NCBI RefSeq assembly: GCF_014873755.1
Contig: NZ_JADBEG010000001.1
Location: forward strand, 8,158,501-8,222,500
Origin: Amycolatopsis lexingtonensis
Lineage (GTDB): Bacteria > Actinomycetota > Actinomycetes > Mycobacteriales > Pseudonocardiaceae
Direction: 5' to 3'
DNA: 64,000 nucleotides
Part shown: positions 1 through 64,000 of the stretch, piece after piece
How the letters are laid out: the number at the start of each line of letters is the position of its first letter
Numbering within the stretch: position 1 is the first letter of the stretch
The notes under the pieces: model-generated
Seen by the model: only the letters and a program-made list of their open reading frames with translations
The model's database searches: none
Told to the model about the DNA's origin: nothing
Position numbers and translations under genes: made by a program

Positions 1-204
1 CGGTTCCACGAGCTGACCCGCGAGGAGGCCAAGGCGGGCATGACGCGGAGCATGCCGGGGGAACTCGCCGACGACACGCTGGACATCCTCGGCTCGCCGA
101 GCCCGGCCGAGGTGCGCGTCCGCCCCGACGTCGAGCGGGTCCTCGGCCGGCCGCCGCGTACGTTCGCGGACTGGGCCGCCCGAAACGTCGCCGCGTTCCG
201 CTAA
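1..204 (+). CDS. NmrA/SDR-like NAD(P)-binding protein, C-terminal fragment
   Basis: Only the last 67 codons of this gene are inside the window; it is open from base 1 and stops with TAA at 202-204. The tail (residues like ERVLGRPPRTFADWAARNVAAF) matches the usual C-terminus of NmrA-type NAD(P)H-binding proteins of the atypical short-chain dehydrogenase group, which end in a conserved 'F.DWA..N..AF' segment. The cofactor-binding N-terminus is not visible, so substrate and reaction cannot be inferred. Its last 4 nt overlap the stop of the convergent ion channel gene. Confidence 0.6.
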   Translation, partial: RFHELTREEAKAGMTRSMPGELADDTLDILGSPSPAEVRVRPDVERVLGRPPRTFADWAARNVAAFR

Positions 205-1004
205 GCGGCCCGCTGCCGCAGCTCGGCGAGCTCCGCGCGCAGGGCGCGGAGCTCATCGAGGATCTCCTGGTTCGCCGCCGCCTGGGTTTCGGCCTGCTTC
301 GCCTCTTCCTCGCGGATGTCCTGGCGCAGTTCGTCCTCCATGCCGCTGACCACGACGGCGATGAAGAGGTTCAGTACCGCGAAGCTGGACACCAGGATGT
401 AGACGACGAAGAAGATCCACGCCAGCGGTGCCTGTTCCATGATCGTCTTCGCGATGTCCGGCCAGGCTTCGCCGGTCATCACCTGGAACAGGGTGAACAG
501 CGACGTGCCGAGGTCGCCGAAGTCGCCCGGGTCGATGGCGCCGAACAGCTTCGTCGCCATCACCCCGGCCACGAAGATGATCAGCGCGAGCAGGGCGGCG
601 ATCGAGGCCATGCCGGGGATCGCGGCGAGCAGCCCGGAGACGACCTTCCGCATCGACGGCACCACCGAGATCAGCCGCAGCACCCGGAGCACGCGCAGCG
701 ACCGCAGCACCGCGAACGGCCCGGTCGCCGGGATCACCGCGATGCCGACGACGAGCAGGTCGAAGACGTTCCAGTTGTCGCGGAAGAAGGCGCCGCGGTA
801 GGCGTAGAACTTCGCCAGCAGCTCGGTGACGAAGATGCCGAGCGCGAGGTGGTCGAGCGCGTGCAGGAGATCGCCGTAGCCGGCCATGATCGACGTCGAC
901 GTCTCCATGCCGAGGGTGACCGCGTTGAAGACGATCACGGCGATGATGAAGTTCTGGAAGCGGCGGTCTTCGAGGACCTTCGCCGCCCGCTCGCGTCCGG
1001 TCAA
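201..1004 (-). CDS. Voltage-gated cation channel, single six-TM repeat (NaChBac-like)
   Basis: A 267-residue ion transport protein of the size of bacterial single-repeat voltage-gated sodium channels, acting in the plasma membrane as a presumed tetramer. Hydrophobic segments S1-S6 can be followed; S4 (about residues 100-120) carries regularly spaced arginines (RSLRVLRVLRL). The pore loop between S5 and S6 reads FQVMTGEAWP at the selectivity-filter position, where characterised NaChBac-type channels have TLESW. The C-terminal ~45 residues are charged and heptad-like (EILDELRALRAELAELRQ), as in the cytoplasmic coiled coil that holds these tetramers together. The altered filter makes Na+ versus Ca2+ selectivity uncertain. 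Confidence 0.88.
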   Translation of the reverse strand: MTGRERAAKVLEDRRFQNFIIAVIVFNAVTLGMETSTSIMAGYGDLLHALDHLALGIFVTELLAKFYAYRGAFFRDNWNVFDLLVVGIAVIPATGPFAVLRSLRVLRVLRLISVVPSMRKVVSGLLAAIPGMASIAALLALIIFVAGVMATKLFGAIDPGDFGDLGTSLFTLFQVMTGEAWPDIAKTIMEQAPLAWIFFVVYILVSSFAVLNLFIAVVVSGMEDELRQDIREEEAKQAETQAAANQEILDELRALRAELAELRQRAA

Positions 1005-1082
1005 GGCCGTCCCTCGCTTGGTTCAAGGATCAGTAAACCCGTTCGGCGGCCAAGATATCTTGCGACGAGAGAGGGGAAGCGC

Positions 1083-1379
1083 ATGGGTGAAGGCCCCGAA
1101 ATCCCGCTGTCCCGGCTGCGCGAAGTGACCGAACTCCTGCTGGCGCAAGCGGAACGCGCCGGCGGCTCGGTCGCGCTCCGGCACGACCTGTTCTGGGAGC
1201 TGACCCCCGGGCAGCGTTACGACCTCGACCGGGAGCCGTCGGAGCACACGATCGGGCAACTGAGCGAGTCGTGGGCGCAGCTGGTGGCGATGGCCGACGA
1301 CCCGGACCGGGCCGTCGGCTACGGGCTCGTCTGGCTGGCCGACGTCCTGCGCGCGCTCGGGCAGCAGTCGCTCGGCTGA
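1083..1379 (+). CDS. Conserved small hypothetical protein (98 aa)
   Basis: I do not recognise a named family. The ATG at 1083 is preceded by GAGAGGGGAAG, a good ribosome-binding site. The protein is soluble, with no signal peptide or membrane segment, and is rich in Leu, Glu and Arg (start MGEGPEIPLSRLREVTELLL). It is mostly predicted helical, with a central WELTPGQRYDLDREP stretch. It lies divergent from the ion channel and ends 3 nt before the stop of the convergent thiD. A longer upstream extension in the same frame lies antisense within the channel gene and was not used. Confidence 0.6.
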   Translation: MGEGPEIPLSRLREVTELLLAQAERAGGSVALRHDLFWELTPGQRYDLDREPSEHTIGQLSESWAQLVAMADDPDRAVGYGLVWLADVLRALGQQSLG

Positions 1380-1382
1380 GCC

Positions 1383-2201
1383 TCAGCGTTCCTCGGGCGC
1401 CAGCCGCCAGAACGCCGACACCGGGCCGACCTTCGCGCCCATCGGGTAGGCGTGCTCGACCGCGTGCGAGACGAACCACTTGCCGTAGCGGGCCGCCTCG
1501 ACCACGGACATGCCCTTCGCGAGCCCGGCGGTGAGCGCCGACGCCATCGTGTCGCCCGCGCCGTGCGTGTGCGGGGTCGAGTAGCGCTTGCCCGGCAGCT
1601 CCACGAACGTCGAGCCGTCGAACAGCAGGTCCACGCACTCCGGGTCCGACTGCAGGTGGCCGCTCTTGACCAGGACGTACCGCGGGCCCATCCGGTGCAG
1701 CACCACGGCCGCGGTGTGCATGCCTTCGCGGTCGGTCACCGTCATCCCGGTCAGCAGCCGGACTTCGTCGAGGTTCGGGGTCAGCACCGTCGCGCGCGGG
1801 AGGAGTTCGTCGCGCAGCGCGTGCAGGCCGGCCTCGTCGAACAGCGGGTGGCCGTGCATCGACGCCGCGACCGGGTCGACGACGAACGGGATCTTCTCGT
1901 CGCGCCCGATCTCCGCGCGGTCGCACGCGGCCGCCACCGCGTGGATGATCTCGGCCGACGCCAGCATGCCCGTCTTGGCCGCGCCGACGCCCATGTCCGC
2001 CGCGACCGCCTCGATCTGCCCGGCCACGATGTGCGGCGGCAGGTCGGCGCGGTCGTGCACGCCGAGCGTGTTCTGGACGGTGACGGCGGTGACCGCGACC
2101 AGGCCGTGCACGCCGCACGTCAGGAACGTGCGCAGGTCCGCCTGCAGCCCGGCGGCGCCGCCGGAGTCCGACCCCGCGATGGTCAACGCCGTAGGAATCA
2201 T
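1383..2201 (-). CDS. thiD: Hydroxymethylpyrimidine/phosphomethylpyrimidine kinase (first copy)
   Basis: ThiD phosphorylates hydroxymethylpyrimidine and then HMP phosphate to give HMP-PP for thiamine synthesis in the cytoplasm. The 272-residue protein starts MIPTALTIAGSDSGG, the standard ThiD N-terminus with the GSDSGGGAGIQAD-type substrate loop (here GSDSGGAAGLQADLRTF). It has VVDPVAASMHGHPL in the middle and the C-terminal anion-hole region HTHGAGDTMASAL containing the catalytic Asp. The frame continues upstream but the family start is at ATG 2201. No TPP riboswitch precedes it, unlike the thiC-linked copy at 4284-5084, to which it is clearly paralogous. It may serve salvage, or pyridoxal kinase activity as in some ThiD paralogues. 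Confidence 0.88.
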   Translation of the reverse strand: MIPTALTIAGSDSGGAAGLQADLRTFLTCGVHGLVAVTAVTVQNTLGVHDRADLPPHIVAGQIEAVAADMGVGAAKTGMLASAEIIHAVAAACDRAEIGRDEKIPFVVDPVAASMHGHPLFDEAGLHALRDELLPRATVLTPNLDEVRLLTGMTVTDREGMHTAAVVLHRMGPRYVLVKSGHLQSDPECVDLLFDGSTFVELPGKRYSTPHTHGAGDTMASALTAGLAKGMSVVEAARYGKWFVSHAVEHAYPMGAKVGPVSAFWRLAPEER

Positions 2202-2304
2202 GGTTTTCCCGACTTCTGGTCTAGGCCAATCAGCCTCTTTTGCTTCATCAACAGTCAACCACGGTGAGACATTATGAAGATTACTCACGTTCGAAGGAGC
2301 CTGG

Positions 2305-3315
2305 ATGAAGCTCTTCTCGGTGGCAATCCTCACGGCGGCGCTCGTGCTCTCCGGGACGACCGCGGCCAACGCGGACAGCCCGAAGCTGTCCCACGTCACG
2401 ACCGTCGGCGTGCACAACACCTACGACCCGGCGGCCTACGGCTACCTGGCCCAGGCGCTCGACGCCGGCTCGTCGCTGATCGAGCTGGACGTCTGGCCGG
2501 ACTTCTTCACCCACGAGTGGAAGGTCAGCCACTCGAACCCGCTGGGGAACAGCAACAACTGCGTCGCGGCCACCTCGGCGTCGCAGCTGTACAGCGGCGG
2601 CACGAACAAGAACCTCGAGTACTGCCTCGACGACATCCGGATCTGGCTCGCGGCCCACCCCGGGCACGCGCCGATCACGCTCAAGCTCGAAATGAAGACC
2701 GGGTTTTCCGACAACACCGGCATGGGCCCGGACGAACTCGACGCCACCTTCCGCTCGCACCTCGGCAGCGTCGCCTTCCGCCCGGCCGAACTGCTCGGCG
2801 GCTACGGCACGCTCGACGACGCGGCCAAAGCGGACAACTGGCCGTCGGTGGACGCGTTGCGGGGCCGGGTGATCACCGAGATCATCCCCGGCACGGTCGA
2901 AGAGGGGAACCCGACCGACACGCTGAAGACCGACGTCGAGTACGCGCGCTACCTGGTGGGGCTCAAGAACGCCGGCAAGCTCGGCGACGCGAACATCTTC
3001 CCGACGGTGCACGGCGCGGCCGGCGGTGACCCGCGCGACAAGTACACCGCCGACCTCAAGCCGTGGTTCGTGGTGTTCGACGGCGACGCGAACGCGTGGG
3101 TCACGCAGACCGGGCCGTGGTGGTACGACGCCAACCACTACTACCTCGTGATGACCGACGCGCAGAACGTCGCACCGGCCATCGACGCCCACAACCCGAC
3201 GGTCGACCAGGCCAACCAGCGCGTCGCCGATTTGGCGAAGCAGCACGCGTCGGTGGTGACCGCGGACTGGACCGGGCTCACGACGGTGCTGCCGCAGGTG
3301 GTCGCGCGGGGTTAG
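2305..3315 (+). CDS. Secreted PI-PLC-like phosphodiesterase
   Basis: A 336-residue secreted enzyme of the Ca2+-dependent phosphatidylinositol-specific phospholipase C group (PLC-like TIM barrel). A Sec signal peptide covers about residues 1-23 (hydrophobic ILTAALVLSG, cleavage after ANA). Conserved active-site regions are visible: VGVHNTY with the first catalytic His (about residue 37), ELDVWPDFF with acidic metal ligands, and VSHSNPL with the second His. TLKLEMKTG supplies a further acidic residue and Lys. The ATG follows AAGGAG with 6-nt spacing. It is divergent from thiD and followed by a perfect 13-bp hairpin at 3393-3427. The natural lipid substrate is not determined by sequence. Confidence 0.8.
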   Translation: MKLFSVAILTAALVLSGTTAANADSPKLSHVTTVGVHNTYDPAAYGYLAQALDAGSSLIELDVWPDFFTHEWKVSHSNPLGNSNNCVAATSASQLYSGGTNKNLEYCLDDIRIWLAAHPGHAPITLKLEMKTGFSDNTGMGPDELDATFRSHLGSVAFRPAELLGGYGTLDDAAKADNWPSVDALRGRVITEIIPGTVEEGNPTDTLKTDVEYARYLVGLKNAGKLGDANIFPTVHGAAGGDPRDKYTADLKPWFVVFDGDANAWVTQTGPWWYDANHYYLVMTDAQNVAPAIDAHNPTVDQANQRVADLAKQHASVVTADWTGLTTVLPQVVARG

Positions 3316-3392
3316 AGCGGCGAGTCCGAAGTAGACGCCCACCGGTCGGGGTGGTCGATCGGCGCTCCGTTCACCACGCGCGGGTAACGATC

Positions 3393-3427
3393 CGCCCGGA
3401 CCGGCAACACCCCCGCCGGTCCGGGCG
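3393..3427 (+). terminator. Hairpin after PI-PLC-like gene
   Basis: A perfect inverted repeat: arm 3393-3405 (core GCCCGGACCGGC), 9-nt loop, arm 3415-3427. It sits 77 nt after the PI-PLC stop and has no T-run, so it is a GC-rich terminator-like or transcript-stabilising hairpin rather than a classic intrinsic terminator. Confidence 0.5.
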
Positions 3428-3475
3428 ACTCACGGGACGCCGGTGTGACGGGCTTTCGCGTGGAGGTGACCGGGC

Positions 3476-3619
3476 GTGACCGGATTCTTCGACTGGGTCG
3501 ACCGGGCGATCGGTGAACCGCCCGAGACGATCCCGGACATCAAGGGCTCCGACGAGGGGCCCGAGCCCGACGGCGGGACGACTGTCGCGGACCCGAATCC
3601 GCCCGACTACCCAGGATGA
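3476..3619 (+). CDS. 47-residue acidic/proline-rich small protein coupled to DUF6338
   Basis: A short gene that starts with GTG at 3476, 8 nt after a strong GGAGGTG site (3462-3468), and ends with TGA at 3617-3619. That stop overlaps the ATG of the next gene as ATGA. The product begins MTGFFDWVDRAIGEPPETIP and ends in a Pro/Asp-rich tail (VADPNPPDYPG); it is acidic with one amphipathic N-terminal segment and no membrane span. The strong ribosome-binding site plus the 4-nt overlap indicate translational coupling to the DUF6338 membrane protein, so it may act with it. No family recognised. Confidence 0.6.
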   Translation: MTGFFDWVDRAIGEPPETIPDIKGSDEGPEPDGGTTVADPNPPDYPG

Positions 3620-4283
3620 TCCCCAGCACGTGGCTGGCTGTCGTCCTGTTCCTGATCGTCGTCGCGCCCGGGTTGTTCTTCGACCTGCTCGGCGCTCGCC
3701 GACGGGTCGAGGCCGCCGAATCGGCGTTCCGCGAGATCGGCCGGGTCGCGCTGGGCAGCTTGGGTTTCACCTTGGTGACGCTTCTGCTGCTACTGGGCGT
3801 GCGGTGGGTTTTCCCCCGGCTGCTCTTCGATCCGAAGTCGCTGATCCTCGGCGGCAGCGCCTACCTGGCGGAGCACTACGGCCAGGTGGTCCTGACGATC
3901 GTCGCGGCGACCGTGGTTTCGCACGCGTTCGCTTTCGGCCTGCACAAGTGGCTCGCCCGGCGGCAGGGCGAGACCTACCGGAAGATCAGCGTCTGGGGTA
4001 AGGCGTTCCGCGACGGCGTGCCGCCCGGGCATGCGGTGTTCGTCCGGGTCCGCTTGTCCAGCGGACTGGTGTACACCGGGCAGGTCGAGAACTTCACCGC
4101 GGACCTGCCGATGGCGGACCGCGAGCTGCTCCTGCGGAAACCGCTGGCGGCCAAGCTCGACGCGGACAGTGCCCTCAGCCCGCTGCCCGACGTGTATGAC
4201 CGCGTAGTGCTCCGCGGCTCGGAAATCGACGTGATCAGCGTGGAGTACCGGCGAGTCCCGCCGAGCGCCGGGAAGAAGCGGCT

Positions 4284-6724
<2,441 letters not shown>

Positions 6725-6725
6725 T

Positions 6726-6825
6726 CACTCCCTACGCCGGCATTACCCGGTCAGGTTCATGCGGTCGGTGACGCCTGCGAAACGCAAGTCACCCTCTCAG
6801 CCCGCCATGGCGCGAGCTCCCGCGT
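6726..6825 (-). promoter_or_regulatory. TPP riboswitch (THI element)
   Basis: On the minus strand, just upstream of thiC, the conserved TPP aptamer strings occur in the right order: GCGGGAGCTC (about 6825-6816), GGCTGAGAGGGTGAC (about 6803-6789) and GACCGCATGAACCTGACC, then GGGTAATGCCGGCGTAGGGAGTG ending at about 6726. The CTGAGA and ACCTGA.C.GG.TAATGCC boxes define the pyrimidine and pyrophosphate sensor helices. Only 7 nt separate it from the thiC ATG, so control is most likely at translation initiation. Confidence 0.95.
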
Positions 6826-6881
6826 TGGTGTTGTAACCCCGACCATGCCACGCCGACGCGCGATACTCAAGTCAGGTCACC

Positions 6882-7793
6882 TCACCCGACCAGTTCGGCG
6901 GGTGTGGCGTAGACGTCGACCATGGCTCCGTTGCGCAGCACGGTGATCGGGAGTGCGGTGCCGATCACTTCCGCGAACAGCTGCCGCTGGATGCCCTGGG
7001 CGTCGGAGACGCGGGTGCGGCCGACGGTCAGCACGAGGTCGCCCGCCTTGAGGCCCGCGCGGTCGGCCGGGCCGCCGGAGACGACTTCGCGCACCCGCAG
7101 CCCGGCGCTCTGCCCGGTGCGCTCGGCGACGTCGTCCGGCAGCGGCGCGGGCACGCCGACGACGCCGAGGTAGGCGCGCCGCACCCGCCCCTCGACGACG
7201 AGCGTGTCGATGATCCGGCGGGTGGTCGCGTTGATCGGCACGGCGAGCCCGAGCCCGACGCCGGCGACGGCGGTGTTGACGCCGACGACGCGGCCGGCGG
7301 AGTCGGCGAGCGCGCCGCCGGAATTGCCGGGGTTGAGGGCGGCGTCGGTCTGGATGACGTCCTCGATCACGCGCCCGGCGCGGCCGTGGCGCACCGGCAG
7401 GGCCCGGCCCAGCGCGCTGACGACGCCCGCGGTGACGGTGCCGGAGAACCCGAGCGGGCTCCCGACGGCCACGACGAGCTGCCCGACGACGAGCCGGTCG
7501 GCGTCGCCGAGTTGAGCGGCCGACGGCGTTTCGCCGCGCGCCCGCAGCACGGCGAGGTCCGACAGCGGGTCGGCGCCGACGACGTCGAAGGGCACCTCGC
7601 TGCCGTCGGCGAAGGTCGCAACGCCGCGTCGGTGGTCGGTGACGACGTGGGCGTTGGTGAGCAGGTGACCGTCGTCGGCGAAGACGACGGCCGAGCCGCT
7701 GCCGCGCGCGAGCTGGACCCCGGCGACGTGCGGGGTGACGGTCTTGGCGACGGTGCTGACCGCGCGCGAGTAGGCGTCCATCGCGTCTTCCAT
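6882..7793 (-). CDS. HtrA/DegP-like serine protease with PDZ domain (S1C family)
   Basis: A 303-residue trypsin-like protease followed by a PDZ domain. The catalytic triad is visible as TNAHVV (His, about residue 48), SDLAVL (Asp, about 78) and GNSGGAL (Ser, about 157). The PDZ region starts near residue 205 and contains the GLRVREVVSGGPADRAGLKAGD carboxylate-binding motif in pieces. There is no signal peptide or transmembrane anchor, so unlike classical HtrA it is predicted to stay in the cytoplasm. It is monocistronic downstream (leftward) of an eroded transporter and convergent to nothing; its stop lies about 40 nt beyond the TPP aptamer region of thiC. Confidence 0.88.
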   Translation of the reverse strand: MEDAMDAYSRAVSTVAKTVTPHVAGVQLARGSGSAVVFADDGHLLTNAHVVTDHRRGVATFADGSEVPFDVVGADPLSDLAVLRARGETPSAAQLGDADRLVVGQLVVAVGSPLGFSGTVTAGVVSALGRALPVRHGRAGRVIEDVIQTDAALNPGNSGGALADSAGRVVGVNTAVAGVGLGLAVPINATTRRIIDTLVVEGRVRRAYLGVVGVPAPLPDDVAERTGQSAGLRVREVVSGGPADRAGLKAGDLVLTVGRTRVSDAQGIQRQLFAEVIGTALPITVLRNGAMVDVYATPAELVG

Positions 7794-7913
7794 GAGGGCA
7801 CCTCGATTACACCGTTGCAGGTACTACAAGTGTGCGCCCGGTCGAGCGGGAAGTCCGTTCGCTGCTGGTGAACTCAGCCCTCGAGAGCCACGGTGACGCC
7901 AAGCCGACCAACA

Positions 7914-8173
7914 GCCCGCCTTGGGGTTGCCGATGTTCGTGACGAGACCGGAGCGGAAGCCCGCGCCGGGCCGAATCTCCTTCTCCTCGCCGGAACTCCG
8001 GAAGAACAGCGCCTTGATCCCCAGGTAGATCAGGAAAAGCTCGCCCGCGAAGCGCAGGATGTCCTACGCCACTTGGAAGCGGCGAGCACCGCGGTCAGGC
8101 CGAACACCGCCGTGAGCCCCCAGAATGCGACGCCGGCTTCGATACCGGCGATGGTCGCGAGCAGGTTCGGCAT
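7914..8173 (-). pseudogene. LysE-family exporter remnant, frameshifted and truncated
   Basis: Reading leftward from 8173 gives MPNLLATIAGIEAGVAFWGL and then TAVFGLTAVLAASKW, a typical LysE/RhtB transporter core. The frame is then lost near 8064-8075. In a second frame homology resumes as DILRFAGELFLIYLGIKALF and continues to GLVTNIGNPKAG near 7914, after which no LysE sequence is seen. The N-terminal TPGP motif region and the C-terminal third are missing. No intact product longer than about 110 residues is possible, so this is a broken amino-acid exporter gene. It fills most of the otherwise gene-free gap 7794-8332. Confidence 0.75.
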
Positions 8174-8332
8174 CGCCCGAGCGTGCGCGAGCCGGACACG
8201 CTGGGCAAGCGGATTACCGGACCAGTGACGGTCAGTGGTTCACCGGATCGGACCATGCGCCGGTGAAGATTCGGCGGCAGACTCCCAAAGCGCTTCTGTA
8301 ACGGTGCAGAAGCGATCTTCTGTGGGGTTGAT

Positions 8333-10498
8333 ATGCGCAAACTCATCTTCGGCGCCCTCGCCGGGCTGCTGGTCACCGGCCTGATCCCGGGGATCGCGGC
8401 GGCCCAGGGCGAGGCTCCTGGCGCCCCGGGTGCCCATCCCAGCTGGCTGCCCGCGAACAAGACCGGCTTCGGCACGGCACACGACCGCTCGAGCAACGTC
8501 TGGTTCACGCTCCAAGGCGGCCAGATGTCCGAGGTCTACTACCCGGACCTGTCGACGCCGAGCGTCCGGTCGATGAACTTCGTCGTCACGGACGGCCGCG
8601 GCTTCGCGACCATGGACTACACGGCGAAGTCCCAGCAGGTCCGGCGGACCGACGACGACAGTTTGGTCTACGAGCAGACCGTCACCGACGACCAGCACCG
8701 CTGGCGCCTGCGCAAGACCTACGTCACCGACCCGGCCGCCACGACCGTGCTGGTGGACGTCGACTTCCAGTCGCTCACCGGGCGGCCGTACCAGCTCTAC
8801 GCGGTCGCCGACCCGGACCTGACCAACGACGGCTCCGACGACTCGGCCGCGCGGCAGGGTGACGCGCTCACCGCGCAGGACGCCACGAACGCGGCCGCGC
8901 TCACCGCGATGCCCGCCTTCACCAAGACCAGCGTCGGCTACGCGGGGGCGTCCGACGGGAACACGCAGCTCACCAAGACCTTCAAGCTGAACACCTACGA
9001 CACCGCCGCGAAGGGCAACGTCCTGCTGACCGGGCAGACGAGCGCCGACGGCGTCCGGAACCGGCACGTCACCCTCGCGCTCGGCATGGGCGCGAAGGCC
9101 GCCGACGCGCTCGGCAGCGCGCGGGCGTCGCAGCGACGCGGCGTCCGCGACATCACCCGCGCGTACGACCGCGGCTGGGCGCAGTACCTGCGCGGGGTCA
9201 GCAAGCCGCCGTCGTCGCTGAAGACCGACGCCGAGCGTGACCTCTACAAAGCGTCGATGCTGACGCTCGCCGCGAGCGAGGACAAGCACCACCCGGGCGC
9301 CTTCATCGCGTCGCCGAGCATGCCGTGGCGGTTCGGCAACAACGACCCCGAGTGGTCGCCGTCCGGCACCTACCACCTGGTCTGGCCGCGGGACCTCTAC
9401 CAGATCGCGACCGGCCTGGCCGCCGGTGGCGACAAGGCGGCGGCGAACCGCGCGGTGTCCTACATGTTCGGCACACAGCAGCAGGCCGACGGGCACCTCC
9501 CGCAGAACAGCCGGGTCGACGGCGTGCCGTACTGGACGTCGATCCAGCTCGACGAAACCGCGTTCCCGATCGTGCTGGCCCAGCAGCTCGGCCGCACCGA
9601 CCTGTGGCCCGGCGTCAAGAAGGCCGCCGACTTCATCATCGGGTACGTGGGCCCGAACGGGCAGCCGTCGCCGTACACCCAGCAGGAGCGCTGGGAGGAG
9701 CAGGACGGCTGGTCCCCGTCGACCATCGCCTCGGTGATCGCCGGGCTGGTCTGCGCCGCGGACCTGGCTTCGCACACCGGCGCGGCCGCCGACGCCGCCC
9801 GGTACCTCGCCGCGGCCGACAAGATGAAGGCCGACCTGCCGAAGCAGACGATCACCACGAACGGGCCGCTGTCGAAGGACCCGTACTTCGTCCGCCTCAC
9901 CAAGGACGCCAACGCGAACGCCGGGACGACGTACAACCTCGGGAACTCGAGCGTCACGATGGACCAGCGCGCGGTCACCGACGCGGGCTTCCTCGACCTC
10001 GTGCGGCTCGGCGTCTACCGGGCCGACGACCCGGTGATCCGCAACAGCGTGCGCGTCACCGACAAGGAGATCGCCTTCACGACGCCGACCGGGCAGTTCT
10101 GGCACCGGTACACGAAGGACGGCTACGGCGAGCAGGCCGACGGTTCGCCGTGGGACTACACGTTCCCGGCCGAAAGCCGCACGACGTTCGGCCGGCTGTG
10201 GCCGCTGCTGGCCGGCGAGCGCGGCGAGTACGAGCTGGCGCTCGGCGATCCGGCTTCGGCCGCGCGGCGGCTGCGTGACCTCGGCCGGGTGAGCAGCTCG
10301 GCGGAGACCATGCCGGAGCAGGTGTGGGACGAGAACCCGCCGTCGGGCCAGACCGGCTTCCCGGCCGGCACGCCGAACACGTCGGCGACCCCGCTGGCCT
10401 GGACGCACGCCCAGTACGTCCGGCTCGCCTGGGACGTCAAGGCGGGCACGGTCCTCGAAACGCCTCGCGTGGTCCGCTGCCACTTCCTCGGCTGCTGA
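8333..10498 (+). CDS. Secreted GH15 glucoamylase / glucodextranase-like enzyme
   Basis: A 721-residue secreted glycoside hydrolase. A signal peptide covers residues 1-24 (LIFGALAGLLVTGLIPGIAAA). Residues about 35-300 form a glucodextranase-type N-terminal beta domain (FTLQGGQMSEVYYPDLSTPS). From about 310 the GH15 (alpha/alpha)6 barrel follows, with WPRDLYQIATGL, the general-acid region QERWEEQDGWSPST and the general-base region PEQVWDENPPSG near the C-terminus. It releases glucose from alpha-glucans such as starch or dextran fragments; exact linkage preference is unknown. A 23-bp perfect hairpin follows immediately (10503-10553). Confidence 0.9.
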   Translation: MRKLIFGALAGLLVTGLIPGIAAAQGEAPGAPGAHPSWLPANKTGFGTAHDRSSNVWFTLQGGQMSEVYYPDLSTPSVRSMNFVVTDGRGFATMDYTAKSQQVRRTDDDSLVYEQTVTDDQHRWRLRKTYVTDPAATTVLVDVDFQSLTGRPYQLYAVADPDLTNDGSDDSAARQGDALTAQDATNAAALTAMPAFTKTSVGYAGASDGNTQLTKTFKLNTYDTAAKGNVLLTGQTSADGVRNRHVTLALGMGAKAADALGSARASQRRGVRDITRAYDRGWAQYLRGVSKPPSSLKTDAERDLYKASMLTLAASEDKHHPGAFIASPSMPWRFGNNDPEWSPSGTYHLVWPRDLYQIATGLAAGGDKAAANRAVSYMFGTQQQADGHLPQNSRVDGVPYWTSIQLDETAFPIVLAQQLGRTDLWPGVKKAADFIIGYVGPNGQPSPYTQQERWEEQDGWSPSTIASVIAGLVCAADLASHTGAAADAARYLAAADKMKADLPKQTITTNGPLSKDPYFVRLTKDANANAGTTYNLGNSSVTMDQRAVTDAGFLDLVRLGVYRADDPVIRNSVRVTDKEIAFTTPTGQFWHRYTKDGYGEQADGSPWDYTFPAESRTTFGRLWPLLAGERGEYELALGDPASAARRLRDLGRVSSSAETMPEQVWDENPPSGQTGFPAGTPNTSATPLAWTHAQYVRLAWDVKAGTVLETPRVVRCHFLGC

Positions 10499-10502
10499 AA
10501 AG

Positions 10503-10553
10503 CCGTGAATGCCACATTGAGAGACTTTAGGTCTCTCAATGTGGCATTCACGG
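10503..10553. repeat. Perfect 23-bp palindrome between convergent genes
   Basis: Left arm 10503-10525 begins CCGTGAATGCCACATTG; right arm 10531-10553 is its exact reverse complement; the loop is TTTAG. It lies 4 nt after the glucoamylase stop and 7 nt before the deformylase stop, so it can end both transcripts. Its outer ends (AGCCGTGAA.GCC) are shared with the palindrome at 14560-14610. Confidence 0.9.
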
Positions 10554-10560
10554 ACCTTGA

Positions 10561-11139
10561 TCAGATGACGGCGCCGTCGTCCTCGGGGGTCTTGGGCGGG
10601 AGCCACGAGTTGCCCGGGACGCCCCACTTGTTGTGCTTCAGCATCTTCTTCGCCGCGCGCGCGTGGCGGCCGACCAGGCGGTCCAGGTAGATGTAGCCGT
10701 CCAGGTGGTCGGTCTCGTGCTGCAGGCAGCGCGCGAAGTAGCCGGTGCCCTCGACCTCGATCGGGGTGCCGTCGACGTCGGAGCCGGTCACCTTCGCCCA
10801 CTTCGCGCGGCCCGTCGGGTACGACTCGCCGGGCGCCGACAGGCAGCCCTCCCAGTCGTCGTCCGGGTCCGGCATGGTCTCCGGGATCTCCGACGTCTCG
10901 AGCTTCGGGTTGACGACGACGCCCTTGTGCCGCACGCCCTCGTCGTCCGGGCAGTCGTAGACGAACACCCGCAGGTCGAGGCCGATCTGGTTGGCCGCGA
11001 GGCCGACGCCCTCGGCGGCGTACATCGTCTCGAACATGTCGTCGACGAGCGTGCGCAGCTTCTCGTCGAACTCGGTGATCTCCCGAGTCGGCTGGTGCAG
11101 CACGGGTTCGCCGGCGATAACGATGGGGTGGATGGTCAC
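10561..11139 (-). CDS. def: Peptide deformylase
   Basis: Removes the N-terminal formyl group from nascent proteins at the ribosome. The 192-residue product has all three family motifs: [10 protein letters not shown] (motif I, about residues 45-54), EGCLSAP (motif II with the metal-binding Cys, about 97-103) and QHETDHLDG (motif III, HExxH-type with two metal His). A lysine-rich extension ([16 protein letters not shown]) follows, as in other actinobacterial enzymes. It is convergent to the glucoamylase and starts the block that parallels M. tuberculosis Rv0429c onward. Confidence 0.97.
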
Positions 11140-11230
11140 GGCGAGCCAGTTTAGTCGGACCCTTCTGGTAGACCTGCATCAGACCGTGACGCGCCGGGGT
11201 CGATGCCCACGTCGGCGGCCGCTTCCGTGG

Positions 11231-11259
11231 TTGAATGGCGCCCGCGGAAGAGCTAGGTC
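11231..11259 (+). promoter_or_regulatory. Putative sigma-70-type promoter for DUF3263-LytR_C operon
   Basis: TTGAAT at 11231-11236 and TAGGTC at 11254-11259 are separated by 17 nt, 35 nt upstream of the DUF3263 ATG. This is the best -35/-10 pair in the divergent def/DUF3263 gap. Pattern match only. Confidence 0.4.
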
Positions 11260-11293
11260 TGATTCGCCATACGCCCGATTGAGAGGGACTCGG

Positions 11294-11602
11294 ATGGACG
11301 CCGCGGAGTCGATGGCTGAGCCGCAGCCGTCGCCGCCGAAGCCCGTGCCCGGCCTGACCGAACGCGAGGTCGAGATCCTCGCCTTCGAACGTCAGTGGTG
11401 GCGACACGCCGGGGCGAAGGAGAACGCCATCCGCGAACGGTTCTCGTTGTCGGCCACCCGCTACTACCAGCTGCTCAACAAGCTGCTGGAGAAGCCGGAG
11501 GCGATCGAGGCCGACCCGATGCTGGTGAAGCGGCTGCGCAAGACGCGCGCCGCCCGGCAGCGCAAGCGAGGCGCCCGGCGACTGGGGATCGAGCTGAAAT
11601 GA
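11294..11602 (+). CDS. DUF3263 family protein
   Basis: A 102-residue protein. After a Pro-rich N-terminus it reads LTEREVEILAFERQWWRH, then ENAIRERFSLSATRYYQLLNKLL and a basic tail (KTRAARQRKRGARRLGIELK). This is the DUF3263 pattern, as in M. tuberculosis Rv0430. The middle resembles a helix-turn-helix and the tail is strongly basic, so a nucleic-acid-binding role is plausible but unproven. Its stop overlaps the next gene's start as ATGA, and the pairing with a LytR_C protein is conserved in actinobacteria. Confidence 0.88.
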   Translation: MDAAESMAEPQPSPPKPVPGLTEREVEILAFERQWWRHAGAKENAIRERFSLSATRYYQLLNKLLEKPEAIEADPMLVKRLRKTRAARQRKRGARRLGIELK

Positions 11603-12222
11603 GTGTGTTTTCGGGCATGTCCCGGCCGATGAAGGCCGCGGGCGTCGTGCTGATCGGCGTCGCCATCGTCGCGGCGGTCGTCGGCGGGATCACGGCGCTG
11701 AGCGGTGACGGCTCCAACGAGGCCGGGCCGAGCGGTACGTCGTCGACCCCGCCGGGCACCTCCGGCGGCACGTCCGCGCCGCCGGCCACCTCGTCGACGG
11801 CCACCCCGCCGTCGACCTCGACGAACCCGACCTCGCCCACGCCGCCGTCGCCGACGAGCCCGGCGCCCGGCCAGCCGACGCAGGGGCAGCCGGGCCAGCC
11901 CGGTGACCAGCAGGCGTCCAACAAGTGGGTGACCGTCCGGGTCTTCAACAACTCGACGATCAAGGGCCTGGCGGACCGCGCGGCGGAGGACTTCCGCGGC
12001 AGCGGCTGGAACGTCAACGAGGTCAGCAACTACTCCCAGGGCGTCATCCCGACGACCACGGCGTTCTACCGGCCGGGCACCGACGAGGAAGCCGCGGCCA
12101 AGCAGCTCGCCCAGGAGTTCGGCATCAAGGCCGAGCCGCGCTTCCCGGGCATCGAGAGCGCGAGCCCCGGCGTGATAGTGATCGTGACGAAGGAATACCA
12201 GTCCGGCCACAAGGGCAGCTGA
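11599..12222 (+). CDS. LytR C-terminal domain membrane protein (VirR-like)
   Basis: A 207-residue protein with one N-terminal membrane anchor (about residues 12-33, AAGVVLIGVAIVAAVVGGI), a Ser/Thr/Pro/Gly-rich extracellular linker (about 40-110), and a C-terminal LytR_C domain beginning KWVTVRVFNNSTIKGLADRA and ending near VIVIVTKEY. Its position after DUF3263 matches M. tuberculosis Rv0431 (VirR), which is linked to cell-envelope integrity and vesicle release; the same role here is inference. It is translationally coupled to DUF3263 and followed by a hairpin terminator. Confidence 0.85.
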   Translation: MSVFSGMSRPMKAAGVVLIGVAIVAAVVGGITALSGDGSNEAGPSGTSSTPPGTSGGTSAPPATSSTATPPSTSTNPTSPTPPSPTSPAPGQPTQGQPGQPGDQQASNKWVTVRVFNNSTIKGLADRAAEDFRGSGWNVNEVSNYSQGVIPTTTAFYRPGTDEEAAAKQLAQEFGIKAEPRFPGIESASPGVIVIVTKEYQSGHKGS

Positions 12223-12225
12223 CCG

Positions 12226-12253
12226 GAAGGGGCCATCGGGTGATGGCCCCTTC
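12226..12253. terminator. Hairpin terminator between LytR_C and AAA ATPase genes
   Basis: Perfect 12-bp stem: GAAGGGGCCATC at 12226-12237, loop GGGT, and its complement at 12242-12253. It sits between two convergent stop codons (12222 and 12256), so it probably serves both directions. Confidence 0.75.
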
Positions 12254-12255
12254 GC

Positions 12256-14532
12256 TCACTCCCCGGCCTGCGTCTTCGCGTACGCCTCCAGCGTCGCGAG
12301 CTGTGCCGGGTCGAGGCTGGGCCGGACCGTCTTGCGAGCTGCGTCCAGGTGCGCCGCGGTGACTTCCCGGGCCTCCAGGGACTCGCGCATCGCCGTCAGG
12401 GCCGCTTCGCGGATCAGCGCGGCGCAGTCGGCGGCCGAGTAACCGTCCAGAGTGGACGCGACCTCGGCGAGGTCCACATCGGAGGCCAGCGGCGTGTTCT
12501 TCGAGCTGGCCGCCAGGATCGCGGCACGGGCCTCGGCGTCCGGCGGCGGGACGTAGACGCGGCGCTCCAGCCGGCCCGGCCGCAGCAGCGCCGGGTCGAC
12601 CAGCTCCGGCCGGTTCGTCGCGCCCAGCACGACGACCTCTCGCATCGGCTCGACGCCGTCGAGCTCGGTGAGCAGCGCCGCGACCACGCGGTCCGCGACG
12701 CCGGAGTCCGACGACTGGCCGCGGCGCGGGGCCAGCGCGTCGATCTCGTCCAGGAAGATCAGCGACGGCGCGGCCTCGGCGGCCCGGCGGAACAGCTCCC
12801 GCACCGCGCGTTCGGACTCGCCGACCCACTTGTCCATCAGCTCGGCGCCCTTGACCGCGAAGACGTTCAGCGCGCCGGTGCCCGCGAGCGCCCGCACGAG
12901 GAAGGTCTTGCCGCCGCCGGGCGGCCCGTACAGCAGCACCCCGCGCGGCGGCTCGACGCCGAGCCGGGCGAACGAGTCCGGGTACCGCAGCGGCCACAGC
13001 ACGGCCTCGGTGAGGGACTGCTTGACGTCGACCATGTTCCCGACGTCGTCGAGGGTCAGGCCGCCGGTGGCCAGGTTGTCCGAAGTGGACATCGACACCG
13101 GGCGGACGGTGGCCAGCGCGTCCAGCAGGTCCTGCTGCGAGATCCGCGGCTCGTCGGTGTCGCGCTGGCGCAGCGCGGCCCGCAGCGCCGCGTCCCGCCG
13201 CAGCGCGATCAGGTCGGCGGCGACGAACCCCGGCGTCTTCTCGGCGAGGACGCCGCAGTCGATGCCGGTGTCCAGCGGGACGTCGCGCAGCAGCACGTTC
13301 AGCAGCTCACGCCGGGTCTTCGCGTCCGGCAGCGCCAGGCCCAGCTCGCGGTCGAGCAGGTCGGCGGCGCGCAGCCGCGGGTCGGCCGACTCCGCGCGGG
13401 CCGTCGTCGCGACGACGGCGAACTGCCCGCGCCGCAGCGCTGTCCGCAGCTCTTCCAGCACGACCGTGGCGACCGGCGGCGGGGTGGTCGCGGGCAGCAG
13501 CGCGTCGACGTCGGTGAGCAGCAGCACCGCGGGCCCGTCGGCGGAGCGGACCGCCTCGCGCAGGCGCGCGACCGCGACGTTCGGATCCAGCACGGCGAGG
13601 TTCGGCGCGGCCAGCGGCACGACGTGGATGCCGGCTTCGTTCGCGACCGACCGCACGAGCGTCGCCTTGCCGACGCCTTCCGGTCCGGACAGCAGGACGC
13701 CGAGGTGGGCGGGCGCGCCGAGTCGCGCGAGCAGCTCGGGCCGGTGGAACGCCAGGTCGAACCACTCGCCGAGCTTGCGCGCGGCGGCTTCGGCGCCGAT
13801 CAGGTCGGCCAGCGGGACGGCCGGCTCGACGACCTCCTCGACGGTGACTTCGTCTTCCACGATCTCCGCGTCGATCCACTCCTCGGCCGCGGTGACGGCG
13901 GAGGTGCGCACCAGCGCGGTCGCCGTCCGGGGCGCGGCGGGCTCGGCGGCCGGCCGCGCGCCGTCGCGCCAGACGACCACTGTGGACGGTCCGACCGCGA
14001 CGGTGGCGGCCGGCTCGGTCGCGGTGACGGTGAGCAGCTCGTTGGTCCAGGTCGCCCCGATCGCGCGGGACAGCTGGCCGCGCAGCCCGGCCGGGTCGGA
14101 CCCCGGCGTCGGCGCGAGGTCCTGCGGCAGCAGCGAAACGGCGTCGCCGACGGTCAGCACCTTGCCGATCAGGGCGAGCCGCAGCATGTGCGGGCTGACC
14201 GAGACGCTGGCCAGCCGCGACCCCGCGACGGTCACGGTCCGCGCCGCGGCGACCTCGGCGGGCGCGACCACGACCTCCGAGCCCTCGGTGACCCCGAGGT
14301 TCGACATGGTGACGTCGTCGGTGAGCAGCACGCCGGGCATCCCGGCCTCGTCGGCCGGCGCGGCGAGCGCGGCGCTGATCCGGGCCCCGGTCAGGTGCAC
14401 GGCATCCCAGGCCCGCAGGCCCAGCGCGTCGAGGACTTCGGGGTGCAGCCGCACGACGCCGCGGCGGGTGTCCAGCGCGGAGGGGGTGTGCCGGACGGTC
14501 AGCGTGATCTGGGGGTGGCTCACGCCGTTCAC
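12256..14532 (-). CDS. CDC48/p97-like double AAA+ ATPase
   Basis: A 758-residue ATPase with the CDC48 layout. An N-terminal double-psi-barrel-like domain (about 1-180) is followed by AAA domain D1 (about 240-440) with a degenerate P-loop LLSGPEGVGKATLVRS. Domain D2 (about 480-730) has the canonical P-loop LLYGPPGGGKTFLVRALA, Walker B LIFLDEIDALAPRRG and arginine fingers near ATNRPELVDPALLRPGR. Such proteins unfold or disassemble protein complexes; no substrate is known for the bacterial form. It corresponds in position to M. tuberculosis Rv0435c. D1 Walker B reads LLLTDVDALLP, lacking the usual catalytic Glu, so D1 probably binds but does not hydrolyse ATP well. A second GTG (MSHPQITL, 12 nt downstream) is an alternative start. 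Confidence 0.88.
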   Translation of the reverse strand: MNGVSHPQITLTVRHTPSALDTRRGVVRLHPEVLDALGLRAWDAVHLTGARISAALAAPADEAGMPGVLLTDDVTMSNLGVTEGSEVVVAPAEVAAARTVTVAGSRLASVSVSPHMLRLALIGKVLTVGDAVSLLPQDLAPTPGSDPAGLRGQLSRAIGATWTNELLTVTATEPAATVAVGPSTVVVWRDGARPAAEPAAPRTATALVRTSAVTAAEEWIDAEIVEDEVTVEEVVEPAVPLADLIGAEAAARKLGEWFDLAFHRPELLARLGAPAHLGVLLSGPEGVGKATLVRSVANEAGIHVVPLAAPNLAVLDPNVAVARLREAVRSADGPAVLLLTDVDALLPATTPPPVATVVLEELRTALRRGQFAVVATTARAESADPRLRAADLLDRELGLALPDAKTRRELLNVLLRDVPLDTGIDCGVLAEKTPGFVAADLIALRRDAALRAALRQRDTDEPRISQQDLLDALATVRPVSMSTSDNLATGGLTLDDVGNMVDVKQSLTEAVLWPLRYPDSFARLGVEPPRGVLLYGPPGGGKTFLVRALAGTGALNVFAVKGAELMDKWVGESERAVRELFRRAAEAAPSLIFLDEIDALAPRRGQSSDSGVADRVVAALLTELDGVEPMREVVVLGATNRPELVDPALLRPGRLERRVYVPPPDAEARAAILAASSKNTPLASDVDLAEVASTLDGYSAADCAALIREAALTAMRESLEAREVTAAHLDAARKTVRPSLDPAQLATLEAYAKTQAGE

Positions 14533-14559
14533 CCTAGCGATCCACGGCCCACCCGAAAG

Positions 14560-14610
14560 CCGTGAAGGCCTCCTTGCCGGTCATAAATGCCGGTAAGGAG
14601 GCCTTCACGG
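14560..14610. repeat. 21-bp near-perfect palindrome between AAA ATPase and pssA
   Basis: Left arm 14560-14580 begins CCGTGAAGGCCTCCTTG; right arm 14590-14610 is its complement with one G-T pair; the loop is 9 nt. It sits upstream of the AAA gene and downstream of pssA on the minus strand. It shares the terminal AGCCGTGAA.GCC sequence with the 10503-10553 palindrome but has a different core. Confidence 0.85.
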
Positions 14611-14620
14611 ATCTTTGGGA

Positions 14621-15571
14621 CTACTTGCGGCGCAGGCCGATCTGGCGCCACGAGCGGCGCCGCGGGCCCTGGCCGTTCTGCGAGGCGCCGCGGGGGGTGC
14701 GGACCGTTTCGCGGGGGAGGCGGACCGCGCGCATCGCCGCGCCCGCGACGCGGCGGCGCAGCGGGGGACGCAGGCCGAGGCGGCGCGGGGAGCGGGCCCG
14801 GCGGATCGCGCGGCGCTCGCGCGGCGGGACCGTCCAGGCCTCCGGGTGCGCGGCCAGCCAGCGGTGCCGGTAGACCGAGTACGGGATGTGCGCCAGGTAC
14901 AGCACCATCGCCACGATCAGCGCGACCAGCGGGAACTGGATGATCGCCGCGGCCAGCAGGGCCACGCCGAGCAGCAGCGGGGCGATCGCCTTGGCCGGCG
15001 CCTTGACCGTCTTCAGCGACAGCGTCGGGATGCGGCTGATCAGCAGCGCCGCGATGGCGACCGTCCACGCCCACACGACGTACTGCGACGACCACCACCC
15101 CTCGCCCCACTGGAGGTAGGCCACCAGCGGCAGCATCGCGAGCAGGCCACCCGCGGGCGCCGGGACGCCGACGAAGAACTCGCTCGCGTACGGCGGCTGC
15201 TCGGTGTCGTCCAGCAGCGTGTTGAACCGCGCGAGGCGCAGGATCATGCAGACGGCGAAGATCAGCGACGCCACCCAGCCGATCCGGTCCGCGCCGGTCT
15301 GCCAGACGTAGATGACCAGCGCCGGGGCCACGCCGAACGAGATGCCGTCGGACAGCGAGTCCAGCTCCGCGCCCATCTTCGACGTCGCGTCGAGGAGGCG
15401 GGCGATCCGGCCGTCCAGGCTGTCGAGCACCGCGGCGATGCCGATCGAGGCGATCGCCATCGCGTAGTTCTTGGACAGCGCGAACTGCACGGCCGAGAGG
15501 CCCGCGCACAGCGCCAGCACCGTGATGGCGTTCGGCAGCAACCGGACGCCCGGGGTGGTCACGCGGACCAT
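14621..15571 (-). CDS. pssA: CDP-diacylglycerol-serine O-phosphatidyltransferase
   Basis: Makes phosphatidylserine from CDP-diacylglycerol and serine in the membrane. The 316-residue protein contains the CDP-alcohol phosphotransferase signature as DSLDGRIARLL then GAELDSLSDGISFG (about residues 50-80), with the three conserved Asp. About eight membrane segments follow. The C-terminal ~60 residues are unusually Arg-rich (PRERRAIRRARSPRRLG) and presumably cytosolic. It starts 3 nt after the psd stop, forming the PS-to-PE pathway pair psd-pssA as in Rv0437c-Rv0436c. Confidence 0.93.
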   Translation of the reverse strand: MVRVTTPGVRLLPNAITVLALCAGLSAVQFALSKNYAMAIASIGIAAVLDSLDGRIARLLDATSKMGAELDSLSDGISFGVAPALVIYVWQTGADRIGWVASLIFAVCMILRLARFNTLLDDTEQPPYASEFFVGVPAPAGGLLAMLPLVAYLQWGEGWWSSQYVVWAWTVAIAALLISRIPTLSLKTVKAPAKAIAPLLLGVALLAAAIIQFPLVALIVAMVLYLAHIPYSVYRHRWLAAHPEAWTVPPRERRAIRRARSPRRLGLRPPLRRRVAGAAMRAVRLPRETVRTPRGASQNGQGPRRRSWRQIGLRRK

Positions 15572-15574
15572 CGA

Positions 15575-16300
15575 TCAGCCTTTCGCAGGCGCGGCAGGGA
15601 GTTCGGCGATGACCGTCTCGCCGCCGATCGTGCGCTGGCCCTTGCTGACCAGCACCGTCGAGCCCGGCGGAAGGTAGAGGTCGACCCGCGAGCCGAAGCG
15701 GATGATGCCGTACGTCGCGGCGGCGCCGACCTTGTCGCCCTCGCGGATCTCGCAGAGGATGCGGCGCGCGACCAGCCCGGCGATCTGCACGACGACGAGC
15801 TCGTGGCCGTCTTCGGTGCGCATCAGCACGGAGTTGCGTTCGTTGTCGTCGCTGGCCTTGTCCAGGTCGGCGGAGAGGAACTTGCCGGGGCGGTAGGCGA
15901 CCCGCTCGATCACGCCGTTCGCCGGCACGCGCTGGACGTGCACGTCGAACACCGAGAGGAACACCGACACGCGCATCCGCGGCTCGGCGGGCAGGCCGAG
16001 CTCGGCGGGCGGGACGGCTTCCTCGATCAGCGACACCAGGCCGTCGGCCGAGGCCAGCGCGACGCCGGAACGCGGCGGCGGGACGCGCTTCGGCTCGCGG
16101 AAGAACGCGGCCATCGCCACGGTCGTCAGCGCGCCGACGACCCCGAGGCGCTTGGAGAACCGGCGGGCGACCAGGGTCGCGACGGCCCCGCCCGCCACGA
16201 ACGGGCGGCCCGCGGGGTGCATCGGGGGCAACGTTTCGCGGGCGAGCTGCACGGCGTGCGCGACTGGGTTGCCGGCGGGCTCCGGCCGGGTGCCGCTCAT
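15575..16300 (-). CDS. psd: Phosphatidylserine decarboxylase proenzyme (short form)
   Basis: Converts phosphatidylserine to phosphatidylethanolamine. The 241-residue protein is the short, archaeal/actinobacterial-type enzyme. It has an N-terminal hydrophobic segment (about 30-60), the conserved VFLSVFDVHVQRVPANG region, and the self-cleavage site near the C-terminus, LPPGSTVLVSKGQRTIGG, where the Ser of GST becomes the pyruvoyl group. I start it at ATG 16300 (MSGTRPEPAGN); the frame extends 25 codons further without a ribosome-binding site. It is the first gene of the psd-pssA operon. Confidence 0.92.
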   Translation of the reverse strand: MSGTRPEPAGNPVAHAVQLARETLPPMHPAGRPFVAGGAVATLVARRFSKRLGVVGALTTVAMAAFFREPKRVPPPRSGVALASADGLVSLIEEAVPPAELGLPAEPRMRVSVFLSVFDVHVQRVPANGVIERVAYRPGKFLSADLDKASDDNERNSVLMRTEDGHELVVVQIAGLVARRILCEIREGDKVGAAATYGIIRFGSRVDLYLPPGSTVLVSKGQRTIGGETVIAELPAAPAKG

Positions 16301-16557
16301 GGTCGGGTCCCCTGGTTTCGTGTCGGAAGAACGGGTCGGCGCCGGGGTCCGGCGGCCGCGTACGGGCGCCACCACGCTACCGCTGCCCCAGGTGAGGGTG
16401 TCCGCGTCCCCCTCGGTGGCTCCTCCGCGAGGGGGTCACCGCGAAGGGTGGGAGCGACCACATCCCGGTAACGCAAGGTCGATTTCAGCGATGACTCTGG
16501 GTAGTTGATGCCGTTCGGGGCGCTGCCGCGCACCCCGCCTGACCCAGTGAGGGGACG

Positions 16558-16773
16558 ATGACCGACCACCGCGATCCGGCCCACGTCCGTCTCACCGAGC
16601 TGTTCGGCGCGTGGCGCGCGGAGATCGACGAGGTGCCGCTGCCGTCGCTGGTGGACCCGGAGTACGCCGTCGACGTCGTCATCGAAGCGAAGAAAAAAGG
16701 GGGCCGGGTGCATCCGCCCCCCGACGGCGCATGCACCCGGCCACCGGGTAATGCGCGTGACGAAGCAGTCTAA
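16558..16773 (+). CDS. Possible small protein (71 aa), 3' end runs through a terminator
   Basis: ATG at 16558 follows GAGGGGACG. The first ~47 residues (start MTDHRDPAHVRLTELFGAW) look like a normal compact soluble protein with an amphipathic helix and acidic C-terminus. After EAKKKG the frame runs through the minus-strand hairpin terminator at 16693-16742, giving an unlikely RVHPPPDGACTRPP tail. Either the real gene is shorter in conservation or the tail is recent read-through. No family recognised. It is divergent from psd. Confidence 0.4.
   Translation: MTDHRDPAHVRLTELFGAWRAEIDEVPLPSLVDPEYAVDVVIEAKKKGGRVHPPPDGACTRPPGNARDEAV
16693..16742 (-). terminator. Intrinsic terminator for the GlsB-like gene
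   Basis: On the minus strand a perfect 12-bp stem (arms 16731-16742 and 16702-16713, GGCCGGGTGCAT type, 17-nt loop) is followed by CCCTTTTTTCTT. This is a classic Rho-independent terminator for the leftward gene ending at 16813. It lies inside the putative plus-strand small gene. Confidence 0.8.
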
Positions 16774-16812
16774 CGTCCGAAGGCCTGTCGATCACGATTC
16801 GTCCGGCAAAAG

Positions 16813-17097
16813 TTACCAACGGTCACTCGGACGACGGCCGAGCCCGCTCACGAGCCGCAGGATCGCCAGTAGCGCCACGGCGCCGAGAACGGCCACGCCG
16901 AAGCTGGGGAAGTCGAAGTCGAACGTCTTCGGCTGGCCCGTCGCGAGCCGGTAGACCAGGCCGCCCAGAGCCGCGCCGACCACGCCGACGAGCACGCTGA
17001 CCAGGCAGCCCTGCCGGCGCCGCTCCCGGCCGCCGACGACCAGGTTCGCGGCCCAGCCGACGATCGCGCCGAAGATGACCCATGCGACGAAACCCAT
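16813..17097 (-). CDS. GlsB/YeaQ/YmgE family membrane protein
   Basis: A 94-residue integral membrane protein of the transglycosylase-associated/stress-response family. It begins MGFVAWVIFGAIVGWAANLV, has the glycine-rich GCLVSVLVGVVGAALGG second helix with the charged GRERRRQ loop between them, and a third helix (about 68-84). These proteins are small stress-induced envelope proteins of unclear mechanism. It is divergent from the ArsR regulator with 72 nt between starts, and ends at a strong terminator. Confidence 0.85.
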   Translation of the reverse strand: MGFVAWVIFGAIVGWAANLVVGGRERRRQGCLVSVLVGVVGAALGGLVYRLATGQPKTFDFDFPSFGVAVLGAVALLAILRLVSGLGRRPSDRW

Positions 17098-17122
17098 GCC
17101 GGAAGCTTACGCGAGCAGACGT

Positions 17123-17164
17123 ACAAGAGTCATTGCGCAACTGTTCTTGTGCAACTACTCTTGT
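17123..17164. promoter_or_regulatory. Candidate operator of the ArsR-type regulator
   Basis: An 8-bp inverted repeat, ACAAGAGT at 17123-17130 and ACTCTTGT at 17157-17164, flanks a central TTGCGCAA-rich stretch that includes a second TTGTGCAA half. It lies directly before the ArsR ATG (17170), the usual place for an autoregulatory ArsR operator. TTGCGC at 17133 and TACTCT at 17156 could be -35/-10 within it. Confidence 0.45.
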
Positions 17165-17169
17165 GCGTC

Positions 17170-17730
17170 ATGAGCGACGACATCCGGGAGATCCGGGATT
17201 CGAAGGTGCTGGCGGCCATGTCGCACCAGCTGCGCCGCCGGCTCCTGGAGCTGCTCCGCCTCGACGGCCCCGCGACCGCGTCGATGCTGGCCGGGAAGAC
17301 CGGGCAGGCGGTCGGCAACGTGAGCCACCACATGAAGGTCCTGGCCGCGGCGAAGCTGGTCGAGGAGGCCCCGGAACTGGCCCGCGACCAGCGGGAGCGG
17401 TGGTGGAAGCGCAGTGCGAAGACCCTGCGGTGGGCCGCGGCCGACTTCCCCGGCGACCCGGTCGCCGAGGCCGCCGAAGTCCTCGTGCTCGACCACCAGG
17501 TGGCGGTCGCCCGCGAGTGGATCGCGAGCCGCGAGTCCTACCCCGAGGAGTGGCGCGGGGCGCCGTTCAGCATCGACACCTGGGTGCGGCTGTCGAAGGA
17601 GGAGCTCGACGAGCTGAACGAGCGGATCTTCCTCCTGATCAGCGAGTTCGAGAACCGCACCGAACCTGGTGACGGCGTCGAGCGCCGGCCGGTCTTCTTC
17701 GCCGCACGGGCGTCGCTGGGCAAGCCGTGA
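17170..17730 (+). CDS. ArsR-family winged-helix regulator
   Basis: A 186-residue protein with an N-terminal winged helix-turn-helix: SDDIREIRDSKVLAAMSHQL, RRRLLELLRLDGPATASMLA, then GQAVGNVSHHMKVLAAAKLV as recognition helix, up to about residue 85. The remaining ~100 residues are helical and acidic, likely an effector or dimerisation part; no metal-binding Cys pair is seen. ATG 17170 (MSDDIREI) is chosen over an earlier in-frame start that lies within the operator-like repeats. It overlaps the MFS gene by GTGA, so it most likely represses its own exporter operon. Confidence 0.85.
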   Translation: MSDDIREIRDSKVLAAMSHQLRRRLLELLRLDGPATASMLAGKTGQAVGNVSHHMKVLAAAKLVEEAPELARDQRERWWKRSAKTLRWAAADFPGDPVAEAAEVLVLDHQVAVAREWIASRESYPEEWRGAPFSIDTWVRLSKEELDELNERIFLLISEFENRTEPGDGVERRPVFFAARASLGKP

Positions 17731-18980
17731 AGGGGCTCTGGGGGAACAGGGACTTCCGGCTGCTCTGGACCGGCGAGACGACCAGCATGCTCGGCAGCAT
17801 GGTCGCGAGCACGGCGTTGCCGCTGGTCGCGGTGGTCACGCTGCAGGCGAGCACCTTCGGCGTCGCGCTGCTGACCGCCGTCGCGTGGCTGCCGTGGCTG
17901 GTGATCGGTCTGCCGGCCGGCGCCTGGGTCGACCGGCTGCCGAAGCGCCCGGTGATGCAGGTCTGCAACACCGTCTCGATGGTGGTGTTCGGCAGCGTGC
18001 CCCTCGCTGCCGCCTTCGGGCTGCTGACCCTGCCGTACCTGCTCGCCGCCGCCCTGCTCGGCGGCGTCGCGAAGGTCTTCTTCACCCTCGCCTACCGGGC
18101 CTACCTGCCGGTGCTGGCCCGCGACCACGAACTGCTCGAAGCCAACGCGAAGCTGCAGGGCAGCGAGTCCGCGACGCAGGTCGCCGGGCCGGGCGTGGCC
18201 GGGCTGCTGGCCCAGGTGTTCGGCCCGGTCAGCGGCATCCTGGCGGACGCGGTCAGCTTCGGCGTCTCCGTGCTGTGCCTGCGGGCGATCCGGGCGCGCG
18301 AAACCGTCGTGCCGAAGCCGAAGGCGTCGATGCGCAGCCAGATCGCCGAGGGCCTCCGGTTCGTCGTGCGCGACCGGTACCTGCGGTCGTTGATGACGTT
18401 CGGCGCCGTCTCGAACCTCGCCCTCACCGGGTACAGCTCGATCCAGATCGTCTTCCTGTCCCGCACACTCGGCACCGCGCCCGGCCTGGTCGGGCTGGTA
18501 CTGGCGCTGGCCGCGTCGGGCGGGGTGCTCGGTGCGGCCGCGGCCGGGCGGCTCGCCGCGCGCTTCGGCGCCGCGCGCGCGTGGCTGCTGTGCGAGGGCT
18601 TCGCCGCGCCGATGCTGCTGCTCGGGCCGCTGAGCGAGCCGGGCTGGGGCCTGGTGCCGTTCGTGCTCGCGTTGTTCGGGGTCTGCGCCGGTGTCGTCGC
18701 CGCGAACGTGCTGGTCACGACGTTCCGGCAGCAGTACTGCCCGCCGGAGCTGTTCAGCCGGATCAACTCGAGCATGTCGATCGTCAACTACGGCTCGGTC
18801 CCGGTGGCCGGCGTCCTCGGTGGCGTGCTGGGCGAAGCGATCGGCATCCGCGAGACGCTCTGGGTGGCCGCGGGCTCGCTGATCGTCGCGTTGCCGCTGC
18901 TCGCGCCGTACCGGAAGCTGCGCGACTTCCCGGTCAGAGCAGCAGGACGTCCACCTCTTGACCTTCCGCTGCCGACGTGA
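17727..18980 (+). CDS. MFS efflux transporter (MFS_3-like)
   Basis: A 417-residue major facilitator with 12 predicted membrane segments, starting MKGLWGNRDFRLLWTGETTS, the N-terminus typical of MFS_3/enterobactin-exporter-like drug or siderophore exporters. The motif-A-like loop GAWVDRLPKRPVM follows TM2. It starts with GTG at 17727, overlapping the regulator stop, so the two form a coupled regulator-exporter pair. Its 3' end overlaps the convergent moeA by 47 nt. Substrate unknown. Confidence 0.85.
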   Translation: MKGLWGNRDFRLLWTGETTSMLGSMVASTALPLVAVVTLQASTFGVALLTAVAWLPWLVIGLPAGAWVDRLPKRPVMQVCNTVSMVVFGSVPLAAAFGLLTLPYLLAAALLGGVAKVFFTLAYRAYLPVLARDHELLEANAKLQGSESATQVAGPGVAGLLAQVFGPVSGILADAVSFGVSVLCLRAIRARETVVPKPKASMRSQIAEGLRFVVRDRYLRSLMTFGAVSNLALTGYSSIQIVFLSRTLGTAPGLVGLVLALAASGGVLGAAAAGRLAARFGAARAWLLCEGFAAPMLLLGPLSEPGWGLVPFVLALFGVCAGVVAANVLVTTFRQQYCPPELFSRINSSMSIVNYGSVPVAGVLGGVLGEAIGIRETLWVAAGSLIVALPLLAPYRKLRDFPVRAAGRPPLDLPLPT

Positions 18981-20127
18981 CGTCCTCCGGCAGCACGATC
19001 AGGCAGTTGGCCTGCGTGAACGCGGCCAGCAGGTGCGAGCCCGGCCCGCCGCGCGGCCCGACGACGCCGGTGACTTCGCGGTCGGACGGGGTGAACACGC
19101 CCCGGCGGTACTGCCGGCGGCCGGCGGGCGAGGACATCTCCTCCGTCAGCCGGGCCCGCACGCGCCGCCGTGTGACGTCGGTGTGGCCCATGGCCGTCAG
19201 CAGCGCCGGGCGCAGGAACGCTTCGAACGACACCAGCACGCTGACCGGGTTGCCGGGCAGCGTCACCACCGGCACGCCCTGCCAGCGCCCGCAGCCCTGC
19301 GGCCCGCCCGGCTGCATCGCGATCTTGGCGAACTCGACACCCTGGCCGGTCAGCGCGTCCTTGACGACTTCGTAGGCGCCCGCGCTGACGCCGCCGGACG
19401 TCACCAGCAGGTCGGCGTCGGCCAGCTTCGGCTCGATGACCTTCCGGAACTCCTCGACGTCGTCGACGACGCTGCGGACGACGTCGACCTCGCAGCCGAG
19501 GGCGCGGATCGCCGCGGCGAGCATCACGCTGTTGGACTCGTAGATCTGGCCGTGGCGCAGCGGGGCGGGCGCGTCGATCAGCTCGGTCCCGGTCGAGGCG
19601 ATCAGCACCCGCAGCGGCCGGTGCACCCGCACCTCGGCCAGCCCGACCGCGGCCGCGAGGCCGAGCTGGGAGTGCCCGAGCACGGTCCCGGCGTGCAGGG
19701 CGACGCTGTCGGCCACGACGTCCTCGCCGGTGTGCCGGATGTGCGCGCCCTCGCGGGCGGGCGCCGAGATCGTCACGGTTTCCGTGCCGCCGTCGGTGTC
19801 CTCCACCATCACCACGGCGTCGGCACCGGGCGGCAGCGGGGCGCCGGTCATGATCCGGTGCGCGGTGCCCGGCTCGAGCGGCTGGACGTCGACCCGGCCG
19901 GCCGGGATGTCGTCGGCCACCGGCAGGGTGACCGGCGCCGCAGTGACGTCGGCGGCGCGCACCGCGTAGCCATCCATCGCGGAGTTGTCGAAGGGCGGCA
20001 GGGAGACGCCGGCCCGCACGTCTTCGGCCAGCACGAGGCCGGCCGCGGCGGCGAGGGGCAGGGCGGTCGCGGGGGCGGTGCCGAGGAGCTCGGCGACGCG
20101 GTCGCGGTAGTCGTCGACGGAGATCAC
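18934..20127 (-). CDS. moeA: Molybdopterin molybdenumtransferase MoeA
   Basis: Inserts molybdenum into adenylylated molybdopterin, the last step of Moco synthesis. The 397-residue protein has the MoeA N-terminal domain (SLPPFDNSAMDGYAVRAAD, RIMTGAPLPPGADAVV) and the MogA-like catalytic domain (ASTGTEL, YESNSVML, LLVTSGGVSAGAYEVV, LPGNPVSVLVSFEAF). A C-terminal beta domain follows from about residue 325. It corresponds in place to M. tuberculosis moeA2 (Rv0438c). No other Moco genes are in the window. Confidence 0.94.
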   Translation of the reverse strand: MISVDDYRDRVAELLGTAPATALPLAAAAGLVLAEDVRAGVSLPPFDNSAMDGYAVRAADVTAAPVTLPVADDIPAGRVDVQPLEPGTAHRIMTGAPLPPGADAVVMVEDTDGGTETVTISAPAREGAHIRHTGEDVVADSVALHAGTVLGHSQLGLAAAVGLAEVRVHRPLRVLIASTGTELIDAPAPLRHGQIYESNSVMLAAAIRALGCEVDVVRSVVDDVEEFRKVIEPKLADADLLVTSGGVSAGAYEVVKDALTGQGVEFAKIAMQPGGPQGCGRWQGVPVVTLPGNPVSVLVSFEAFLRPALLTAMGHTDVTRRRVRARLTEEMSSPAGRRQYRRGVFTPSDREVTGVVGPRGGPGSHLLAAFTQANCLIVLPEDVTSAAEGQEVDVLLL

Positions 20128-20199
20128 CGGACCATCCTCCCCGCCTTTTGGGCTCGTGCAAGACTCTGCCCGTCACAGGCACGCCGATGGGGAGCAAGC

Positions 20200-20877
20200 A
20201 TGCAGGTTCAGGTCCGTCAACAGCCTTCGTTCGCCGTCGCCCGGCTGATGCTGGCGCCCGGGGAGCCGTGCCAGGTCGAGTCCGGCGCGATGATGGCCAC
20301 GAGCTACGGCGTGCAGGTCCAGTCGCAGGCGCAGGGCGGGATCATGAAGGGCCTCGGGCGCGCGTTCCTCTCCGGCGAGTCCTTCTTCATCTCCACCTTC
20401 ACCGCGCCGCAGAACGGCGGCTGGGTCGACGTCGCGGCCAACCTGCCCGGCGACATCCAGGTGATCACCCTCGACGGCCGCACCGGCTGGGCCGTCACCC
20501 GCGGCTGCTGGCTCGCGTCGTCGCACGGCGTGCAGACCGAGACCAAGTGGGGCGGGATGAAGAACCTGATGGGCGGCGAAGGCGGGTTCCTGACCCACGC
20601 CACCGGCCAGGGGCAGCTGCTCGTCTCCTGCTACGGCGCGGTCGAGACGATCACGCTGCAGCAGGGCGAGATGGTGACCATCGACACCGGGCACGTCGTC
20701 GCGTACGCCGACACCGTGCAGTACCAGATCCGCAAGGTCGCGCAGGGCATCATCCAGTCCATGAAGAGCGGCGAAGGCCTGGTGTTCGACTTCGTCGGCC
20801 CCGGCCAGATCATGACGCAGACGCGCAACCCGTCCGCGTTGGTGAACTGGATCATCTCCCACGTCCCGTCCCGCTGA
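20200..20877 (+). CDS. AIM24 family protein (first of a tandem pair)
   Basis: A 225-residue protein of the AIM24/TIGR00266 family, a beta-rich trimeric fold of uncertain function. Recognisable parts are LAPGEPCQVESGAMMATSYG at the N-terminus, FFISTFTAPQNGGWVDVAA in the middle and GEGLVFDFVGPGQIMTQTRN at the C-terminus. A glycine-rich GGIMKGLGRAFLSGES loop is the family hallmark. ATG at 20200 lies 12 nt after a GGGGAGCAAGC site. The stop is joined to the next gene's start as TGATG. Confidence 0.85.
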   Translation: MQVQVRQQPSFAVARLMLAPGEPCQVESGAMMATSYGVQVQSQAQGGIMKGLGRAFLSGESFFISTFTAPQNGGWVDVAANLPGDIQVITLDGRTGWAVTRGCWLASSHGVQTETKWGGMKNLMGGEGGFLTHATGQGQLLVSCYGAVETITLQQGEMVTIDTGHVVAYADTVQYQIRKVAQGIIQSMKSGEGLVFDFVGPGQIMTQTRNPSALVNWIISHVPSR

Positions 20878-21500
20878 TGCGCGTCCAGACCCGGCACACG
20901 CCCGCCTTCGGCGTCGCCCGCGTCCTGCTGGACCCGGGCGAAGCCGTGCAGGCGTCGCCCGAGACGTTGCTCGCCAGCCGGTTCGGCGTCACCGAAACGC
21001 CCGTCGGCCGCGGCGGTGTCCGCGCGAGCAAGGCGACGACGGTGGTCTACACCGCGCCGTCCGACGGCGGCTGGATCGACTTCGCGCCGCTGCGCCCCGG
21101 CGACGTCTACCCGCTGGACGTCGGCGGCGGCACGGGCTGGTCGGTGCACCGCGACGCGGTGCTGGTGCGGCCCTCGACGGTCCGGCACGACCCGAACTGG
21201 ACGCCGTTGCAGCAGCTCTTCGGCGCCGACTCCGGGTTCCTCGAGCACTACAGCGGAACCGGCCCGCTCGTGCTGGCCGCGCCCGGCCCGGTGGACGCGT
21301 TCGAACTGGGCAAGGGCGAGCTGGTCACGGTCCGTCCGGACTACCTGCTGGCCTACCCGGACACCGTCCAGTGCCGCCTGCGGGCGCTCGACCCGGGCGG
21401 CTCGCAGTCGCTTCGCAGCGGCGAAGGGCTCGCCGTCGACTTCGCGGGACCGGGGACCGTGCTCGTGCACGCGCGGAACAGACGCCTTTCGGGCACGTGA
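20877..21500 (+). CDS. AIM24-like protein (second of a tandem pair, divergent)
   Basis: A 207-residue paralogue of the preceding gene, sharing one nucleotide with it (TGATG), so the two are translationally coupled. Shared features include FGVARVLLDPGEAVQASPET, YTAPSDGGWIDFAPLRPGDV and SGEGLAVDFAGPGTVLVHAR. It lacks the Gly-rich GGIMKGLGRAFLSGES loop of the first copy, having GRGGVRASKATT instead, so the two probably play different roles in a hetero-oligomer. This is inference. Confidence 0.75.
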   Translation: MRVQTRHTPAFGVARVLLDPGEAVQASPETLLASRFGVTETPVGRGGVRASKATTVVYTAPSDGGWIDFAPLRPGDVYPLDVGGGTGWSVHRDAVLVRPSTVRHDPNWTPLQQLFGADSGFLEHYSGTGPLVLAAPGPVDAFELGKGELVTVRPDYLLAYPDTVQCRLRALDPGGSQSLRSGEGLAVDFAGPGTVLVHARNRRLSGT

Positions 21501-21519
21501 TCTTCGGACGAATTGCCCA

Positions 21520-21547
21520 TTGCCGCGGACAATAATTCCGGTAGCGT
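21520..21547 (+). promoter_or_regulatory. Putative promoter of the cold-shock gene
   Basis: TTGCCG (21520-21525) and TAGCGT (21542-21547) are 16 nt apart. A leader of about 60 nt then leads to the GTG start, a common arrangement for csp genes. Pattern match only. Confidence 0.4.
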
Positions 21548-21612
21548 GATTGGCACTTCCGCCGCTGGCCTCCGCTCGGGCCAGCGGATCCTTTGTGCTG
21601 AGGGAGGGCGCC

Positions 21613-21819
21613 GTGGCTGTCGGCACCGTCAAATGGTTCAACTCGGAAAAGGGCTACGGGTTCATCGAATCGACGGAGGGTCCGGACGTCTTCGTCCACT
21701 ATTCGGCCATCCAGTCCGAAGGATTCCGCACTCTGGACGAAGGCGATCGCGTCGAGTTCGAAGTGCAGTCCGGGCGCGATGGCCGCAGCCAGGCAGCCGA
21801 CGTCCGCAAGGTTTCGTAG
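21613..21819 (+). CDS. Cold-shock domain protein
   Basis: A 68-residue single OB-fold protein binding single-stranded RNA and DNA. RNP1 is KGYGFIES and RNP2 is VFVHYSAI, after the canonical [10 protein letters not shown] start. The C-terminal strand reads [19 protein letters not shown]. It is of normal CspA length. It starts with GTG at 21613 after GGGAGGG and seems monocistronic, between the AIM24 pair and the kinase gene. Confidence 0.96.
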
Positions 21820-21883
21820 CCAGGCTCTCACCTGATCGGCGAACCCCCGGCAAGCGCTGAACCTGGGGCGTTAGGCTTCGGGC

Positions 21884-23371
21884 GTGACAGGCGATGTGTC
21901 GGGGGACCTCACCGGTCGCCGGCTGGGCAACTACCGCATCGACGGGGTGCTCGGCAAGGGCGGCATGAGCGTCACCTACAAGGCCACGGACGTGCGTCTC
22001 GGCCGCAAGGTGGCGCTGAAGGTGATCGGTGACCACCTCGGGGCCGACGCCGAGTTCCGCGAGCGGTTCGTCGACGAGGCGCGCAACACCTCCGCGATCG
22101 ACCACGCCAATGTCGTGCCGCTGTACGACTTCGGCGAGCTCGACGGCATGTTGTACATCGCCATGCGGATGGTCGACGGCGGTGACCTCGCCGGCTTGAT
22201 CGCCGGCGGCCCGATCGCGCCCGCGCGCGCCCTGACGATGCTCGACCAGGTCGCGGACGCCCTCGACACCCTGCACAACCGTGGTCTGGTCCACCTGGAC
22301 GTCAAGCCGGCGAACGTGCTCGTGACGAAGAAGGAGACGTCGCGCGAGCACGTGTACGTCGCCGACTTCGGGCTGACCCGCCGCGGCGCGACCGGCCACC
22401 GCACGCGCGGCGGCGACTTCCTCGGCTCCCCGACGTACGCGGCGCCGGAGCACCTGCGCGGCGAGCCGCTGGACGGGCGCACCGACCAGTACGCGCTGAC
22501 GTGCGTCCTCTACGCGTGCCTCACCGGCAGCCCGCCGTTCAAGGGCGACGTGCCGACGGTGATCAAGGGTCACCTCAACGGCGAGCCGCCCGCGATCTCG
22601 CGCGCGGTCGCGCTGCCGCCGTCGATCGACGAGGTCGTCCGCAAGGGCATGGCGAAGAACCCGGCCGACCGCTACCCGAGCTGCGTCGAGATGGTCGCGG
22701 CCGCCCGCCGCGCGCTCGGCCCGCTGGCGACGTCCGACACCCCGCCGGGCCCGCCCGGGTCCAATTCGGGTGGAGTTCCCGCGCCGCACCGTCCTGGTCA
22801 GGTACAACAGGGGCCGCACCAGAACAGCGCACCGCAGGGAGAGGGGGCCCCCGTGCACCCGTACGGAGGACAGCAGCAGCCCGGCTACGGCCAGGGGCCG
22901 CAAGGTCCGCAGGGCCCTGGGGGCCCGCAGGGTCCTGGTGGGCCTCAGGGGATGCCGCCGCAGGGCCCGCCGCCCGGTTACGGCTACCCGCAGCAGCCGG
23001 GCATGCCGCCGCAGGGCATGCCCCCGCAGGGTTACGGCTACCCGCAGCAGCCCGGGATGCCGCCGCAGGGCATGTCTCCCTACGGTCAGGACCCGATGCG
23101 CCTGCGCCCGCCGATGCCCGCGGGCGGCGCGGGCGCGTTCCACCAGCCGAAGAGCAGCGGCGGCAAGAAGTGGATCTTCATCGTGCTCGGGCTGGTCGTC
23201 GTGGCCGGCCTGGTCGTGGGCGCGATCTTCCTGTTCAACGGCGGCGACAGCGGCGGCGGTGGCCAGACGACGGCCCCGAACATCCCGGTCGGACCCGGCG
23301 GCTCGCAGACCAACCCGACGTCGTCGCTGAACGCACCGCCGACGTCGATCTCCATCAAGCCGGGCAACTGA
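21884..23371 (+). CDS. Membrane-anchored Ser/Thr protein kinase (PknB-type, non-RD)
   Basis: A 495-residue kinase. The catalytic domain spans residues ~15-275: glycine loop LGKGGMS (23-29), VALKVI with the ATP-binding Lys (about 46), the catalytic loop HLDVKPANVL (about 136), DFG (about 161) and APE. The residue before the catalytic Asp is Leu, not Arg, so it is a non-RD kinase. A Pro/Gly/Gln-rich linker (about 300-425) contains imperfect repeats of YGYPQQPGMPPQGM. One transmembrane helix (about 430-452) is followed by only ~45 extracellular residues rich in Ser, Thr and Asn, with no PASTA or other sensor domain. It begins with GTG at 21884. Confidence 0.9.
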   Translation: MTGDVSGDLTGRRLGNYRIDGVLGKGGMSVTYKATDVRLGRKVALKVIGDHLGADAEFRERFVDEARNTSAIDHANVVPLYDFGELDGMLYIAMRMVDGGDLAGLIAGGPIAPARALTMLDQVADALDTLHNRGLVHLDVKPANVLVTKKETSREHVYVADFGLTRRGATGHRTRGGDFLGSPTYAAPEHLRGEPLDGRTDQYALTCVLYACLTGSPPFKGDVPTVIKGHLNGEPPAISRAVALPPSIDEVVRKGMAKNPADRYPSCVEMVAAARRALGPLATSDTPPGPPGSNSGGVPAPHRPGQVQQGPHQNSAPQGEGAPVHPYGGQQQPGYGQGPQGPQGPGGPQGPGGPQGMPPQGPPPGYGYPQQPGMPPQGMPPQGYGYPQQPGMPPQGMSPYGQDPMRLRPPMPAGGAGAFHQPKSSGGKKWIFIVLGLVVVAGLVVGAIFLFNGGDSGGGGQTTAPNIPVGPGGSQTNPTSSLNAPPTSISIKPGN

Positions 23372-23417
23372 TCGTGCGGCGCTGACCTCCGGACCCACCT
23401 CGCGGCCCGGTGGTGGT

Positions 23418-23470
23418 GTCTTGAATGACTCATTCAGGACGTCCGAAGACCTGAATGAGTCATTCAAGAC
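23418..23470. repeat. Perfect 21-bp palindrome after the kinase gene
   Basis: Left arm 23418-23438 (GTCTTGAATGACTCATTC...), 11-nt loop, right arm 23450-23470 exactly complementary. Each arm also contains a small internal palindrome (TGAATGACTCATTCA), so alternative folds are possible. It lies 46 nt after the kinase stop and 120 nt before the CIRCE elements, and probably ends the kinase transcript. Confidence 0.85.
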
Positions 23471-23591
23471 GTGGGGCGAGCGGGTTGCCGGCGGCGAAGT
23501 GGCCTGGCCGCGCGACTTCGCCGAAAGCCGGGCGGCCGGTCGGTGGACCGGGTCCGGGGCTCGCGAGATCGTGCGGCGCTGAGCAGGTCTT

Positions 23592-23618
23592 CTTGCACTC
23601 TCCCCCCGAGAGTGCTAA
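23592..23618 (+). promoter_or_regulatory. CIRCE element 1 (HrcA operator)
   Basis: CTTGCACTC, 9-nt spacer, GAGTGCTAA; the HrcA consensus is TTAGCACTC-N9-GAGTGCTAA. The right half is perfect. It lies about 175 nt upstream of groEL. Confidence 0.9.
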
Positions 23619-25421
<1,803 letters not shown>

Positions 25422-25432
25422 TCCACGCAGGG

Positions 25433-25467
25433 AAAGCCCGGTCCGCCTCGGCGGGCCGGGCTTTTTC
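25433..25467 (+). terminator. Intrinsic terminator of groEL
   Basis: A 14-bp stem with one G-T pair (arms 25433-25446 and 25451-25464, AAAGCCCGG type, loop 4 nt) is followed by a T-run (CTTTTTCTTT). It starts 12 nt after the groEL stop. The reverse strand also has a T-run, so it can serve the convergent gene ending at 25473. Confidence 0.92.
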
Positions 25468-25472
25468 TTTGG

Positions 25473-25796
25473 CTATGGCTTGGTGAAGAACCAGACGGCG
25501 TAGGCACCCAAGATGACGACGCCGAGCGCGAGCACGCCGAGGCCCCCGAGCCAGGCGGTGCTCGCTTCTTCCGCTTCCAGCGCGACGACGATCGCGCCGA
25601 TCCCGGTGAGCAGGATCCAGATCGCCAGCCCGGCGGCGGTGTAGAGCACGGTCTTGGTGACCGTCGCGCTGCCGGTGTCGTTGAACGCGAGCGCGAAGAA
25701 CGCGGCGAAGGCGGTCAGCCCCAGCCCGGCGATCAGGTACAGCCCGCCCAGGATCCCGACGACGACCTTCGCGGCCGTTCTGCTCCCTTGATCCAC
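25473..25796 (-). CDS. Small three-TM membrane protein (107 aa)
   Basis: Family not recognised. The start is MDQGSRTAAKVVVGILGGLY. Three hydrophobic helices lie at about residues 11-36, 50-70 and 82-103, with short polar loops (FNDTGSATVTK, EAEEAST). It has no signal peptide cleavage site and no catalytic motif. It is convergent to groEL and separated from the upstream PspC gene by a hairpin at 25870-25903, so it is probably transcribed alone. Confidence 0.6.
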   Translation of the reverse strand: MDQGSRTAAKVVVGILGGLYLIAGLGLTAFAAFFALAFNDTGSATVTKTVLYTAAGLAIWILLTGIGAIVVALEAEEASTAWLGGLGVLALGVVILGAYAVWFFTKP

Positions 25797-25869
25797 GAAC
25801 GCGGACCCTAACCCCTCGAACGGGATCCGCGCGTGGCTTTTGCGCCGCCCGGCCTACCGTGCTCGGCCG

Positions 25870-25903
25870 AACGGCCCGGACGTCCCCTGGCGTCCGGGCC
25901 GTT
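25870..25903 (-). terminator. Hairpin downstream of the PspC gene
   Basis: Perfect 13-bp stem (AACGGCCCGGACG at 25870-25882, complement at 25891-25903, loop TCCCCTGG), 59 nt after the PspC stop on the minus strand. There is no T-run; it is a GC-rich terminator-like hairpin. Confidence 0.6.
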
Positions 25904-25961
25904 CATCGGAACACGCCCCCGGCGGGCACCGGTTCCCCCTGCGAACCGGCGCCCGCCCCGG

Positions 25962-26174
25962 TCAGGAGTCCTCTTCCGGCGTCAGGATGGCGGCGGCGAC
26001 GTAGATCGGGATCGCGATGCCGACCGAGAGGAACACGGCGGCGACCAGGCCGATGCGCAGGACGTTGGCATCGATGCCGAGGTAGGTGGACCAGCCGCCG
26101 CAGACGCCGGTGAGCATCTTGTCGGACTTGCTGCGGCGGAGCTTCTTGGTGGGGGCGTACACGCTGTTCGTCAT
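25962..26174 (-). CDS. PspC domain protein
   Basis: A 70-residue membrane protein consisting of essentially one PspC domain. KKLRRSKSDKMLTGVCGGWS is followed by TYLGIDANVLRIGLVAAVFL and a second hydrophobic stretch to AAILTPEED. The GVCGG..YLGID.N..R motif is diagnostic. PspC domains in actinobacteria are envelope-stress-linked membrane modules; no PspA is nearby, so the partner is unknown. It is monocistronic. Confidence 0.9.
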   Translation of the reverse strand: MTNSVYAPTKKLRRSKSDKMLTGVCGGWSTYLGIDANVLRIGLVAAVFLSVGIAIPIYVAAAILTPEEDS

Positions 26175-26252
26175 GGCTCAATACTGGCTCGCGGGGCACC
26201 CTGACCACATCCGGAACGGCCCCGACCCCGACCCTGAACTTCGGCCTCGGGG

Positions 26253-27182
26253 TCAGGTGAGCGCGCGCACCCGGGCCAGCCGGGCTTCCCACGCGGCCTG
26301 GACGTCCGGTGCCGCCGGGTACGCGTCCGTGGGCTCCGGTGCTTGCCTCGGCACCGGCAGGTGACCGTCCACAGGGGACAGTGACGCGGTGCAGACGTCG
26401 CCTTCCAGCAACGAAAGCGTGCCCAGTCCGCACGCGAAGTCGAGTTCCGGCAGTGCGCCCGCGAGGGCCAGGCCCGCCGCCAGGCCGACGCTCGTCTCCA
26501 CCGCCGACGACACCACGCACGGCAGCCCGCACGCCTCCGCGACCTCCAGCGACCGCCGCACGCCGCCGAGCGGCGCCACCTTCAGCACCGCGATGTCCGC
26601 CGCTCCGGCGACCGCCACCTTCAGCGGGTCTTCCGCGCGGCGGATCGACTCGTCGGCGGCGATCCGGACACCCACCCGGCGGCGCACCGCGGCCAGGTCG
26701 TCGATCGTCGGGCACGGCTGCTCCGCGTACTCCAGCCCGCCCGCCGCCTTGTCGAGGTCCGTGATCGCGCGGACCGCGGTGTCGACGTCCCAGGCCATGT
26801 TGGCGTCGACGCGGATCGCGCCGTCCGGGCCGAGCGCGTCGCGGACCGCCTCGACCCGGGCGCAGTCGTCCCCGAGGGAGACGCGCGGGTCCGCGACCTT
26901 CACCTTCGCCGTGCGGCAGCCGGACGCGCGCACGAGTTCGTACGCCTTCTCGGGCGTGACCACCGGGACGGTCGTGTTCACCTCGACCCGGTCGCGGACC
27001 GGGGCCGGCCAGCCGGTTTCGCTCGCTTCCAGCGCCGCCCGCAGCCACGGCACGCTCTCGGCGTCCGAGTAGTCGGCGAACGGGCAGAACTCGCCCCAGC
27101 CCGCCGGGCCGCGCAGCAGGACGCCTTCACGGACGGTGATGCCGCGGAACCGGGAGCGCAGGGGGATCGCGTAGACCTTCAT
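26253..27182 (-). CDS. menC: o-Succinylbenzoate synthase (enolase superfamily)
   Basis: A 309-residue enolase-superfamily enzyme that dehydrates SHCHC to o-succinylbenzoate in menaquinone synthesis. The barrel motifs are in order: TAKVKV (catalytic Lys pair, about residue 94), IRVDANMAWD (first metal Asp), EYAEQP (Glu), IAADESI (Asp) and VLKVAPLGG (second catalytic Lys). The family also includes N-succinylamino-acid racemases, but the short length and actinobacterial context favour MenC. No other men gene is adjacent. It is divergent from the AfsR-type regulator. Confidence 0.85.
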   Translation of the reverse strand: MKVYAIPLRSRFRGITVREGVLLRGPAGWGEFCPFADYSDAESVPWLRAALEASETGWPAPVRDRVEVNTTVPVVTPEKAYELVRASGCRTAKVKVADPRVSLGDDCARVEAVRDALGPDGAIRVDANMAWDVDTAVRAITDLDKAAGGLEYAEQPCPTIDDLAAVRRRVGVRIAADESIRRAEDPLKVAVAGAADIAVLKVAPLGGVRRSLEVAEACGLPCVVSSAVETSVGLAAGLALAGALPELDFACGLGTLSLLEGDVCTASLSPVDGHLPVPRQAPEPTDAYPAAPDVQAAWEARLARVRALT

Positions 27183-27257
27183 CGAGGCCGATCATGCCAC
27201 CGTCCCAGGTGCGGCGAACGGATGCAGAACCGCGCATCCGGAGGAGAGAATGATCCC

Positions 27258-30047
27258 GTGGTCCTCGATTTCCGCGTGCTGGGTCCGGCCGAGGTCACGG
27301 CCGACGGCCGCCCGGTACCGCTCGGGGGGAGCCGGCCGCTGATCGTGCTGGCCGGGCTTCTGCTGCGCGCGAACCGGGTCGTGCCGGTCGACGAGCTGGG
27401 CCGCTGGCTGTGGGACGACGACCGCCGCCGCTCCAAGGGCGCGCTCCAGACGTACGTGCTGCGCCTGCGCCGGGCACTGGGCGACCAGGTCGCGATCCGC
27501 ACCGAAAGCGGCGGCTACCTGATCGAACTCGACGACGGCCTGCTCGACCTGTCCCGCTTCCGCGCGCTCGCCGCCCGCGGCAAGGCCGCGCTCGACCGGG
27601 GCGAGAGCCGCCAGGCGGCCGCGCACTTCGCCGAGGCACTCGAACAGTGGCGCGGGCCCGCGCTGCTCAACGTCGAGTCGGACGCGCTGCACCGCGACGA
27701 AGCCGGCCAGCTGGCCGAAGAGCGGCTGCGCGTGCGCGAACAGTGGGCGGACGCGCTGCTCGAAGTCGGCGAGTACGGCACGGTCATCCCCGAACTGACC
27801 CGGCTGACCAGGGAAAACCCGCTGCGGGAGCGGCTGCACGAGCAGCTGATGGCGGCGCTGTACCGGTCGGGCCGCCAGGCCGACGCGCTCGCCGTGTACG
27901 GCCGGATCAGCGGGGTGCTGGCCGACGAGCTCGGGCTCGACCCCGGGCCGTCGCTGCAGCGCACCCGGCAGGCGATCCTCACCGGCGCCGACGAGCCCGC
28001 CCGGCTGGCGCGCTACCGCCTCGGCGCCGAACCGCAGGTGCCGCGCCAGCTGCCCGCCGACCTGCGGACCTTCTCCGGGCGCGAGGGCGACCTCAAGGCG
28101 TTGCACGCGCTGCTGCCGGAGGCGGTCGACGCCGGCGCGTCCACGCAGATCGCGTCCGTCGAAGGCATGGGCGGCGTGGGCAAGACGACGCTGGCCGTGC
28201 ACTTCGCGCACGAGATCGCCGACCGGTTCCCCGGCGGGCAGGTCTACCTCAACCTGCGCGGCTACGGCCCCGGCGAACCGGTCGAACCGGCGGCGGCGCT
28301 GGAGGCGATGCTCACCGCGCTCGGCGTGCCGTGCGACGCGATCCCGGCCGACCTCGACGGCCGCGCGGCGAGCTGGCGGACGCACACCGCCGGACGGCGG
28401 CTGCTGGTCCTGCTCGACAACGCCAACCGCACCGAGCAGGTGCGCCCGCTGCTGCCCGGGCCGGGCTGCCTGGTCGTGATCACCAGCCGCTGGCAGCTGC
28501 GCGCGCTGGTCGCGACGCACGGCGCGCGGCGGATCGCGCTGGAGGAACTCGGCGACGAGGACGCGGTCGGGCTGCTCGCGGCGACGATCGGCGTCGAGCG
28601 GGTGGCCCGCGATCCGGCGGCAGCCGAACGGTTCGTGCGCTACTGCGGCGGGCTGCCGCTGGCCATCCGGATCCTCGCTGTGCGCGCGGCGCAGTTCCCG
28701 GACCTGGCGCTCGACGAGTTCGCCGGCTCGCTGGCGGACGACCTGCTCGGCTCGTTCGACCTCGCCGACGGCGAAGGGACGAACATCCGCTCGGTGTTTT
28801 CCTACTCCTACCAGGCGCTGGAGCCACCGGCGGCGCGGCTGCTGCGGCTGCTCGGCCTGACCACCGGCGCCGACTTCACCGCCCCCGCGGCGGCCGCGGT
28901 CGCCGGGCTGGACCTCACGACGGCCCGCGCGGGCCTGGAGACGCTGGCGTCCGCGCACCTGCTCGCCCGCCCGCGCCCGGGCCGCTACCAGTTCCACGAC
29001 CTGATCCGGGCCTACGCCGGCGAAGTCGCTTCGCAGGTCGACTCGCCTTCGCAGCGAGCGGCGGCGTTGGACCGGCTGCTGGACTGGTACCTGGCGTCGG
29101 CCCTCGACGCGTCCCGCCGGATGCGGCCGGAGCGCTACTACCGGCTGCTGGAACTCGACGACCTCGGCGGCGGGCTCACCTTCGGCTCCCACCACGAGGC
29201 ACTGGACTGGTTCGTCGAAGAGTCCGGGAACCTCATCGCCGCGGTGCACCTGGCGCGGCGGCTCGGCCGCGACGACGTTTGCTGGAAGCTCGCCTGGCTG
29301 CTGCAGAGCTACTTCGTGACGCGCTCGCGGCTCGACGATTGGCGTTCGGTGTTCGCGGTGGCGCTCGAAGCGGCCCGGGCGAGCGGCCACCGCCCCGGCG
29401 AAGCGGGCATCCTGAGCGGCCTCGGCGTCGTCGACGGCGTTGCCCGCCGATACGCGGAGTCGCGGCGCTACCTGGAGCAGGTGCTGGCGATCCAGCGCGA
29501 GCTCGGCGCGCGCGAGGGCGAGGCGCGGGCGCAGTACAACCTGGCGCTGGCGTCGCACAACCTGGAGGACTACGCCGGGGCGTACGAGCACGGCAAGCAG
29601 GCCCTGGAGATCGTCCGCGAGCTGGGGATGGGGCAGTTCGAAGCCAGCGTGCTGCGCGCGCTCGGCGACGTCTGCACCTCGATGGGCGACCACGAGCAGG
29701 CCCTGCGCCTGGCGGACGCGGCACTGGCCGTCGTCGGCCCGGACGGCCGTCCGGTTGACACCAGATTTACGCAGCACACCCGCGGCCTGGCCCTGATCGG
29801 CCTCGGCCGGTTCGACGAGGGCATCGCGTGCCTCCGCGACTCGGTCTCGATGTTCTTCGAGATGGGCGAGCAGTACGAGGCCGCGGACGTCCTGTCCCAG
29901 CTGGGCACGATCCACGCGAGGTACGGCGACGAGGCCCTGGCCCGCGAGTGCTGGCTCAGGTCGGTCCGGCTCCTGACGGAACTGGGCCACCCCGACGCGG
30001 ACGACGTCCGGGCCAAGCTGGCGGCTTCGGTGCGCGCGGGAGGCTGA
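27258..30047 (+). CDS. AfsR/SARP-family regulator: BTAD, NB-ARC and TPR domains
   Basis: A 929-residue transcription regulator of the AfsR type. Residues 1-95 form an OmpR-like winged helix (VLDFRVLGPAEVTADGRPVP, LQTYVLRLRRAL). About 96-245 is the bacterial transcriptional activation domain. About 275-560 is a STAND NTPase with P-loop GMGGVGKTTLAVHF (about 302) and LLVLLDN as Walker B. From about 650 to the end are tetratricopeptide repeats (AEGQAQYNLALASHN-like units, YAGAYEHGKQALEI). GTG 27258 is preferred because GGAGGAGA lies at 27239-27246. Such proteins control secondary metabolism; no biosynthetic cluster is adjacent, so the target is unknown. Confidence 0.9.
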   Translation: MVLDFRVLGPAEVTADGRPVPLGGSRPLIVLAGLLLRANRVVPVDELGRWLWDDDRRRSKGALQTYVLRLRRALGDQVAIRTESGGYLIELDDGLLDLSRFRALAARGKAALDRGESRQAAAHFAEALEQWRGPALLNVESDALHRDEAGQLAEERLRVREQWADALLEVGEYGTVIPELTRLTRENPLRERLHEQLMAALYRSGRQADALAVYGRISGVLADELGLDPGPSLQRTRQAILTGADEPARLARYRLGAEPQVPRQLPADLRTFSGREGDLKALHALLPEAVDAGASTQIASVEGMGGVGKTTLAVHFAHEIADRFPGGQVYLNLRGYGPGEPVEPAAALEAMLTALGVPCDAIPADLDGRAASWRTHTAGRRLLVLLDNANRTEQVRPLLPGPGCLVVITSRWQLRALVATHGARRIALEELGDEDAVGLLAATIGVERVARDPAAAERFVRYCGGLPLAIRILAVRAAQFPDLALDEFAGSLADDLLGSFDLADGEGTNIRSVFSYSYQALEPPAARLLRLLGLTTGADFTAPAAAAVAGLDLTTARAGLETLASAHLLARPRPGRYQFHDLIRAYAGEVASQVDSPSQRAAALDRLLDWYLASALDASRRMRPERYYRLLELDDLGGGLTFGSHHEALDWFVEESGNLIAAVHLARRLGRDDVCWKLAWLLQSYFVTRSRLDDWRSVFAVALEAARASGHRPGEAGILSGLGVVDGVARRYAESRRYLEQVLAIQRELGAREGEARAQYNLALASHNLEDYAGAYEHGKQALEIVRELGMGQFEASVLRALGDVCTSMGDHEQALRLADAALAVVGPDGRPVDTRFTQHTRGLALIGLGRFDEGIACLRDSVSMFFEMGEQYEAADVLSQLGTIHARYGDEALARECWLRSVRLLTELGHPDADDVRAKLAASVRAGG

Positions 30048-30057
30048 AAGACGTGCG

Positions 30058-30107
30058 GCGGACCGCCCGCGTGCCGACCCCCAGCGACAGCACGCAAGCC
30101 GGTCCGC
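30058..30107. terminator. Hairpin between AfsR-type regulator and DUF72 genes
   Basis: A discontinuous stem: GCGGACCG (30058-30065) pairs with CGGTCCGC (30100-30107), and GCGTGC (30069-30074) with GCACGC (30090-30095). It lies between two convergent genes and has no T-run. Confidence 0.5.
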
Positions 30108-30145
30108 CCGCCCGGTGAGTCAAGCGGACCCCGCTCACTGTCCGC

Positions 30146-30991
30146 TCACTGCTCACCCGGCGGAGCCACCCCGAGCAGGTCGGCGAGGCACTCGGCGTTG
30201 CGCGGAGCCTCGACTTTCACGTCGTTGTCGAAGTAGACGTGCACGTCCCGCCGCCCGCCGTCGTGCCAGTTCTTGATCTTGTCGGCCCAGGTACGGAGGG
30301 CTTGGTCCGAGTAGCCGCTGACGTACAGCTCCTCGTCGCCGTGGAGCCGGACGTAGGTGAAGTCCGAGGTCTGGTCTTCGAGGAACGGCCACTTGCCCGC
30401 GGTGTCGGCGACGACGAGGGCGAGGTCGTGCTCCCGCAGCAGGTGCGTCGCCGCGGGCTGGGCGAAGCTGAGGTGCCGGACTTCGAGCGCGTGCTTCAGC
30501 CGTTTTTTCGGGCCGCTTTCGAGGTAGGGATCGCCTTTGAGTTTGTCGTCGTGCTTCTTGGCCAGCGCGGCGGCTTCGGTGGTGGTGCGGGGCAGGAGCG
30601 CGAAGAAGTTCGCGAGCCGGTCGGGATCGAACGCGAGCCGCGGTGGGAGCTGCCAGAGGAACGGGCCCAGTTTCGCACCGAGGGCGAGAACACCGGAGGC
30701 GTAGAAGTTCGCGAGCGCGGTTTCGACGTCGCGGAGCTGCTTCATGTGCGTGATGAAGCGGCCGCCTTTGACGGCGAAGAGGAAACCCGCCGGCGTCTCG
30801 TCGAACCACGCGCGGTACCGCTCGGGGCGCTGGAGCGAGTAGAAGGAGCCGTTGATCTCGACGGCGTTCATCCGCCGCGAGAGGTATTCGAGCTCCCGCC
30901 GTTGCGCGAGCCCGTGCGGGTAGAAAACGCCGCGCCACGGCGGATAGCGCCAACCCGAGGTCCCGATCCGGATTTCGGCGATCGTCCTCAC
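30146..30991 (-). CDS. DUF72 domain protein
   Basis: A 281-residue TIM-barrel-like DUF72 protein of unknown reaction. Typical segments are IRIGTSGWRYPPWRGVFYP at the N-terminus, NAVEINGSFYSLQRPERYRAW, FAVKGGRFITHMKQL, and LHGDEELYVSGYSDQALRTW then VHVYFDND near the C-terminus. The frame extends 48 codons further upstream into an Arg/Ser/Pro-rich stretch without homology; GTG 30991 (VRTIAEIRIGTSG), preceded by GGGAACGGGAAGG, is the likely start. Confidence 0.85.
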   Translation of the reverse strand: MRTIAEIRIGTSGWRYPPWRGVFYPHGLAQRRELEYLSRRMNAVEINGSFYSLQRPERYRAWFDETPAGFLFAVKGGRFITHMKQLRDVETALANFYASGVLALGAKLGPFLWQLPPRLAFDPDRLANFFALLPRTTTEAAALAKKHDDKLKGDPYLESGPKKRLKHALEVRHLSFAQPAATHLLREHDLALVVADTAGKWPFLEDQTSDFTYVRLHGDEELYVSGYSDQALRTWADKIKNWHDGGRRDVHVYFDNDVKVEAPRNAECLADLLGVAPPGEQ

Positions 30992-31271
30992 CGCCTTCCC
31001 GTTCCCGCGGAAGGTGATTCCCGTTCGTCGGCGCGTCGAAACGCGGCGGCGGCCGGACTGGTGGACCGCGGGTCGGGACAGGTGACCTGAGTTCGGGGAC
31101 GGTCGTCTTAGGGGGCCTTTGAAGCGTTTGCTCATCGCACCGCCGGGGTGGAGTGGGGTTGGCTGCTTTGCGGGGCACGGGTAAGGGAAGCGAGCTGCCC
31201 GCGCTGCTGCCCTGCCCGGCCCCCGCCCCGCGATCGGTCCGCCGCGACGTGAGCCGCGGGGCGCTTTACCG

Positions 31272-32033
31272 CTACGCCCAGGAGAACCTCCAGTGCCGCG
31301 ACTGCACCAGCCCCGACGCGTACTCCCGCAGGTTCCCCGGCTGCCCGGCGAACGTCGGCAAGCTGAACGCCCGGTGTTCCGCCGCCACCGTCAGTGCGCG
31401 AGCCTGGTTCCGAGGCGGCGCAGCCACCGAAAGCTCGATCGCGTCGAAGCCCAGCACCACCAGCGTCGCGCCGAAGCGGTCCTCCCAACTCCGCAGCACC
31501 GCCGACAGCTCGGCCACCTGGTCCGTGCACTTGATCATCCCCGTCCAGCCCAGCAGCGCCGGGATGTCGGCGGGGCGCTCGGTCTGGACCAGGCCCAGCC
31601 GGTGCGGGGCGCGGGTGGCCAGGATCGAACCCGTGTTGCCCGCTTCCGCCAAGGGGTCCGACTTGCGCGGGCTGCGCTTCGCCAGGCCCGGGAAGCGGGC
31701 GCCGAAGGGGCGGAGGCAGGCGCCGTCGCAGCAGGACGTGTCCCACCAGCGGGACAGGGCCGCCGCCGGGTCGGCGGAGGCCACCCGGTGGCCCGCCGGG
31801 GCGAGGCGGCCTCGGTCGTCGATCCAGTCCTCGCCGTTGGCCGCGAAGCGCTGGTCGTGGGGGATCAGCACCGGCCACAAGCCGGATCGCTCGAACTCGG
31901 CCACGCAGCCGAGGAAACGCTCTGGCCGGGTCAAGGGCAGGTCGGACACCCACAGCCGGCCGTGCCACGACCCCGGTGGCAGGGTCTGGACCGGCGGCGC
32001 GGGCGTACCGGGGCGGAGCGGTGCGATCGTCAT
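31272..32033 (-). CDS. DUF4253 domain protein
   Basis: A 253-residue protein whose C-terminal ~110 residues show the DUF4253 pattern (ALLGWTGMIKCTDQVAELSA, VLRSWEDRFGATLVVLGFD, REYASGLVQSRHWRFSWA). The N-terminal part (RLWVSDLPLTRPERFLGCVA) also fits the family. Such proteins are cytoplasmic and uncharacterised, sometimes linked to toxin immunity-like roles. ATG 32033 follows GAGGGGACGTCC; an in-frame upstream ATG is less likely. The 280 nt between it and DUF72 hold no supported gene. Confidence 0.75.
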   Translation of the reverse strand: MTIAPLRPGTPAPPVQTLPPGSWHGRLWVSDLPLTRPERFLGCVAEFERSGLWPVLIPHDQRFAANGEDWIDDRGRLAPAGHRVASADPAAALSRWWDTSCCDGACLRPFGARFPGLAKRSPRKSDPLAEAGNTGSILATRAPHRLGLVQTERPADIPALLGWTGMIKCTDQVAELSAVLRSWEDRFGATLVVLGFDAIELSVAAPPRNQARALTVAAEHRAFSLPTFAGQPGNLREYASGLVQSRHWRFSWA

Positions 32034-32220
32034 GGACGTCCCCTCGAACTTGTGTTCGGCTACTGCATCTCGAACAGTAGTTCGAGGGTCCGACAATTTC
32101 CAGCGATTCACCCGCTCATCCGTTCGAGTGAATCCGAGAAACCGCAGGTCAGGGCGCTGAACGAGGCTCGTGATGTGGAAGTTGCTCCTGTGACGATTCG
32201 CTGGGCCGAAGGGGTGGCGG

Positions 32221-32601
32221 TCAGCGGGCCGACGACCGCTCGTCGTACTCGTGCTGCGCGGTCACGACCTCGGCGCTGTGCTCGATCGTCCACCTGAGCA
32301 GGCAGATGAACGGCCCGCGGAAGGACTCGCCGAGGGGCGTCAGCGAGTACTCCACGCCGACCGGCGAGGTCTCGAGCACCCGGCGCCGGATCAGGCCGTT
32401 GCGTTCCAGGCGGCGCAGCGTCTGGGTGAGCACTCGCTGCGTCACGCCGTCCAGCTGCCGCTTGATCTCGTTGAACCGGGTCGGCTGTTCCAGCACCTCC
32501 ATCGTCATCATCGACCACTTGTCCGAGATCTGGTCGAGGATCGGGCGGCTCGGGCAGTCGATGCTGAACCGCGGAGCCGCGGCGGGCGAGGTGGTGTCCA
32601 T
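32221..32601 (-). CDS. HxlR-family transcriptional regulator
   Basis: A 126-residue single winged-helix regulator. CPSRPILDQISDKWSMMTME is followed by RFNEIKRQLDGVTQRVLTQT, LRRLERNGLIRRRVLETSPV and GVEYSLTPLGESF, which is the HxlR signature including the conserved Cys near position 16 that can sense oxidants or quinones. It is divergent from the enoyl-CoA hydratase/quinone reductase pair, 107 nt between starts, and most likely controls it. Confidence 0.92.
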   Translation of the reverse strand: MDTTSPAAAPRFSIDCPSRPILDQISDKWSMMTMEVLEQPTRFNEIKRQLDGVTQRVLTQTLRRLERNGLIRRRVLETSPVGVEYSLTPLGESFRGPFICLLRWTIEHSAEVVTAQHEYDERSSAR

Positions 32602-32708
32602 GGGGATCCTTGGTACTCGGAAAGTGCGTTATTGATCATTCGCGGGGCTGGGACCAGTGTGAGTATGCATCGCAAACCTACCGGCCTACCGACAACCTTG
32701 GGGAACCC

Positions 32709-33545
32709 GTGAACCCGGACACCTACACGACGCTCGGCGTCACCATCGACGACGGCGTCGCACGGATCGCGCTGGACAACCCTCCCGTCAACGTCCTCGG
32801 CGGGACCGTGATCCGCGAACTGCACGACGTGCTCGGCGCGCTGCGCGACGACCGCCGGGTCCGCGTCATCGTGTTCTCCAGCGCCAACCCGGAGTTCTTC
32901 CTGGCGCACGTCGACATCCACATCCTCGACGAGCTGGAGCAGCTGCGGGAGATCGCGGACCGGAACCCGGACGCCAACCTGTTCCAGGGTGTCGGGGAAC
33001 TGCTCCGGCACCAACCGCAGGTCACGATCGTCAAGCTCGACGGCAAAGCCCGGGCCGGCGGCGCCGAGTTCGTCGCGGCGGCCGACCTGACCTTCGCCGC
33101 GCGGGAGACCGCGGGCCTCGGCCAGACCGAGGTGCTGATGGGCATCGTCCCGGGTGGCGGGGGAACGCAGTACCTGCGCGACCGGGTCGGCCGGAACCGC
33201 GCTCTCGAACTGCTGCTCACCGCGGACCTGGTGGACGCCGACACGGCGGCCGCCTACGGCTGGATCAACCGCGCGGTGCCCGCGGCCGAGCTAGACGCCG
33301 TCGTCGACCAGGTGGCGAAGAAGATCGCCGCGCTCTCCCCGGAGCTCATCGCCGCGGCGAAGCGGCTCGTCCCGCCGGCGGATCTGGCGGACGGATTGAA
33401 GGCGGAGCACGACGCGTGGGCCGAGCTGGTGAGCGGGCCCCTGCCCGCCCAGCTGATGGCGCGCGCCCTGGACCACGGCGTGCAGACCCCGGATGGCGAG
33501 CGCGACCTGGAGTCGGTCATGCGCGGTATCGCCGCCACTCTCTAG
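32709..33545 (+). CDS. Enoyl-CoA hydratase/isomerase family protein
   Basis: A 278-residue crotonase-fold protein. ARIALDNPPVNVLGGTVIRE is the N-terminal signature, VKLDGKARAGGAEFVAAADL contains an oxyanion-hole glycine and LMGIVPGGGGTQYLRDRVG the second. At the positions of the two catalytic Glu of true hydratases only one acidic residue (LGQTEVLMGI) is obvious, so hydratase activity is not assured. GTG 32709 is the start by family alignment; the frame extends upstream through the regulatory gap. It forms an operon with the following reductase. Confidence 0.85.
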   Translation: MNPDTYTTLGVTIDDGVARIALDNPPVNVLGGTVIRELHDVLGALRDDRRVRVIVFSSANPEFFLAHVDIHILDELEQLREIADRNPDANLFQGVGELLRHQPQVTIVKLDGKARAGGAEFVAAADLTFAARETAGLGQTEVLMGIVPGGGGTQYLRDRVGRNRALELLLTADLVDADTAAAYGWINRAVPAAELDAVVDQVAKKIAALSPELIAAAKRLVPPADLADGLKAEHDAWAELVSGPLPAQLMARALDHGVQTPDGERDLESVMRGIAATL

Positions 33546-33566
33546 CCCACCTTGGAGAACGAAGCA

Positions 33567-34553
33567 ATGAAGGCAGCTTTCTTCACCACCAACGGCCCGG
33601 CCAAGACCGTGCTGCGGGTGCTCGACGTCGCCCGGCCGGAACCCGGCCCCGGCGAGGTGCGCGTCCGCGTCACGCTCTCCGCGATCAACCCCGGTGACAT
33701 GTGGATGCGGGAGAACTCGGCACCGGAAGACTTCAGGACCGTCGGCGAGCGCCGCGGCCGCATCCCGCACCAGGACGGCACCGGCGTGGTCGACGCGGTC
33801 GGCGCGGGCGTCGACCCGAGCCGGATCGGCGAACGCGTGTGGCTCTGGATGGCTGGTTCCGGCACGCCATGGGGGACCGCCGCCGAGTGGACCGTGGTGC
33901 CGTCCGAGCAGGCGGTCCGGTCGCCGGACGGGACGTCCGACGAACTGGGCGCGAGCTTGGGCATTCCGGCGATGACCGCGCACTGGTGCCTGCACGCCGA
34001 CGGCTCACCGGCGGACCGCACCGTGCTCGTCGCGGCTGGAGCGGGCGCCGTCGGGCACTACGCGATCGAACTCGGCAAGATCGCCGGCGCGCGGATCGCG
34101 ACCACCGTCAGCGGACCGGAGAAGGCGGCGCTCGCCCGTGCCGCCGGCGCGGACCTCGTCGTGAACTACCGCGACGCCGACGCCGCGCGGCAGATCCTGG
34201 ACGGAGCCGGACCCGTCGACCGGATCATCGAGGTCGCGCTGACCGACAACCTCGAGCTGGACCTCGCCGTCGCCGCCCCGGGCGCGACGATCGTGACCTA
34301 CGCGGCGCAGCCGGTGGACCCGACCCTGCCGGTGTTCCGGCTGCTGTGGCCGAACCTCGTGTTGCGGTTCGCGTTGTTCCTCACCGAACCGCGGGAGGCG
34401 CTCCTGCGATCGGCCGCGGAGATCACCTCGGCGCTGGAACGGAAACTGCTCTCACCGCTGCCCGTGCACTCCTTCGGCCTCGACGACGTGGTGGCCGCGC
34501 ACGAAGCGGTCGAGCGCGGGATCACCGGCAAGGTCGTGCTCGACCTGCGCTGA
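33567..34553 (+). CDS. Zinc-independent NADPH:quinone reductase-like MDR protein
   Basis: A 328-residue medium-chain reductase of the quinone oxidoreductase/zeta-crystallin group. The N-terminal GroES-like domain begins MKAAFFTTNGPAKTVLRVLD, and HQDGTGVVDAVGAGVD contains the conserved catalytic-domain turn. The Rossmann motif is AAGAGAVGHYAIELGK (about 155), followed by ADLVVNYRDAD. No structural zinc Cys cluster is seen. ATG 33567 follows GGAG. It reduces quinones or enones with NADPH; divergent HxlR control suggests induction by electrophiles or quinones. Confidence 0.88.
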   Translation: MKAAFFTTNGPAKTVLRVLDVARPEPGPGEVRVRVTLSAINPGDMWMRENSAPEDFRTVGERRGRIPHQDGTGVVDAVGAGVDPSRIGERVWLWMAGSGTPWGTAAEWTVVPSEQAVRSPDGTSDELGASLGIPAMTAHWCLHADGSPADRTVLVAAGAGAVGHYAIELGKIAGARIATTVSGPEKAALARAAGADLVVNYRDADAARQILDGAGPVDRIIEVALTDNLELDLAVAAPGATIVTYAAQPVDPTLPVFRLLWPNLVLRFALFLTEPREALLRSAAEITSALERKLLSPLPVHSFGLDDVVAAHEAVERGITGKVVLDLR

Positions 34554-34562
34554 CGGGGCGGC

Positions 34563-35135
34563 TCAGCGGCCGGGCCGCCACGGCACCGCGCGGCCGGTGA
34601 ACGCCGCCAGCCGGTCGAGGGCCGGTGCGCCGTCGTCGATCGGGTGCGGGGCGGCGAACCGGTCGCCGCGGTGCTGCGCACCCAATTCACTCCGGACGAA
34701 CACCAGCGCCCGCTCGGCGAGATCGTCCGGCACCGCCACCGGGACGCCGGTGGCCTGCGCCAGGTCCCAGGAGTGCGTGAGCAGGTCCGCGATCCGCCAC
34801 CGCAGCCGTCCGGCGCCGGTCGTGGTGCCCAGCGGCGTCGTCCGGACGACGTCCAGCGCGCCCGGCCGGGCCGCGGCCGCCAGCAGGGCGGCGGACGAGC
34901 GCCGGAACGCGCTCGCGGGGTCCTCGCCGAGGTGGTCGGCCGCGCGGTCGGGCGGTGGGCCGTCCGAGAACATCGCGGCCAGCACGAGGTCCAGGCCGAC
35001 GAGGTGGCCCGTCAGGTCGCGCACGGTCCACTCGGCGCACGGCGTGGGCGCGCGCCACTGCCCGGGCCCGATCCGGTCGAGCAGGACAGCGGTGGCGGCC
35101 GCCGCGCGGGTGAGGTCTTCGAGCAGGTCCGTCAA
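34563..35135 (-). CDS. TIGR03086 family (DinB-like) metal-binding protein
   Basis: A 190-residue four-helix DinB-like protein: GPGQWRAPTPCAEWTVRDLT, then GHLVGLDLV with a metal-ligand His, DLLTHSWDLAQATG with another, and the C-terminal RLAAFTGRAVPWRPGR ending typical of TIGR03086. The family is related to mycothiol-dependent maleylpyruvate isomerase and is probably a thiol-dependent enzyme. It starts with TTG inside TTGA overlapping the XPB stop, so it is translated with the helicase; a DNA-damage link is possible but unproven. Confidence 0.85.
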   Translation of the reverse strand: MTDLLEDLTRAAAATAVLLDRIGPGQWRAPTPCAEWTVRDLTGHLVGLDLVLAAMFSDGPPPDRAADHLGEDPASAFRRSSAALLAAAARPGALDVVRTTPLGTTTGAGRLRWRIADLLTHSWDLAQATGVPVAVPDDLAERALVFVRSELGAQHRGDRFAAPHPIDDGAPALDRLAAFTGRAVPWRPGR

Positions 35136-36778
35136 AGCGGCCGGAGCAGGTCGTCGGCGTCAACGATGTGGTAGGCGTACCCCTGCTCCGCGAGGAACCG
35201 CTGCCGGTGCGCCGCGTACTCCGTGTCGACCGTGTCTCGCGAGACGATCGAGTAGAAGTGCGCCTGCCTGCCGTCGCCCTTGGGACGCAGGAGGCGGCCG
35301 AGGCGCTGGGCTTCCTCCTGCCGCGAGCCGAAGGTGCCCGAGATCTGGATCGCCACCGACGCCTCGGGCAGGTCGATCGAGAAGTTCGCGACCTTCGACA
35401 CCACGAGCGTCCGGATCTCGCCCCGGCGGAACTTGTCGAACAGCTCCTCGCGCTCCTTGTTGCGGGTCGCGCCCTGGATGACCGGCGCGTCGAGTTCGTC
35501 GCCGAGCATCTCCAGCTGGTCGAGGTAGGCGCCGATGACGAGCGTCGGCTCACCGGCGTGCTTCTGCACGATCGACTTGATGACCGGTGTCTTCGTCAGC
35601 GCCGTCGCGGCCAGCTTGTACCGCTCGTCGGCCTCGGCCGTCGCGTACTCGAGCCGTTCGGCGTCGGTCAGCGTCACGCGGACCTCGGTGCACTCCGCCG
35701 GCGCGATCCAGCCCTGCGCCTCGATGTCGCGCCACGGCACGTCGTAGCGCTTCGGCCCGATCAGCGAGAAGACGTCGCCCTCGCGGCCGTCCTCGCGCAC
35801 CAGCGTCGCGGTCAAGCCGAGCCGCCGCCGGGACTGCAGGTCGGCGGTCATCCGGAAGACCGGGGCGGGCAGCAGGTGGACCTCGTCGTAGACGACCAGG
35901 CCCCAGTCGCGCGAGTCGAACAGCTCCAGGTGCTTGTACTCGCCCTTGGTCTTGCGGGTGATCACCTGGTAGGTCGCGATGGTGACCGGCCGGATCTCCT
36001 TCTTCTCGCCGGAGTACTCGCCGATCTCCTCCTCGGTCAGCGACGTCCGCGCGATCAGCTCGCGCTTCCACTGCCGCCCGGCGACCGTGTTGGTCACCAG
36101 GATCAGCGTCGTCGCCGCCGCCTTCGCCATGGCCGCCGCGCCGACCATCGTCTTGCCCGCGCCGCAGGGCAGCACGACGACGCCGGAGCCGCCCGCCCAG
36201 AACGCCTCCGCGGCCTGGCGCTGGTAGTCGCGCAGCTGCCAGTCCGTCTCGTCGAGGGCGATCGGGTGCGCTTCGCCGTCGACGTACCCGGCGAGGTCCT
36301 CGGCCGGCCAGCCGACCTTCAGCAGCGCCTGCTTGAGCCGCCCGCGCTCGGACGGGTGCACGATGACCGTGTCCTCGTCGATCCGGGCGCCGAGCATCGG
36401 GCTGATCTTCTTGTTCCGGATCACCTCGGTCAGCACCGCGCGGTCGGTGGTCGACATGACCAGCCCGTGCGCCGGGTGGTTGGCGATCTGCAGCCGCCCG
36501 AACCGGCCCATCACGTCGACGACGTCGATCAGCAGCGGCTGCGGCACCGGGAAGCGCGAGTACGTCGTCAGCGCGTCGACGACCTGCTCGGCGTCGTGGC
36601 CGGCGGCGCGCGCGTTCCACAAGGCCAGCGGCGTGATCCGGTAGGTGTGCACGTGTTCCGGCGCCCGTTCCAGCTCGGCGAACGGCGCGATGGAGATCCG
36701 CGCGTCGTCGGCCTGGGGGTGGTCGACCTCCAGGAGCACGGTCTTGTCGGACTGGACGATCAGCGGGCCATCAGTCAC
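35132..36778 (-). CDS. XPB/RAD25-like DNA repair helicase
   Basis: A 548-residue SF2 helicase, the bacterial XPB form (M. tuberculosis Rv0861c, ercc3). It has an N-terminal damage-recognition-like domain (about 60-160), HD1 with Walker A VLPCGAGKTMVG (about 205), DEVH box VYDEVHLLPA and motif III GLTATLVREDG. HD2 has motif VI SGTFGSRQEEAQRLGRLLRP. GTG 36778 (VTDGPLIVQSDK) is the family start. TATAAC, a good -10, lies only 7 nt upstream of it with no ribosome-binding site, so the mRNA may be leaderless. The stop overlaps the TIGR03086 gene. Confidence 0.94.
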   Translation of the reverse strand: MTDGPLIVQSDKTVLLEVDHPQADDARISIAPFAELERAPEHVHTYRITPLALWNARAAGHDAEQVVDALTTYSRFPVPQPLLIDVVDVMGRFGRLQIANHPAHGLVMSTTDRAVLTEVIRNKKISPMLGARIDEDTVIVHPSERGRLKQALLKVGWPAEDLAGYVDGEAHPIALDETDWQLRDYQRQAAEAFWAGGSGVVVLPCGAGKTMVGAAAMAKAAATTLILVTNTVAGRQWKRELIARTSLTEEEIGEYSGEKKEIRPVTIATYQVITRKTKGEYKHLELFDSRDWGLVVYDEVHLLPAPVFRMTADLQSRRRLGLTATLVREDGREGDVFSLIGPKRYDVPWRDIEAQGWIAPAECTEVRVTLTDAERLEYATAEADERYKLAATALTKTPVIKSIVQKHAGEPTLVIGAYLDQLEMLGDELDAPVIQGATRNKEREELFDKFRRGEIRTLVVSKVANFSIDLPEASVAIQISGTFGSRQEEAQRLGRLLRPKGDGRQAHFYSIVSRDTVDTEYAAHRQRFLAEQGYAYHIVDADDLLRPL

Positions 36779-36852
36779 AACTACTGTTATACGTGCCTCG
36801 CTCGCGGCGGCGTCGATGGGACGAGGTGCCGAGGGGATCACTGGAGGGCACG

Positions 36853-37470
36853 TTGACCACACCACCGTCCGACGACAACCCGTTCCGGACGCCCGACTAC
36901 GCGACGCAGTACTCGCCGATGCCACCCGTTCAGGGGCAGCTGGCCATCCCGCACTGGTTCACCGTGAAGGTGCGGATCACGCTCGCCGCCTGCGTCGTGC
37001 TGGCGCTGGCCCTCGGCTCGCTGGCCGCGCTGGGCCTCAATTCGCTCGACGGCAGCGGCACACCGTCGGACGGCGACTGCCTGTACCTGACGCGGGAGAG
37101 CGGCGACCGGACCGCCTACCACCGCGTCGGCTGCGGCTCGGACAGCGCGACCTACAAGGTCGAAAACGCCTACCGCGGCGCCATCTCCTGCGCGTCCGGC
37201 GACTACGTGCGGTTCCGGCTCGGCTCCGGCTCCGGCCAGACGCTCTGCCTGGCGCTGAACGTCCGGTCCGGCGACTGCGTGCGCGGCATCGAGGACGAGA
37301 CGACCATCACCAAGGTGAGCTGCACCGACCCGGCGGCGCAGGACCGCGTCCAGGTCGTCTCCGGCTTCGGCGACGAAGACGCCTGCGGCGAGAACGCGGA
37401 CAAGGTCCTCATGTACCAGGGCCCGCCGCGGCGCACGGTCTGCCTGGTGAAGACCGGCGAGAACATCTAG
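36853..37470 (+). CDS. LppU-like single-pass membrane protein
   Basis: A 205-residue protein: a short cytosolic N-terminus (TTPPSDDNPFRTPDYATQY), one transmembrane helix (about residues 43-62, ITLAACVVLALALGSLAALG), and an extracellular domain with six Cys (GDCLYL, VGCGSD, ISCASGDYVRF, TLCLAL, SGDCVRG, VSCTDPA and more), likely disulphide-linked. The pattern fits the LppU/SCO3897 family. TTG 36853 is the start because GGAGGG lies 4 nt upstream; the longer frame reaches back into the XPB promoter. It shares CTAG with the convergent monooxygenase stop. Confidence 0.7.
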   Translation: MTTPPSDDNPFRTPDYATQYSPMPPVQGQLAIPHWFTVKVRITLAACVVLALALGSLAALGLNSLDGSGTPSDGDCLYLTRESGDRTAYHRVGCGSDSATYKVENAYRGAISCASGDYVRFRLGSGSGQTLCLALNVRSGDCVRGIEDETTITKVSCTDPAAQDRVQVVSGFGDEDACGENADKVLMYQGPPRRTVCLVKTGENI

Positions 37471-38852
37471 CCGAACCAGCGGCCCAGTTCGGCGGGGTCG
37501 ACGGCGTACCCGTCCGGGCGGACCAGCAGGAGCCGGCCGCGGTACTCGTCGTCGCCGGTGCTCGCGCGCACCCGGCGCACCTGCCCGGTGAAGCCCGCCG
37601 GGACCGGGTGGTCGCCGAGGTCGAGCAGCAGGCCGCGGCCGTCGCGCAGCAACTCCGAAAGCCGCGCCGGGCCGGCCGCCGTCGTCAGGTCGAGGTCCGG
37701 GACCCGGTGCGCGCCCGGGTAGCCGAGGCCCAGGCCGGACAGCAGCCCGCTGAAGTACCGGTTGCCGTCCGGCGTCCGCATCAGGTCGACGACGATCTCG
37801 CGCAGCGCCTCGACGTTCTCGCTCCGGTCCGGCGCGGTGAACACCCGCTGGGCCGCCGTGTGCCGCAGCACGCGTGCGGCCGCCGGGTGGCGCTCGGCGT
37901 GGTAGGTGTCCAGCAGCCCGGCCGGCGCCGTGCCGCGGACGGTCGCGGCCAGCTTCCAGCCGAGGTTCATCGCGTCCTGCACCCCGAGGTTGAGCCCCTG
38001 CCCGCCGAGCGGCGGGTGGATGTGCGCGGCGTCGCCGGCGAAGAGCACGCGGCCGTGCCGGTACCGCTCCAGCTGCCGCGTCGCGTCGTTGAACCGCGAA
38101 GCGCCGTACACCTCGCCCAGGCGCGTTTCGCTGCCGTAGAGGGCCGTGAGCGCTTCGGTCACTTCGGTGTCCGACACCGGTGCGTCGCGGCCGGGCTGCT
38201 TCGTCGCCGAGCCGAAGACGAACCGGTGGCCGCCGTCGCCGAGCGGGGTGAGCATCGCCCAGTAGCCGTTCGCCTGCCGGGTGACCTCGCTGAAGTGCGC
38301 GGCGCGGGCCGGGACGAGCGCGGACGCCGCGGCGAGCCGGACGTGCGCGAGCGTGGCGACGTAGGTCTCGGTGCGGCCGGGGAACGGCACCCCGAGCAGC
38401 CGCCGGACGGTGCTGTGCGCGCCGTCGCAGGCCACCAGCCAGCGGGCCCGGCGCCCGTCGACCGTGACACCCTCGTCGTCGGCCTCGACGGTGGTCACGT
38501 CGTGGCCGCGTTCGACGACCGCGCCGTGCTTCACGGCGTGCTCGGCCAGCACCGCCTCGACGTCGTCCTGGGTGCGGTTGAGCACCCGGGGGTGACGGGT
38601 CCGCCAGACGCTGTGGTCCAGCGCCACCGGGAGGCCGGCGAAGTGCCCGCTGGGGCCGTCCACCTCGGGGCCGGCGGGGTCGAGGCCGCGGAGTTCGAAC
38701 AGCTCGGCGGTCCGGGGCTGGAGCCCGACCGGCCGCGGGAGGCCGGGTCCGTCGCGGCGGTCCAGGACGGTCACCTCGACGCCGGCGATGGCGAGTTCGG
38801 CGGCGAGCAGCAGCCCGGTGGGGCCGGCTCCGGCGATCAGGACGTCGGTCAC
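37467..38852 (-). CDS. FAD-dependent aromatic monooxygenase (PheA/TfdB/Rox type)
   Basis: A 461-residue class A flavoprotein hydroxylase. It has the GxGxxG dinucleotide fold DVLIAGAGPTGLLLAAELA, the DG motif ARWLVACDGAHSTVRRLLG (about 145) and the GD motif RVLFAGDAAHIHPPLGGQGL with NLGVQDAMNLGWKLA (about 270). These enzymes hydroxylate phenolic or polyketide-type aromatics using NADPH and O2; relatives include antibiotic-inactivating monooxygenases. Substrate unknown. GTG start follows GAGGAG. Tandem 17-bp repeats upstream (38865-38898) suggest specific regulation. Confidence 0.88.
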   Translation of the reverse strand: MTDVLIAGAGPTGLLLAAELAIAGVEVTVLDRRDGPGLPRPVGLQPRTAELFELRGLDPAGPEVDGPSGHFAGLPVALDHSVWRTRHPRVLNRTQDDVEAVLAEHAVKHGAVVERGHDVTTVEADDEGVTVDGRRARWLVACDGAHSTVRRLLGVPFPGRTETYVATLAHVRLAAASALVPARAAHFSEVTRQANGYWAMLTPLGDGGHRFVFGSATKQPGRDAPVSDTEVTEALTALYGSETRLGEVYGASRFNDATRQLERYRHGRVLFAGDAAHIHPPLGGQGLNLGVQDAMNLGWKLAATVRGTAPAGLLDTYHAERHPAAARVLRHTAAQRVFTAPDRSENVEALREIVVDLMRTPDGNRYFSGLLSGLGLGYPGAHRVPDLDLTTAAGPARLSELLRDGRGLLLDLGDHPVPAGFTGQVRRVRASTGDDEYRGRLLLVRPDGYAVDPAELGRWFG

Positions 38853-38864
38853 TGCGCACTCCTC

Positions 38865-38898
38865 AAGTAGGCTGAGTGCAAAAGTAGACCAAGTGCAA
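38865..38898. promoter_or_regulatory. Two tandem 17-bp direct repeats upstream of the monooxygenase
   Basis: AAGTAGGCTGAGTGCAA (38865-38881) and AAGTAGACCAAGTGCAA (38882-38898) are adjacent and match at 14 of 17 positions. They lie 13-46 nt upstream of the monooxygenase start, overlapping where its promoter must be, and just beyond the stop of the upstream binding-protein gene. They look like paired operator half-sites in direct orientation, 1.6 helical turns apart. Confidence 0.6.
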
Positions 38899-38910
38899 GT
38901 TTGGTGGAAG

Positions 38911-39876
38911 CTAATAACCGTTCCGCTCGGGCAGCAGCGCCTGGACGTCCAGGCGGTTCGCCAGCAACCCCGAGTTGTGCATCAGGTCGGCCACCCGCTG
39001 CAGCCGGATGCCGTTGAGGGACGCCGGGTACGAGCCCAGGGAGATGAGCGCGGCCGTCGTCGAGTCGATGTCGGAGAACTTCGGGAGCGCGTCGCGGACC
39101 ACCGCCGGGTCGGTCGCGCTCTGCTGGGCCGCGCCCAGCGCCGTCCGGAACGCCGCCAGGGTGCGGGGATTGGCCTGCGCGAACGGCTTCGCCGAGGCAT
39201 AGCCGGACAGCGGGAAGTCGAGGGTCGAGCCGCGGGCGCCGTCGGCCAGGATGTGCGCGCCCAGGTCCTTCTCGGCGCGGGTGATGTACGGCTCGACCAT
39301 CAGCGCCGCGTCCGCGTCCCCGGCCTGGAGCGCCTGCGGCATCCCGTCGAACGCCACCTGCCGGAACTTGATCTTCGCCCCGTCGACGCCCGCCGTGACC
39401 AGCACCGACCGCGCGACGAGCGCGCCGATGTCGTCGAGCATGTTGACCGCGATCTCGGGCGACTTCTTCGCCGTCGGCACGGTGTAGTCGGAGCCGGGCA
39501 GGGTGACCAGCGCCATCGTGTTGGGCCCGGCCGTGTAGGCCTCGCCCTGCAGCTGCAACGCCGACCCGCCGGCCGCCGCGCGGAACATCGCGATGTCGGA
39601 GGCGAAGGTGACGTCGAGGTCGCCGGCGGCCACCTTGGCCAGCCCGTCGTCCGCGCCGAGTTCCACCAGCTGGACGTTCAGCCCGCCGGCGCCGAACTTC
39701 CCGCTCGCCACGGCGATCCGCAGCGGGGCCGTGTCGATGGCGTTGCCCACACCGACGCGCAGCGTGGTCCGTTCCAGCGGTGGCGGGGACGCCGGGGTGC
39801 CCGAAGAGAACACGCTGCACCCGGCGGTCGCCAGAAGCGCCACCACCAGCGGAATCGTCCGTCCGCGTCTGATCAT
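38911..39876 (-). CDS. Orphan NitT/TauT-type substrate-binding lipoprotein
   Basis: A 321-residue periplasmic-type binding protein anchored as a lipoprotein: basic start, hydrophobic TIPLVVALLATAGC with lipobox LATAGC (Cys about 20). The mature part begins TTLRVGVGNAIDTAPLRIAV, typical of NMT1/nitrate-sulfonate-taurine receptors, and PEIAVNMLDDIG and DADAALMVEPYITRAE fit the fold. No permease or ATPase is adjacent. It is divergent from a NIT-domain histidine kinase across a 28-bp inverted repeat, so it may present a ligand for sensing rather than import. Paralogous to the proteins at 49119 and 52656. Confidence 0.85.
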   Translation of the reverse strand: MIRRGRTIPLVVALLATAGCSVFSSGTPASPPPLERTTLRVGVGNAIDTAPLRIAVASGKFGAGGLNVQLVELGADDGLAKVAAGDLDVTFASDIAMFRAAAGGSALQLQGEAYTAGPNTMALVTLPGSDYTVPTAKKSPEIAVNMLDDIGALVARSVLVTAGVDGAKIKFRQVAFDGMPQALQAGDADAALMVEPYITRAEKDLGAHILADGARGSTLDFPLSGYASAKPFAQANPRTLAAFRTALGAAQQSATDPAVVRDALPKFSDIDSTTAALISLGSYPASLNGIRLQRVADLMHNSGLLANRLDVQALLPERNGY

Positions 39877-39914
39877 GAACCTTCACCTACCGCGAGAATC
39901 TGGTTCTCGTGCTG

Positions 39915-39942
39915 GATCGTATGGTCCGCGCCCCATACGATC
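39915..39942. promoter_or_regulatory. 28-bp inverted repeat between binding protein and NIT kinase
   Basis: GATCGTATGG (39915-39924), 8-nt spacer, CCATACGATC (39933-39942): perfect 10-bp arms. It lies 39 nt upstream of the binding-protein ATG and 120 nt upstream of the kinase GTG, in the shared regulatory gap. Size and symmetry fit a dimeric repressor operator acting on the leftward gene and possibly both. Confidence 0.65.
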
Positions 39943-40062
39943 GCGGGCAGGGCCGGATCGCGCCAGCGCGGCTTTCGGATCTCCACGGTGCGGGCTACCG
40001 TTCAGTAGGTTCGAGTGTTGTCAGATCCGCGGGGTCCCACCCGCGGTGGAAAAGGAAACCAG

Positions 40063-42804
40063 GTGACCCGTCGCGACAAGCGTCCCCGCAAGGGCGGCGA
40101 CGCGGCGGATCCGCGTCCGGCCGGCGGCCGCTGGCGGTTGCGGAACTGGCGACTCGGCACGAAGCTCTTCGCCGTCCTGCTGATCCCGGCGCTCGCCGTG
40201 ATCGCGCTCGTCGGCCTGCGGATCAGCTCCGACCTGCGTGACGCGCGGCAGCTCGCCGAGTTCGCCACCCGCGGCCGCGTCGACAGCACCGTCGCCGAAG
40301 CCGTCCACGAACTGCAGCGCGAGCGCGACCTCACCGTCCGGTTCGTCGCACAGAACCGGCAGGGCGACACCGCCGACCTCACCGCCCAGCGCAACCGCGT
40401 CGACCAGGCCATCGGCACCTTCGAGCGGACGCTCGCCGACAGCAAGCCGCGGCTCGACGCGAAGGCCGCGGAGAGCCTGCAGCAGACCGACGACCGGCTG
40501 CGCGTGCTCGGCGGCCTCCGGTTCTCCGCGGAACACTCGGCGTTCCCCGCGGACGCCGTCCTGCGCTCCTACAGCGAGCTGATCTCCGGCCTGCTCGACA
40601 TCAGCGACTCGGCCGCCGCCGACGTCTCCGACCCCGAACTCGCGCGGCTGCGGCTGGCGGGCAACGCGCTGGCCCGGATCAAGGACCAGATGTCGGTCAA
40701 GCGGGCGGTGCTGGGCGAGGCGCTCGCCGTGGGCACGCTCGACCGCGACCGCACGCGCGCCCTGCTCGGCGCGGAAGCCGAGCTGGCCGCCGCGCGCAAC
40801 GACTACCGCACCTTCGCGACGCCCGACCAGCAGCGGATGTTCGACGACACGGTGATCGGCCTGGTCGTCGACATCGGCAACGACATGGTCGAGTCCGCGC
40901 TCACCCGCACCGAGAACAACCAGAACCTCTCGGGCCTCGACCCGAACCAGTGGGACACCTCGGCGACCCACACGGTGAACCTCACCCACCAGGTGCAGCA
41001 GGCGCTGCTGGTCCAGTTGCAGGAACGCACCGACGCGCTGGCGGCGCAGGCCCGCACGGCGGCGCTCTGGGACGGCGGCGTGGTGCTCGGCGTCCTCCTC
41101 GTCGCGGGCGTGCTGTCGGTGGTCATCGCGCGGTCCTTGTTGCGCCCCTTGCGGATCCTGCGCCGGACGGCGCTCGAGGTGGCCGAGCACCGGCTGCCCG
41201 CGGCCGTGCAGAACCTGCTCACCGATCCCGAGCCCGCCCCGGAGAACCTGCGGAAACGGCTCGCGGTCGCGCCCGTGCCGGTGTTCACCCGCGAAGAGGT
41301 GGGCCAGGTGGCGCGTGCGTTCGACGCGGTGCACGGCGAAGCCGTCCGGCTCGCCGGCGAGCAGGCGATGCTGCGCGAGAACGTCAACGCGATGTTCGTC
41401 AACCTGTCGCAGCGGAGCCAGGACCTCGTCGAGCGGCAGCTGTCGGTGCTCGACCGGATGGAGGCCGACGAGCAGGACCCTGACACCCTCGCCGGGCTGT
41501 TCGAGCTCGACCACCTCGCCACGCGGATGCGGCGCAACAGCGAGAACCTGCTGGTGCTCTCCGGCCACGACTCCGCGCGCGAGGACGCCGGCGCGGTCTC
41601 GGCGGACGAGATCGTCGGCGCCGCGCTTTCGGAGGTCGAGCACTACCAGCGGATCGAGCTCGGCCCGGCGCCGCAGCTCGCGGTGCGCGGCGAGGCCGTC
41701 AACGACCTCGTGCACGTCGTCTCGGAGCTGCTGGAGAACGCGACCCGCTACTCCGGCGACGAGCCGGTCACCGTGTCCAGCGCCGAAACCCACGACGGCG
41801 ACTGGCAGATCGAGATCATCGACCACGGCGCCGGCATGCCGCAGGCGGAGATCGACCGCACCAACCTGCGGCTCGCGCACCCGCCGGACGTCGACGTCGA
41901 GGTGTCGCGCCGGATGGGGCTGTTCGTGGTGGCGACCCTGGCCACCCGGCACCACATCGACGTCAGCCTGAGCGCGGGCGCGGATTCCGGGCTGGTGGCG
42001 ACCGTGCTGGTGCCGTCGGCGCTGATCGTCGAGCTGCCGCCGATGCCGGCGCCGCCCCCGCCCGCCGAGCCGGCCGCGCAGCCTGAGCCCGAACTGCTGG
42101 CACCGCTCGCCCCGCTCACGCCGCCGGAACCCGAGCCGGAGCCGGAACCGGAAGAGCTGTCCCCGCCGTCGATCGAGGCGGGCCCGCCGCGCCGCGCGCC
42201 GGTGGTGGCCCGCGAACAGGCACCGGAATGGCCGGTGGCGGACGACGACAACCACCTCGACCTCGACGCGCCGACCGAGCGGATGCCGGCCTACCGCGAC
42301 GTCCTGTCCCGCTGGTTCGACGCGGCCGCGGCGCCCGAACAGCCGCGCCACCCGGTGGAACCGCGTCCGGTCGCCGAGGCGCCGCGTCCGGCCGAACCTG
42401 AGCCGCGGCACGCGCTCGCCGCGGCCCCGCCACCTCCGCCACCGCCGCCACTTTCACGTGAAAGTGGCGCTTTGCCGCGCAAAGCGGAGCTTTCACGTGA
42501 AAGCGCCGCGCCGAACCCGGACGACGAGGACACCGAACCGCAGCTGCGCCCGGTCTCGCCGCCGGCCGCGATCGAGCCCGAGTACGAGTGGCCGACCCCG
42601 GCCGAACTGGAACAGGAAGACGGCGCGGAGGACACGTGGCCGTTCCTCCAGACCGACGACGTGGCCGCCGGGCCGGGAGCGGTGCCGGAACAGCGGCCGA
42701 TACTCTCACTTTCCCCGGAAGCGGTGCGCGAGCGGATGACGAGCCTTCAAGGCGGCTTCCGGCGAGGGCGGCACGCGAGGGGAGACGACACCCGGAACCA
42801 GTGA
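40063..42804 (+). CDS. NIT-domain sensor histidine kinase (CvnA-like, orphan)
   Basis: A 913-residue membrane kinase: TM1 about 33-52, an extracellular nitrate/nitrite-sensing NIT domain about 55-320 (ELQRERDLTVRFVAQNR is its hallmark), TM2 about 333-357, HAMP, and a kinase core. The kinase core has [20 protein letters not shown] (phospho-acceptor-like His), N-box ELLENATRYSGDEP, G1 DHGAGMPQAEID and RRMGLFVVATLA. Residues ~665-913 are a Pro/Glu-rich disordered tail ending in basic GGFRRGRHARG. It resembles conservon CvnA but lacks adjacent B, C and D genes; cutC follows after 13 nt. GTG 40063 follows AAGGAAACC. Confidence 0.88.
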   Translation: MTRRDKRPRKGGDAADPRPAGGRWRLRNWRLGTKLFAVLLIPALAVIALVGLRISSDLRDARQLAEFATRGRVDSTVAEAVHELQRERDLTVRFVAQNRQGDTADLTAQRNRVDQAIGTFERTLADSKPRLDAKAAESLQQTDDRLRVLGGLRFSAEHSAFPADAVLRSYSELISGLLDISDSAAADVSDPELARLRLAGNALARIKDQMSVKRAVLGEALAVGTLDRDRTRALLGAEAELAAARNDYRTFATPDQQRMFDDTVIGLVVDIGNDMVESALTRTENNQNLSGLDPNQWDTSATHTVNLTHQVQQALLVQLQERTDALAAQARTAALWDGGVVLGVLLVAGVLSVVIARSLLRPLRILRRTALEVAEHRLPAAVQNLLTDPEPAPENLRKRLAVAPVPVFTREEVGQVARAFDAVHGEAVRLAGEQAMLRENVNAMFVNLSQRSQDLVERQLSVLDRMEADEQDPDTLAGLFELDHLATRMRRNSENLLVLSGHDSAREDAGAVSADEIVGAALSEVEHYQRIELGPAPQLAVRGEAVNDLVHVVSELLENATRYSGDEPVTVSSAETHDGDWQIEIIDHGAGMPQAEIDRTNLRLAHPPDVDVEVSRRMGLFVVATLATRHHIDVSLSAGADSGLVATVLVPSALIVELPPMPAPPPPAEPAAQPEPELLAPLAPLTPPEPEPEPEPEELSPPSIEAGPPRRAPVVAREQAPEWPVADDDNHLDLDAPTERMPAYRDVLSRWFDAAAAPEQPRHPVEPRPVAEAPRPAEPEPRHALAAAPPPPPPPPLSRESGALPRKAELSRESAAPNPDDEDTEPQLRPVSPPAAIEPEYEWPTPAELEQEDGAEDTWPFLQTDDVAAGPGAVPEQRPILSLSPEAVRERMTSLQGGFRRGRHARGDDTRNQ
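42446..42504. repeat. Palindromic cluster inside the kinase coding sequence
   Basis: Three palindromes in 59 nt: a perfect 24-bp one (42446-42469, CGCCACTTTCAC and its complement), GCTTTGC-CGC-GCAAAGC (42469-42485), and GCTTTCACGTGAAAGC (42489-42504). The core CTTTCACGTGAAAG occurs twice. The frame stays open and encodes the repeated LSRES in the disordered tail, so the element is tolerated there. It looks like an inserted short palindromic element. Confidence 0.75.
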
Positions 42805-42817
42805 AACGGATTGAGGC

Positions 42818-43495
42818 ATGAGCTCGAAGACGCCCCTGCTGGAAGTGATCGCGCTGGACGCGGCGGACGCCGAAGGCGCGCAGGCGGGCGGGGCCGACCG
42901 CCTCGAACTGGTCGCTGACATGGCGCAGGACGGCCTCACGCCGTCGCTCGAAACGCTCCGGGACGTGCAGTCGGCGACCGACCTCCCGGTCCGGGTCATG
43001 CTGCGGGACAACGGTTCCTTCGCCGTCGGCGACCTCGAAGGGCTGCGCGCGGACACCGCCCGGCTGATCGACGCGGGCGCGCGCGAGTTCGTCTTCGGCT
43101 TCCTCACCGTCGACAGCGAGATCGACGTGGACGCCTGCGAAGCGCTGATCAAGGAGATCGACGGCCTGCCGTGGACGTTCCACCGCGCCATCGACCGGAC
43201 GCGCGACCCGCTGCGCGCGTACGACCAGCTGGCGGCGCTCGGCTGCGACACGGTCCTCGCCGCCGGCCACCCGAACGGCGTCGCGAGCGGGCTTTCGGTG
43301 CTGCAGCGGCTGGCGCAGCGGGAGAGCGGGCCGGAGTTGCTCGTGGGCGGCGGTTTGCGGGCGCAGCAGGTGCACCTGTTGCGCGCCGGCGGGGTGCGCG
43401 GGTTCCATGTCGGGAGCGCCGTGCGGCCGGGCGGGTGGCAGGCGCCGGTGGACGCGGAAACCGTGCGCCACTGGGTGGATCTCGTCAAATCCTGA
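42818..43495 (+). CDS. cutC: CutC family protein
   Basis: A 225-residue TIM-barrel CutC protein, annotated for copper homeostasis though the activity is unsettled. Family features are LLEVIALDAADAEGAQAGGA, DRLELVADMAQDGLTPS, VRVMLRDNGSFAV, FVFGFLTVDSEIDVDACEAL, WTFHRAIDRTRDPL and LLVGGGLRAQQVHLLRAGG. Length is slightly shorter than the E. coli protein (248). It starts 13 nt after the NIT kinase and is probably co-transcribed. Confidence 0.93.
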   Translation: MSSKTPLLEVIALDAADAEGAQAGGADRLELVADMAQDGLTPSLETLRDVQSATDLPVRVMLRDNGSFAVGDLEGLRADTARLIDAGAREFVFGFLTVDSEIDVDACEALIKEIDGLPWTFHRAIDRTRDPLRAYDQLAALGCDTVLAAGHPNGVASGLSVLQRLAQRESGPELLVGGGLRAQQVHLLRAGGVRGFHVGSAVRPGGWQAPVDAETVRHWVDLVKS

Positions 43496-43815
43496 TCCAC
43501 TGCGAAACCCGCACGCGGGCCACGGCTCCGTTCGGGAATCCGCAGCCGTTCATACCGGTATTCGATTTCCTTGAATCGGCGAAATGAAATTGCATTCGGC
43601 GTTTGCGAATGCCGGTTCTTCGCGGGTTGTGCAGCTGCACGTGCACTGGTGCGGTTGGGCTGCTTGGGGGCTGAAGCTGTGGCAGCCGCTGGCTATCGTG
43701 GTTCTGACGTGGCAAAACGGTCGCGGGTGCCCGATGGGCCGCGACCGGAGACGGGCGGTTCGCGGTCCGCCCGGATAGTGTCGGGAATTGTTCGGCCAGT
43801 ACAGGAGGCGGCGCT
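43496..43815 (+). other. Gap with no supported gene
   Basis: This 320-nt stretch is noticeably less GC-rich in its first half (43555-43620) than its surroundings. TATCGT near 43692 lies just before an in-frame GTG at 43708 that opens a 69-codon frame to 43915 (VAKRSRVPDGPRPETGG...), which could be a leaderless small gene but has no recognisable similarity. I see no convincing gene or terminator. Confidence 0.3.
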
Positions 43816-43971
43816 GTGGGCGCGCGTATTCGGTTCGTGGTCAATTCGATGCGGGGCCATCGGGAAACCAGGATGGCGACCATCAGGTGGATTTCCGCCG
43901 CCCGCGAACGGCTGAATCCCCGCGGGTATCGCGCGAGTGCTTCCCTGACGGACCGGAAGGCCGAATCATGA
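43816..43971 (+). CDS. 51-residue basic protein, possible remnant of a regulator N-terminus
   Basis: GTG at 43816 follows AGGAGG with 7-nt spacing, a near-ideal ribosome-binding site. The product begins MGARIRFVVNSMRGHRETRM and continues ATIRWISAARERLNPRGYRA; it is strongly basic. 'IR..RERL' resembles the first residues of actinobacterial HTH/TPR regulators, but no helix-turn-helix follows before the stop, which overlaps the next start as ATGA. It could be a genuine small gene or the eroded beginning of the regulator whose TPR part lies at 44228-45190. Confidence 0.45.
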   Translation: MGARIRFVVNSMRGHRETRMATIRWISAARERLNPRGYRASASLTDRKAES

Positions 43972-44180
43972 CCGGCGCGCTACCGCGTCAACGCGGACCC
44001 GAAACCTCCGAAGACGAGTTCGCCCGACTGGGGCTCGGCGGCTCGCTCGCCCTCACCGGCCTCCTGGCCGCTGTCAAGATCGCGGAAACCGCCACCGGCG
44101 TGGTGTTGACCGCCACCGGGGTGCTGCCCGGTGCCAACACCCCGAAGGAGAAGGCACCGGCCTGGCCCGGCGGGGAATGA
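43968..44180 (+). CDS. 70-residue protein with one hydrophobic segment
   Basis: ATG 43968 follows GGAAGG and overlaps the previous stop. The sequence has TSEDEFARLGLGGSLALTGL, then LAAVKIAETATGVVLTATGV and a polar tail. The 'EF.RLGLGGSLALTG' part resembles the hydrophobic hinge found between the HTH and TPR halves of single-chain actinobacterial regulators. Its TGA (44178-44180) overlaps an in-frame ATG of the downstream TPR gene. Function unknown; see the separate finding on a possible split regulator. Confidence 0.5.
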   Translation: MTGALPRQRGPETSEDEFARLGLGGSLALTGLLAAVKIAETATGVVLTATGVLPGANTPKEKAPAWPGGE

Positions 44181-44227
44181 CCAGGGGGCTGCCCGAAGCG
44201 GCGGCTCTCTTCGGACGGAGGGCCGCC

Positions 44228-45190
44228 ATGACCGGCAACGACGGGCAGGAAGACCTCCGCGGTACGCGTGTGGGGATCGCCGACGTGCGGCGGTTGGAAG
44301 ACACGGTCGCGGAGCTGCGGGCGCTGGACTACCGCTACGGCGGCGGTGCCTGCAGAGCGGCCGTCGAAGCGCGGCTCCCGGCCGCCGTGGCGCTGCTGGA
44401 CGGCGTGACCAAGACCGTGGTGCTGGTCCGGCTCCGCGCCGCCGTCGCCGACCTCTACAACCTCGCCGGCTGGACCAACTTCGACCAGGACCGCCCGGCC
44501 GCCGCGCTGGCCGCGTTCCGCCGGGCGCTGGAACTCGCCGGGCAGGCGGGCAACGACGACCTCCTGGCCAACATCCACTACCGCACCGGGCGGCTGCACC
44601 TGCACTACGGCGCCGTCGACGCGGCGCTGGCGGAGTTCGAGCGGGGCCGGGAGGCGGCGCGGCTGGCGCATTCGAAGCTCGCGCAGGCGATCCTGTCGGC
44701 CAACCAGGCCTGGGCCTACGCCAAGAAGGCCGACGTCAGCGGCGCGCTGACCTACCTGCGCCGCGCCCGCGAGGAGTTCGCGGAAGCCGCGGACCGCGAA
44801 GCCTCGCCGTGGGCGGAGTTCTTCGGGCCCACCGACCTGGCGGCGATGGTCGGCACGGTGCACGCGGAACTGGCGCAGGTGGTGGACATCCGGCACGGCC
44901 GGGACGGGATCCCCGCGCTCACCGAGGCGATCGCCGGGTACGGCCGCGGGATGACCCGCAGCCGGTCGCTGACGCTGATCTGGCTGGCCACGGTGCACGC
45001 GCTGGACGGCGACCTCGACGTCGCCTCGGCCGTCGGGGAGGAGGCGATCGAGCTGGCGGCCGCGTTGCGGTCGCCGCGGACCCGGCAGCGGCTGCAGTCG
45101 CTCACCACGGCCGCCCGGCGCTTTTCCGGCAATGCGGACGCCCAGGATATCGCCGACCGCGTCGACGTTCTCCGACAATCCGGACGCTGA
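44228..45190 (+). CDS. TPR protein resembling the C-terminal half of HTH/TPR regulators
   Basis: A 320-residue helical-repeat protein. RVGIADVRRLEDTVAELRAL, DYRYGGGACRAAVEARLPAA and YNLAGWTNFDQDRPAAALAA match the region following the DNA-binding domain in a large family of actinobacterial XRE/TPR regulators, but no HTH is present. ATG 44228 is preferred (GGAGGG 5 nt upstream); an upstream in-frame ATG at 44177 overlaps the previous stop as ATGA. Without a DNA-binding domain it may act through protein contacts or be a decayed regulator. Confidence 0.7.
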   Translation: MTGNDGQEDLRGTRVGIADVRRLEDTVAELRALDYRYGGGACRAAVEARLPAAVALLDGVTKTVVLVRLRAAVADLYNLAGWTNFDQDRPAAALAAFRRALELAGQAGNDDLLANIHYRTGRLHLHYGAVDAALAEFERGREAARLAHSKLAQAILSANQAWAYAKKADVSGALTYLRRAREEFAEAADREASPWAEFFGPTDLAAMVGTVHAELAQVVDIRHGRDGIPALTEAIAGYGRGMTRSRSLTLIWLATVHALDGDLDVASAVGEEAIELAAALRSPRTRQRLQSLTTAARRFSGNADAQDIADRVDVLRQSGR

Positions 45191-45331
45191 TCGAATGGTA
45201 AACGATTCGCAAAAGCCGAAAGGCAGCCAAAAGTAGGTTCCTGACGCAATAACGGTTTCTTATGCTTCTCGGCAACCTGCGGCGAGCATTCCGCGCAGGC
45301 CCGGTCCCCACCGCCGAGAGGAAATTCCCCC

Positions 45332-46981
45332 ATGCGCTTGCGCAAGCTCGTCGCGGCCGCTGTGCCGTTGCCTGCGTTGCTCGGCCTCGCCGTGGCCGTC
45401 CCGGCCGCCGCGGCGCCGGAACCCCTGGTCACGCTGGCCGACAACGCCGCTCCGCTGATCAACAGCGTCCGCACCGGTGACGTCGCGGCCGACCGGCCGA
45501 TCACCGCGGCGCTTTCGCTGAAACTGCACGACCAGCAGGCGCTGGAAAAGTTCCTCGCCGACGTGCAGAACCCCGCTTCACCGCAATACCACCGGTTTCT
45601 GACCCCGGCGCAGTTCAATGCCAGGTTCGGTCCGACGCAGGCCGACGTCGACAAGGCCGTCTCATTCCTCGGGAAAGCGGGTGCCACCGGGATCGAGGTT
45701 TCCGGCAACCGGCAGGCCGTCACGTTCACCGGATCGGCGGCGCAGCTCGAATCGGCGTTCCGCACCCGGATCGGGACCTACCACGACCGCGTCTCCGGCC
45801 GTGACTTCTTCGCCAACGACGCCGCGCCCGCCGTCCCCGCCGGCGTCTCGGACGTCGTGAGCGGGGTCGTAGGCCTCGACGACCACGCGGTGCGCACCCA
45901 CTCGGCGAAGACCGCCGTCAAGCCCAACGTCGTCAAGGCCGTGACCCCGCCGGTGCTCAAGACCGCCTACGGCACCAGCGGTCTCTCGGCGACCGGCAGC
46001 GGCGTCAAGGTCGGCTTCGTCGAGTTCGACGGCTACCAGAAGGCCAACGTCACCAAGTACGACAGCACGTACGGCCTCTCGGCGGGCTCGGTGACCACGG
46101 TGCCGGTCAGCGGCGCGAACTACGACTCCTCGCCGGGCGACGGCCAGATCGAGGTCGAACTCGACATCGAGGTCGTGCACGCGCTGGCGGCGGCCGCGAA
46201 CGACTACGTCTACGAGGCACCGAACTCCAGCGCGGGCGAGCTCGCGATGTACCAGAAGATCGCGTCGGACCACACGGTCGACGTGGTCTCGATCTCTTGG
46301 GGCGCCTGCGAATCCGCCGAGGGTTCGAGCGCGGCGAAGAGCGTCAGCAGCGCGATCGCGACCGGCACCGCGGAGGGCATCTCGTACTTCGCGGCCGCGG
46401 GCGACGACGGCACGACCGACTGCTACCGCCAGACCGGTTCGACGGCGAAGGCGGTCGACTTCCCGGCGTCGAGCCCGAACGTCACCGGCGTCGGCGGCAC
46501 GCAGCTGACGGTCACGTCCTCGAACACCTACAGCAGCGAGACGGCCTGGAACGACGGCGCGTCGAACGGCTCGACCGGCGGTGGCATCTCGACGGTCTTC
46601 ACGGCGCCGTCGTGGCAGTCCTCGCAGAGCACGACCTACCGCAAGGTGCCGGACGTCTCGGCGGACGCGGCGAGCGGTTCGGGCTACTACATCTACTCGG
46701 CGGGCTCGTGGGAAACGGTCTGGGGCACGTCGGGCGCGGCGCCGCTGTGGGCGGCCTTCGCCACGCTGCAGAACCAGGTCCACGGCGGTGGTCTGGGCAA
46801 CCTGAACCCGAAGTTCTACTCGATCGGCAACGGGTCGTCGTACGCCACCGGCTTCCACGACGTGACGACGGGCAACAACTCCCTGCACGGCACCACCGGC
46901 TTCACCGCGGGGACGAAGTACGACCAGGTGACCGGCTGGGGCTCGTTCAAGGGCACCGGGCTGTCCGGCCTGATCGGCTGA
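45332..46981 (+). CDS. Secreted S53 serine-carboxyl peptidase (sedolisin/kumamolisin type)
   Basis: A 549-residue secreted acid peptidase. Signal peptide 1-28 (VAAAVPLPALLGLAVAVPAAAA). A pro-kumamolisin activation domain spans about 35-190 (QYHRFLTPAQFNARFGPTQA). The catalytic domain shows IEVELDIEVVHALA with the catalytic Glu and Asp (about 270), the oxyanion Asp region AAAGDDGTTDC, and the nucleophile in WGTSGAAPLWAAF (about 470). The Ca2+ site is GFHDVTTGNN near the C-terminus. Its activity is expected outside the cell at low pH after removal of the propeptide. A strong terminator follows. Confidence 0.94.
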   Translation: MRLRKLVAAAVPLPALLGLAVAVPAAAAPEPLVTLADNAAPLINSVRTGDVAADRPITAALSLKLHDQQALEKFLADVQNPASPQYHRFLTPAQFNARFGPTQADVDKAVSFLGKAGATGIEVSGNRQAVTFTGSAAQLESAFRTRIGTYHDRVSGRDFFANDAAPAVPAGVSDVVSGVVGLDDHAVRTHSAKTAVKPNVVKAVTPPVLKTAYGTSGLSATGSGVKVGFVEFDGYQKANVTKYDSTYGLSAGSVTTVPVSGANYDSSPGDGQIEVELDIEVVHALAAAANDYVYEAPNSSAGELAMYQKIASDHTVDVVSISWGACESAEGSSAAKSVSSAIATGTAEGISYFAAAGDDGTTDCYRQTGSTAKAVDFPASSPNVTGVGGTQLTVTSSNTYSSETAWNDGASNGSTGGGISTVFTAPSWQSSQSTTYRKVPDVSADAASGSGYYIYSAGSWETVWGTSGAAPLWAAFATLQNQVHGGGLGNLNPKFYSIGNGSSYATGFHDVTTGNNSLHGTTGFTAGTKYDQVTGWGSFKGTGLSGLIG

Positions 46982-46993
46982 GCACTACGGCGA

Positions 46994-47040
46994 CCGGGAC
47001 CGCGGCGCACCGCCGCGGTCCCGGCATTCGGGGGCTTTTC
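46994..47040 (+). terminator. Intrinsic terminator of the S53 peptidase gene
   Basis: Perfect 14-bp stem (CCGGGACCGCGGCG at 46994-47007, loop CAC, complement at 47011-47024), followed by CATTCGGGGGCTTTTC with a short T-run. It starts 12 nt after the peptidase stop. Confidence 0.8.
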
Positions 47041-47045
47041 TTCGC

Positions 47046-47061
47046 AACGCTAAGCGTTAGC
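47046..47061. promoter_or_regulatory. Palindromic operator-like site before mdlC
   Basis: AACGC-TAA-GCGTT (47046-47058) overlaps GCTAA-GCG-TTAGC (47049-47061). The site ends only 8 nt before the mdlC ATG, so bound protein would block initiation of this gene directly. Confidence 0.5.
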
Positions 47062-47069
47062 CTGGGGGC

Positions 47070-48656
47070 ATGATCAAGCGCACGGTCCTGGACGCCACCA
47101 GGGAACTCCTCCGCGAACTGGGCCTCACGACGGTGTTCGGCAACCCCGGCACCACCGAGGTCCCCTTCCTCACCGACTGGCCCGACGACTTCGACTACAT
47201 CCTCGGCCTGCAGGAATCCGCCGTCGTGGCGATGGCCGACGCCTATGCGCAGGCCACGCGCCAGGCCGTGCTGGTCAACCTGCACTCCGCGGGCGGCGTC
47301 GGGCACGGGCTCGGCAGCCTCTTCAACGCCTACCGCAACCGGACGCCGCTGATCATCGTCGCCGGCCAGCAGAACCGCGCGCTCCTGCCGCACGACCCCT
47401 TCCTCGGCGCGATGGAAGCCCCCGAGTTCCCGAAGCCGTACGTCAAGTGGTCGATCGAGCCCGCGTGCGCCGAAGACGTCCCGGCCGCGCTGGCGCGCGC
47501 CTACCACGTCGCCACGCAGGCGCCGTCCGGTCCGGTCTTCGTGTCCGTCCCCGCCGACGACTGGACCGCCACCACCGAGCGGCCCATCGTCTCCCGGCCG
47601 CGCATCCGGGGTTTCGCACCGGATCCCGAAGCCGTCGACGAGCTCGTCGCCGCGCTCGAAACCGCGCAGCGGCCGGCGATCGTCGTCGGGGGAGCCGTCG
47701 ACCAGGACGGCGCGGTCGTGGAAGCCGTCGCGCTCGCCGAGCGCCTCAACGCCGGTGTGTGGGTCGCGCCGATGTCCTACCGCTGCTCGTTCCCGGAGGA
47801 CCATCCGCTGTTCCAAGGGTTCCTGGACCCCGAACGCGGCGCGGTCGCCGACGCGCTCGAGAAGCACGACCTCGTCGTCGTGCTCGGGGCGCCCGCCTTC
47901 ACCTACCACGTCGACCGCGGGCGCGGGGAAGCCGCGCTGCCGCCGCTGTTCATCGTCAGCGACGACGAGCAGGTCCTCGCGCGCGCCTTCGAAGGCACCG
48001 GCATCCGCGCGACACCGAAGCTCGGCATCCGCGCGCTGCTCAACGTGATCGAGCGCAGCACCCGGCCGGCGCCGAAGCCGCTGGAGCGGCCCGCGAAGCC
48101 GGGCGGGGAGAAGCTCACCGGCGAGCTCGTCTACTCGACGCTGGCGGAGGTGCTGCCGGACAACGCGATCGTCGTCGAGGAGACGCCGAGCCACCGCGGC
48201 ATCCTGCACGACCACCTGCCGATCACGGCCCTGGACACGGGTTTCCTGACGATGGCCAGCGGCACGCTCGGCTACGGCGTCCCGGGCGCGGTCGGCGCGG
48301 CGCTCGCCCGCCCGGACCGCAAGGTCGTCGGCGTCGTCGGCGACGGCTCCAGCATGTACGGCATCCAGGCACTGTGGACGGCCGCGCGCCAGGAGCTCCC
48401 GGTGACGATCGTGATCATGGACAACACGGAGTACGCGGCGGTCCGCATCCTCGGCGAAACCATCGGCGGCGCGAAGCTCCCGGGCACCGAACTGGGCGGC
48501 ATCGACTTCGCGGCGCTGGCGGCGAGCATGGGCTGCCACGGCGTGACGATCACCGAGCCGAACGGTCTGGCGCCGGGGTTGACGGCGGCACTGGCCGACC
48601 CGCGCCCGACCCTGGTGCACGTCAAGGTCGCGCCGTCCGATCGGACGCTGTACTGA
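47070..48656 (+). CDS. mdlC: Benzoylformate decarboxylase (ThDP-dependent)
   Basis: A 528-residue thiamine-diphosphate enzyme that decarboxylates benzoylformate to benzaldehyde in the mandelate pathway. FGNPGTTEVPFL with QESAVVAMADAYAQ contains the cofactor-activating Glu. VNLHSAGGVGHGLGS supplies the conserved active-site His (about 70). FTYHVDRG lies where the second active-site His is found, and VVGDGSSMYGIQALWTAA is the ThDP/Mg motif GDGX(n)N with NTEYAAVRIL downstream. Length equals that of P. putida MdlC (528). Other 2-oxoacid decarboxylases are possible. It is followed directly by a small conserved gene. Confidence 0.85.
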   Translation: MIKRTVLDATRELLRELGLTTVFGNPGTTEVPFLTDWPDDFDYILGLQESAVVAMADAYAQATRQAVLVNLHSAGGVGHGLGSLFNAYRNRTPLIIVAGQQNRALLPHDPFLGAMEAPEFPKPYVKWSIEPACAEDVPAALARAYHVATQAPSGPVFVSVPADDWTATTERPIVSRPRIRGFAPDPEAVDELVAALETAQRPAIVVGGAVDQDGAVVEAVALAERLNAGVWVAPMSYRCSFPEDHPLFQGFLDPERGAVADALEKHDLVVVLGAPAFTYHVDRGRGEAALPPLFIVSDDEQVLARAFEGTGIRATPKLGIRALLNVIERSTRPAPKPLERPAKPGGEKLTGELVYSTLAEVLPDNAIVVEETPSHRGILHDHLPITALDTGFLTMASGTLGYGVPGAVGAALARPDRKVVGVVGDGSSMYGIQALWTAARQELPVTIVIMDNTEYAAVRILGETIGGAKLPGTELGGIDFAALAASMGCHGVTITEPNGLAPGLTAALADPRPTLVHVKVAPSDRTLY

Positions 48657-48657
48657 C

Positions 48658-49122
48658 TTGTCGACAACGGAGGAGCTGGAAGCGGCGGTGGCCCTGCTGC
48701 CCGGGTGCCGGGTCACCGAGTTCAGCCGGACGCTGAACATCGCCATCGTCGGCTTCCGGCGCGAGGACACCGAAAAACGGCTCCACGCGCAGTGCCCGTT
48801 CCGCGTGACGTACCGCGAACAGATCCTGTTCGGCTCGGTCGACATGTACTACCGGGACACCGGGGACGCGGAGACGGCGTTCGACGAGTACCGGACGAAG
48901 TACGACCGCTTCGCCCGGCAGCTGACCGGGATGGTCGAGGAGCACGCGTGCTTCGTCGAGTCCGCGACCCTCGGCCGCCTCGGGATGGTGACGCTGGAGC
49001 TCGACGGCCCGCTCGTGGTCGAGATCTTCCCGGCGTGCGCGGGCCCCACCGTCGAGCAGTGGCGGCTGTTCGACTGGCACACCGACTACCACGTGGTGTT
49101 CCCGGACTCCGCGGACCGCTAG
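48658..49122 (+). CDS. Hypothetical protein downstream of mdlC (154 aa)
   Basis: Family not recognised. A soluble protein with LPGCRVTEFSRTLNIAIVGF, YREQILFGSVDMYYRDTGD and FDWHTDYHVVFPDSADR; no signal peptide or membrane segment. The start is taken as TTG 48658, one base after the mdlC stop, which has no good ribosome-binding site and so implies coupling; an internal GTG at about 48688 is an alternative. Its tight linkage suggests a role with the decarboxylase. The stop shares CTAG with the convergent binding-protein gene. Confidence 0.6.
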   Translation: MSTTEELEAAVALLPGCRVTEFSRTLNIAIVGFRREDTEKRLHAQCPFRVTYREQILFGSVDMYYRDTGDAETAFDEYRTKYDRFARQLTGMVEEHACFVESATLGRLGMVTLELDGPLVVEIFPACAGPTVEQWRLFDWHTDYHVVFPDSADR

Positions 49123-50063
49123 CGCACCACCATCGCCGCCACGTCCACCGGAGTGGTCAGGACGCCCGTCTTAAGCAGCAGGTCCGGGACCCGCTGCAGC
49201 CGGCGGGCGTCCAAAGTGGACTGCAGGGTCAGCAGGCCGGTGCTCGCCGCCGTGGCCGCGTCGATCTTCGCGTACTTCACCATCAGCGGCTCGATCTTCT
49301 TCCGGTCCGCCGCCGCGTCCCGGGTCGCCGCCGCCATGGCGCGCTGGAACGCCGCCACGGCGCGCGGGGAAGCCGAGGTGAACGCGCCCAGTGCGCCGTA
49401 GCCCGCGGTCGGGAAGTCCACTGTGGAGCCCGTGCCGGTGTCGGCCACCAGCACCGCGCCCGCCGACCGCGACGCCTGCGTGATGAACGGCTCGGTCAGG
49501 AAGGCCGCGTCGATGTCGCCGTTCTTCAGCGCCGCCACGGTGTTCGGCAGGGGCAGCGGGACCCACTTGACGCCCGCGGTGTCGACGTGGTTGTCGGCCA
49601 GCACGGACTTCGTCAGCGTGTCGGCGATCGTGTTCGGGGCCGAGATGCCGATCCGCTTGCCCGCCAGGTCGGCCACCGAACGGATACCGGACGCGGGCAG
49701 CGCCACCACGCCCGTCGACCGCGGGCCGGCCGACGACGCGTCGGCCACCAGCCGGATGTCCGCCGTTCCCTTGCTGCGGGCCACGAAGAACGGCGTGTAG
49801 CTCGAATACGCGATGTCGGCTTCGCCGCTGACCAGCTTCGTCAGCGACGCCTGGCCGGTCGCGGCCTCGATCGTCGAAACGTCCAGGCCTTCGCGCTCGA
49901 AGTACCCGCTGTCCTTCGCCAGCCAGAACGGGGCCGTGTCGATGGTCGACATCATCGACACGCGCAGCTTTTCCCGCGCCGCGGAGGGCGGCGACGAGCC
50001 GTCCAGTGCCGAACAACCCGTCAGCAGCAACGCCAGCAGCCCGGCCAGTACCGCCCTCACCAT
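49119..50063 (-). CDS. NitT/TauT-type ABC substrate-binding lipoprotein (operon-distal)
   Basis: A 314-residue binding lipoprotein: AVLAGLLALLLTGC with lipobox LLTGC (Cys about 17), mature start REKLRVSMMSTIDTAPFWLA, then ADIAYSSYTPFFVARSKGTA and DIDAAFLTEPFITQA. It belongs to the nitrate/sulfonate/taurine/HMP-precursor receptor family (NMT1-like). It is the last gene of the leftward ABC operon, 18 nt after the ATPase stop, with GGGGGGACC before its ATG. Clearly paralogous to the first gene of the operon, giving one transporter two candidate receptors. Confidence 0.88.
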   Translation of the reverse strand: MVRAVLAGLLALLLTGCSALDGSSPPSAAREKLRVSMMSTIDTAPFWLAKDSGYFEREGLDVSTIEAATGQASLTKLVSGEADIAYSSYTPFFVARSKGTADIRLVADASSAGPRSTGVVALPASGIRSVADLAGKRIGISAPNTIADTLTKSVLADNHVDTAGVKWVPLPLPNTVAALKNGDIDAAFLTEPFITQASRSAGAVLVADTGTGSTVDFPTAGYGALGAFTSASPRAVAAFQRAMAAATRDAAADRKKIEPLMVKYAKIDAATAASTGLLTLQSTLDARRLQRVPDLLLKTGVLTTPVDVAAMVVR

Positions 50064-50081
50064 GGTCCCCCCTGCAGTCGG

Positions 50082-50942
50082 TCAGCTCCCGGTCTTGGTC
50101 TCCGTCACGTCCGAGGTGCGCTCGGCCAGGTCCCACTCCGCGGCGTCCGACGCGGCCGTGGCGGCCTCCGCCGGGGTGCCGCCGTGCAGCAGCCGGGCCA
50201 CTTCGCCGCGCAGCGTCACGAACTCCGCCGATTCGCGCGTGGTGATCTGGTCGCGCTCGACCGGCAGGCCGACCGGCAGGTCCGCCACGATCGACGCCGG
50301 CGACTTCGACAGCACCAGCACCCGGTCGGACAGGTAGACGCTCTCGTCGATGTCGTGCGTGACGACGAGGATCGTGCTGCCCTGCTCGCGCTGCACGCGC
50401 CGGGTCAGGTCCTCGAGCTCGAACCGCGTCTGCGCGTCGACCGACGCGAACGGCTCGTCCATCAGCAGCAGCGCCGGGCGGCTGGCCAGCGCGCGGGCGA
50501 TCGACACCCGCTGCTGCATGCCGCCGGAGAGCTGCCACGGGTACTTCCCGCCGACCGCGGACAGGCCGACGTGCTCCAGCGCCTCGGCCGCCCGCTTCCG
50601 CCGTTCGGCCCGCGAGATCGGCCGCCAGCGCAACGGGAACTCGACGTTCTTCTGCACCGAAAGCCACGGGAACAGCGAACGGCTGTAGTCCTGGAACACG
50701 ACGGCAAGGTCGTCCGGCACGCCGTCGACGCGGTCGCCGTGCAGGCTGACCGTGCCCTCGGTCGGCGGGGTCAGCCCGGCGATGCAGCGCAGCAGCGTCG
50801 ACTTCCCGCAGCCCGACGGGCCGACGATGCTGGCCAGCTGCCCCGCTTCGACGGTGAACGACAGCTCGTTGACTGCGGCGTGCGCTCCTGTGCCGGTGCC
50901 GTACCGGTGACTGAGGCCGGAAACTTCGAGCATGGTGGACAT
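50082..50942 (-). CDS. NitT/TauT-type ABC transporter ATPase
   Basis: A 286-residue ABC ATPase of the SsuB/TauB group. It has Walker A IVGPSGCGKSTLLRCIAG (about 40), Q-loop VVFQDYSRSLFPWLSV, signature QLSGGMQQRVSIARAL, Walker B LLLMDEPFASVDAQT and the switch His VVTHDIDESVYLSDRV. The C-terminal ~45 residues are acidic (ASDAAEWDLAERTSD), longer than usual. ATG 50942 (MSTMLEVSGLSHRYG) is the family start. It serves the two permeases just upstream. Confidence 0.95.
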   Translation of the reverse strand: MSTMLEVSGLSHRYGTGTGAHAAVNELSFTVEAGQLASIVGPSGCGKSTLLRCIAGLTPPTEGTVSLHGDRVDGVPDDLAVVFQDYSRSLFPWLSVQKNVEFPLRWRPISRAERRKRAAEALEHVGLSAVGGKYPWQLSGGMQQRVSIARALASRPALLLMDEPFASVDAQTRFELEDLTRRVQREQGSTILVVTHDIDESVYLSDRVLVLSKSPASIVADLPVGLPVERDQITTRESAEFVTLRGEVARLLHGGTPAEAATAASDAAEWDLAERTSDVTETKTGS

Positions 50943-50962
50943 GGGGAGAGGCCTTTCCAGCG

Positions 50963-51796
50963 TCAGTCGCGGCCGAGGCGGGTCGGCTGCCAGGCCAGCA
51001 CCCGCCGTTCCGCGACCAGGAAGATCGTGTTGAAGACGTAGCCGAGGATGCCCAGCAGCACCAGCCAGGACCACATGATGGGGAATTCGAAGTCCTGCTG
51101 GGCGTTCAGCAGCGCCCGGCCGATCCCGTTGTACGCGCCGACCAGTTCGGACACGACCATCAGCAGCAGCGAGATCGACAGGCTGACCCGCAGGCCGGCG
51201 AAGATCTTCGGGGCCGCGGCCGGCAGGACGACCAGGCCGACCCAGTACCGGCGGGGCGTGCGGAACGACCGCGCCGTCTCCACCTTCACCTGGTCGACCG
51301 AGCGGACGCCGTCGACCGCGTTGAGCAGCACCGGCCACACCGCGCCGAAGATGATCGACCCGATCTGCATGCCCGAGCTCAGCCCGAAGAGCACCGCGAA
51401 CACCGGGATCAGCGTGGGCGGCGGGATCGAGCGGAAGAACGCGAACAGCGGGCCGAAGTAGTCCATCGCCGTGTCGGACCGGCCGACCAGCACGCCGATC
51501 ACGACGCCGACGACGGCGGCCAGTCCCCAGCCGCCGAGCATCCGGCCGAGGCTGGGGAAGACGTTGTCGAAGACGGCGTCGGTGAGGAAGAGGTGCGACG
51601 CGGGACCGGTGAACCACAGCTTCGCGGCGGTGGTCGCGATCTCCGTCGGCGGTGGGAAGAACTTGCTGCCGCCCGCGCGGGCGGCGAACTCCCAGCCGAC
51701 GACGAGGATCGCGAAGAGCAGCCAGTTGCGGACGACGGCGGCGGCGCCGCGGGCGGCCCGGCGGCCCACCCGCCCGGAAAGAGTTGCCGCGGTCAC
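50963..51796 (-). CDS. NitT/TauT-type ABC transporter permease (second)
   Basis: A 277-residue inner-membrane permease with six predicted helices, the first about residues 18-37. SKFFPPPTEIATTAAKLW is typical after TM1 of SsuC/TauC proteins. The EAA loop reads VETARSFRTPRRYWVGLVVL with LPAAAPKIFAGLRVSLS, the contact with the ATPase. GTG 51796 overlaps the stop of the first permease as GTGA, so the two are coupled and probably form a heterodimer. Confidence 0.93.
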   Translation of the reverse strand: MTAATLSGRVGRRAARGAAAVVRNWLLFAILVVGWEFAARAGGSKFFPPPTEIATTAAKLWFTGPASHLFLTDAVFDNVFPSLGRMLGGWGLAAVVGVVIGVLVGRSDTAMDYFGPLFAFFRSIPPPTLIPVFAVLFGLSSGMQIGSIIFGAVWPVLLNAVDGVRSVDQVKVETARSFRTPRRYWVGLVVLPAAAPKIFAGLRVSLSISLLLMVVSELVGAYNGIGRALLNAQQDFEFPIMWSWLVLLGILGYVFNTIFLVAERRVLAWQPTRLGRD

Positions 51797-52563
51797 GCGA
51801 TCGCCTCCCGGTCGACGCTGCTCCAGCGGAACAGCCGCTTGCCCAGTTGTTCGAGCCCTTCGTTGATGAGGTAGCCGAGCACCCCGGCGACCACGGTACC
51901 GGCGAGCACCAGGTCGAAGCGGGTCGAACCGGTGCTGGCGACCAGGATGAAGGTGCCGAGACCGACCTGGGAGCCGGCCAGGAACTCCACGCTGACGACG
52001 GCGATCAGCGAGATGGTCGCCGACAGCCGGACCCCGGTGAAGACGAACGGCGCGGTCTGCGGCAGCGCGACCGAAGACAGGATCCGGAACCGGCTGGTCC
52101 CGCACGCCCGCGCGGTCTCCATCAGCACCGGGTCGATCTCGCCCATGCCGTAGATGGTGTTGAACATGATCGGCCACAGCGAGGCGTACACCGCGAGGGT
52201 GATCTTCGCGTCGGGGCCGGAGCCGATCACCAGCAGCACCAGCGGCACGAGCGCGGTGACCGGGATCGGGCGGAGGAACTCGACGATCGCGGCGGTGGCG
52301 GTGCGCAGCACGGGGACGCTGCCCAGCAGCAGCCCGGCCGGCACCCCGACGGCGATGGCGATGAGGATGGCGATCAGCCAGGCCAGCATCGTCGCGACGA
52401 TGTCGCGGATGAATTCGGGGTCGCCCAGCAGGTCGCCGACGGTGACCAGGACGACGCTGGGCGGTGGGGTGAACGTCTTGCTGACCAGGCCGACCTGGAC
52501 GACGACCTCCCAGAACAGGAGGAAGCCGACCAGGCCGACCAGGCCCCGGAGCAGTTTTTTCAC
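51793..52563 (-). CDS. NitT/TauT-type ABC transporter permease (first)
   Basis: A 256-residue permease with six helices. Typical features are KTFTPPPSVVLVTVGDLLGD after TM1, PIPVTALVPLVLLVIGSG, and the EAA loop METARACGTSRFRILSSVAL with PQTAPFVFTGVRLSATISLI. It starts with GTG at 52563; its AAGG ribosome-binding site is buried in the hairpin at 52568-52655. That predicts translation regulated independently of the upstream binding protein. Confidence 0.93.
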   Translation of the reverse strand: MKKLLRGLVGLVGFLLFWEVVVQVGLVSKTFTPPPSVVLVTVGDLLGDPEFIRDIVATMLAWLIAILIAIAVGVPAGLLLGSVPVLRTATAAIVEFLRPIPVTALVPLVLLVIGSGPDAKITLAVYASLWPIMFNTIYGMGEIDPVLMETARACGTSRFRILSSVALPQTAPFVFTGVRLSATISLIAVVSVEFLAGSQVGLGTFILVASTGSTRFDLVLAGTVVAGVLGYLINEGLEQLGKRLFRWSSVDREAIA

Positions 52564-52567
52564 GTCA

Positions 52568-52655
52568 GAACCTTATTTTGGTTAGGCCGGCGCGACGGAC
52601 CGCCAGGTGCGATCCTGCGGTGACCTTCGCGCCGGCCGACGGCGGAATAAGGTTC
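52568..52655 (-). promoter_or_regulatory. Intercistronic stem hiding the permease ribosome-binding site
   Basis: On the minus strand GAACCTTATT (52655-52646) starts right after the binding-protein stop and pairs with AATAAGGTTC (52577-52568), which contains the AAGG ahead of the permease GTG. Inside, GGCCGGCGCG (52637-52628) pairs with CGCGCCGGCC (52594-52585). Both arms are perfect 10-mers in register, so the whole gap folds as one long stem-loop. Confidence 0.75.
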
Positions 52656-53678
52656 TCAGTTGGTCGCCTGCGGGGCGATCATCGGCGCCGCGTCGACCTT
52701 GCTCGTGATGACGCCCATCTGCAGCAGCAGGTCGGGCACCCGCTGCAGGCGCCGGGCGTCCAGGGTGGAGCCGTAGCCGGGCAGGGTGAGCAGCTTGGCG
52801 GTGTCTTCGTCGATCTTCGCGTACTTGACCAGCAGCGGTTCGACCTTCGAGCGGTCGTTGATCGCGTCGCTCGTGGCCTTCTTCATCGCGCGCTGGAAGG
52901 CGGCGAGGGTCTTCGGGTTCCCCTGGACCCACTTCGTCGTCGCGCCGTAGCCGGTCAGCGGGAAGTCCTGGCTGGCGCCGGTGTTGATGTCGATGACCGG
53001 CGTCGCGCCGACGGTCTTCGCCGACTGCGAGAGCATCGGCTCCGGCATGTAGGCCGCGTCCACCTGGTTGTCCTTCAGCGCCGCCGCCATGTTCGGCAGT
53101 GCGACCAGGGTCCACTTGACCGTGCTGAAGTCGACGCCGTGGTCCTTCATGACCGACTTGGTGAGGATGTCGGACGCGGTGTTCATCGCCGTGATCGCGA
53201 TTCGCTTGCCGGCCAGGTCGTTGACCGTCTTCACGTTCGAAGTCGGCACGGTGACGATGGCGTTGCTCTTCGCGTTCACCGACGTGCCGTCGGCGACGAG
53301 CTGGATGTCCGCGGCGCCCTTGCTCTTGGCGACGAAGAACGGCGTGTAGGTCGAGAGCGCGATGTCGGCTTCGCCGTTGAGCGCCTTCGTCATCGACTCC
53401 TGGCCGCTCTTGGCGACGATCTGTTCGACGTCGAGGCCCTCGGCCTTGAAGTAACCCCCGTCCAAGGCCAGCCAGAACGGCGCGAGGTCCGTCGTCGGCA
53501 TGATCGAGACCTTGATCTTCGACTTCTCCAGGCCGCCCCCGTTCGACGAGGCGTTCGAGTCGTCCGAGCCGAGGGCGCTGCAGCCCGTGAGGGCTGTCGC
53601 CGCCGCGACGGTGAGGGCGAGCCCGAGCGCGGCGCGGCGAGTGCGAACCCGGCCACTGCTCATGGCGTTTCCAAGCAA
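52656..53678 (-). CDS. NitT/TauT-type ABC substrate-binding lipoprotein (operon-first)
   Basis: A 340-residue binding lipoprotein: ALGLALTVAAATALTGCSAL with lipobox ALTGC, mature region SKIKVSIMPTTDLAPFWLAL, ADIALSTYTPFFVAKSKGAA, and QVDAAYMPEPMLSQSAK. I place the start at TTG 53678, 6 nt after AAGGAG; ATG 53663 is an in-frame alternative 21 nt from that site. First gene of the operon SBP-permease-permease-ATPase-SBP. Ligand unknown; the nearby decarboxylase is convergent and gives no firm hint. Confidence 0.88.
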   Translation of the reverse strand: MLGNAMSSGRVRTRRAALGLALTVAAATALTGCSALGSDDSNASSNGGGLEKSKIKVSIMPTTDLAPFWLALDGGYFKAEGLDVEQIVAKSGQESMTKALNGEADIALSTYTPFFVAKSKGAADIQLVADGTSVNAKSNAIVTVPTSNVKTVNDLAGKRIAITAMNTASDILTKSVMKDHGVDFSTVKWTLVALPNMAAALKDNQVDAAYMPEPMLSQSAKTVGATPVIDINTGASQDFPLTGYGATTKWVQGNPKTLAAFQRAMKKATSDAINDRSKVEPLLVKYAKIDEDTAKLLTLPGYGSTLDARRLQRVPDLLLQMGVITSKVDAAPMIAPQATN

Positions 53679-53763
53679 GGCCTGCTCCTTGGGTGAAAAA
53701 AGTGACGGTTGATGGACCGAATCCCGGGGAAGTACGTAACTCATTCTCGGGAGTACGCGGGCC

Positions 53764-53793
53764 ACTGTAGAGAACGTGACAGCTTGCTCACAA
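53764..53793 (-). promoter_or_regulatory. Putative promoter of the ABC operon
   Basis: On the minus strand TTGTGA (53793-53788) and TACAGT (53769-53764) are 18 nt apart, about 85 nt upstream of the binding-protein start. A 10-bp palindrome, GGTCTAGACC (53845-53854), lies further upstream and could be an operator. Pattern match only. Confidence 0.4.
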
Positions 53794-53975
53794 CGGGTGG
53801 GATCAATACCCGAGAGGGTGGCGCACGTCACTCTTTCGGCCTCTGGTCTAGACCCACTGCTCCACTCGCCGTAAGCGTTCACCCAGCGTAGGGCCCAGAT
53901 CCTGAATAAGAGATGTCCAGCTGTGTGCCGACTGAGCGAACGCTGTGCAACATCGAGCGCGTCCTGTCGGGAGGG

Positions 53976-54004
53976 TTACATCTTCCCCGGCCGTTCGCTA
54001 CCCT
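53976..54004 (+). promoter_or_regulatory. Putative promoter of the conservon operon
   Basis: TTACAT (53976-53981) and TACCCT (53999-54004) with a 17-nt spacer, the best pair in the 684-nt divergent gap before the NIT kinase. If used, the leader is about 350 nt. Confidence 0.3.
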
Positions 54005-54362
54005 CTGCACCTGCGGGGAGGTATCAACCTCCGATGTAGTGAGAGAGAGTGCCTGGATGGCCGATCAAGTCGATCCCCGGTTTACCAGGGCACGCTGTGC
54101 TTTTCCTGAGAGATTCGTCCCCGTAGAGGCCACTGCCTGGCCGGGCACAGCCGCCGCACCGGTGGGCTAGGCCGAACCAACAGACCGATGCGAGACCAGC
54201 GCAGGGACCCGACCGTGATGCTCGAGCTGAACCGATTCCGTCCAGACGGACGGGGTTCAGGAACACCCGCCGAAGACGATCTTTTCACCCGTACGGGTAC
54301 CGTCTCCCGCTGGGCTCGTTCCGACCTGCCGCTGCGCTTGAGCGCCGGGAGCGTGCAGACGA
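54005..54362 (+). other. Long, probably structured leader of the conservon operon
   Basis: No supported gene lies here. Inverted repeats include GGAGGT-ATCAA-CCTCC (about 54018-54033) and GTGCC-TGG with CCAGGGCAC (about 54049-54093), and GTCCAGACGGAC near 54240. The later part (54100-54362) shows no typical codon bias. Known riboswitch consensus boxes were not found. It may be an untranslated control region or simply the intergenic space upstream of a promoter that I have missed. Confidence 0.35.
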
Positions 54363-57300
54363 GTGGCTGACGAGAACGCGATGCGCCCGGGCGGGCGCTG
54401 GACCGACCAAGGTTTCACGAGCACGAACGATGATGGTGGTGCGGCGGTGCCGAACGAAGACGCCGCGGGGGTAGGAGGGGCCCCCGCGCAGTCGCCCGGA
54501 GAGAGTCCGGGCCGGAAGGCCGGGTTCTTTTCCGGCATGCGCGACTGGCGGCTGCGCTCCAAGCTGGCCGCGGTCCTGATCATCCCGACCTTGACCGCGG
54601 CGGTGCTGGGGGCACTGCGCGTGGTCGACGACGCCAGGGAAGCGGCGGAGTTCCAGCGCACGGCCGACCAGGTGGCGTTCGCCGTCAAGGTCACGACGGT
54701 GGTCCACGAGCTGCAGAACGAGCGCTCGCTGGCCGTCGCCCGGATCTCGTCCGGCAACTCGCTGCTGCAGACCGGCCTCGACTCGCAGATCGCGAAGGTC
54801 GACCGCGAGGTCGCGGACCTGCGCTCGGCGGCGTCGACGCTCAACTACGACGACCAGGCGACCAAGGACCGCTACACCCGCGGTATCCAGCGCCTCGACG
54901 CCCTGCGCCCGCTGCGCGCCGCGTTCAACGCGCAGAACGGCCTGCCCGACATCACGGTGATGACGGCCTACTCGGGCATCCTCGACTCGCTCATCGAGCT
55001 CGGCCGCGAGGTGACCACCGCGGTCACCGACCGGGACGTGCTGCGGCTGGGCACGAGCACGCAGGCGATCAGCGAGGCCAAGGAGTTCACCACCCGCTCC
55101 GACGCCGAGCTGCAGATCGCCGCGTTCCGCGGGAGCTTCCCCGGTGACCTCCTGGACCAGACGCGCGCGTCGGCCTCCAGTGCGGACGCCTCGGTCCAGG
55201 CGTTCCTCGCGAACGCCGACGACGACCAGCGGCAGCTCTACAACGACACCTACTCGGGCCCGGAGGTCGACGACCGCCGCCGGATCCAGACCGCGGCGTT
55301 CGCCTTCGCCCAGCTGGACCAGGCGCCGAGCATCGACACCACGGCGCTCGGCAAGGACAGCACCGTTTCGGCGGACAAGCTGCACGCGGTCGAGTCGAAC
55401 CTGCTGGCCCAGCTCAAGACCCGCGCGGACGACCTCGCCACGGCGGCGGTCAACTCGGCGTGGGTCGGCGGTGCCGTGGTGCTCGCCGCCCTGGCCGCCG
55501 CGATCGCGCTGATGCTCATCGTCGCCCGCCTGATGCTGCGCCCGCTGCGGGTGCTGCGCCGGAGCGCGCTGGACGTCGCCTACACCCGGCTGCCCGAAAC
55601 CGTGCAGGCGATCCTCGACGACCCGGACCCGGTCGGCGCCTCCAAGAAGGCCGTCCAGCCGGTGCCGGTCACCTCCCGCGACGAGATCGGCGAGGTCGCG
55701 CGGTCGTTCGACATCGTCCACGAGCAGGCCGTCAAGATGGCCGCCGAGCAGGCCCTCCTGCGCGAGAACGTCAACGGCATCTTCGTGAACCTCTCCCGGC
55801 GGTCGCAGCGGCTGGTGGAACGCCAGCTCGGCGTCATCGACCGCCTCGAGGCCGACGAGCAGGACCCGGACCACTTGGCGAGCCTGTTCGAGCTCGACCA
55901 CCTGGCCACCCGGCTGCGGCGCAACGGTGAGTCCCTGCTGGTGCTTTCGGGCGCCGGCCTGGCCAAGTCCGTGCCCAAGCCGGTGCCCGCCGCCGACGTC
56001 ATCGGCGCCGCGGTGTCCGAGATCGAGCAGTACGCCCGGATCGAGGTCGGCATCGTGCCCGACGTCGCGGTCCAGGGCCTCGCGATCCACGACCTCGTGC
56101 ACGTCCTCGCGGAGCTGCTCGACAACGCGACCTACTTCTCCGAGCCGGAGACGAAGGTCATCGTCCGGGCCGTGGTGACCCGCCGCAAGGCGCTCGCCAT
56201 CCAGGTCACCGACCACGGTGTCGGCATGAGCGACGAGCGGCTGGCCGAGGTCAACGCGCGGCTCGCCGAGCCGCCGGACCTGGACGTGTCGGTGACCCGC
56301 CGGATGGGCCTGTACGTGGTCTCGCGCCTGGCCAAGCGCCACGGCATCGAGGTCCGGCTGCGCGAGAACGAGGACATCGAGGGTGGCGTGATCGCCCGCG
56401 TCGTCGTCCCGGCGGAGCTGCTCACCCACCTCCGCCCAGGCATGCAGCGGCAGACCCCGCTCCCGCCGGGCCGGTCCGAGACGTCCATGTCGATGCCGAG
56501 CATCCCGATCCCGGCCGCGCGCTCGGACTTCGACCAGACGCAGTCGTTCTCGCAGACCCCGCCGCCGCCTTCGGCGCCCCCGCCGCCACCCCCGGCCCCG
56601 CCGAAGCACGAGCCGGTGGCGAACCAGGGCGGGCTGGTCCCGCTGGACCAGCCGATCAGCCTGGACGACCTGGTCAGCGGCGGCCGCGCGGCGGGCCCGT
56701 TCCTGTCGCCCGAGCTGCCCAAGCCGGACGTGCCGGCCTGGCCGACCGCGGAGGACCTGGCGCCGCTGGCGCCCTCGTCGAACGGCGACGGGGCCAGCTC
56801 GCGGGCCGGCGACACCCAGTTCGCGCCGCTGGTGCTGCCCAAGCGCGAGCCGAAGTTCGTCCCGCCCGAGGAACCGCCCCCGGCGCCGCCGCCCGCGGCG
56901 GAGGTCGGCTCGTCGGCGCTCGAGGACGATGTACCCACCCGGCGGCTGCCCATCTACCAGTCGGTGCTGTCACGCTGGTTCAGTGAGGGCGACGACGCGG
57001 CTGCCGACCCGGTGCCGCCGCAGAGCGACCAGGGCCACCAGAGCCACCGGAGTGCGCAGGACGAGGTCGAGGACCCGAACCTGCCACCCCTCACCGGCCG
57101 CGACGAGCCCGTCCCGGAACCCGCGGACGAACTCCAGCCGACGGCGGCCACCCGGCACCCGCTCCTCCCGCCCGACGACGGCTGGCACAGCGCCTCCGAC
57201 GACGGCTGGCAGGCGGCGCAGTCGCTGCTCGAGTCCAAGAACGAGGAGATCACCACGGCCGGGCTGCCCAAGCGCATCCCGAACGCCTACCTGGTGCCCG

Positions 57301-57530
57301 GTTCGATCGGCGGTCCGAGCTCGACGCCCGACGCACCGGCCCAGAACAACTTCGCGGATGCCACCGCGGGCATGCCCGGAACGGGTGCGATCACCCGCTC
57401 GGCGTCCGCGGCGCGGAACCGGATGGCAAGCTTCCAACGTGGGTACACCTCGGGGCGCCATGCGCTGAAGGAGCGACCGGGCGACGAGGTTCCGGTGAGT
57501 GGCAACACCACAGACAGCAGTGAGGAGTGA
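54363..57530 (+). CDS. Conservon sensor histidine kinase with NIT domain (CvnA)
   Basis: A 1055-residue membrane kinase: disordered N-terminus, TM1 about 67-87, NIT sensor about 90-350 ([20 protein letters not shown]), TM2 about 365-392 and HAMP. The kinase core has [21 protein letters not shown]-box [16 protein letters not shown]1 [15 protein letters not shown] and [17 protein letters not shown] ~350-residue Pro/Glu-rich tail ends [20 protein letters not shown]. In conservons this protein docks the B, C and D proteins at the membrane in a G-protein-coupled-receptor-like complex. No response regulator is adjacent. Starts with GTG; its end overlaps or abuts the roadblock gene. Confidence 0.92.
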
Positions 57531-57532
57531 AA

Positions 57533-58012
57533 GTGACACGGGCGGGTGCAATGCAGCCGGGTGGCTCCGCGCAGCCGAACGGCCAGGCGCATGCCAAGGC
57601 GAACAATGCCGGCAGCTTCGCTTGGCTGATCACGGATTTCGTGCACCGGGTGCCCGGCGCGGCCCACGCGGTCGTGGTGTCGGCCGACGGCCTGCTCCTC
57701 GCGGCCTCGCGAGGGCTGCCGAAGGACCGGGCGGACCAGCTGGCCGCGGTGGCGTCGGGGCTGACCAGCCTCGCGCGCGGCGCGGCCAAGGTGTTCGAGG
57801 GCGGCACGGTGGCGCAGACGGTGGTCGAGATGGCCAACGGCTTCCTTTTCCTCATGTCGGTTTCCGACGGTTCGTGTCTGGCGGTGCTCGGCTCGCCGGA
57901 GAGTGACATCGGCTTGGTCGTCTACGAGATGACCCTGCTGGTGGAGCGGGTCGGCCAGCAGCTGACTCCGGAGATGCGCGCGCAACTGCAGGGCGCGGCC
58001 GTCCGCCGCTGA
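57533..58012 (+). CDS. Roadblock/LC7 domain protein (CvnB)
   Basis: A 159-residue roadblock/LC7 (MglB-like) protein: [60 protein letters not shown] and [20 protein letters not shown]. Roadblock dimers act as regulators or GTPase-activating partners of MglA-type G proteins. GTG 57533 is chosen because GAGGAG lies 5 nt upstream; an in-frame GTG at 57527 overlaps the kinase stop. The first ~25 residues are a Gly/Ala/Gln-rich extension absent from the second copy at 59806. Confidence 0.95.
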
Positions 58013-58037
58013 GGACCTGGGAACCGAGGAGAGAGCC

Positions 58038-58814
58038 GTGGACGACGGGCGCTTGAGGGGTGATGGCCGGCTCGGTGACGACTTCTCCGGTGGTTGGTCC
58101 GAGCAGGACGACGGCCGGGAGGACTGGCAGTCGTTCCGGGACCGCGTCGACCGCGAATGGCGGGCGAGGCGGGTGCAGGCATCCGACAGCGACCCCGTGC
58201 GGGAGCCGCCGAACTGGCTGACCGACAGCAACGCCGGGCAGGAACCGATCCGGCCGATCGCGGGCGGTACCGAGTACCGCGACCGGCTGCTCGGCGGGCC
58301 GGGCGCGGAGCTGTTCGGCGGTTCGAGCGGGCCGCTGTACGACGCGCACGAGTTCGCCGCGTACAGCACCGAGCGGGACTTCGGGGCCGGACCGGACTCC
58401 GGTGAGCTGGCCGCGGCGCTGCCGCAGCAGGCCCACCAGGAGTACGTCGACGCGCCGCCGCCGACGGAGATGGAGACGTCCGGCCTGGTCCGGCCGTACT
58501 TCCGGACCCGCGGGCGGACGAAGGCGACGCTCGACCTGGCCATCGAGGCGTTGATCTCGACCAGCGAACAGGGCCGGATGCTCGACCGGGTCCGGGTGCC
58601 CGAGCACCGGTCGATCTGCGACCTGTGCGTCGACACCCGGTCGGTGGCCGAAGTGGCGGCGCTGCTGCGCCTGCCGCTCGGCGTGGTGCGGGTGTTGATT
58701 GGTGACGTGGCGGGCCTCGGGCTGGTGCTGGTGCATTCCAGCAGCCCGACCGTGGGCGACCGCCCGAGTATCGAGTTCATGGAAAGGGTGCTCAGTGGGC
58801 TTCGGAGAATTTGA
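58038..58814 (+). CDS. DUF742 protein (CvnC)
   Basis: A 258-residue protein with a long acidic, disordered N-terminus (~150 residues) and a C-terminal DUF742 domain. The domain has VRPYFRTRGRTKATLDLAIE, ALISTSEQ, HRSICDLCVDTRSVAEVAAL, LRLPLGVVRVLIGDVAGLGL and FMERVLSGLRRI. DUF742 looks like a winged-helix domain and is the third conserved conservon component. Most family members have only ~130 residues, so the extension is unusual. It overlaps the GTPase gene by 20 nt. Confidence 0.93.
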   Translation: MDDGRLRGDGRLGDDFSGGWSEQDDGREDWQSFRDRVDREWRARRVQASDSDPVREPPNWLTDSNAGQEPIRPIAGGTEYRDRLLGGPGAELFGGSSGPLYDAHEFAAYSTERDFGAGPDSGELAAALPQQAHQEYVDAPPPTEMETSGLVRPYFRTRGRTKATLDLAIEALISTSEQGRMLDRVRVPEHRSICDLCVDTRSVAEVAALLRLPLGVVRVLIGDVAGLGLVLVHSSSPTVGDRPSIEFMERVLSGLRRI

Positions 58815-59403
58815 CTCCGACGCGAACGCGCCGCAGGTGACGGGTCCGACCTCGTCGGCCAAGATCGTGGTCGCCGGCGGGTTCGGTTCGGGGAAGACAA
58901 CGTTGGTCGGGGCGATCTCCGAGATCGACCCGCTGACCACCGAGGCCATGATGACCGAGGCGAGCGTCGGGCACGACGACACCTCGGCCACGCCCAACAA
59001 GACCACCACCACCGTGGCGATGGACTTCGGGCGCATCTCGCTGGACTCGGACCTCGTGCTGTACGTCTTCGGCACGCCGGGTCAGCACCGGTTCTGGTTC
59101 ATGTGGGACGACCTCGCGGTCGGCGCCATCGGCGCGGTCGTGCTGGTGGACACGCGGCGGCTCGCCGACGCGTTCCCCTCGATCGACTTCTTCGAGAACC
59201 GGAAGCTGCCCTACGTCGTGGCGATCAACTGCTTCGACCGGCTGCTGCACCACCAGATCGAAGACGTCCGGCACGCGCTGACCATCGCGCCGTCGGTCCC
59301 GATCATGGCGTGCGACGCGCGCGAGCGCGACTCCGCCAAGCAGGTGCTGATCTCCGTCGTCCAGCACGCGATCGCGCACGATTCGGCGTTGCGCGCGGGA
59401 TAG
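58795..59403 (+). CDS. MglA-like small GTPase (CvnD)
   Basis: A 202-residue Ras-like G protein: P-loop VAGGFGSGKTTLVGAISEI (about 28), switch region with NKTTTTVAMDFGRISLD, G3 VFGTPGQHRFWFMW (Gly-Gln present where Ras has DxxG) and G4 AINCFD in place of NKxD. In Streptomyces conservons the D protein cycles between GDP and GTP at the membrane under control of A and B. GTG 58795 lies within the end of the DUF742 gene. It ends this A-B-C-D unit; a new promoter region follows. Confidence 0.94.
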   Translation: MGFGEFDSDANAPQVTGPTSSAKIVVAGGFGSGKTTLVGAISEIDPLTTEAMMTEASVGHDDTSATPNKTTTTVAMDFGRISLDSDLVLYVFGTPGQHRFWFMWDDLAVGAIGAVVLVDTRRLADAFPSIDFFENRKLPYVVAINCFDRLLHHQIEDVRHALTIAPSVPIMACDARERDSAKQVLISVVQHAIAHDSALRAG

Positions 59404-59697
59404 CGGATGACCTCCCGAACCGGATGCGGCCGTTGGAGTGAACTCCGCGTGCTTCACCCACTTCGGGGAGTGGTGCCGTCGTCCGGAGCAGTGACCGGCC
59501 GCGCCGGTCCGCGGCGGCCGGCGGCGGGGCCACCGGTCCGGACCACCGGCACACCGGCTGACCTGCGCCGACACCTCGCGGTGGCGGCGCGGGACCGGCG
59601 TCGCCGGCTGTCGCCCGGAAGCGTGACCCCGTCCGGGTGGGCGCGGAGCGCGGCCACGCGCACACGTAGGGTGCGCTGCGGCCGGCCCGTGGTGGAC

Positions 59698-59725
59698 TCG
59701 ACACCACCGGCGGTGCGAATACGCT
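59698..59725 (+). promoter_or_regulatory. Putative promoter for the second roadblock-DUF742 pair
   Basis: TCGACA (59698-59703) and TACGCT (59720-59725), 16-nt spacer. The 402-nt gap 59404-59805 holds no supported gene, and this is its best promoter-like pair; a strong AAGGAGGGG site precedes the next start at 59806. Confidence 0.35.
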
Positions 59726-59805
59726 TTACCGTGGCGTCGTCGACCGGCCGTGCCGGACGCTCCGGGGTGCGGCACGCGATGCCGCGCGAGCAAGGAGGGG
59801 CAGTA

Positions 59806-60222
59806 GTGACGGCTTCCGGCCAGGGCACATTCGGCTGGCTCATCACGGACTTCGTGCGCCGGGTACCGGGTGCGGCGCACGCCGTCCTGGTGTCCGCGGA
59901 CGGGCTGCTCCTCGCGCCGTCGGAAGGGCTGCCGCAGGAGCGCGCCGAGCAGCTGTCCGCGGTGGCGTCCGGGCTGATCAGCCTGACGCAAGGCGCCGCG
60001 CGCTGCTTCGAAGCGGGCGGCGTCAACCAGACCGTGGTGGAGATGGAGCGCGGCTACTTGTTCTTGATGTCCGTTTCGGACGGCTCGTCGCTGGCGGTGC
60101 TGGCCGCCCCGACGTGCGACATCGGCACGGTCGCCTACGAGATGACCCTGCTCGTCGAGCGGGTCGGCCAGCAGATCACCCCCGAGCTGCGCGCGCAGCT
60201 GCAGGGCGGCGTGCGTGGGTAG
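59806..60222 (+). CDS. Second roadblock/LC7 protein (CvnB paralogue)
   Basis: A 138-residue roadblock protein very close to the one at 57533: [60 protein letters not shown]. By eye about three quarters of aligned residues are identical, pointing to duplication. It lacks the N-terminal extension. AAGGAGGGG lies 5 nt before GTG 59806. It pairs with its own DUF742 gene 6 nt downstream but has no linked kinase or GTPase, so it may heterodimerise with, or compete in, the main conservon. Confidence 0.94.
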
Positions 60223-60228
60223 GACGAG

Positions 60229-61188
60229 ATGAGGATTTCGGGATTCGACGATCCGGACTCCAGCGGCTGGGACGCACTGCACCGCGGCACCGAGCGCGAG
60301 GGTTTCGATTCGCCCAGCAAGTTCGACATGTCGACGCTGTCGATGATCATGCCCAAGCGCAAGCCGTCCCGGCCGAAGCCGGATCCGCAGGGCTACACCG
60401 ACGAGGACACCCGTGAGTGGGGCTCGTCGTCCGACGACGAGGAGTACACCGGCGGGCACCGGCGCCACGTAGCGGACGACTACCCGCCCGCGCCGCCGCG
60501 CGAGTTCGCCGGCTACGCGGACGCGCACTCGCCCCAATACGCCGAAGACGGCTACGACCCGGCCGAGCCCGAGTGGCAGGACGGCGAAACTTACGCGCCG
60601 GAGCCCCCGGCACTGGAACCGGCGTGGACCCCGCCGCGGGGTGCCCGCCCGCCCGCGCCGCCGCGGCCCCCGGTCGCGCACCGGCCGCCCGCGCCGCGTC
60701 CGCCCGCGCCCCGGCACCCGGTGGCGCCCCCGCCGTCGTGGACGCCCCCGCCGGACCCGGAGACCCGCTGGATCCCGCAGCCGGAGCCGTGGGAGGACCC
60801 GGCCTGGCACGAACCGGCCCGCGTCGCGAGCCCGGTGCCGGTCGCTTCGGCGAACTCGCGGGTCCGCCCGTACACCCGCACCGGCGGGCGCACCCGGTCC
60901 GACCACAACCTGGCGCTGGAGGCGCTGGTCTCGACGTCCGACGACGGCCGCCGCTACCGCGGGGTCCGGTCGGTCGAGCACCGCCGGATCTGCGACCTGT
61001 GCCTGGACACCCGCTCGGTCGCCGAGATCGCCGCCCACCTGCGGCTGCCGCTGGGCGTGGTGAAGATCCTGGTCGGCGACATGGCCGACATCGGCCTGGT
61101 GCTGATCCACCAGACCGAGCTGATCCTCGGCGACCGCTCGTCCCGCGACTTCATGGAACGCGTGCTCGCGGGCCTGCGTGCGCTTTAA
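60229..61188 (+). CDS. Second DUF742 protein with long proline-rich region (CvnC paralogue)
   Basis: A 319-residue protein: an acidic N-terminus (MRISGFDDPDSSGWDAL), a Pro-rich middle (about 140-195, PPAPRPPAPRHPVAPPPSW), and a C-terminal DUF742 domain (VRPYTRTGGRTRSDHNLALE, HRRICDLCLDTRSVAEIAAH, LRLPLGVVKILVGDMADIGL, FMERVLAGLRAL). The domain is clearly paralogous to that at 58038, while the N-terminal halves are unrelated. The proline-rich segment is suited to docking or low-complexity assembly. Its TAA shares TTAA with the convergent gene. Confidence 0.92.
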   Translation: MRISGFDDPDSSGWDALHRGTEREGFDSPSKFDMSTLSMIMPKRKPSRPKPDPQGYTDEDTREWGSSSDDEEYTGGHRRHVADDYPPAPPREFAGYADAHSPQYAEDGYDPAEPEWQDGETYAPEPPALEPAWTPPRGARPPAPPRPPVAHRPPAPRPPAPRHPVAPPPSWTPPPDPETRWIPQPEPWEDPAWHEPARVASPVPVASANSRVRPYTRTGGRTRSDHNLALEALVSTSDDGRRYRGVRSVEHRRICDLCLDTRSVAEIAAHLRLPLGVVKILVGDMADIGLVLIHQTELILGDRSSRDFMERVLAGLRAL

Positions 61189-61772
61189 CCCGCGGTGAGG
61201 TCGAGGGCCAGTGTGTTGCCCGGCCCGGCGACCGCCGTGTTGAGCACGGGCGTCGCCGACCCGCAGTTCGCGAACTCGCCGAGGGTGTACGTCGAGGTCA
61301 GCCGGCCGCCCTGGCCCGTGACGAAGCCGTCCGCGACGAGCTCCGTCGTCACCGGCTGGGCGGTGCCGCAGGAGGCCCCGACGTCGTACGGGACGCCGTT
61401 CACGCGCACGTCCGACAGCTTGACCGGCCAGGTCGCGGAGCCGGTGAAGCCGCTGAACACCGAGCCCTCGGCGCTGCCGGGCCCGAGCGTGACGATCCCG
61501 CTGACCGCGCCGATGCCGGGCACCACCTTGGTCACCTTCACCGGCGGCAGCGTGATCGTCCCGTAGAAGGTGTACGAGCCGAGCTGCGTGTACATGTCGA
61601 ACTGGCCCGGCCCCAGCTTCAGATCGGCGCCCGGCTTCGCGATGTGCGTCGTCCCGCTGACGGTGTACTTCGAGTAGACCGGCGGCCCGGCCGCGTCCGC
61701 CGCTCCGGAGAAGCCCGCCCCACCCACGATCGTCGCCGCCGCTACGGCGGTCACTCGCGTTCCCCACTTCAT
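61185..61772 (-). CDS. Secreted protein of unknown function (195 aa)
   Basis: Family not firmly recognised. A signal peptide covers residues 1-28 (VTAVAAATIVGGAGFSGAADAAG). The mature part is beta-rich with many Thr, Val and Gly residues (HIAKPGADLKLGPGQFDMYT, YTFYGTITLPPVKVTKVVPG) and two Cys (GASCGTAQ, FANCGSATPV) likely to form one disulphide. It resembles other small actinobacterial secreted beta-sandwich proteins. It is monocistronic and convergent to the second DUF742 gene. Confidence 0.65.
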   Translation of the reverse strand: MKWGTRVTAVAAATIVGGAGFSGAADAAGPPVYSKYTVSGTTHIAKPGADLKLGPGQFDMYTQLGSYTFYGTITLPPVKVTKVVPGIGAVSGIVTLGPGSAEGSVFSGFTGSATWPVKLSDVRVNGVPYDVGASCGTAQPVTTELVADGFVTGQGGRLTSTYTLGEFANCGSATPVLNTAVAGPGNTLALDLTAG

Positions 61773-61821
61773 GGACCAGGCTTACCACCTGCGAAGACGC
61801 TCCGGTGGGGATTCACCGGAT

Positions 61822-64000
61822 TCAGTCTTCGACGATGGCCGCCGACGTGATCCGGTGGAGCGAGTACCGCTCGTTGTTCTCGCCTTCGAGGATCCCGCCG
61901 CCGACGCGCACCGGCCGGATCACGCGCTGGCTGGCGGTGCCGCGGGAGTCCACGAACCCGATCCACACCTCACGGCGCTCCAGTGTCGCCCGGGACAGCA
62001 GCTCGAGGGTGGCCGACGTGTCCGCGCCGCCGCCGACCGGCGCGCGCACCGCCGAGCCGCGGCGACGGGCCGAAGCCGCGTCGCCCGCGCGCAGGTTGGA
62101 CACGATCCGGGTGGCCTGGTCCTCGGTCAGCACCGCCTGCTCGCCCGGGTTCCGGCGGGCCGCGCGCGCCTTCGCGGGCAGCCGCCTGCCGCCCGGGCGG
62201 ATGTCGACGACCCGGCCGTCGGGGCCCTCCGCGGCCGGGGCGAACCCGGCCCCGCGCAGCCCGGCGAGCACGTCGTGCAGCGGGTCGGGGCTGATCACGA
62301 CGGTCGGCGCGATCAGCCGCAGGTCGTGTTCCGCCGCGACGGGGTGGGCCAGCACCTCGGCCAGCAGCGCCTCGTCGTCGCACCGCAGGAACGACGCCGC
62401 GACCCCGCCGCGCAGCCGGCCGTGCCGCCGGGCGACGTCGTCGACCAGGTAGCTCAGGCCCTGCGGCACCGGCGTGGCCGACTTCGCCTTGAAGAGCGCG
62501 TGCAGCTCGTCGGCGGTGCGGCCGGTGTCAAGCGCGCGCCGCACCGAGGCCTCGGTGATCCGGTAGACGGTCGCGTGCCCGGCCGATTCGACGTCGGCGA
62601 CCGCGTCCATCTCCGCGGCCAGCTCCGGCTCCAGCGGGCCCGGCGCGACCACCGTCAGGTCGGCCTGCAGCAGCACGTGGTCCACCGGCGCGGGCAGCGC
62701 GTCCATGATCGCTTCTACGGCGCCAGGCCGGTCTTCGGCGAGCAGCGCCCGCGTCGCCGTCGTGACGCCGCCGAGCCCGACCAGGCCCAGCGCGCTCGCC
62801 TCGGACATCGTCCAGCGGACGGTCTCGTCCCGCAGCCGCCCGCCGCGCCGGGGCGCCCGCCAGGCCAGCACGGCGACGAGCTCCTCGACGCTCTTGACCC
62901 CGGCGCCCTCGGGGAGGTCGGCCAGCGCCGCGAGGACCCGGCGGCGCGCGACCGGGGCGAGCGGGCGGCGCAGCTCCTCCGACAGCGGCGCGACCGGCTT
63001 GTCCTTGGCGTCGCGCCCGCCGGCCATCCCCGGCAGCCGCGGCAGCTCCAGCCACGCCTGGGCCAGCGTCATCCAGCGCTGCGCGGTCGGCGACGCGAGC
63101 CACGAATCGGTCAGCGTCGTGGGCACCCACTCGGGCGCGGTCGTCTCGCTGTCGGCGACGAGCCCGGCGCCCACGGCCAGCTCGGCCAGCAGGGTCGCCT
63201 GGGTTTCGTCGACCTCCAGGTCCTTCGCGAGCTTCTTCAGCTCGCGGACGCCGAGGCCGCCCGACTTGAGCACCGGCGGCGGCGCGGCCGACCACGCGCG
63301 CAGCAGGGATTCGGTGTGGCGCAGGAACTCCATCGCCTCACCGGCCGCCGCCTTGTCCACAGTGGACGGCTGGTGCGGGTGGACCGGAAGGCCGGGCTCG
63401 GTGAGCGTCCCGGGTGCGAAGGCCCCGCCGCGCACCGCGATGCCGAGCTCGCGCGGCAGCTCGACGGTCTGGTCGTCGCGGCGCAGCAGCAGCCCGCGGG
63501 CCAGCAGCTTCTGCACCGGCGTCTCGGCCTTCTCGAGCGAGAGGTCGAGCCCGGCGTCACGGGTCCGGCCGATCGGCGGCCCGGCGGCGAGGGCGGCGAG
63601 TACCCCGCGTTCGTCGTCGGACAGCTCGGCGAGCCGCGCTTCGAGGTCTTCACCGGCGAGCGACGGTGAGGAGGAGCCCAGCCCGGCCGGGAACGGCCCG
63701 AGAGCCTCCCTGGCCGCGGGCGGCACGCGCACGGCGTCGTCGGCACCCCAGGCCAGTGCCCGCTTGCGAAGCCGGGCCAGCGGCTCGGCGATGTCGGTGC
63801 CGACCAGCTTCGCCACGTCTTCGACCGGCACCGGATCGCGGTCCGCCCCGGCCAGCAAGGAGGCTTCGAGCACGGCGAGCGTGAAGCTGTCGAGGTCTTC
63901 GCAGGCACGCGCGACCGAGCCCGGCGTGCCGGCCCGGGTGGCCAGCACCGTGCTGTCGGAGGGCGGGGGCGTGGACAGGTCGCGCCGCGTGCGGAGCAGT
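61822..64000 (-). CDS. Helicase-associated (XPB/Ssl2-like) domain protein, N-terminus outside window
   Basis: The gene runs leftward from beyond the window edge; at least 726 codons are visible and the frame is open to base 64000. Regions such as SDSTVLATRAGTPGSVARAC, EDLDSFTLAVLEASLLAG, VDHVLLQADLTVVAPGPLEP, YRITEASVRRALDTGRTADE, RRHGRLRGGVAASFLRCDDE and a C-terminal WYL-like segment (EVWIGFVDSRGTASQRVIRP) match the M. tuberculosis Rv0862c family. It lacks helicase motifs. In mycobacteria it sits beside the XPB gene; here XPB is about 25 kb away. Confidence 0.85.
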   Translation of the reverse strand, partial: LLRTRRDLSTPPPSDSTVLATRAGTPGSVARACEDLDSFTLAVLEASLLAGADRDPVPVEDVAKLVGTDIAEPLARLRKRALAWGADDAVRVPPAAREALGPFPAGLGSSSPSLAGEDLEARLAELSDDERGVLAALAAGPPIGRTRDAGLDLSLEKAETPVQKLLARGLLLRRDDQTVELPRELGIAVRGGAFAPGTLTEPGLPVHPHQPSTVDKAAAGEAMEFLRHTESLLRAWSAAPPPVLKSGGLGVRELKKLAKDLEVDETQATLLAELAVGAGLVADSETTAPEWVPTTLTDSWLASPTAQRWMTLAQAWLELPRLPGMAGGRDAKDKPVAPLSEELRRPLAPVARRRVLAALADLPEGAGVKSVEELVAVLAWRAPRRGGRLRDETVRWTMSEASALGLVGLGGVTTATRALLAEDRPGAVEAIMDALPAPVDHVLLQADLTVVAPGPLEPELAAEMDAVADVESAGHATVYRITEASVRRALDTGRTADELHALFKAKSATPVPQGLSYLVDDVARRHGRLRGGVAASFLRCDDEALLAEVLAHPVAAEHDLRLIAPTVVISPDPLHDVLAGLRGAGFAPAAEGPDGRVVDIRPGGRRLPAKARAARRNPGEQAVLTEDQATRIVSNLRAGDAASARRRGSAVRAPVGGGADTSATLELLSRATLERREVWIGFVDSRGTASQRVIRPVRVGGGILEGENNERYSLHRITSAAIVED

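What the first reader, a model, noticed from the sequence alone, without database searches (positions are those of the whole stretch)
54363..61188. Conservon with a second, kinase-less B-C module
The sequence shows A-B-C-D (NIT kinase, roadblock, DUF742, MglA-like GTPase) followed by a second roadblock-DUF742 pair with its own strong ribosome-binding site and a 402-nt gap before it. The two roadblock proteins are very similar, the two DUF742 proteins share only their C-terminal domain. Conservons normally have one of each component. The extra B'-C' pair could swap into the complex, giving two output states from one sensor and one GTPase, or act as an inhibitor. Inference beyond the gene order.
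Basis: partly seen in the sequence, partly recalled or inferred. Interest (0 to 1): 0.75.

Follow-up and report, generated by a model that had tools for sequence, protein, structure and literature searches.

The report
Interleaved conservons with a displaced kinase
The extra pair of signalling genes behind this bacterial G-protein operon is probably the stranded second half of another such operon, whose own sensor kinase still sits about 17,000 bases upstream in the same window, so it looks like an old two-sensor arrangement rather than one sensor with two outputs.

Summary
But B'-C' is not kinase-less by origin. In Tamaricihabitans and a MAG the same locus reads SBP-A'-B'-C' without a GTPase; trees join A' with those kinases (100/99) and B'-C' with those B-C pairs (100/98). 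A complete conservon, SBP2/A-B-C-D, lies between A' and B'-C'. C and C' lie 1.5-3.1 kb apart in 58 of 60 Amycolatopsis genomes; A' lies 6.7-18.2 kb from A in 33 of 33 composites checked. A promoter-like sequence precedes B' in 26 of 29 loci. Inferred mechanism: A' works through B'-C' (GAP/GEF) on a GTPase not its own: the adjacent D, or the unlinked D at 4709 kb (48 of 48 genomes; the only D found in Tamaricihabitans). Adjacent conservons sharing one GTPase are in print (PMC4316618); the nested form is a new variant.

The parts
54363..57530 (+). A: CvnA (NIT-HAMP-HATPase sensor kinase-like) of the inner, complete conservon
   Evidence: Pfam; groups with the Kibdelosporangium/Actinokineospora type; LPxR motif [16 protein letters not shown] present
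57527..58012 (+). B: roadblock/LC7 protein (CvnB, GAP-like) of the inner conservon; start may be GTG 57533
   Evidence: Pfam; 12 fixed changes against single-copy relatives
58038..58814 (+). C: DUF742 protein (CvnC, GEF-like) of the inner conservon
   Evidence: Pfam
58795..59403 (+). D: MglA-like small GTPase (CvnD), the only one found in this locus
   Evidence: Pfam; own-genome search; D tree; 15 fixed changes in composites
59432..59459 (+). Conserved non-coding block behind D, one copy in the genome; function unknown
   Evidence: 13-sequence alignment, conservation, genome pattern search
59698..59725 (+). Predicted promoter of B'-C': -35 TCGACA, 16-nt spacer, -10 TACGCT
   Evidence: Pattern in 26 of 29 composite loci; in none of 46 scanned rows (44 distinct regions) upstream of A and A'
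59806..60222 (+). B': second roadblock/LC7 protein; nearer to the single-copy relatives than B is
   Evidence: Pfam; 2 fixed changes; clade with Tamaricihabitans/MAG B-C 100/98
60229..61188 (+). C': second DUF742 protein with an N-terminal motif (WDALHRGTEREGFDSPSKF here) of a kind shared with Tamaricihabitans/MAG C
   Evidence: Pfam; motif
40015..42804 (+). A': displaced second CvnA (NIT-HATPase), inferred kinase partner of B'-C'
   Evidence: Pfam; clade with Tamaricihabitans/MAG kinases 100/99, 99 with 13 A' rows (quick); found in 33 of 33 composite genomes checked
38911..39876 (-). SBP1: NMT1-like substrate-binding lipoprotein divergent to A'
   Evidence: Pfam; SBP type largely follows kinase type
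52656..53882 (-). SBP2: NMT1/THI5-like substrate-binding protein divergent to A, next to ABC permease 51793-52563 and further transporter genes 49119-52177
   Evidence: Pfam; ORF list

Best explanation
Two conservons are interleaved. The resident one, SBP1/A'-B'-C', has no GTPase gene of its own; a complete one, SBP2 with an ABC transporter and A-B-C-D, lies between A' and B'-C'. B'-C' is therefore the GAP-GEF half of the A' pathway, not a spare part of the A pathway, and is probably transcribed from its own promoter in front of B'. Inferred mechanism: A' (possibly with SBP1) senses its own ligand and steers the B' roadblock dimer (GAP) and C' (GEF), which set the nucleotide state of a GTPase that is not theirs. 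The GTPase is either the adjacent D, so that two sensors feed one switch, or the unlinked D at 4709 kb. I lean slightly to the 4709-kb D, because it fits both Tamaricihabitans and Amycolatopsis. Shown: gene order, trees, conservation, promoter-like sequence. Inferred: pairing of A' with B'-C', GAP/GEF activity, the GTPase partner. The order of events (insertion of the inner conservon, or its loss in Tamaricihabitans) is not settled.
For: Second CvnA in the window. Contiguous SBP-A'-B'-C' at the same locus, between an XPB helicase gene and a Helicase_C_3 gene, in Tamaricihabitans and a MAG. The window's A' groups with those kinases 100/99, and so do 13 composite A' (99, quick tree); those kinases with composite A: p-AU 3e-6. 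B'-C' groups with those B-C pairs 100/98; B and B' as sisters to the exclusion of those pairs: p-AU 0.03. D falls with the inner-type D (quick tree). C' N-terminal motif in 24 of 27 readable C' and 2 of 2 Tamaricihabitans/MAG C, in 0 of 29 composite C and 0 of 49 single-copy C. SBP type largely follows kinase type. A' in 33 of 33 composites checked, with no B, C or D homologue at E 1e-8 between A' and A in 20 of 20 loci fetched. pN/pS of A' 0.11-0.23 against 0.10-0.27 for A in the four closest genomes where A' was read; B' at or under 0.07 in the five closest named species. Promoter-like sequence in 26 of 29 loci. D at 4709 kb found in 48 of 48 genomes and the only D-type match in Tamaricihabitans; it keeps the ancestral residue at 12 of the 15 sites at which the adjacent D changed. 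GAP role of CvnB and likely GEF role of CvnC: passages of PMC13343842.
Against: No interaction is shown. A' of the composites lacks the CvnA LPxR motif in 18 of 19 readable cases, while Tamaricihabitans and MAG A' keep it, so A' may have changed its job. A' is split between frames in 2 genomes (G003; G046), and one C' match holds in-frame stops (G055). B'-C' has stayed 117-510 nt behind D in the composite loci mapped, which favours the adjacent D. A clade of B, B' and the Tamaricihabitans/MAG pairs together is not rejected (p-AU 0.53), so where B-C came from is open. The D tree also puts a distant paralogue (L060) into the inner-type group, so that grouping is weak. The promoter pattern is missing in both Prauserella and in Saccharomonospora. 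In 7 of 22 A'-type loci the SBP is nearer to SBP2 than to SBP1.
Confidence: 0.72

Rival explanations
1. Shared-switch model (differs from the best explanation only in the GTPase): A' with B'-C' acts on the adjacent D, so that two sensors, each with its own GAP/GEF pair, converge on one GTPase (two inputs, one switch).
For: C and C' within 1.5-3.1 kb in 58 of 60 Amycolatopsis genomes; B' starts 117-510 nt behind D in the 28 named composites; no other GTPase gene nearby. PMC4316618 (passages) reports adjacent conservons that share one mglA.
Against: D changed together with B (15 and 12 fixed changes), while B' changed at 2 sites, as if D were fitted to B. Tamaricihabitans keeps A'-B'-C' with no such D.
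Confidence: 0.4
2. One reading: B'-C' is a spare pair that swaps into the A-D complex, giving two output states from one sensor, or inhibits it.
For: B and B' are 75% identical, and B' has an Asp-Gly aligned with the one that PMC13015309 (passages) names in MfpD, so B' could bind D or pair with B.
Against: A second kinase of the lineage that sits directly before B'-C' in two relatives is in the same window; B'-C' probably has its own promoter.
Confidence: 0.12
3. In-place tandem duplication of B-C inside A-B-C-D, with A' an unrelated orphan.
For: A clade of B, B' and the Tamaricihabitans/MAG pairs is not rejected (p-AU 0.53); B' and B share the derived Ala23.
Against: Sister relation of B and B' to the exclusion of the Tamaricihabitans/MAG pairs has p-AU 0.03; the A trees and the C' N-terminal motif tie B'-C' to A'.
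Confidence: 0.1

Closest known systems
Conservon / actinobacterial G protein system (CvnA-D; Cvn8, Cvn9; Mfp system)
   Same: Same four components and gene order for A-B-C-D; domains confirmed. CvnB (MfpD) as GAP and CvnC (MfpC) as likely GEF are stated in PMC13343842 (passages seen).
   Different: Here two sets are nested; the outer one lacks a GTPase gene and its kinase stands 17 kb away from its B-C pair.
Adjacent duplicated conservons with one mglA lost (1:2 MglA:MglB cases, Wuichet and Sogaard-Andersen 2014, PMC4316618, passages seen)
   Same: Two roadblock genes near one GTPase gene; one conservon without its own GTPase.
   Different: That text describes neighbours, not one conservon lying inside another; a displaced kinase, a separate promoter and B-D co-divergence are not in the passages seen. 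Its supplementary table of cases was not readable here.

Membership tests
Conservon (A-B-C-D) | CvnA with HATPase domain, CvnB Robl_LC7, CvnC DUF742, CvnD GTPase in this order on one strand | tested here: met
   window 54363-59403
Conservon (A-B-C-D) | The same four genes adjacent, for the B'-C' set | tested here: not met
   No A or D beside B'-C' other than the inner set's D; A' ends 17.0 kb before B'; all 8 D-type GTPases of the genome belong to complete sets
Conservon (A-B-C-D) | Conserved C-terminal LPxR motif of CvnA (as given in PMC4316618) | tested here: not met
   For A'. Window A has it; window A' lacks it. Of 21 composite A': 18 lack it, 1 has it, 2 could not be read
Conservon (A-B-C-D) | ATPase, GTPase, GAP and GEF activities; complex of A with B and C, and of B and C with D | not testable with these tools
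   Needs biochemistry
Adjacent conservons with one GTPase lost (1:2 MglA:MglB) | Two MglB-like genes coupled to one MglA-like gene | tested here: met
   B and B' on either side of the only D in the locus
Adjacent conservons with one GTPase lost (1:2 MglA:MglB) | Second conservon complete apart from the GTPase and adjacent (my reading of the passage) | tested here: not met
   Kinase A' separated from B'-C' by the inner conservon and other genes in the window and, as far as the stretches reach, in 20 of 20 fetched composites; contiguous in L083 and L085 only, among the 80 named loci

The most novel reading that the evidence does not exclude
Actinobacterial G-protein systems are wired in trans: a displaced kinase and its promoter-separated GAP/GEF pair regulate a GTPase belonging to another conservon, while the neighbouring GAP and GTPase have co-diverged so as not to cross-react, a natural case of specificity change between conservons kept across a clade of Pseudonocardiaceae.
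Probability: 0.35. Interest if true: 0.72.

Novelty: new variant of a known kind. Interest (0 to 1): 0.5.

Why it matters
Conservons are abundant in large actinobacterial genomes and their wiring is barely known; cross-talk between them has been proposed (PMC8510531, passages seen) without a clear case to test. This locus gives one: two GAP/GEF pairs, two kinases and a small set of candidate GTPases, with sequence changes that predict who binds whom. The divergent pairing of NMT1-like binding proteins with these CvnA genes also points to a possible ligand-delivery partner for a class of sensors whose ligands are mostly unknown.

Tried and rejected
Single transcript without a promoter for B'-C': not favoured because of the conserved -35/-10 pair, though no RNA data were available. 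The generic sigma-70 scan found nothing; its consensus is stricter than the pattern seen here. The pattern was chosen after viewing 13 aligned sequences, so the fairer count is 13 of the 16 loci that were not in that alignment. Some of the upstream regions in the control are cut at the end of a stretch.

An Rfam match in the D-B' gap: none up to E 1; folding of 59404-59490 is little better than shuffles (z -1.0). A copy of the conserved block elsewhere in the genome, which would have suggested a regulon: none with up to 3 mismatches.

Loss of LPxR as a mark of conservons without a GTPase: rejected, since the GTPase-less A-B-C sets of the window genome (L051), Tamaricihabitans and the MAG keep the motif.

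The same promoter in front of A or A': not found. Solved structures by sequence: B' matches Rv3364c/MfpD (9hef), CvnB5 (3leq) and two other roadblock entries; D and C' match nothing. No structure prediction was run, since a single chain could not tell which GTPase B' binds. No mirror-tree test was run, because B' varies too little.

Rows dropped: A' rows for the eight named loci, B' rows for G005, G003 and G025, and the SBP1 row for G031 compare with the wrong paralogue, because the fetched stretch ends before the right gene; C' rows under half coverage were not computed. In one search, own-genome sets L057-L059, L062, L063 and the contig-cut L068 were left out of the tree after one search showed very long branches. 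Trees use thinned sets (71, 64, 64, 64 and 42 rows).
Full report
OBSERVATION. The six genes are real and in the order given. D starts at GTG 58795, overlapping the end of C. The gap D-B' is 402 nt. B and B' are 75% identical over 132 residues; C and C' align only over the C-terminal DUF742 domain (63%). The window is G000:C1:8158501-8222500 of a 10.74-Mb genome; the nearest named records are Amycolatopsis species.

CENSUS. The genome has 13 DUF742, 12 roadblock and 8 D-type GTPase matches at E 0.001. Mapping of 14 fetched stretches gives 8 complete A-B-C-D sets, one A-B-C set without D at 532 kb (followed by a MHYT membrane protein), the B'-C' pair, and single C or B genes elsewhere (C at 7545, 140 and 4160 kb; B at 8848 and 388 kb). 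So no D is left over as an orphan partner for B'-C'.

CONSERVATION. With C' as query, 60 of 60 same-genus genomes match. In 58 of 60 a C and a C' lie on one strand 1.5-3.1 kb apart (starts of the matches); in the other 2 they lie on different contigs. In 60 genomes of the family (46 genera) such a close pair passes E 1e-24 in 13 genomes of 9 genera (my reading of the rows; a lower bound, because weaker second matches are cut off). C' follows B' in 27 of the 28; in the Saccharomonospora record (L114) the start of C' is there and then a run of N.

THE MISSED KINASE. A blast of the window with its own genes and their flanks found a second CvnA at 40015-42804: NIT and HATPase domains over their Pfam cut-offs, HAMP just under, no B, C or D beside it, followed by cutC and other genes. 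In Tamaricihabitans (L085) and a MAG (L083) the same locus, framed by an XPB helicase gene and a Helicase_C_3 gene, reads SBP-A'-B'-C' in one run without D. Of 35 genomes searched with A' residues 1-328, all match. In the 33 composites among them A' lies 6.7-18.2 kb from A, and in 20 of 20 fetched stretches no B, C or D homologue (E 1e-8) lies between A' and A.

TREES. Kinases (64 rows, careful method): the window's A' is sister to the Tamaricihabitans/MAG kinases (100/99), within a 24-row clade (95/93) that in the quick tree holds Lentzea, Saccharothrix, Umezawaea, Kutzneria and Saccharopolyspora. The window's A belongs with Kibdelosporangium, Actinokineospora and others (quick tree, 98). A and A' as sisters: p-AU 4e-9; Tamaricihabitans/MAG kinases with composite A: p-AU 3e-6. 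With 13 A' rows in place of one, A' plus Tamaricihabitans/MAG is again a clade (99, quick tree of 42 rows), so the placing does not hang on one long branch. B plus C (64 rows): B'-C' and the Tamaricihabitans/MAG pairs form a clade (100/98), and the composite B-C a separate long branch (100/100). AU tests: B with B' to the exclusion of Tamaricihabitans/MAG 0.03; B with Tamaricihabitans/MAG 0.03; B, B' and Tamaricihabitans/MAG together 0.53; B with the Kibdelosporangium type 0.22; B' and Tamaricihabitans/MAG with the Lentzea type 0.21. So the tie of B'-C' to the Tamaricihabitans set is firm, and the origin of B-C is not resolved. D of the composites falls with the Kibdelosporangium type on a long stem (quick tree), but so does a distant paralogue on a longer branch (L060), so this is the weakest of the trees. 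An earlier quick B+C tree (109 rows) left Tamaricihabitans/MAG outside B'-C' at an unresolved fork.

INDEPENDENT MARKS. (1) C' begins with a motif of the kind WDALHRGTEREGFDSPSKF in 24 of 27 readable composite C' (the 3 without it are short proteins of 119-124 aa; 2 of 29 could not be read) and in both Tamaricihabitans/MAG C proteins; it is in 0 of 29 composite C and 0 of 49 readable single-copy C (first seen). (2) An NMT1-like binding protein stands divergent to the kinase in 39 of 40 single-type loci; it is nearest to SBP1 in 15 of 22 A'-type loci (7 are nearest to SBP2) and to SBP2 or SBP3 in 17 of 17 A-type loci. Of the remaining loci, 15 have one, 3 do not, 28 were too short upstream to tell; none of the 8 other conservons of this genome that were checked has one. 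In the window A' stands with SBP1 and A with SBP2.

SELECTION AND CO-DIVERGENCE. In close pairs pN/pS is 0.10-0.27 for A, 0.11-0.23 for A', 0-0.07 for B and B', and 0-0.06 for D (wrong-paralogue and short rows dropped, see Tried and rejected). B has 12 fixed changes against both single-copy groups, B' 2, the C domain 6 and the C' domain 6. D has 15, and the D at 4709 kb and its Tamaricihabitans orthologue both keep the ancestral residue at 12 of these 15. So D changed along with B, not with B'. The D at 4709 kb was found in 48 of 48 genomes at 85-100%, and is the only D-type match in Tamaricihabitans (query the window's D, E 0.001). I read this as a slight lean to that D as partner of B'-C'; it is not proof.

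LPxR. CvnA proteins carry a C-terminal LPxR motif (PMC4316618, passages). In AGLPKR form A has it in 20 of 21 composites (the last, L184, has a shorter frame without it). Of 21 A', 18 lack it, 1 (G013) has it, 2 could not be read. Tamaricihabitans and MAG A' keep it. What its loss means is open.

EXPRESSION. In the D-B' gap two stretches stand out in 13 aligned sequences: a block around 59432-59459, one copy in the genome, and TCGACA-N16-TACGCT at 59698-59725, which predicts a start near 59732. The promoter pattern is in 26 of 29 composite loci (missing in two Prauserella and in Saccharomonospora), in 13 of the 16 not used in the alignment, and in none of 46 scanned rows (44 distinct regions) upstream of A and A'. 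So B'-C' probably has a promoter of its own.

MECHANISM. From PMC13343842 (passages): MfpD, the CvnB homologue, is a GAP, and MfpC, the CvnC homologue, likely a GEF. From PMC13015309 (passages): MfpD is a dimer and binds MfpB two to one; the Asp-Gly it names has a counterpart in B and B'. Hence B'-C' is best read as the GAP/GEF pair of A', acting in trans on a GTPase. Whether that is the adjacent D or the one at 4709 kb is the open question.

LITERATURE. [quoted passage not shown] That takes away part of the novelty. Searches for conservon with Amycolatopsis (4 papers), with substrate-binding protein (0 papers) and with duplicated/orphan (15 papers) listed nothing, by title and abstract start, on a nested form or a displaced CvnA. 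Most subscription papers are not held, and the supplements of PMC4316618 were not readable here, so this is not proof of absence.

Noticed in passing
window 38911-39876 and 52656-53882, and 39 of 40 single-type related loci: NMT1-like substrate-binding lipoproteins lie divergent to NIT-type CvnA genes, and their type largely follows the kinase type; none beside the 8 other conservons of this genome that were checked. They may deliver the ligand to the sensor.
   Followed up: partly
window 59432-59459: Conserved non-coding block behind D containing GGAGTGAACTCC and GCTTCACCC; nearly invariant in 13 Amycolatopsis sequences, single copy in the genome, function unknown.
   Followed up: partly
L051 5247-9663 (G000 about 529.2-533.7 kb): GTPase-less conservon A-B-C followed by a MHYT-domain membrane protein instead of D.
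   Followed up: no
L166 (G003) and G046:C1:3663892-3664868: The A' gene is split between two frames in two genomes; sequencing error or decay was not tested.
   Followed up: no
L053 4114-4515 and L052 5177-5692: Single DUF742 genes with no roadblock, kinase or GTPase match in the fetched 10-kb stretches, the first of them close to the window's C.
   Followed up: no
L159 (G122:C11) and G000:C1:4708763-4709371: A second conservon type whose D is found in 48 of 48 genomes searched at 85-100% identity.
   Followed up: partly
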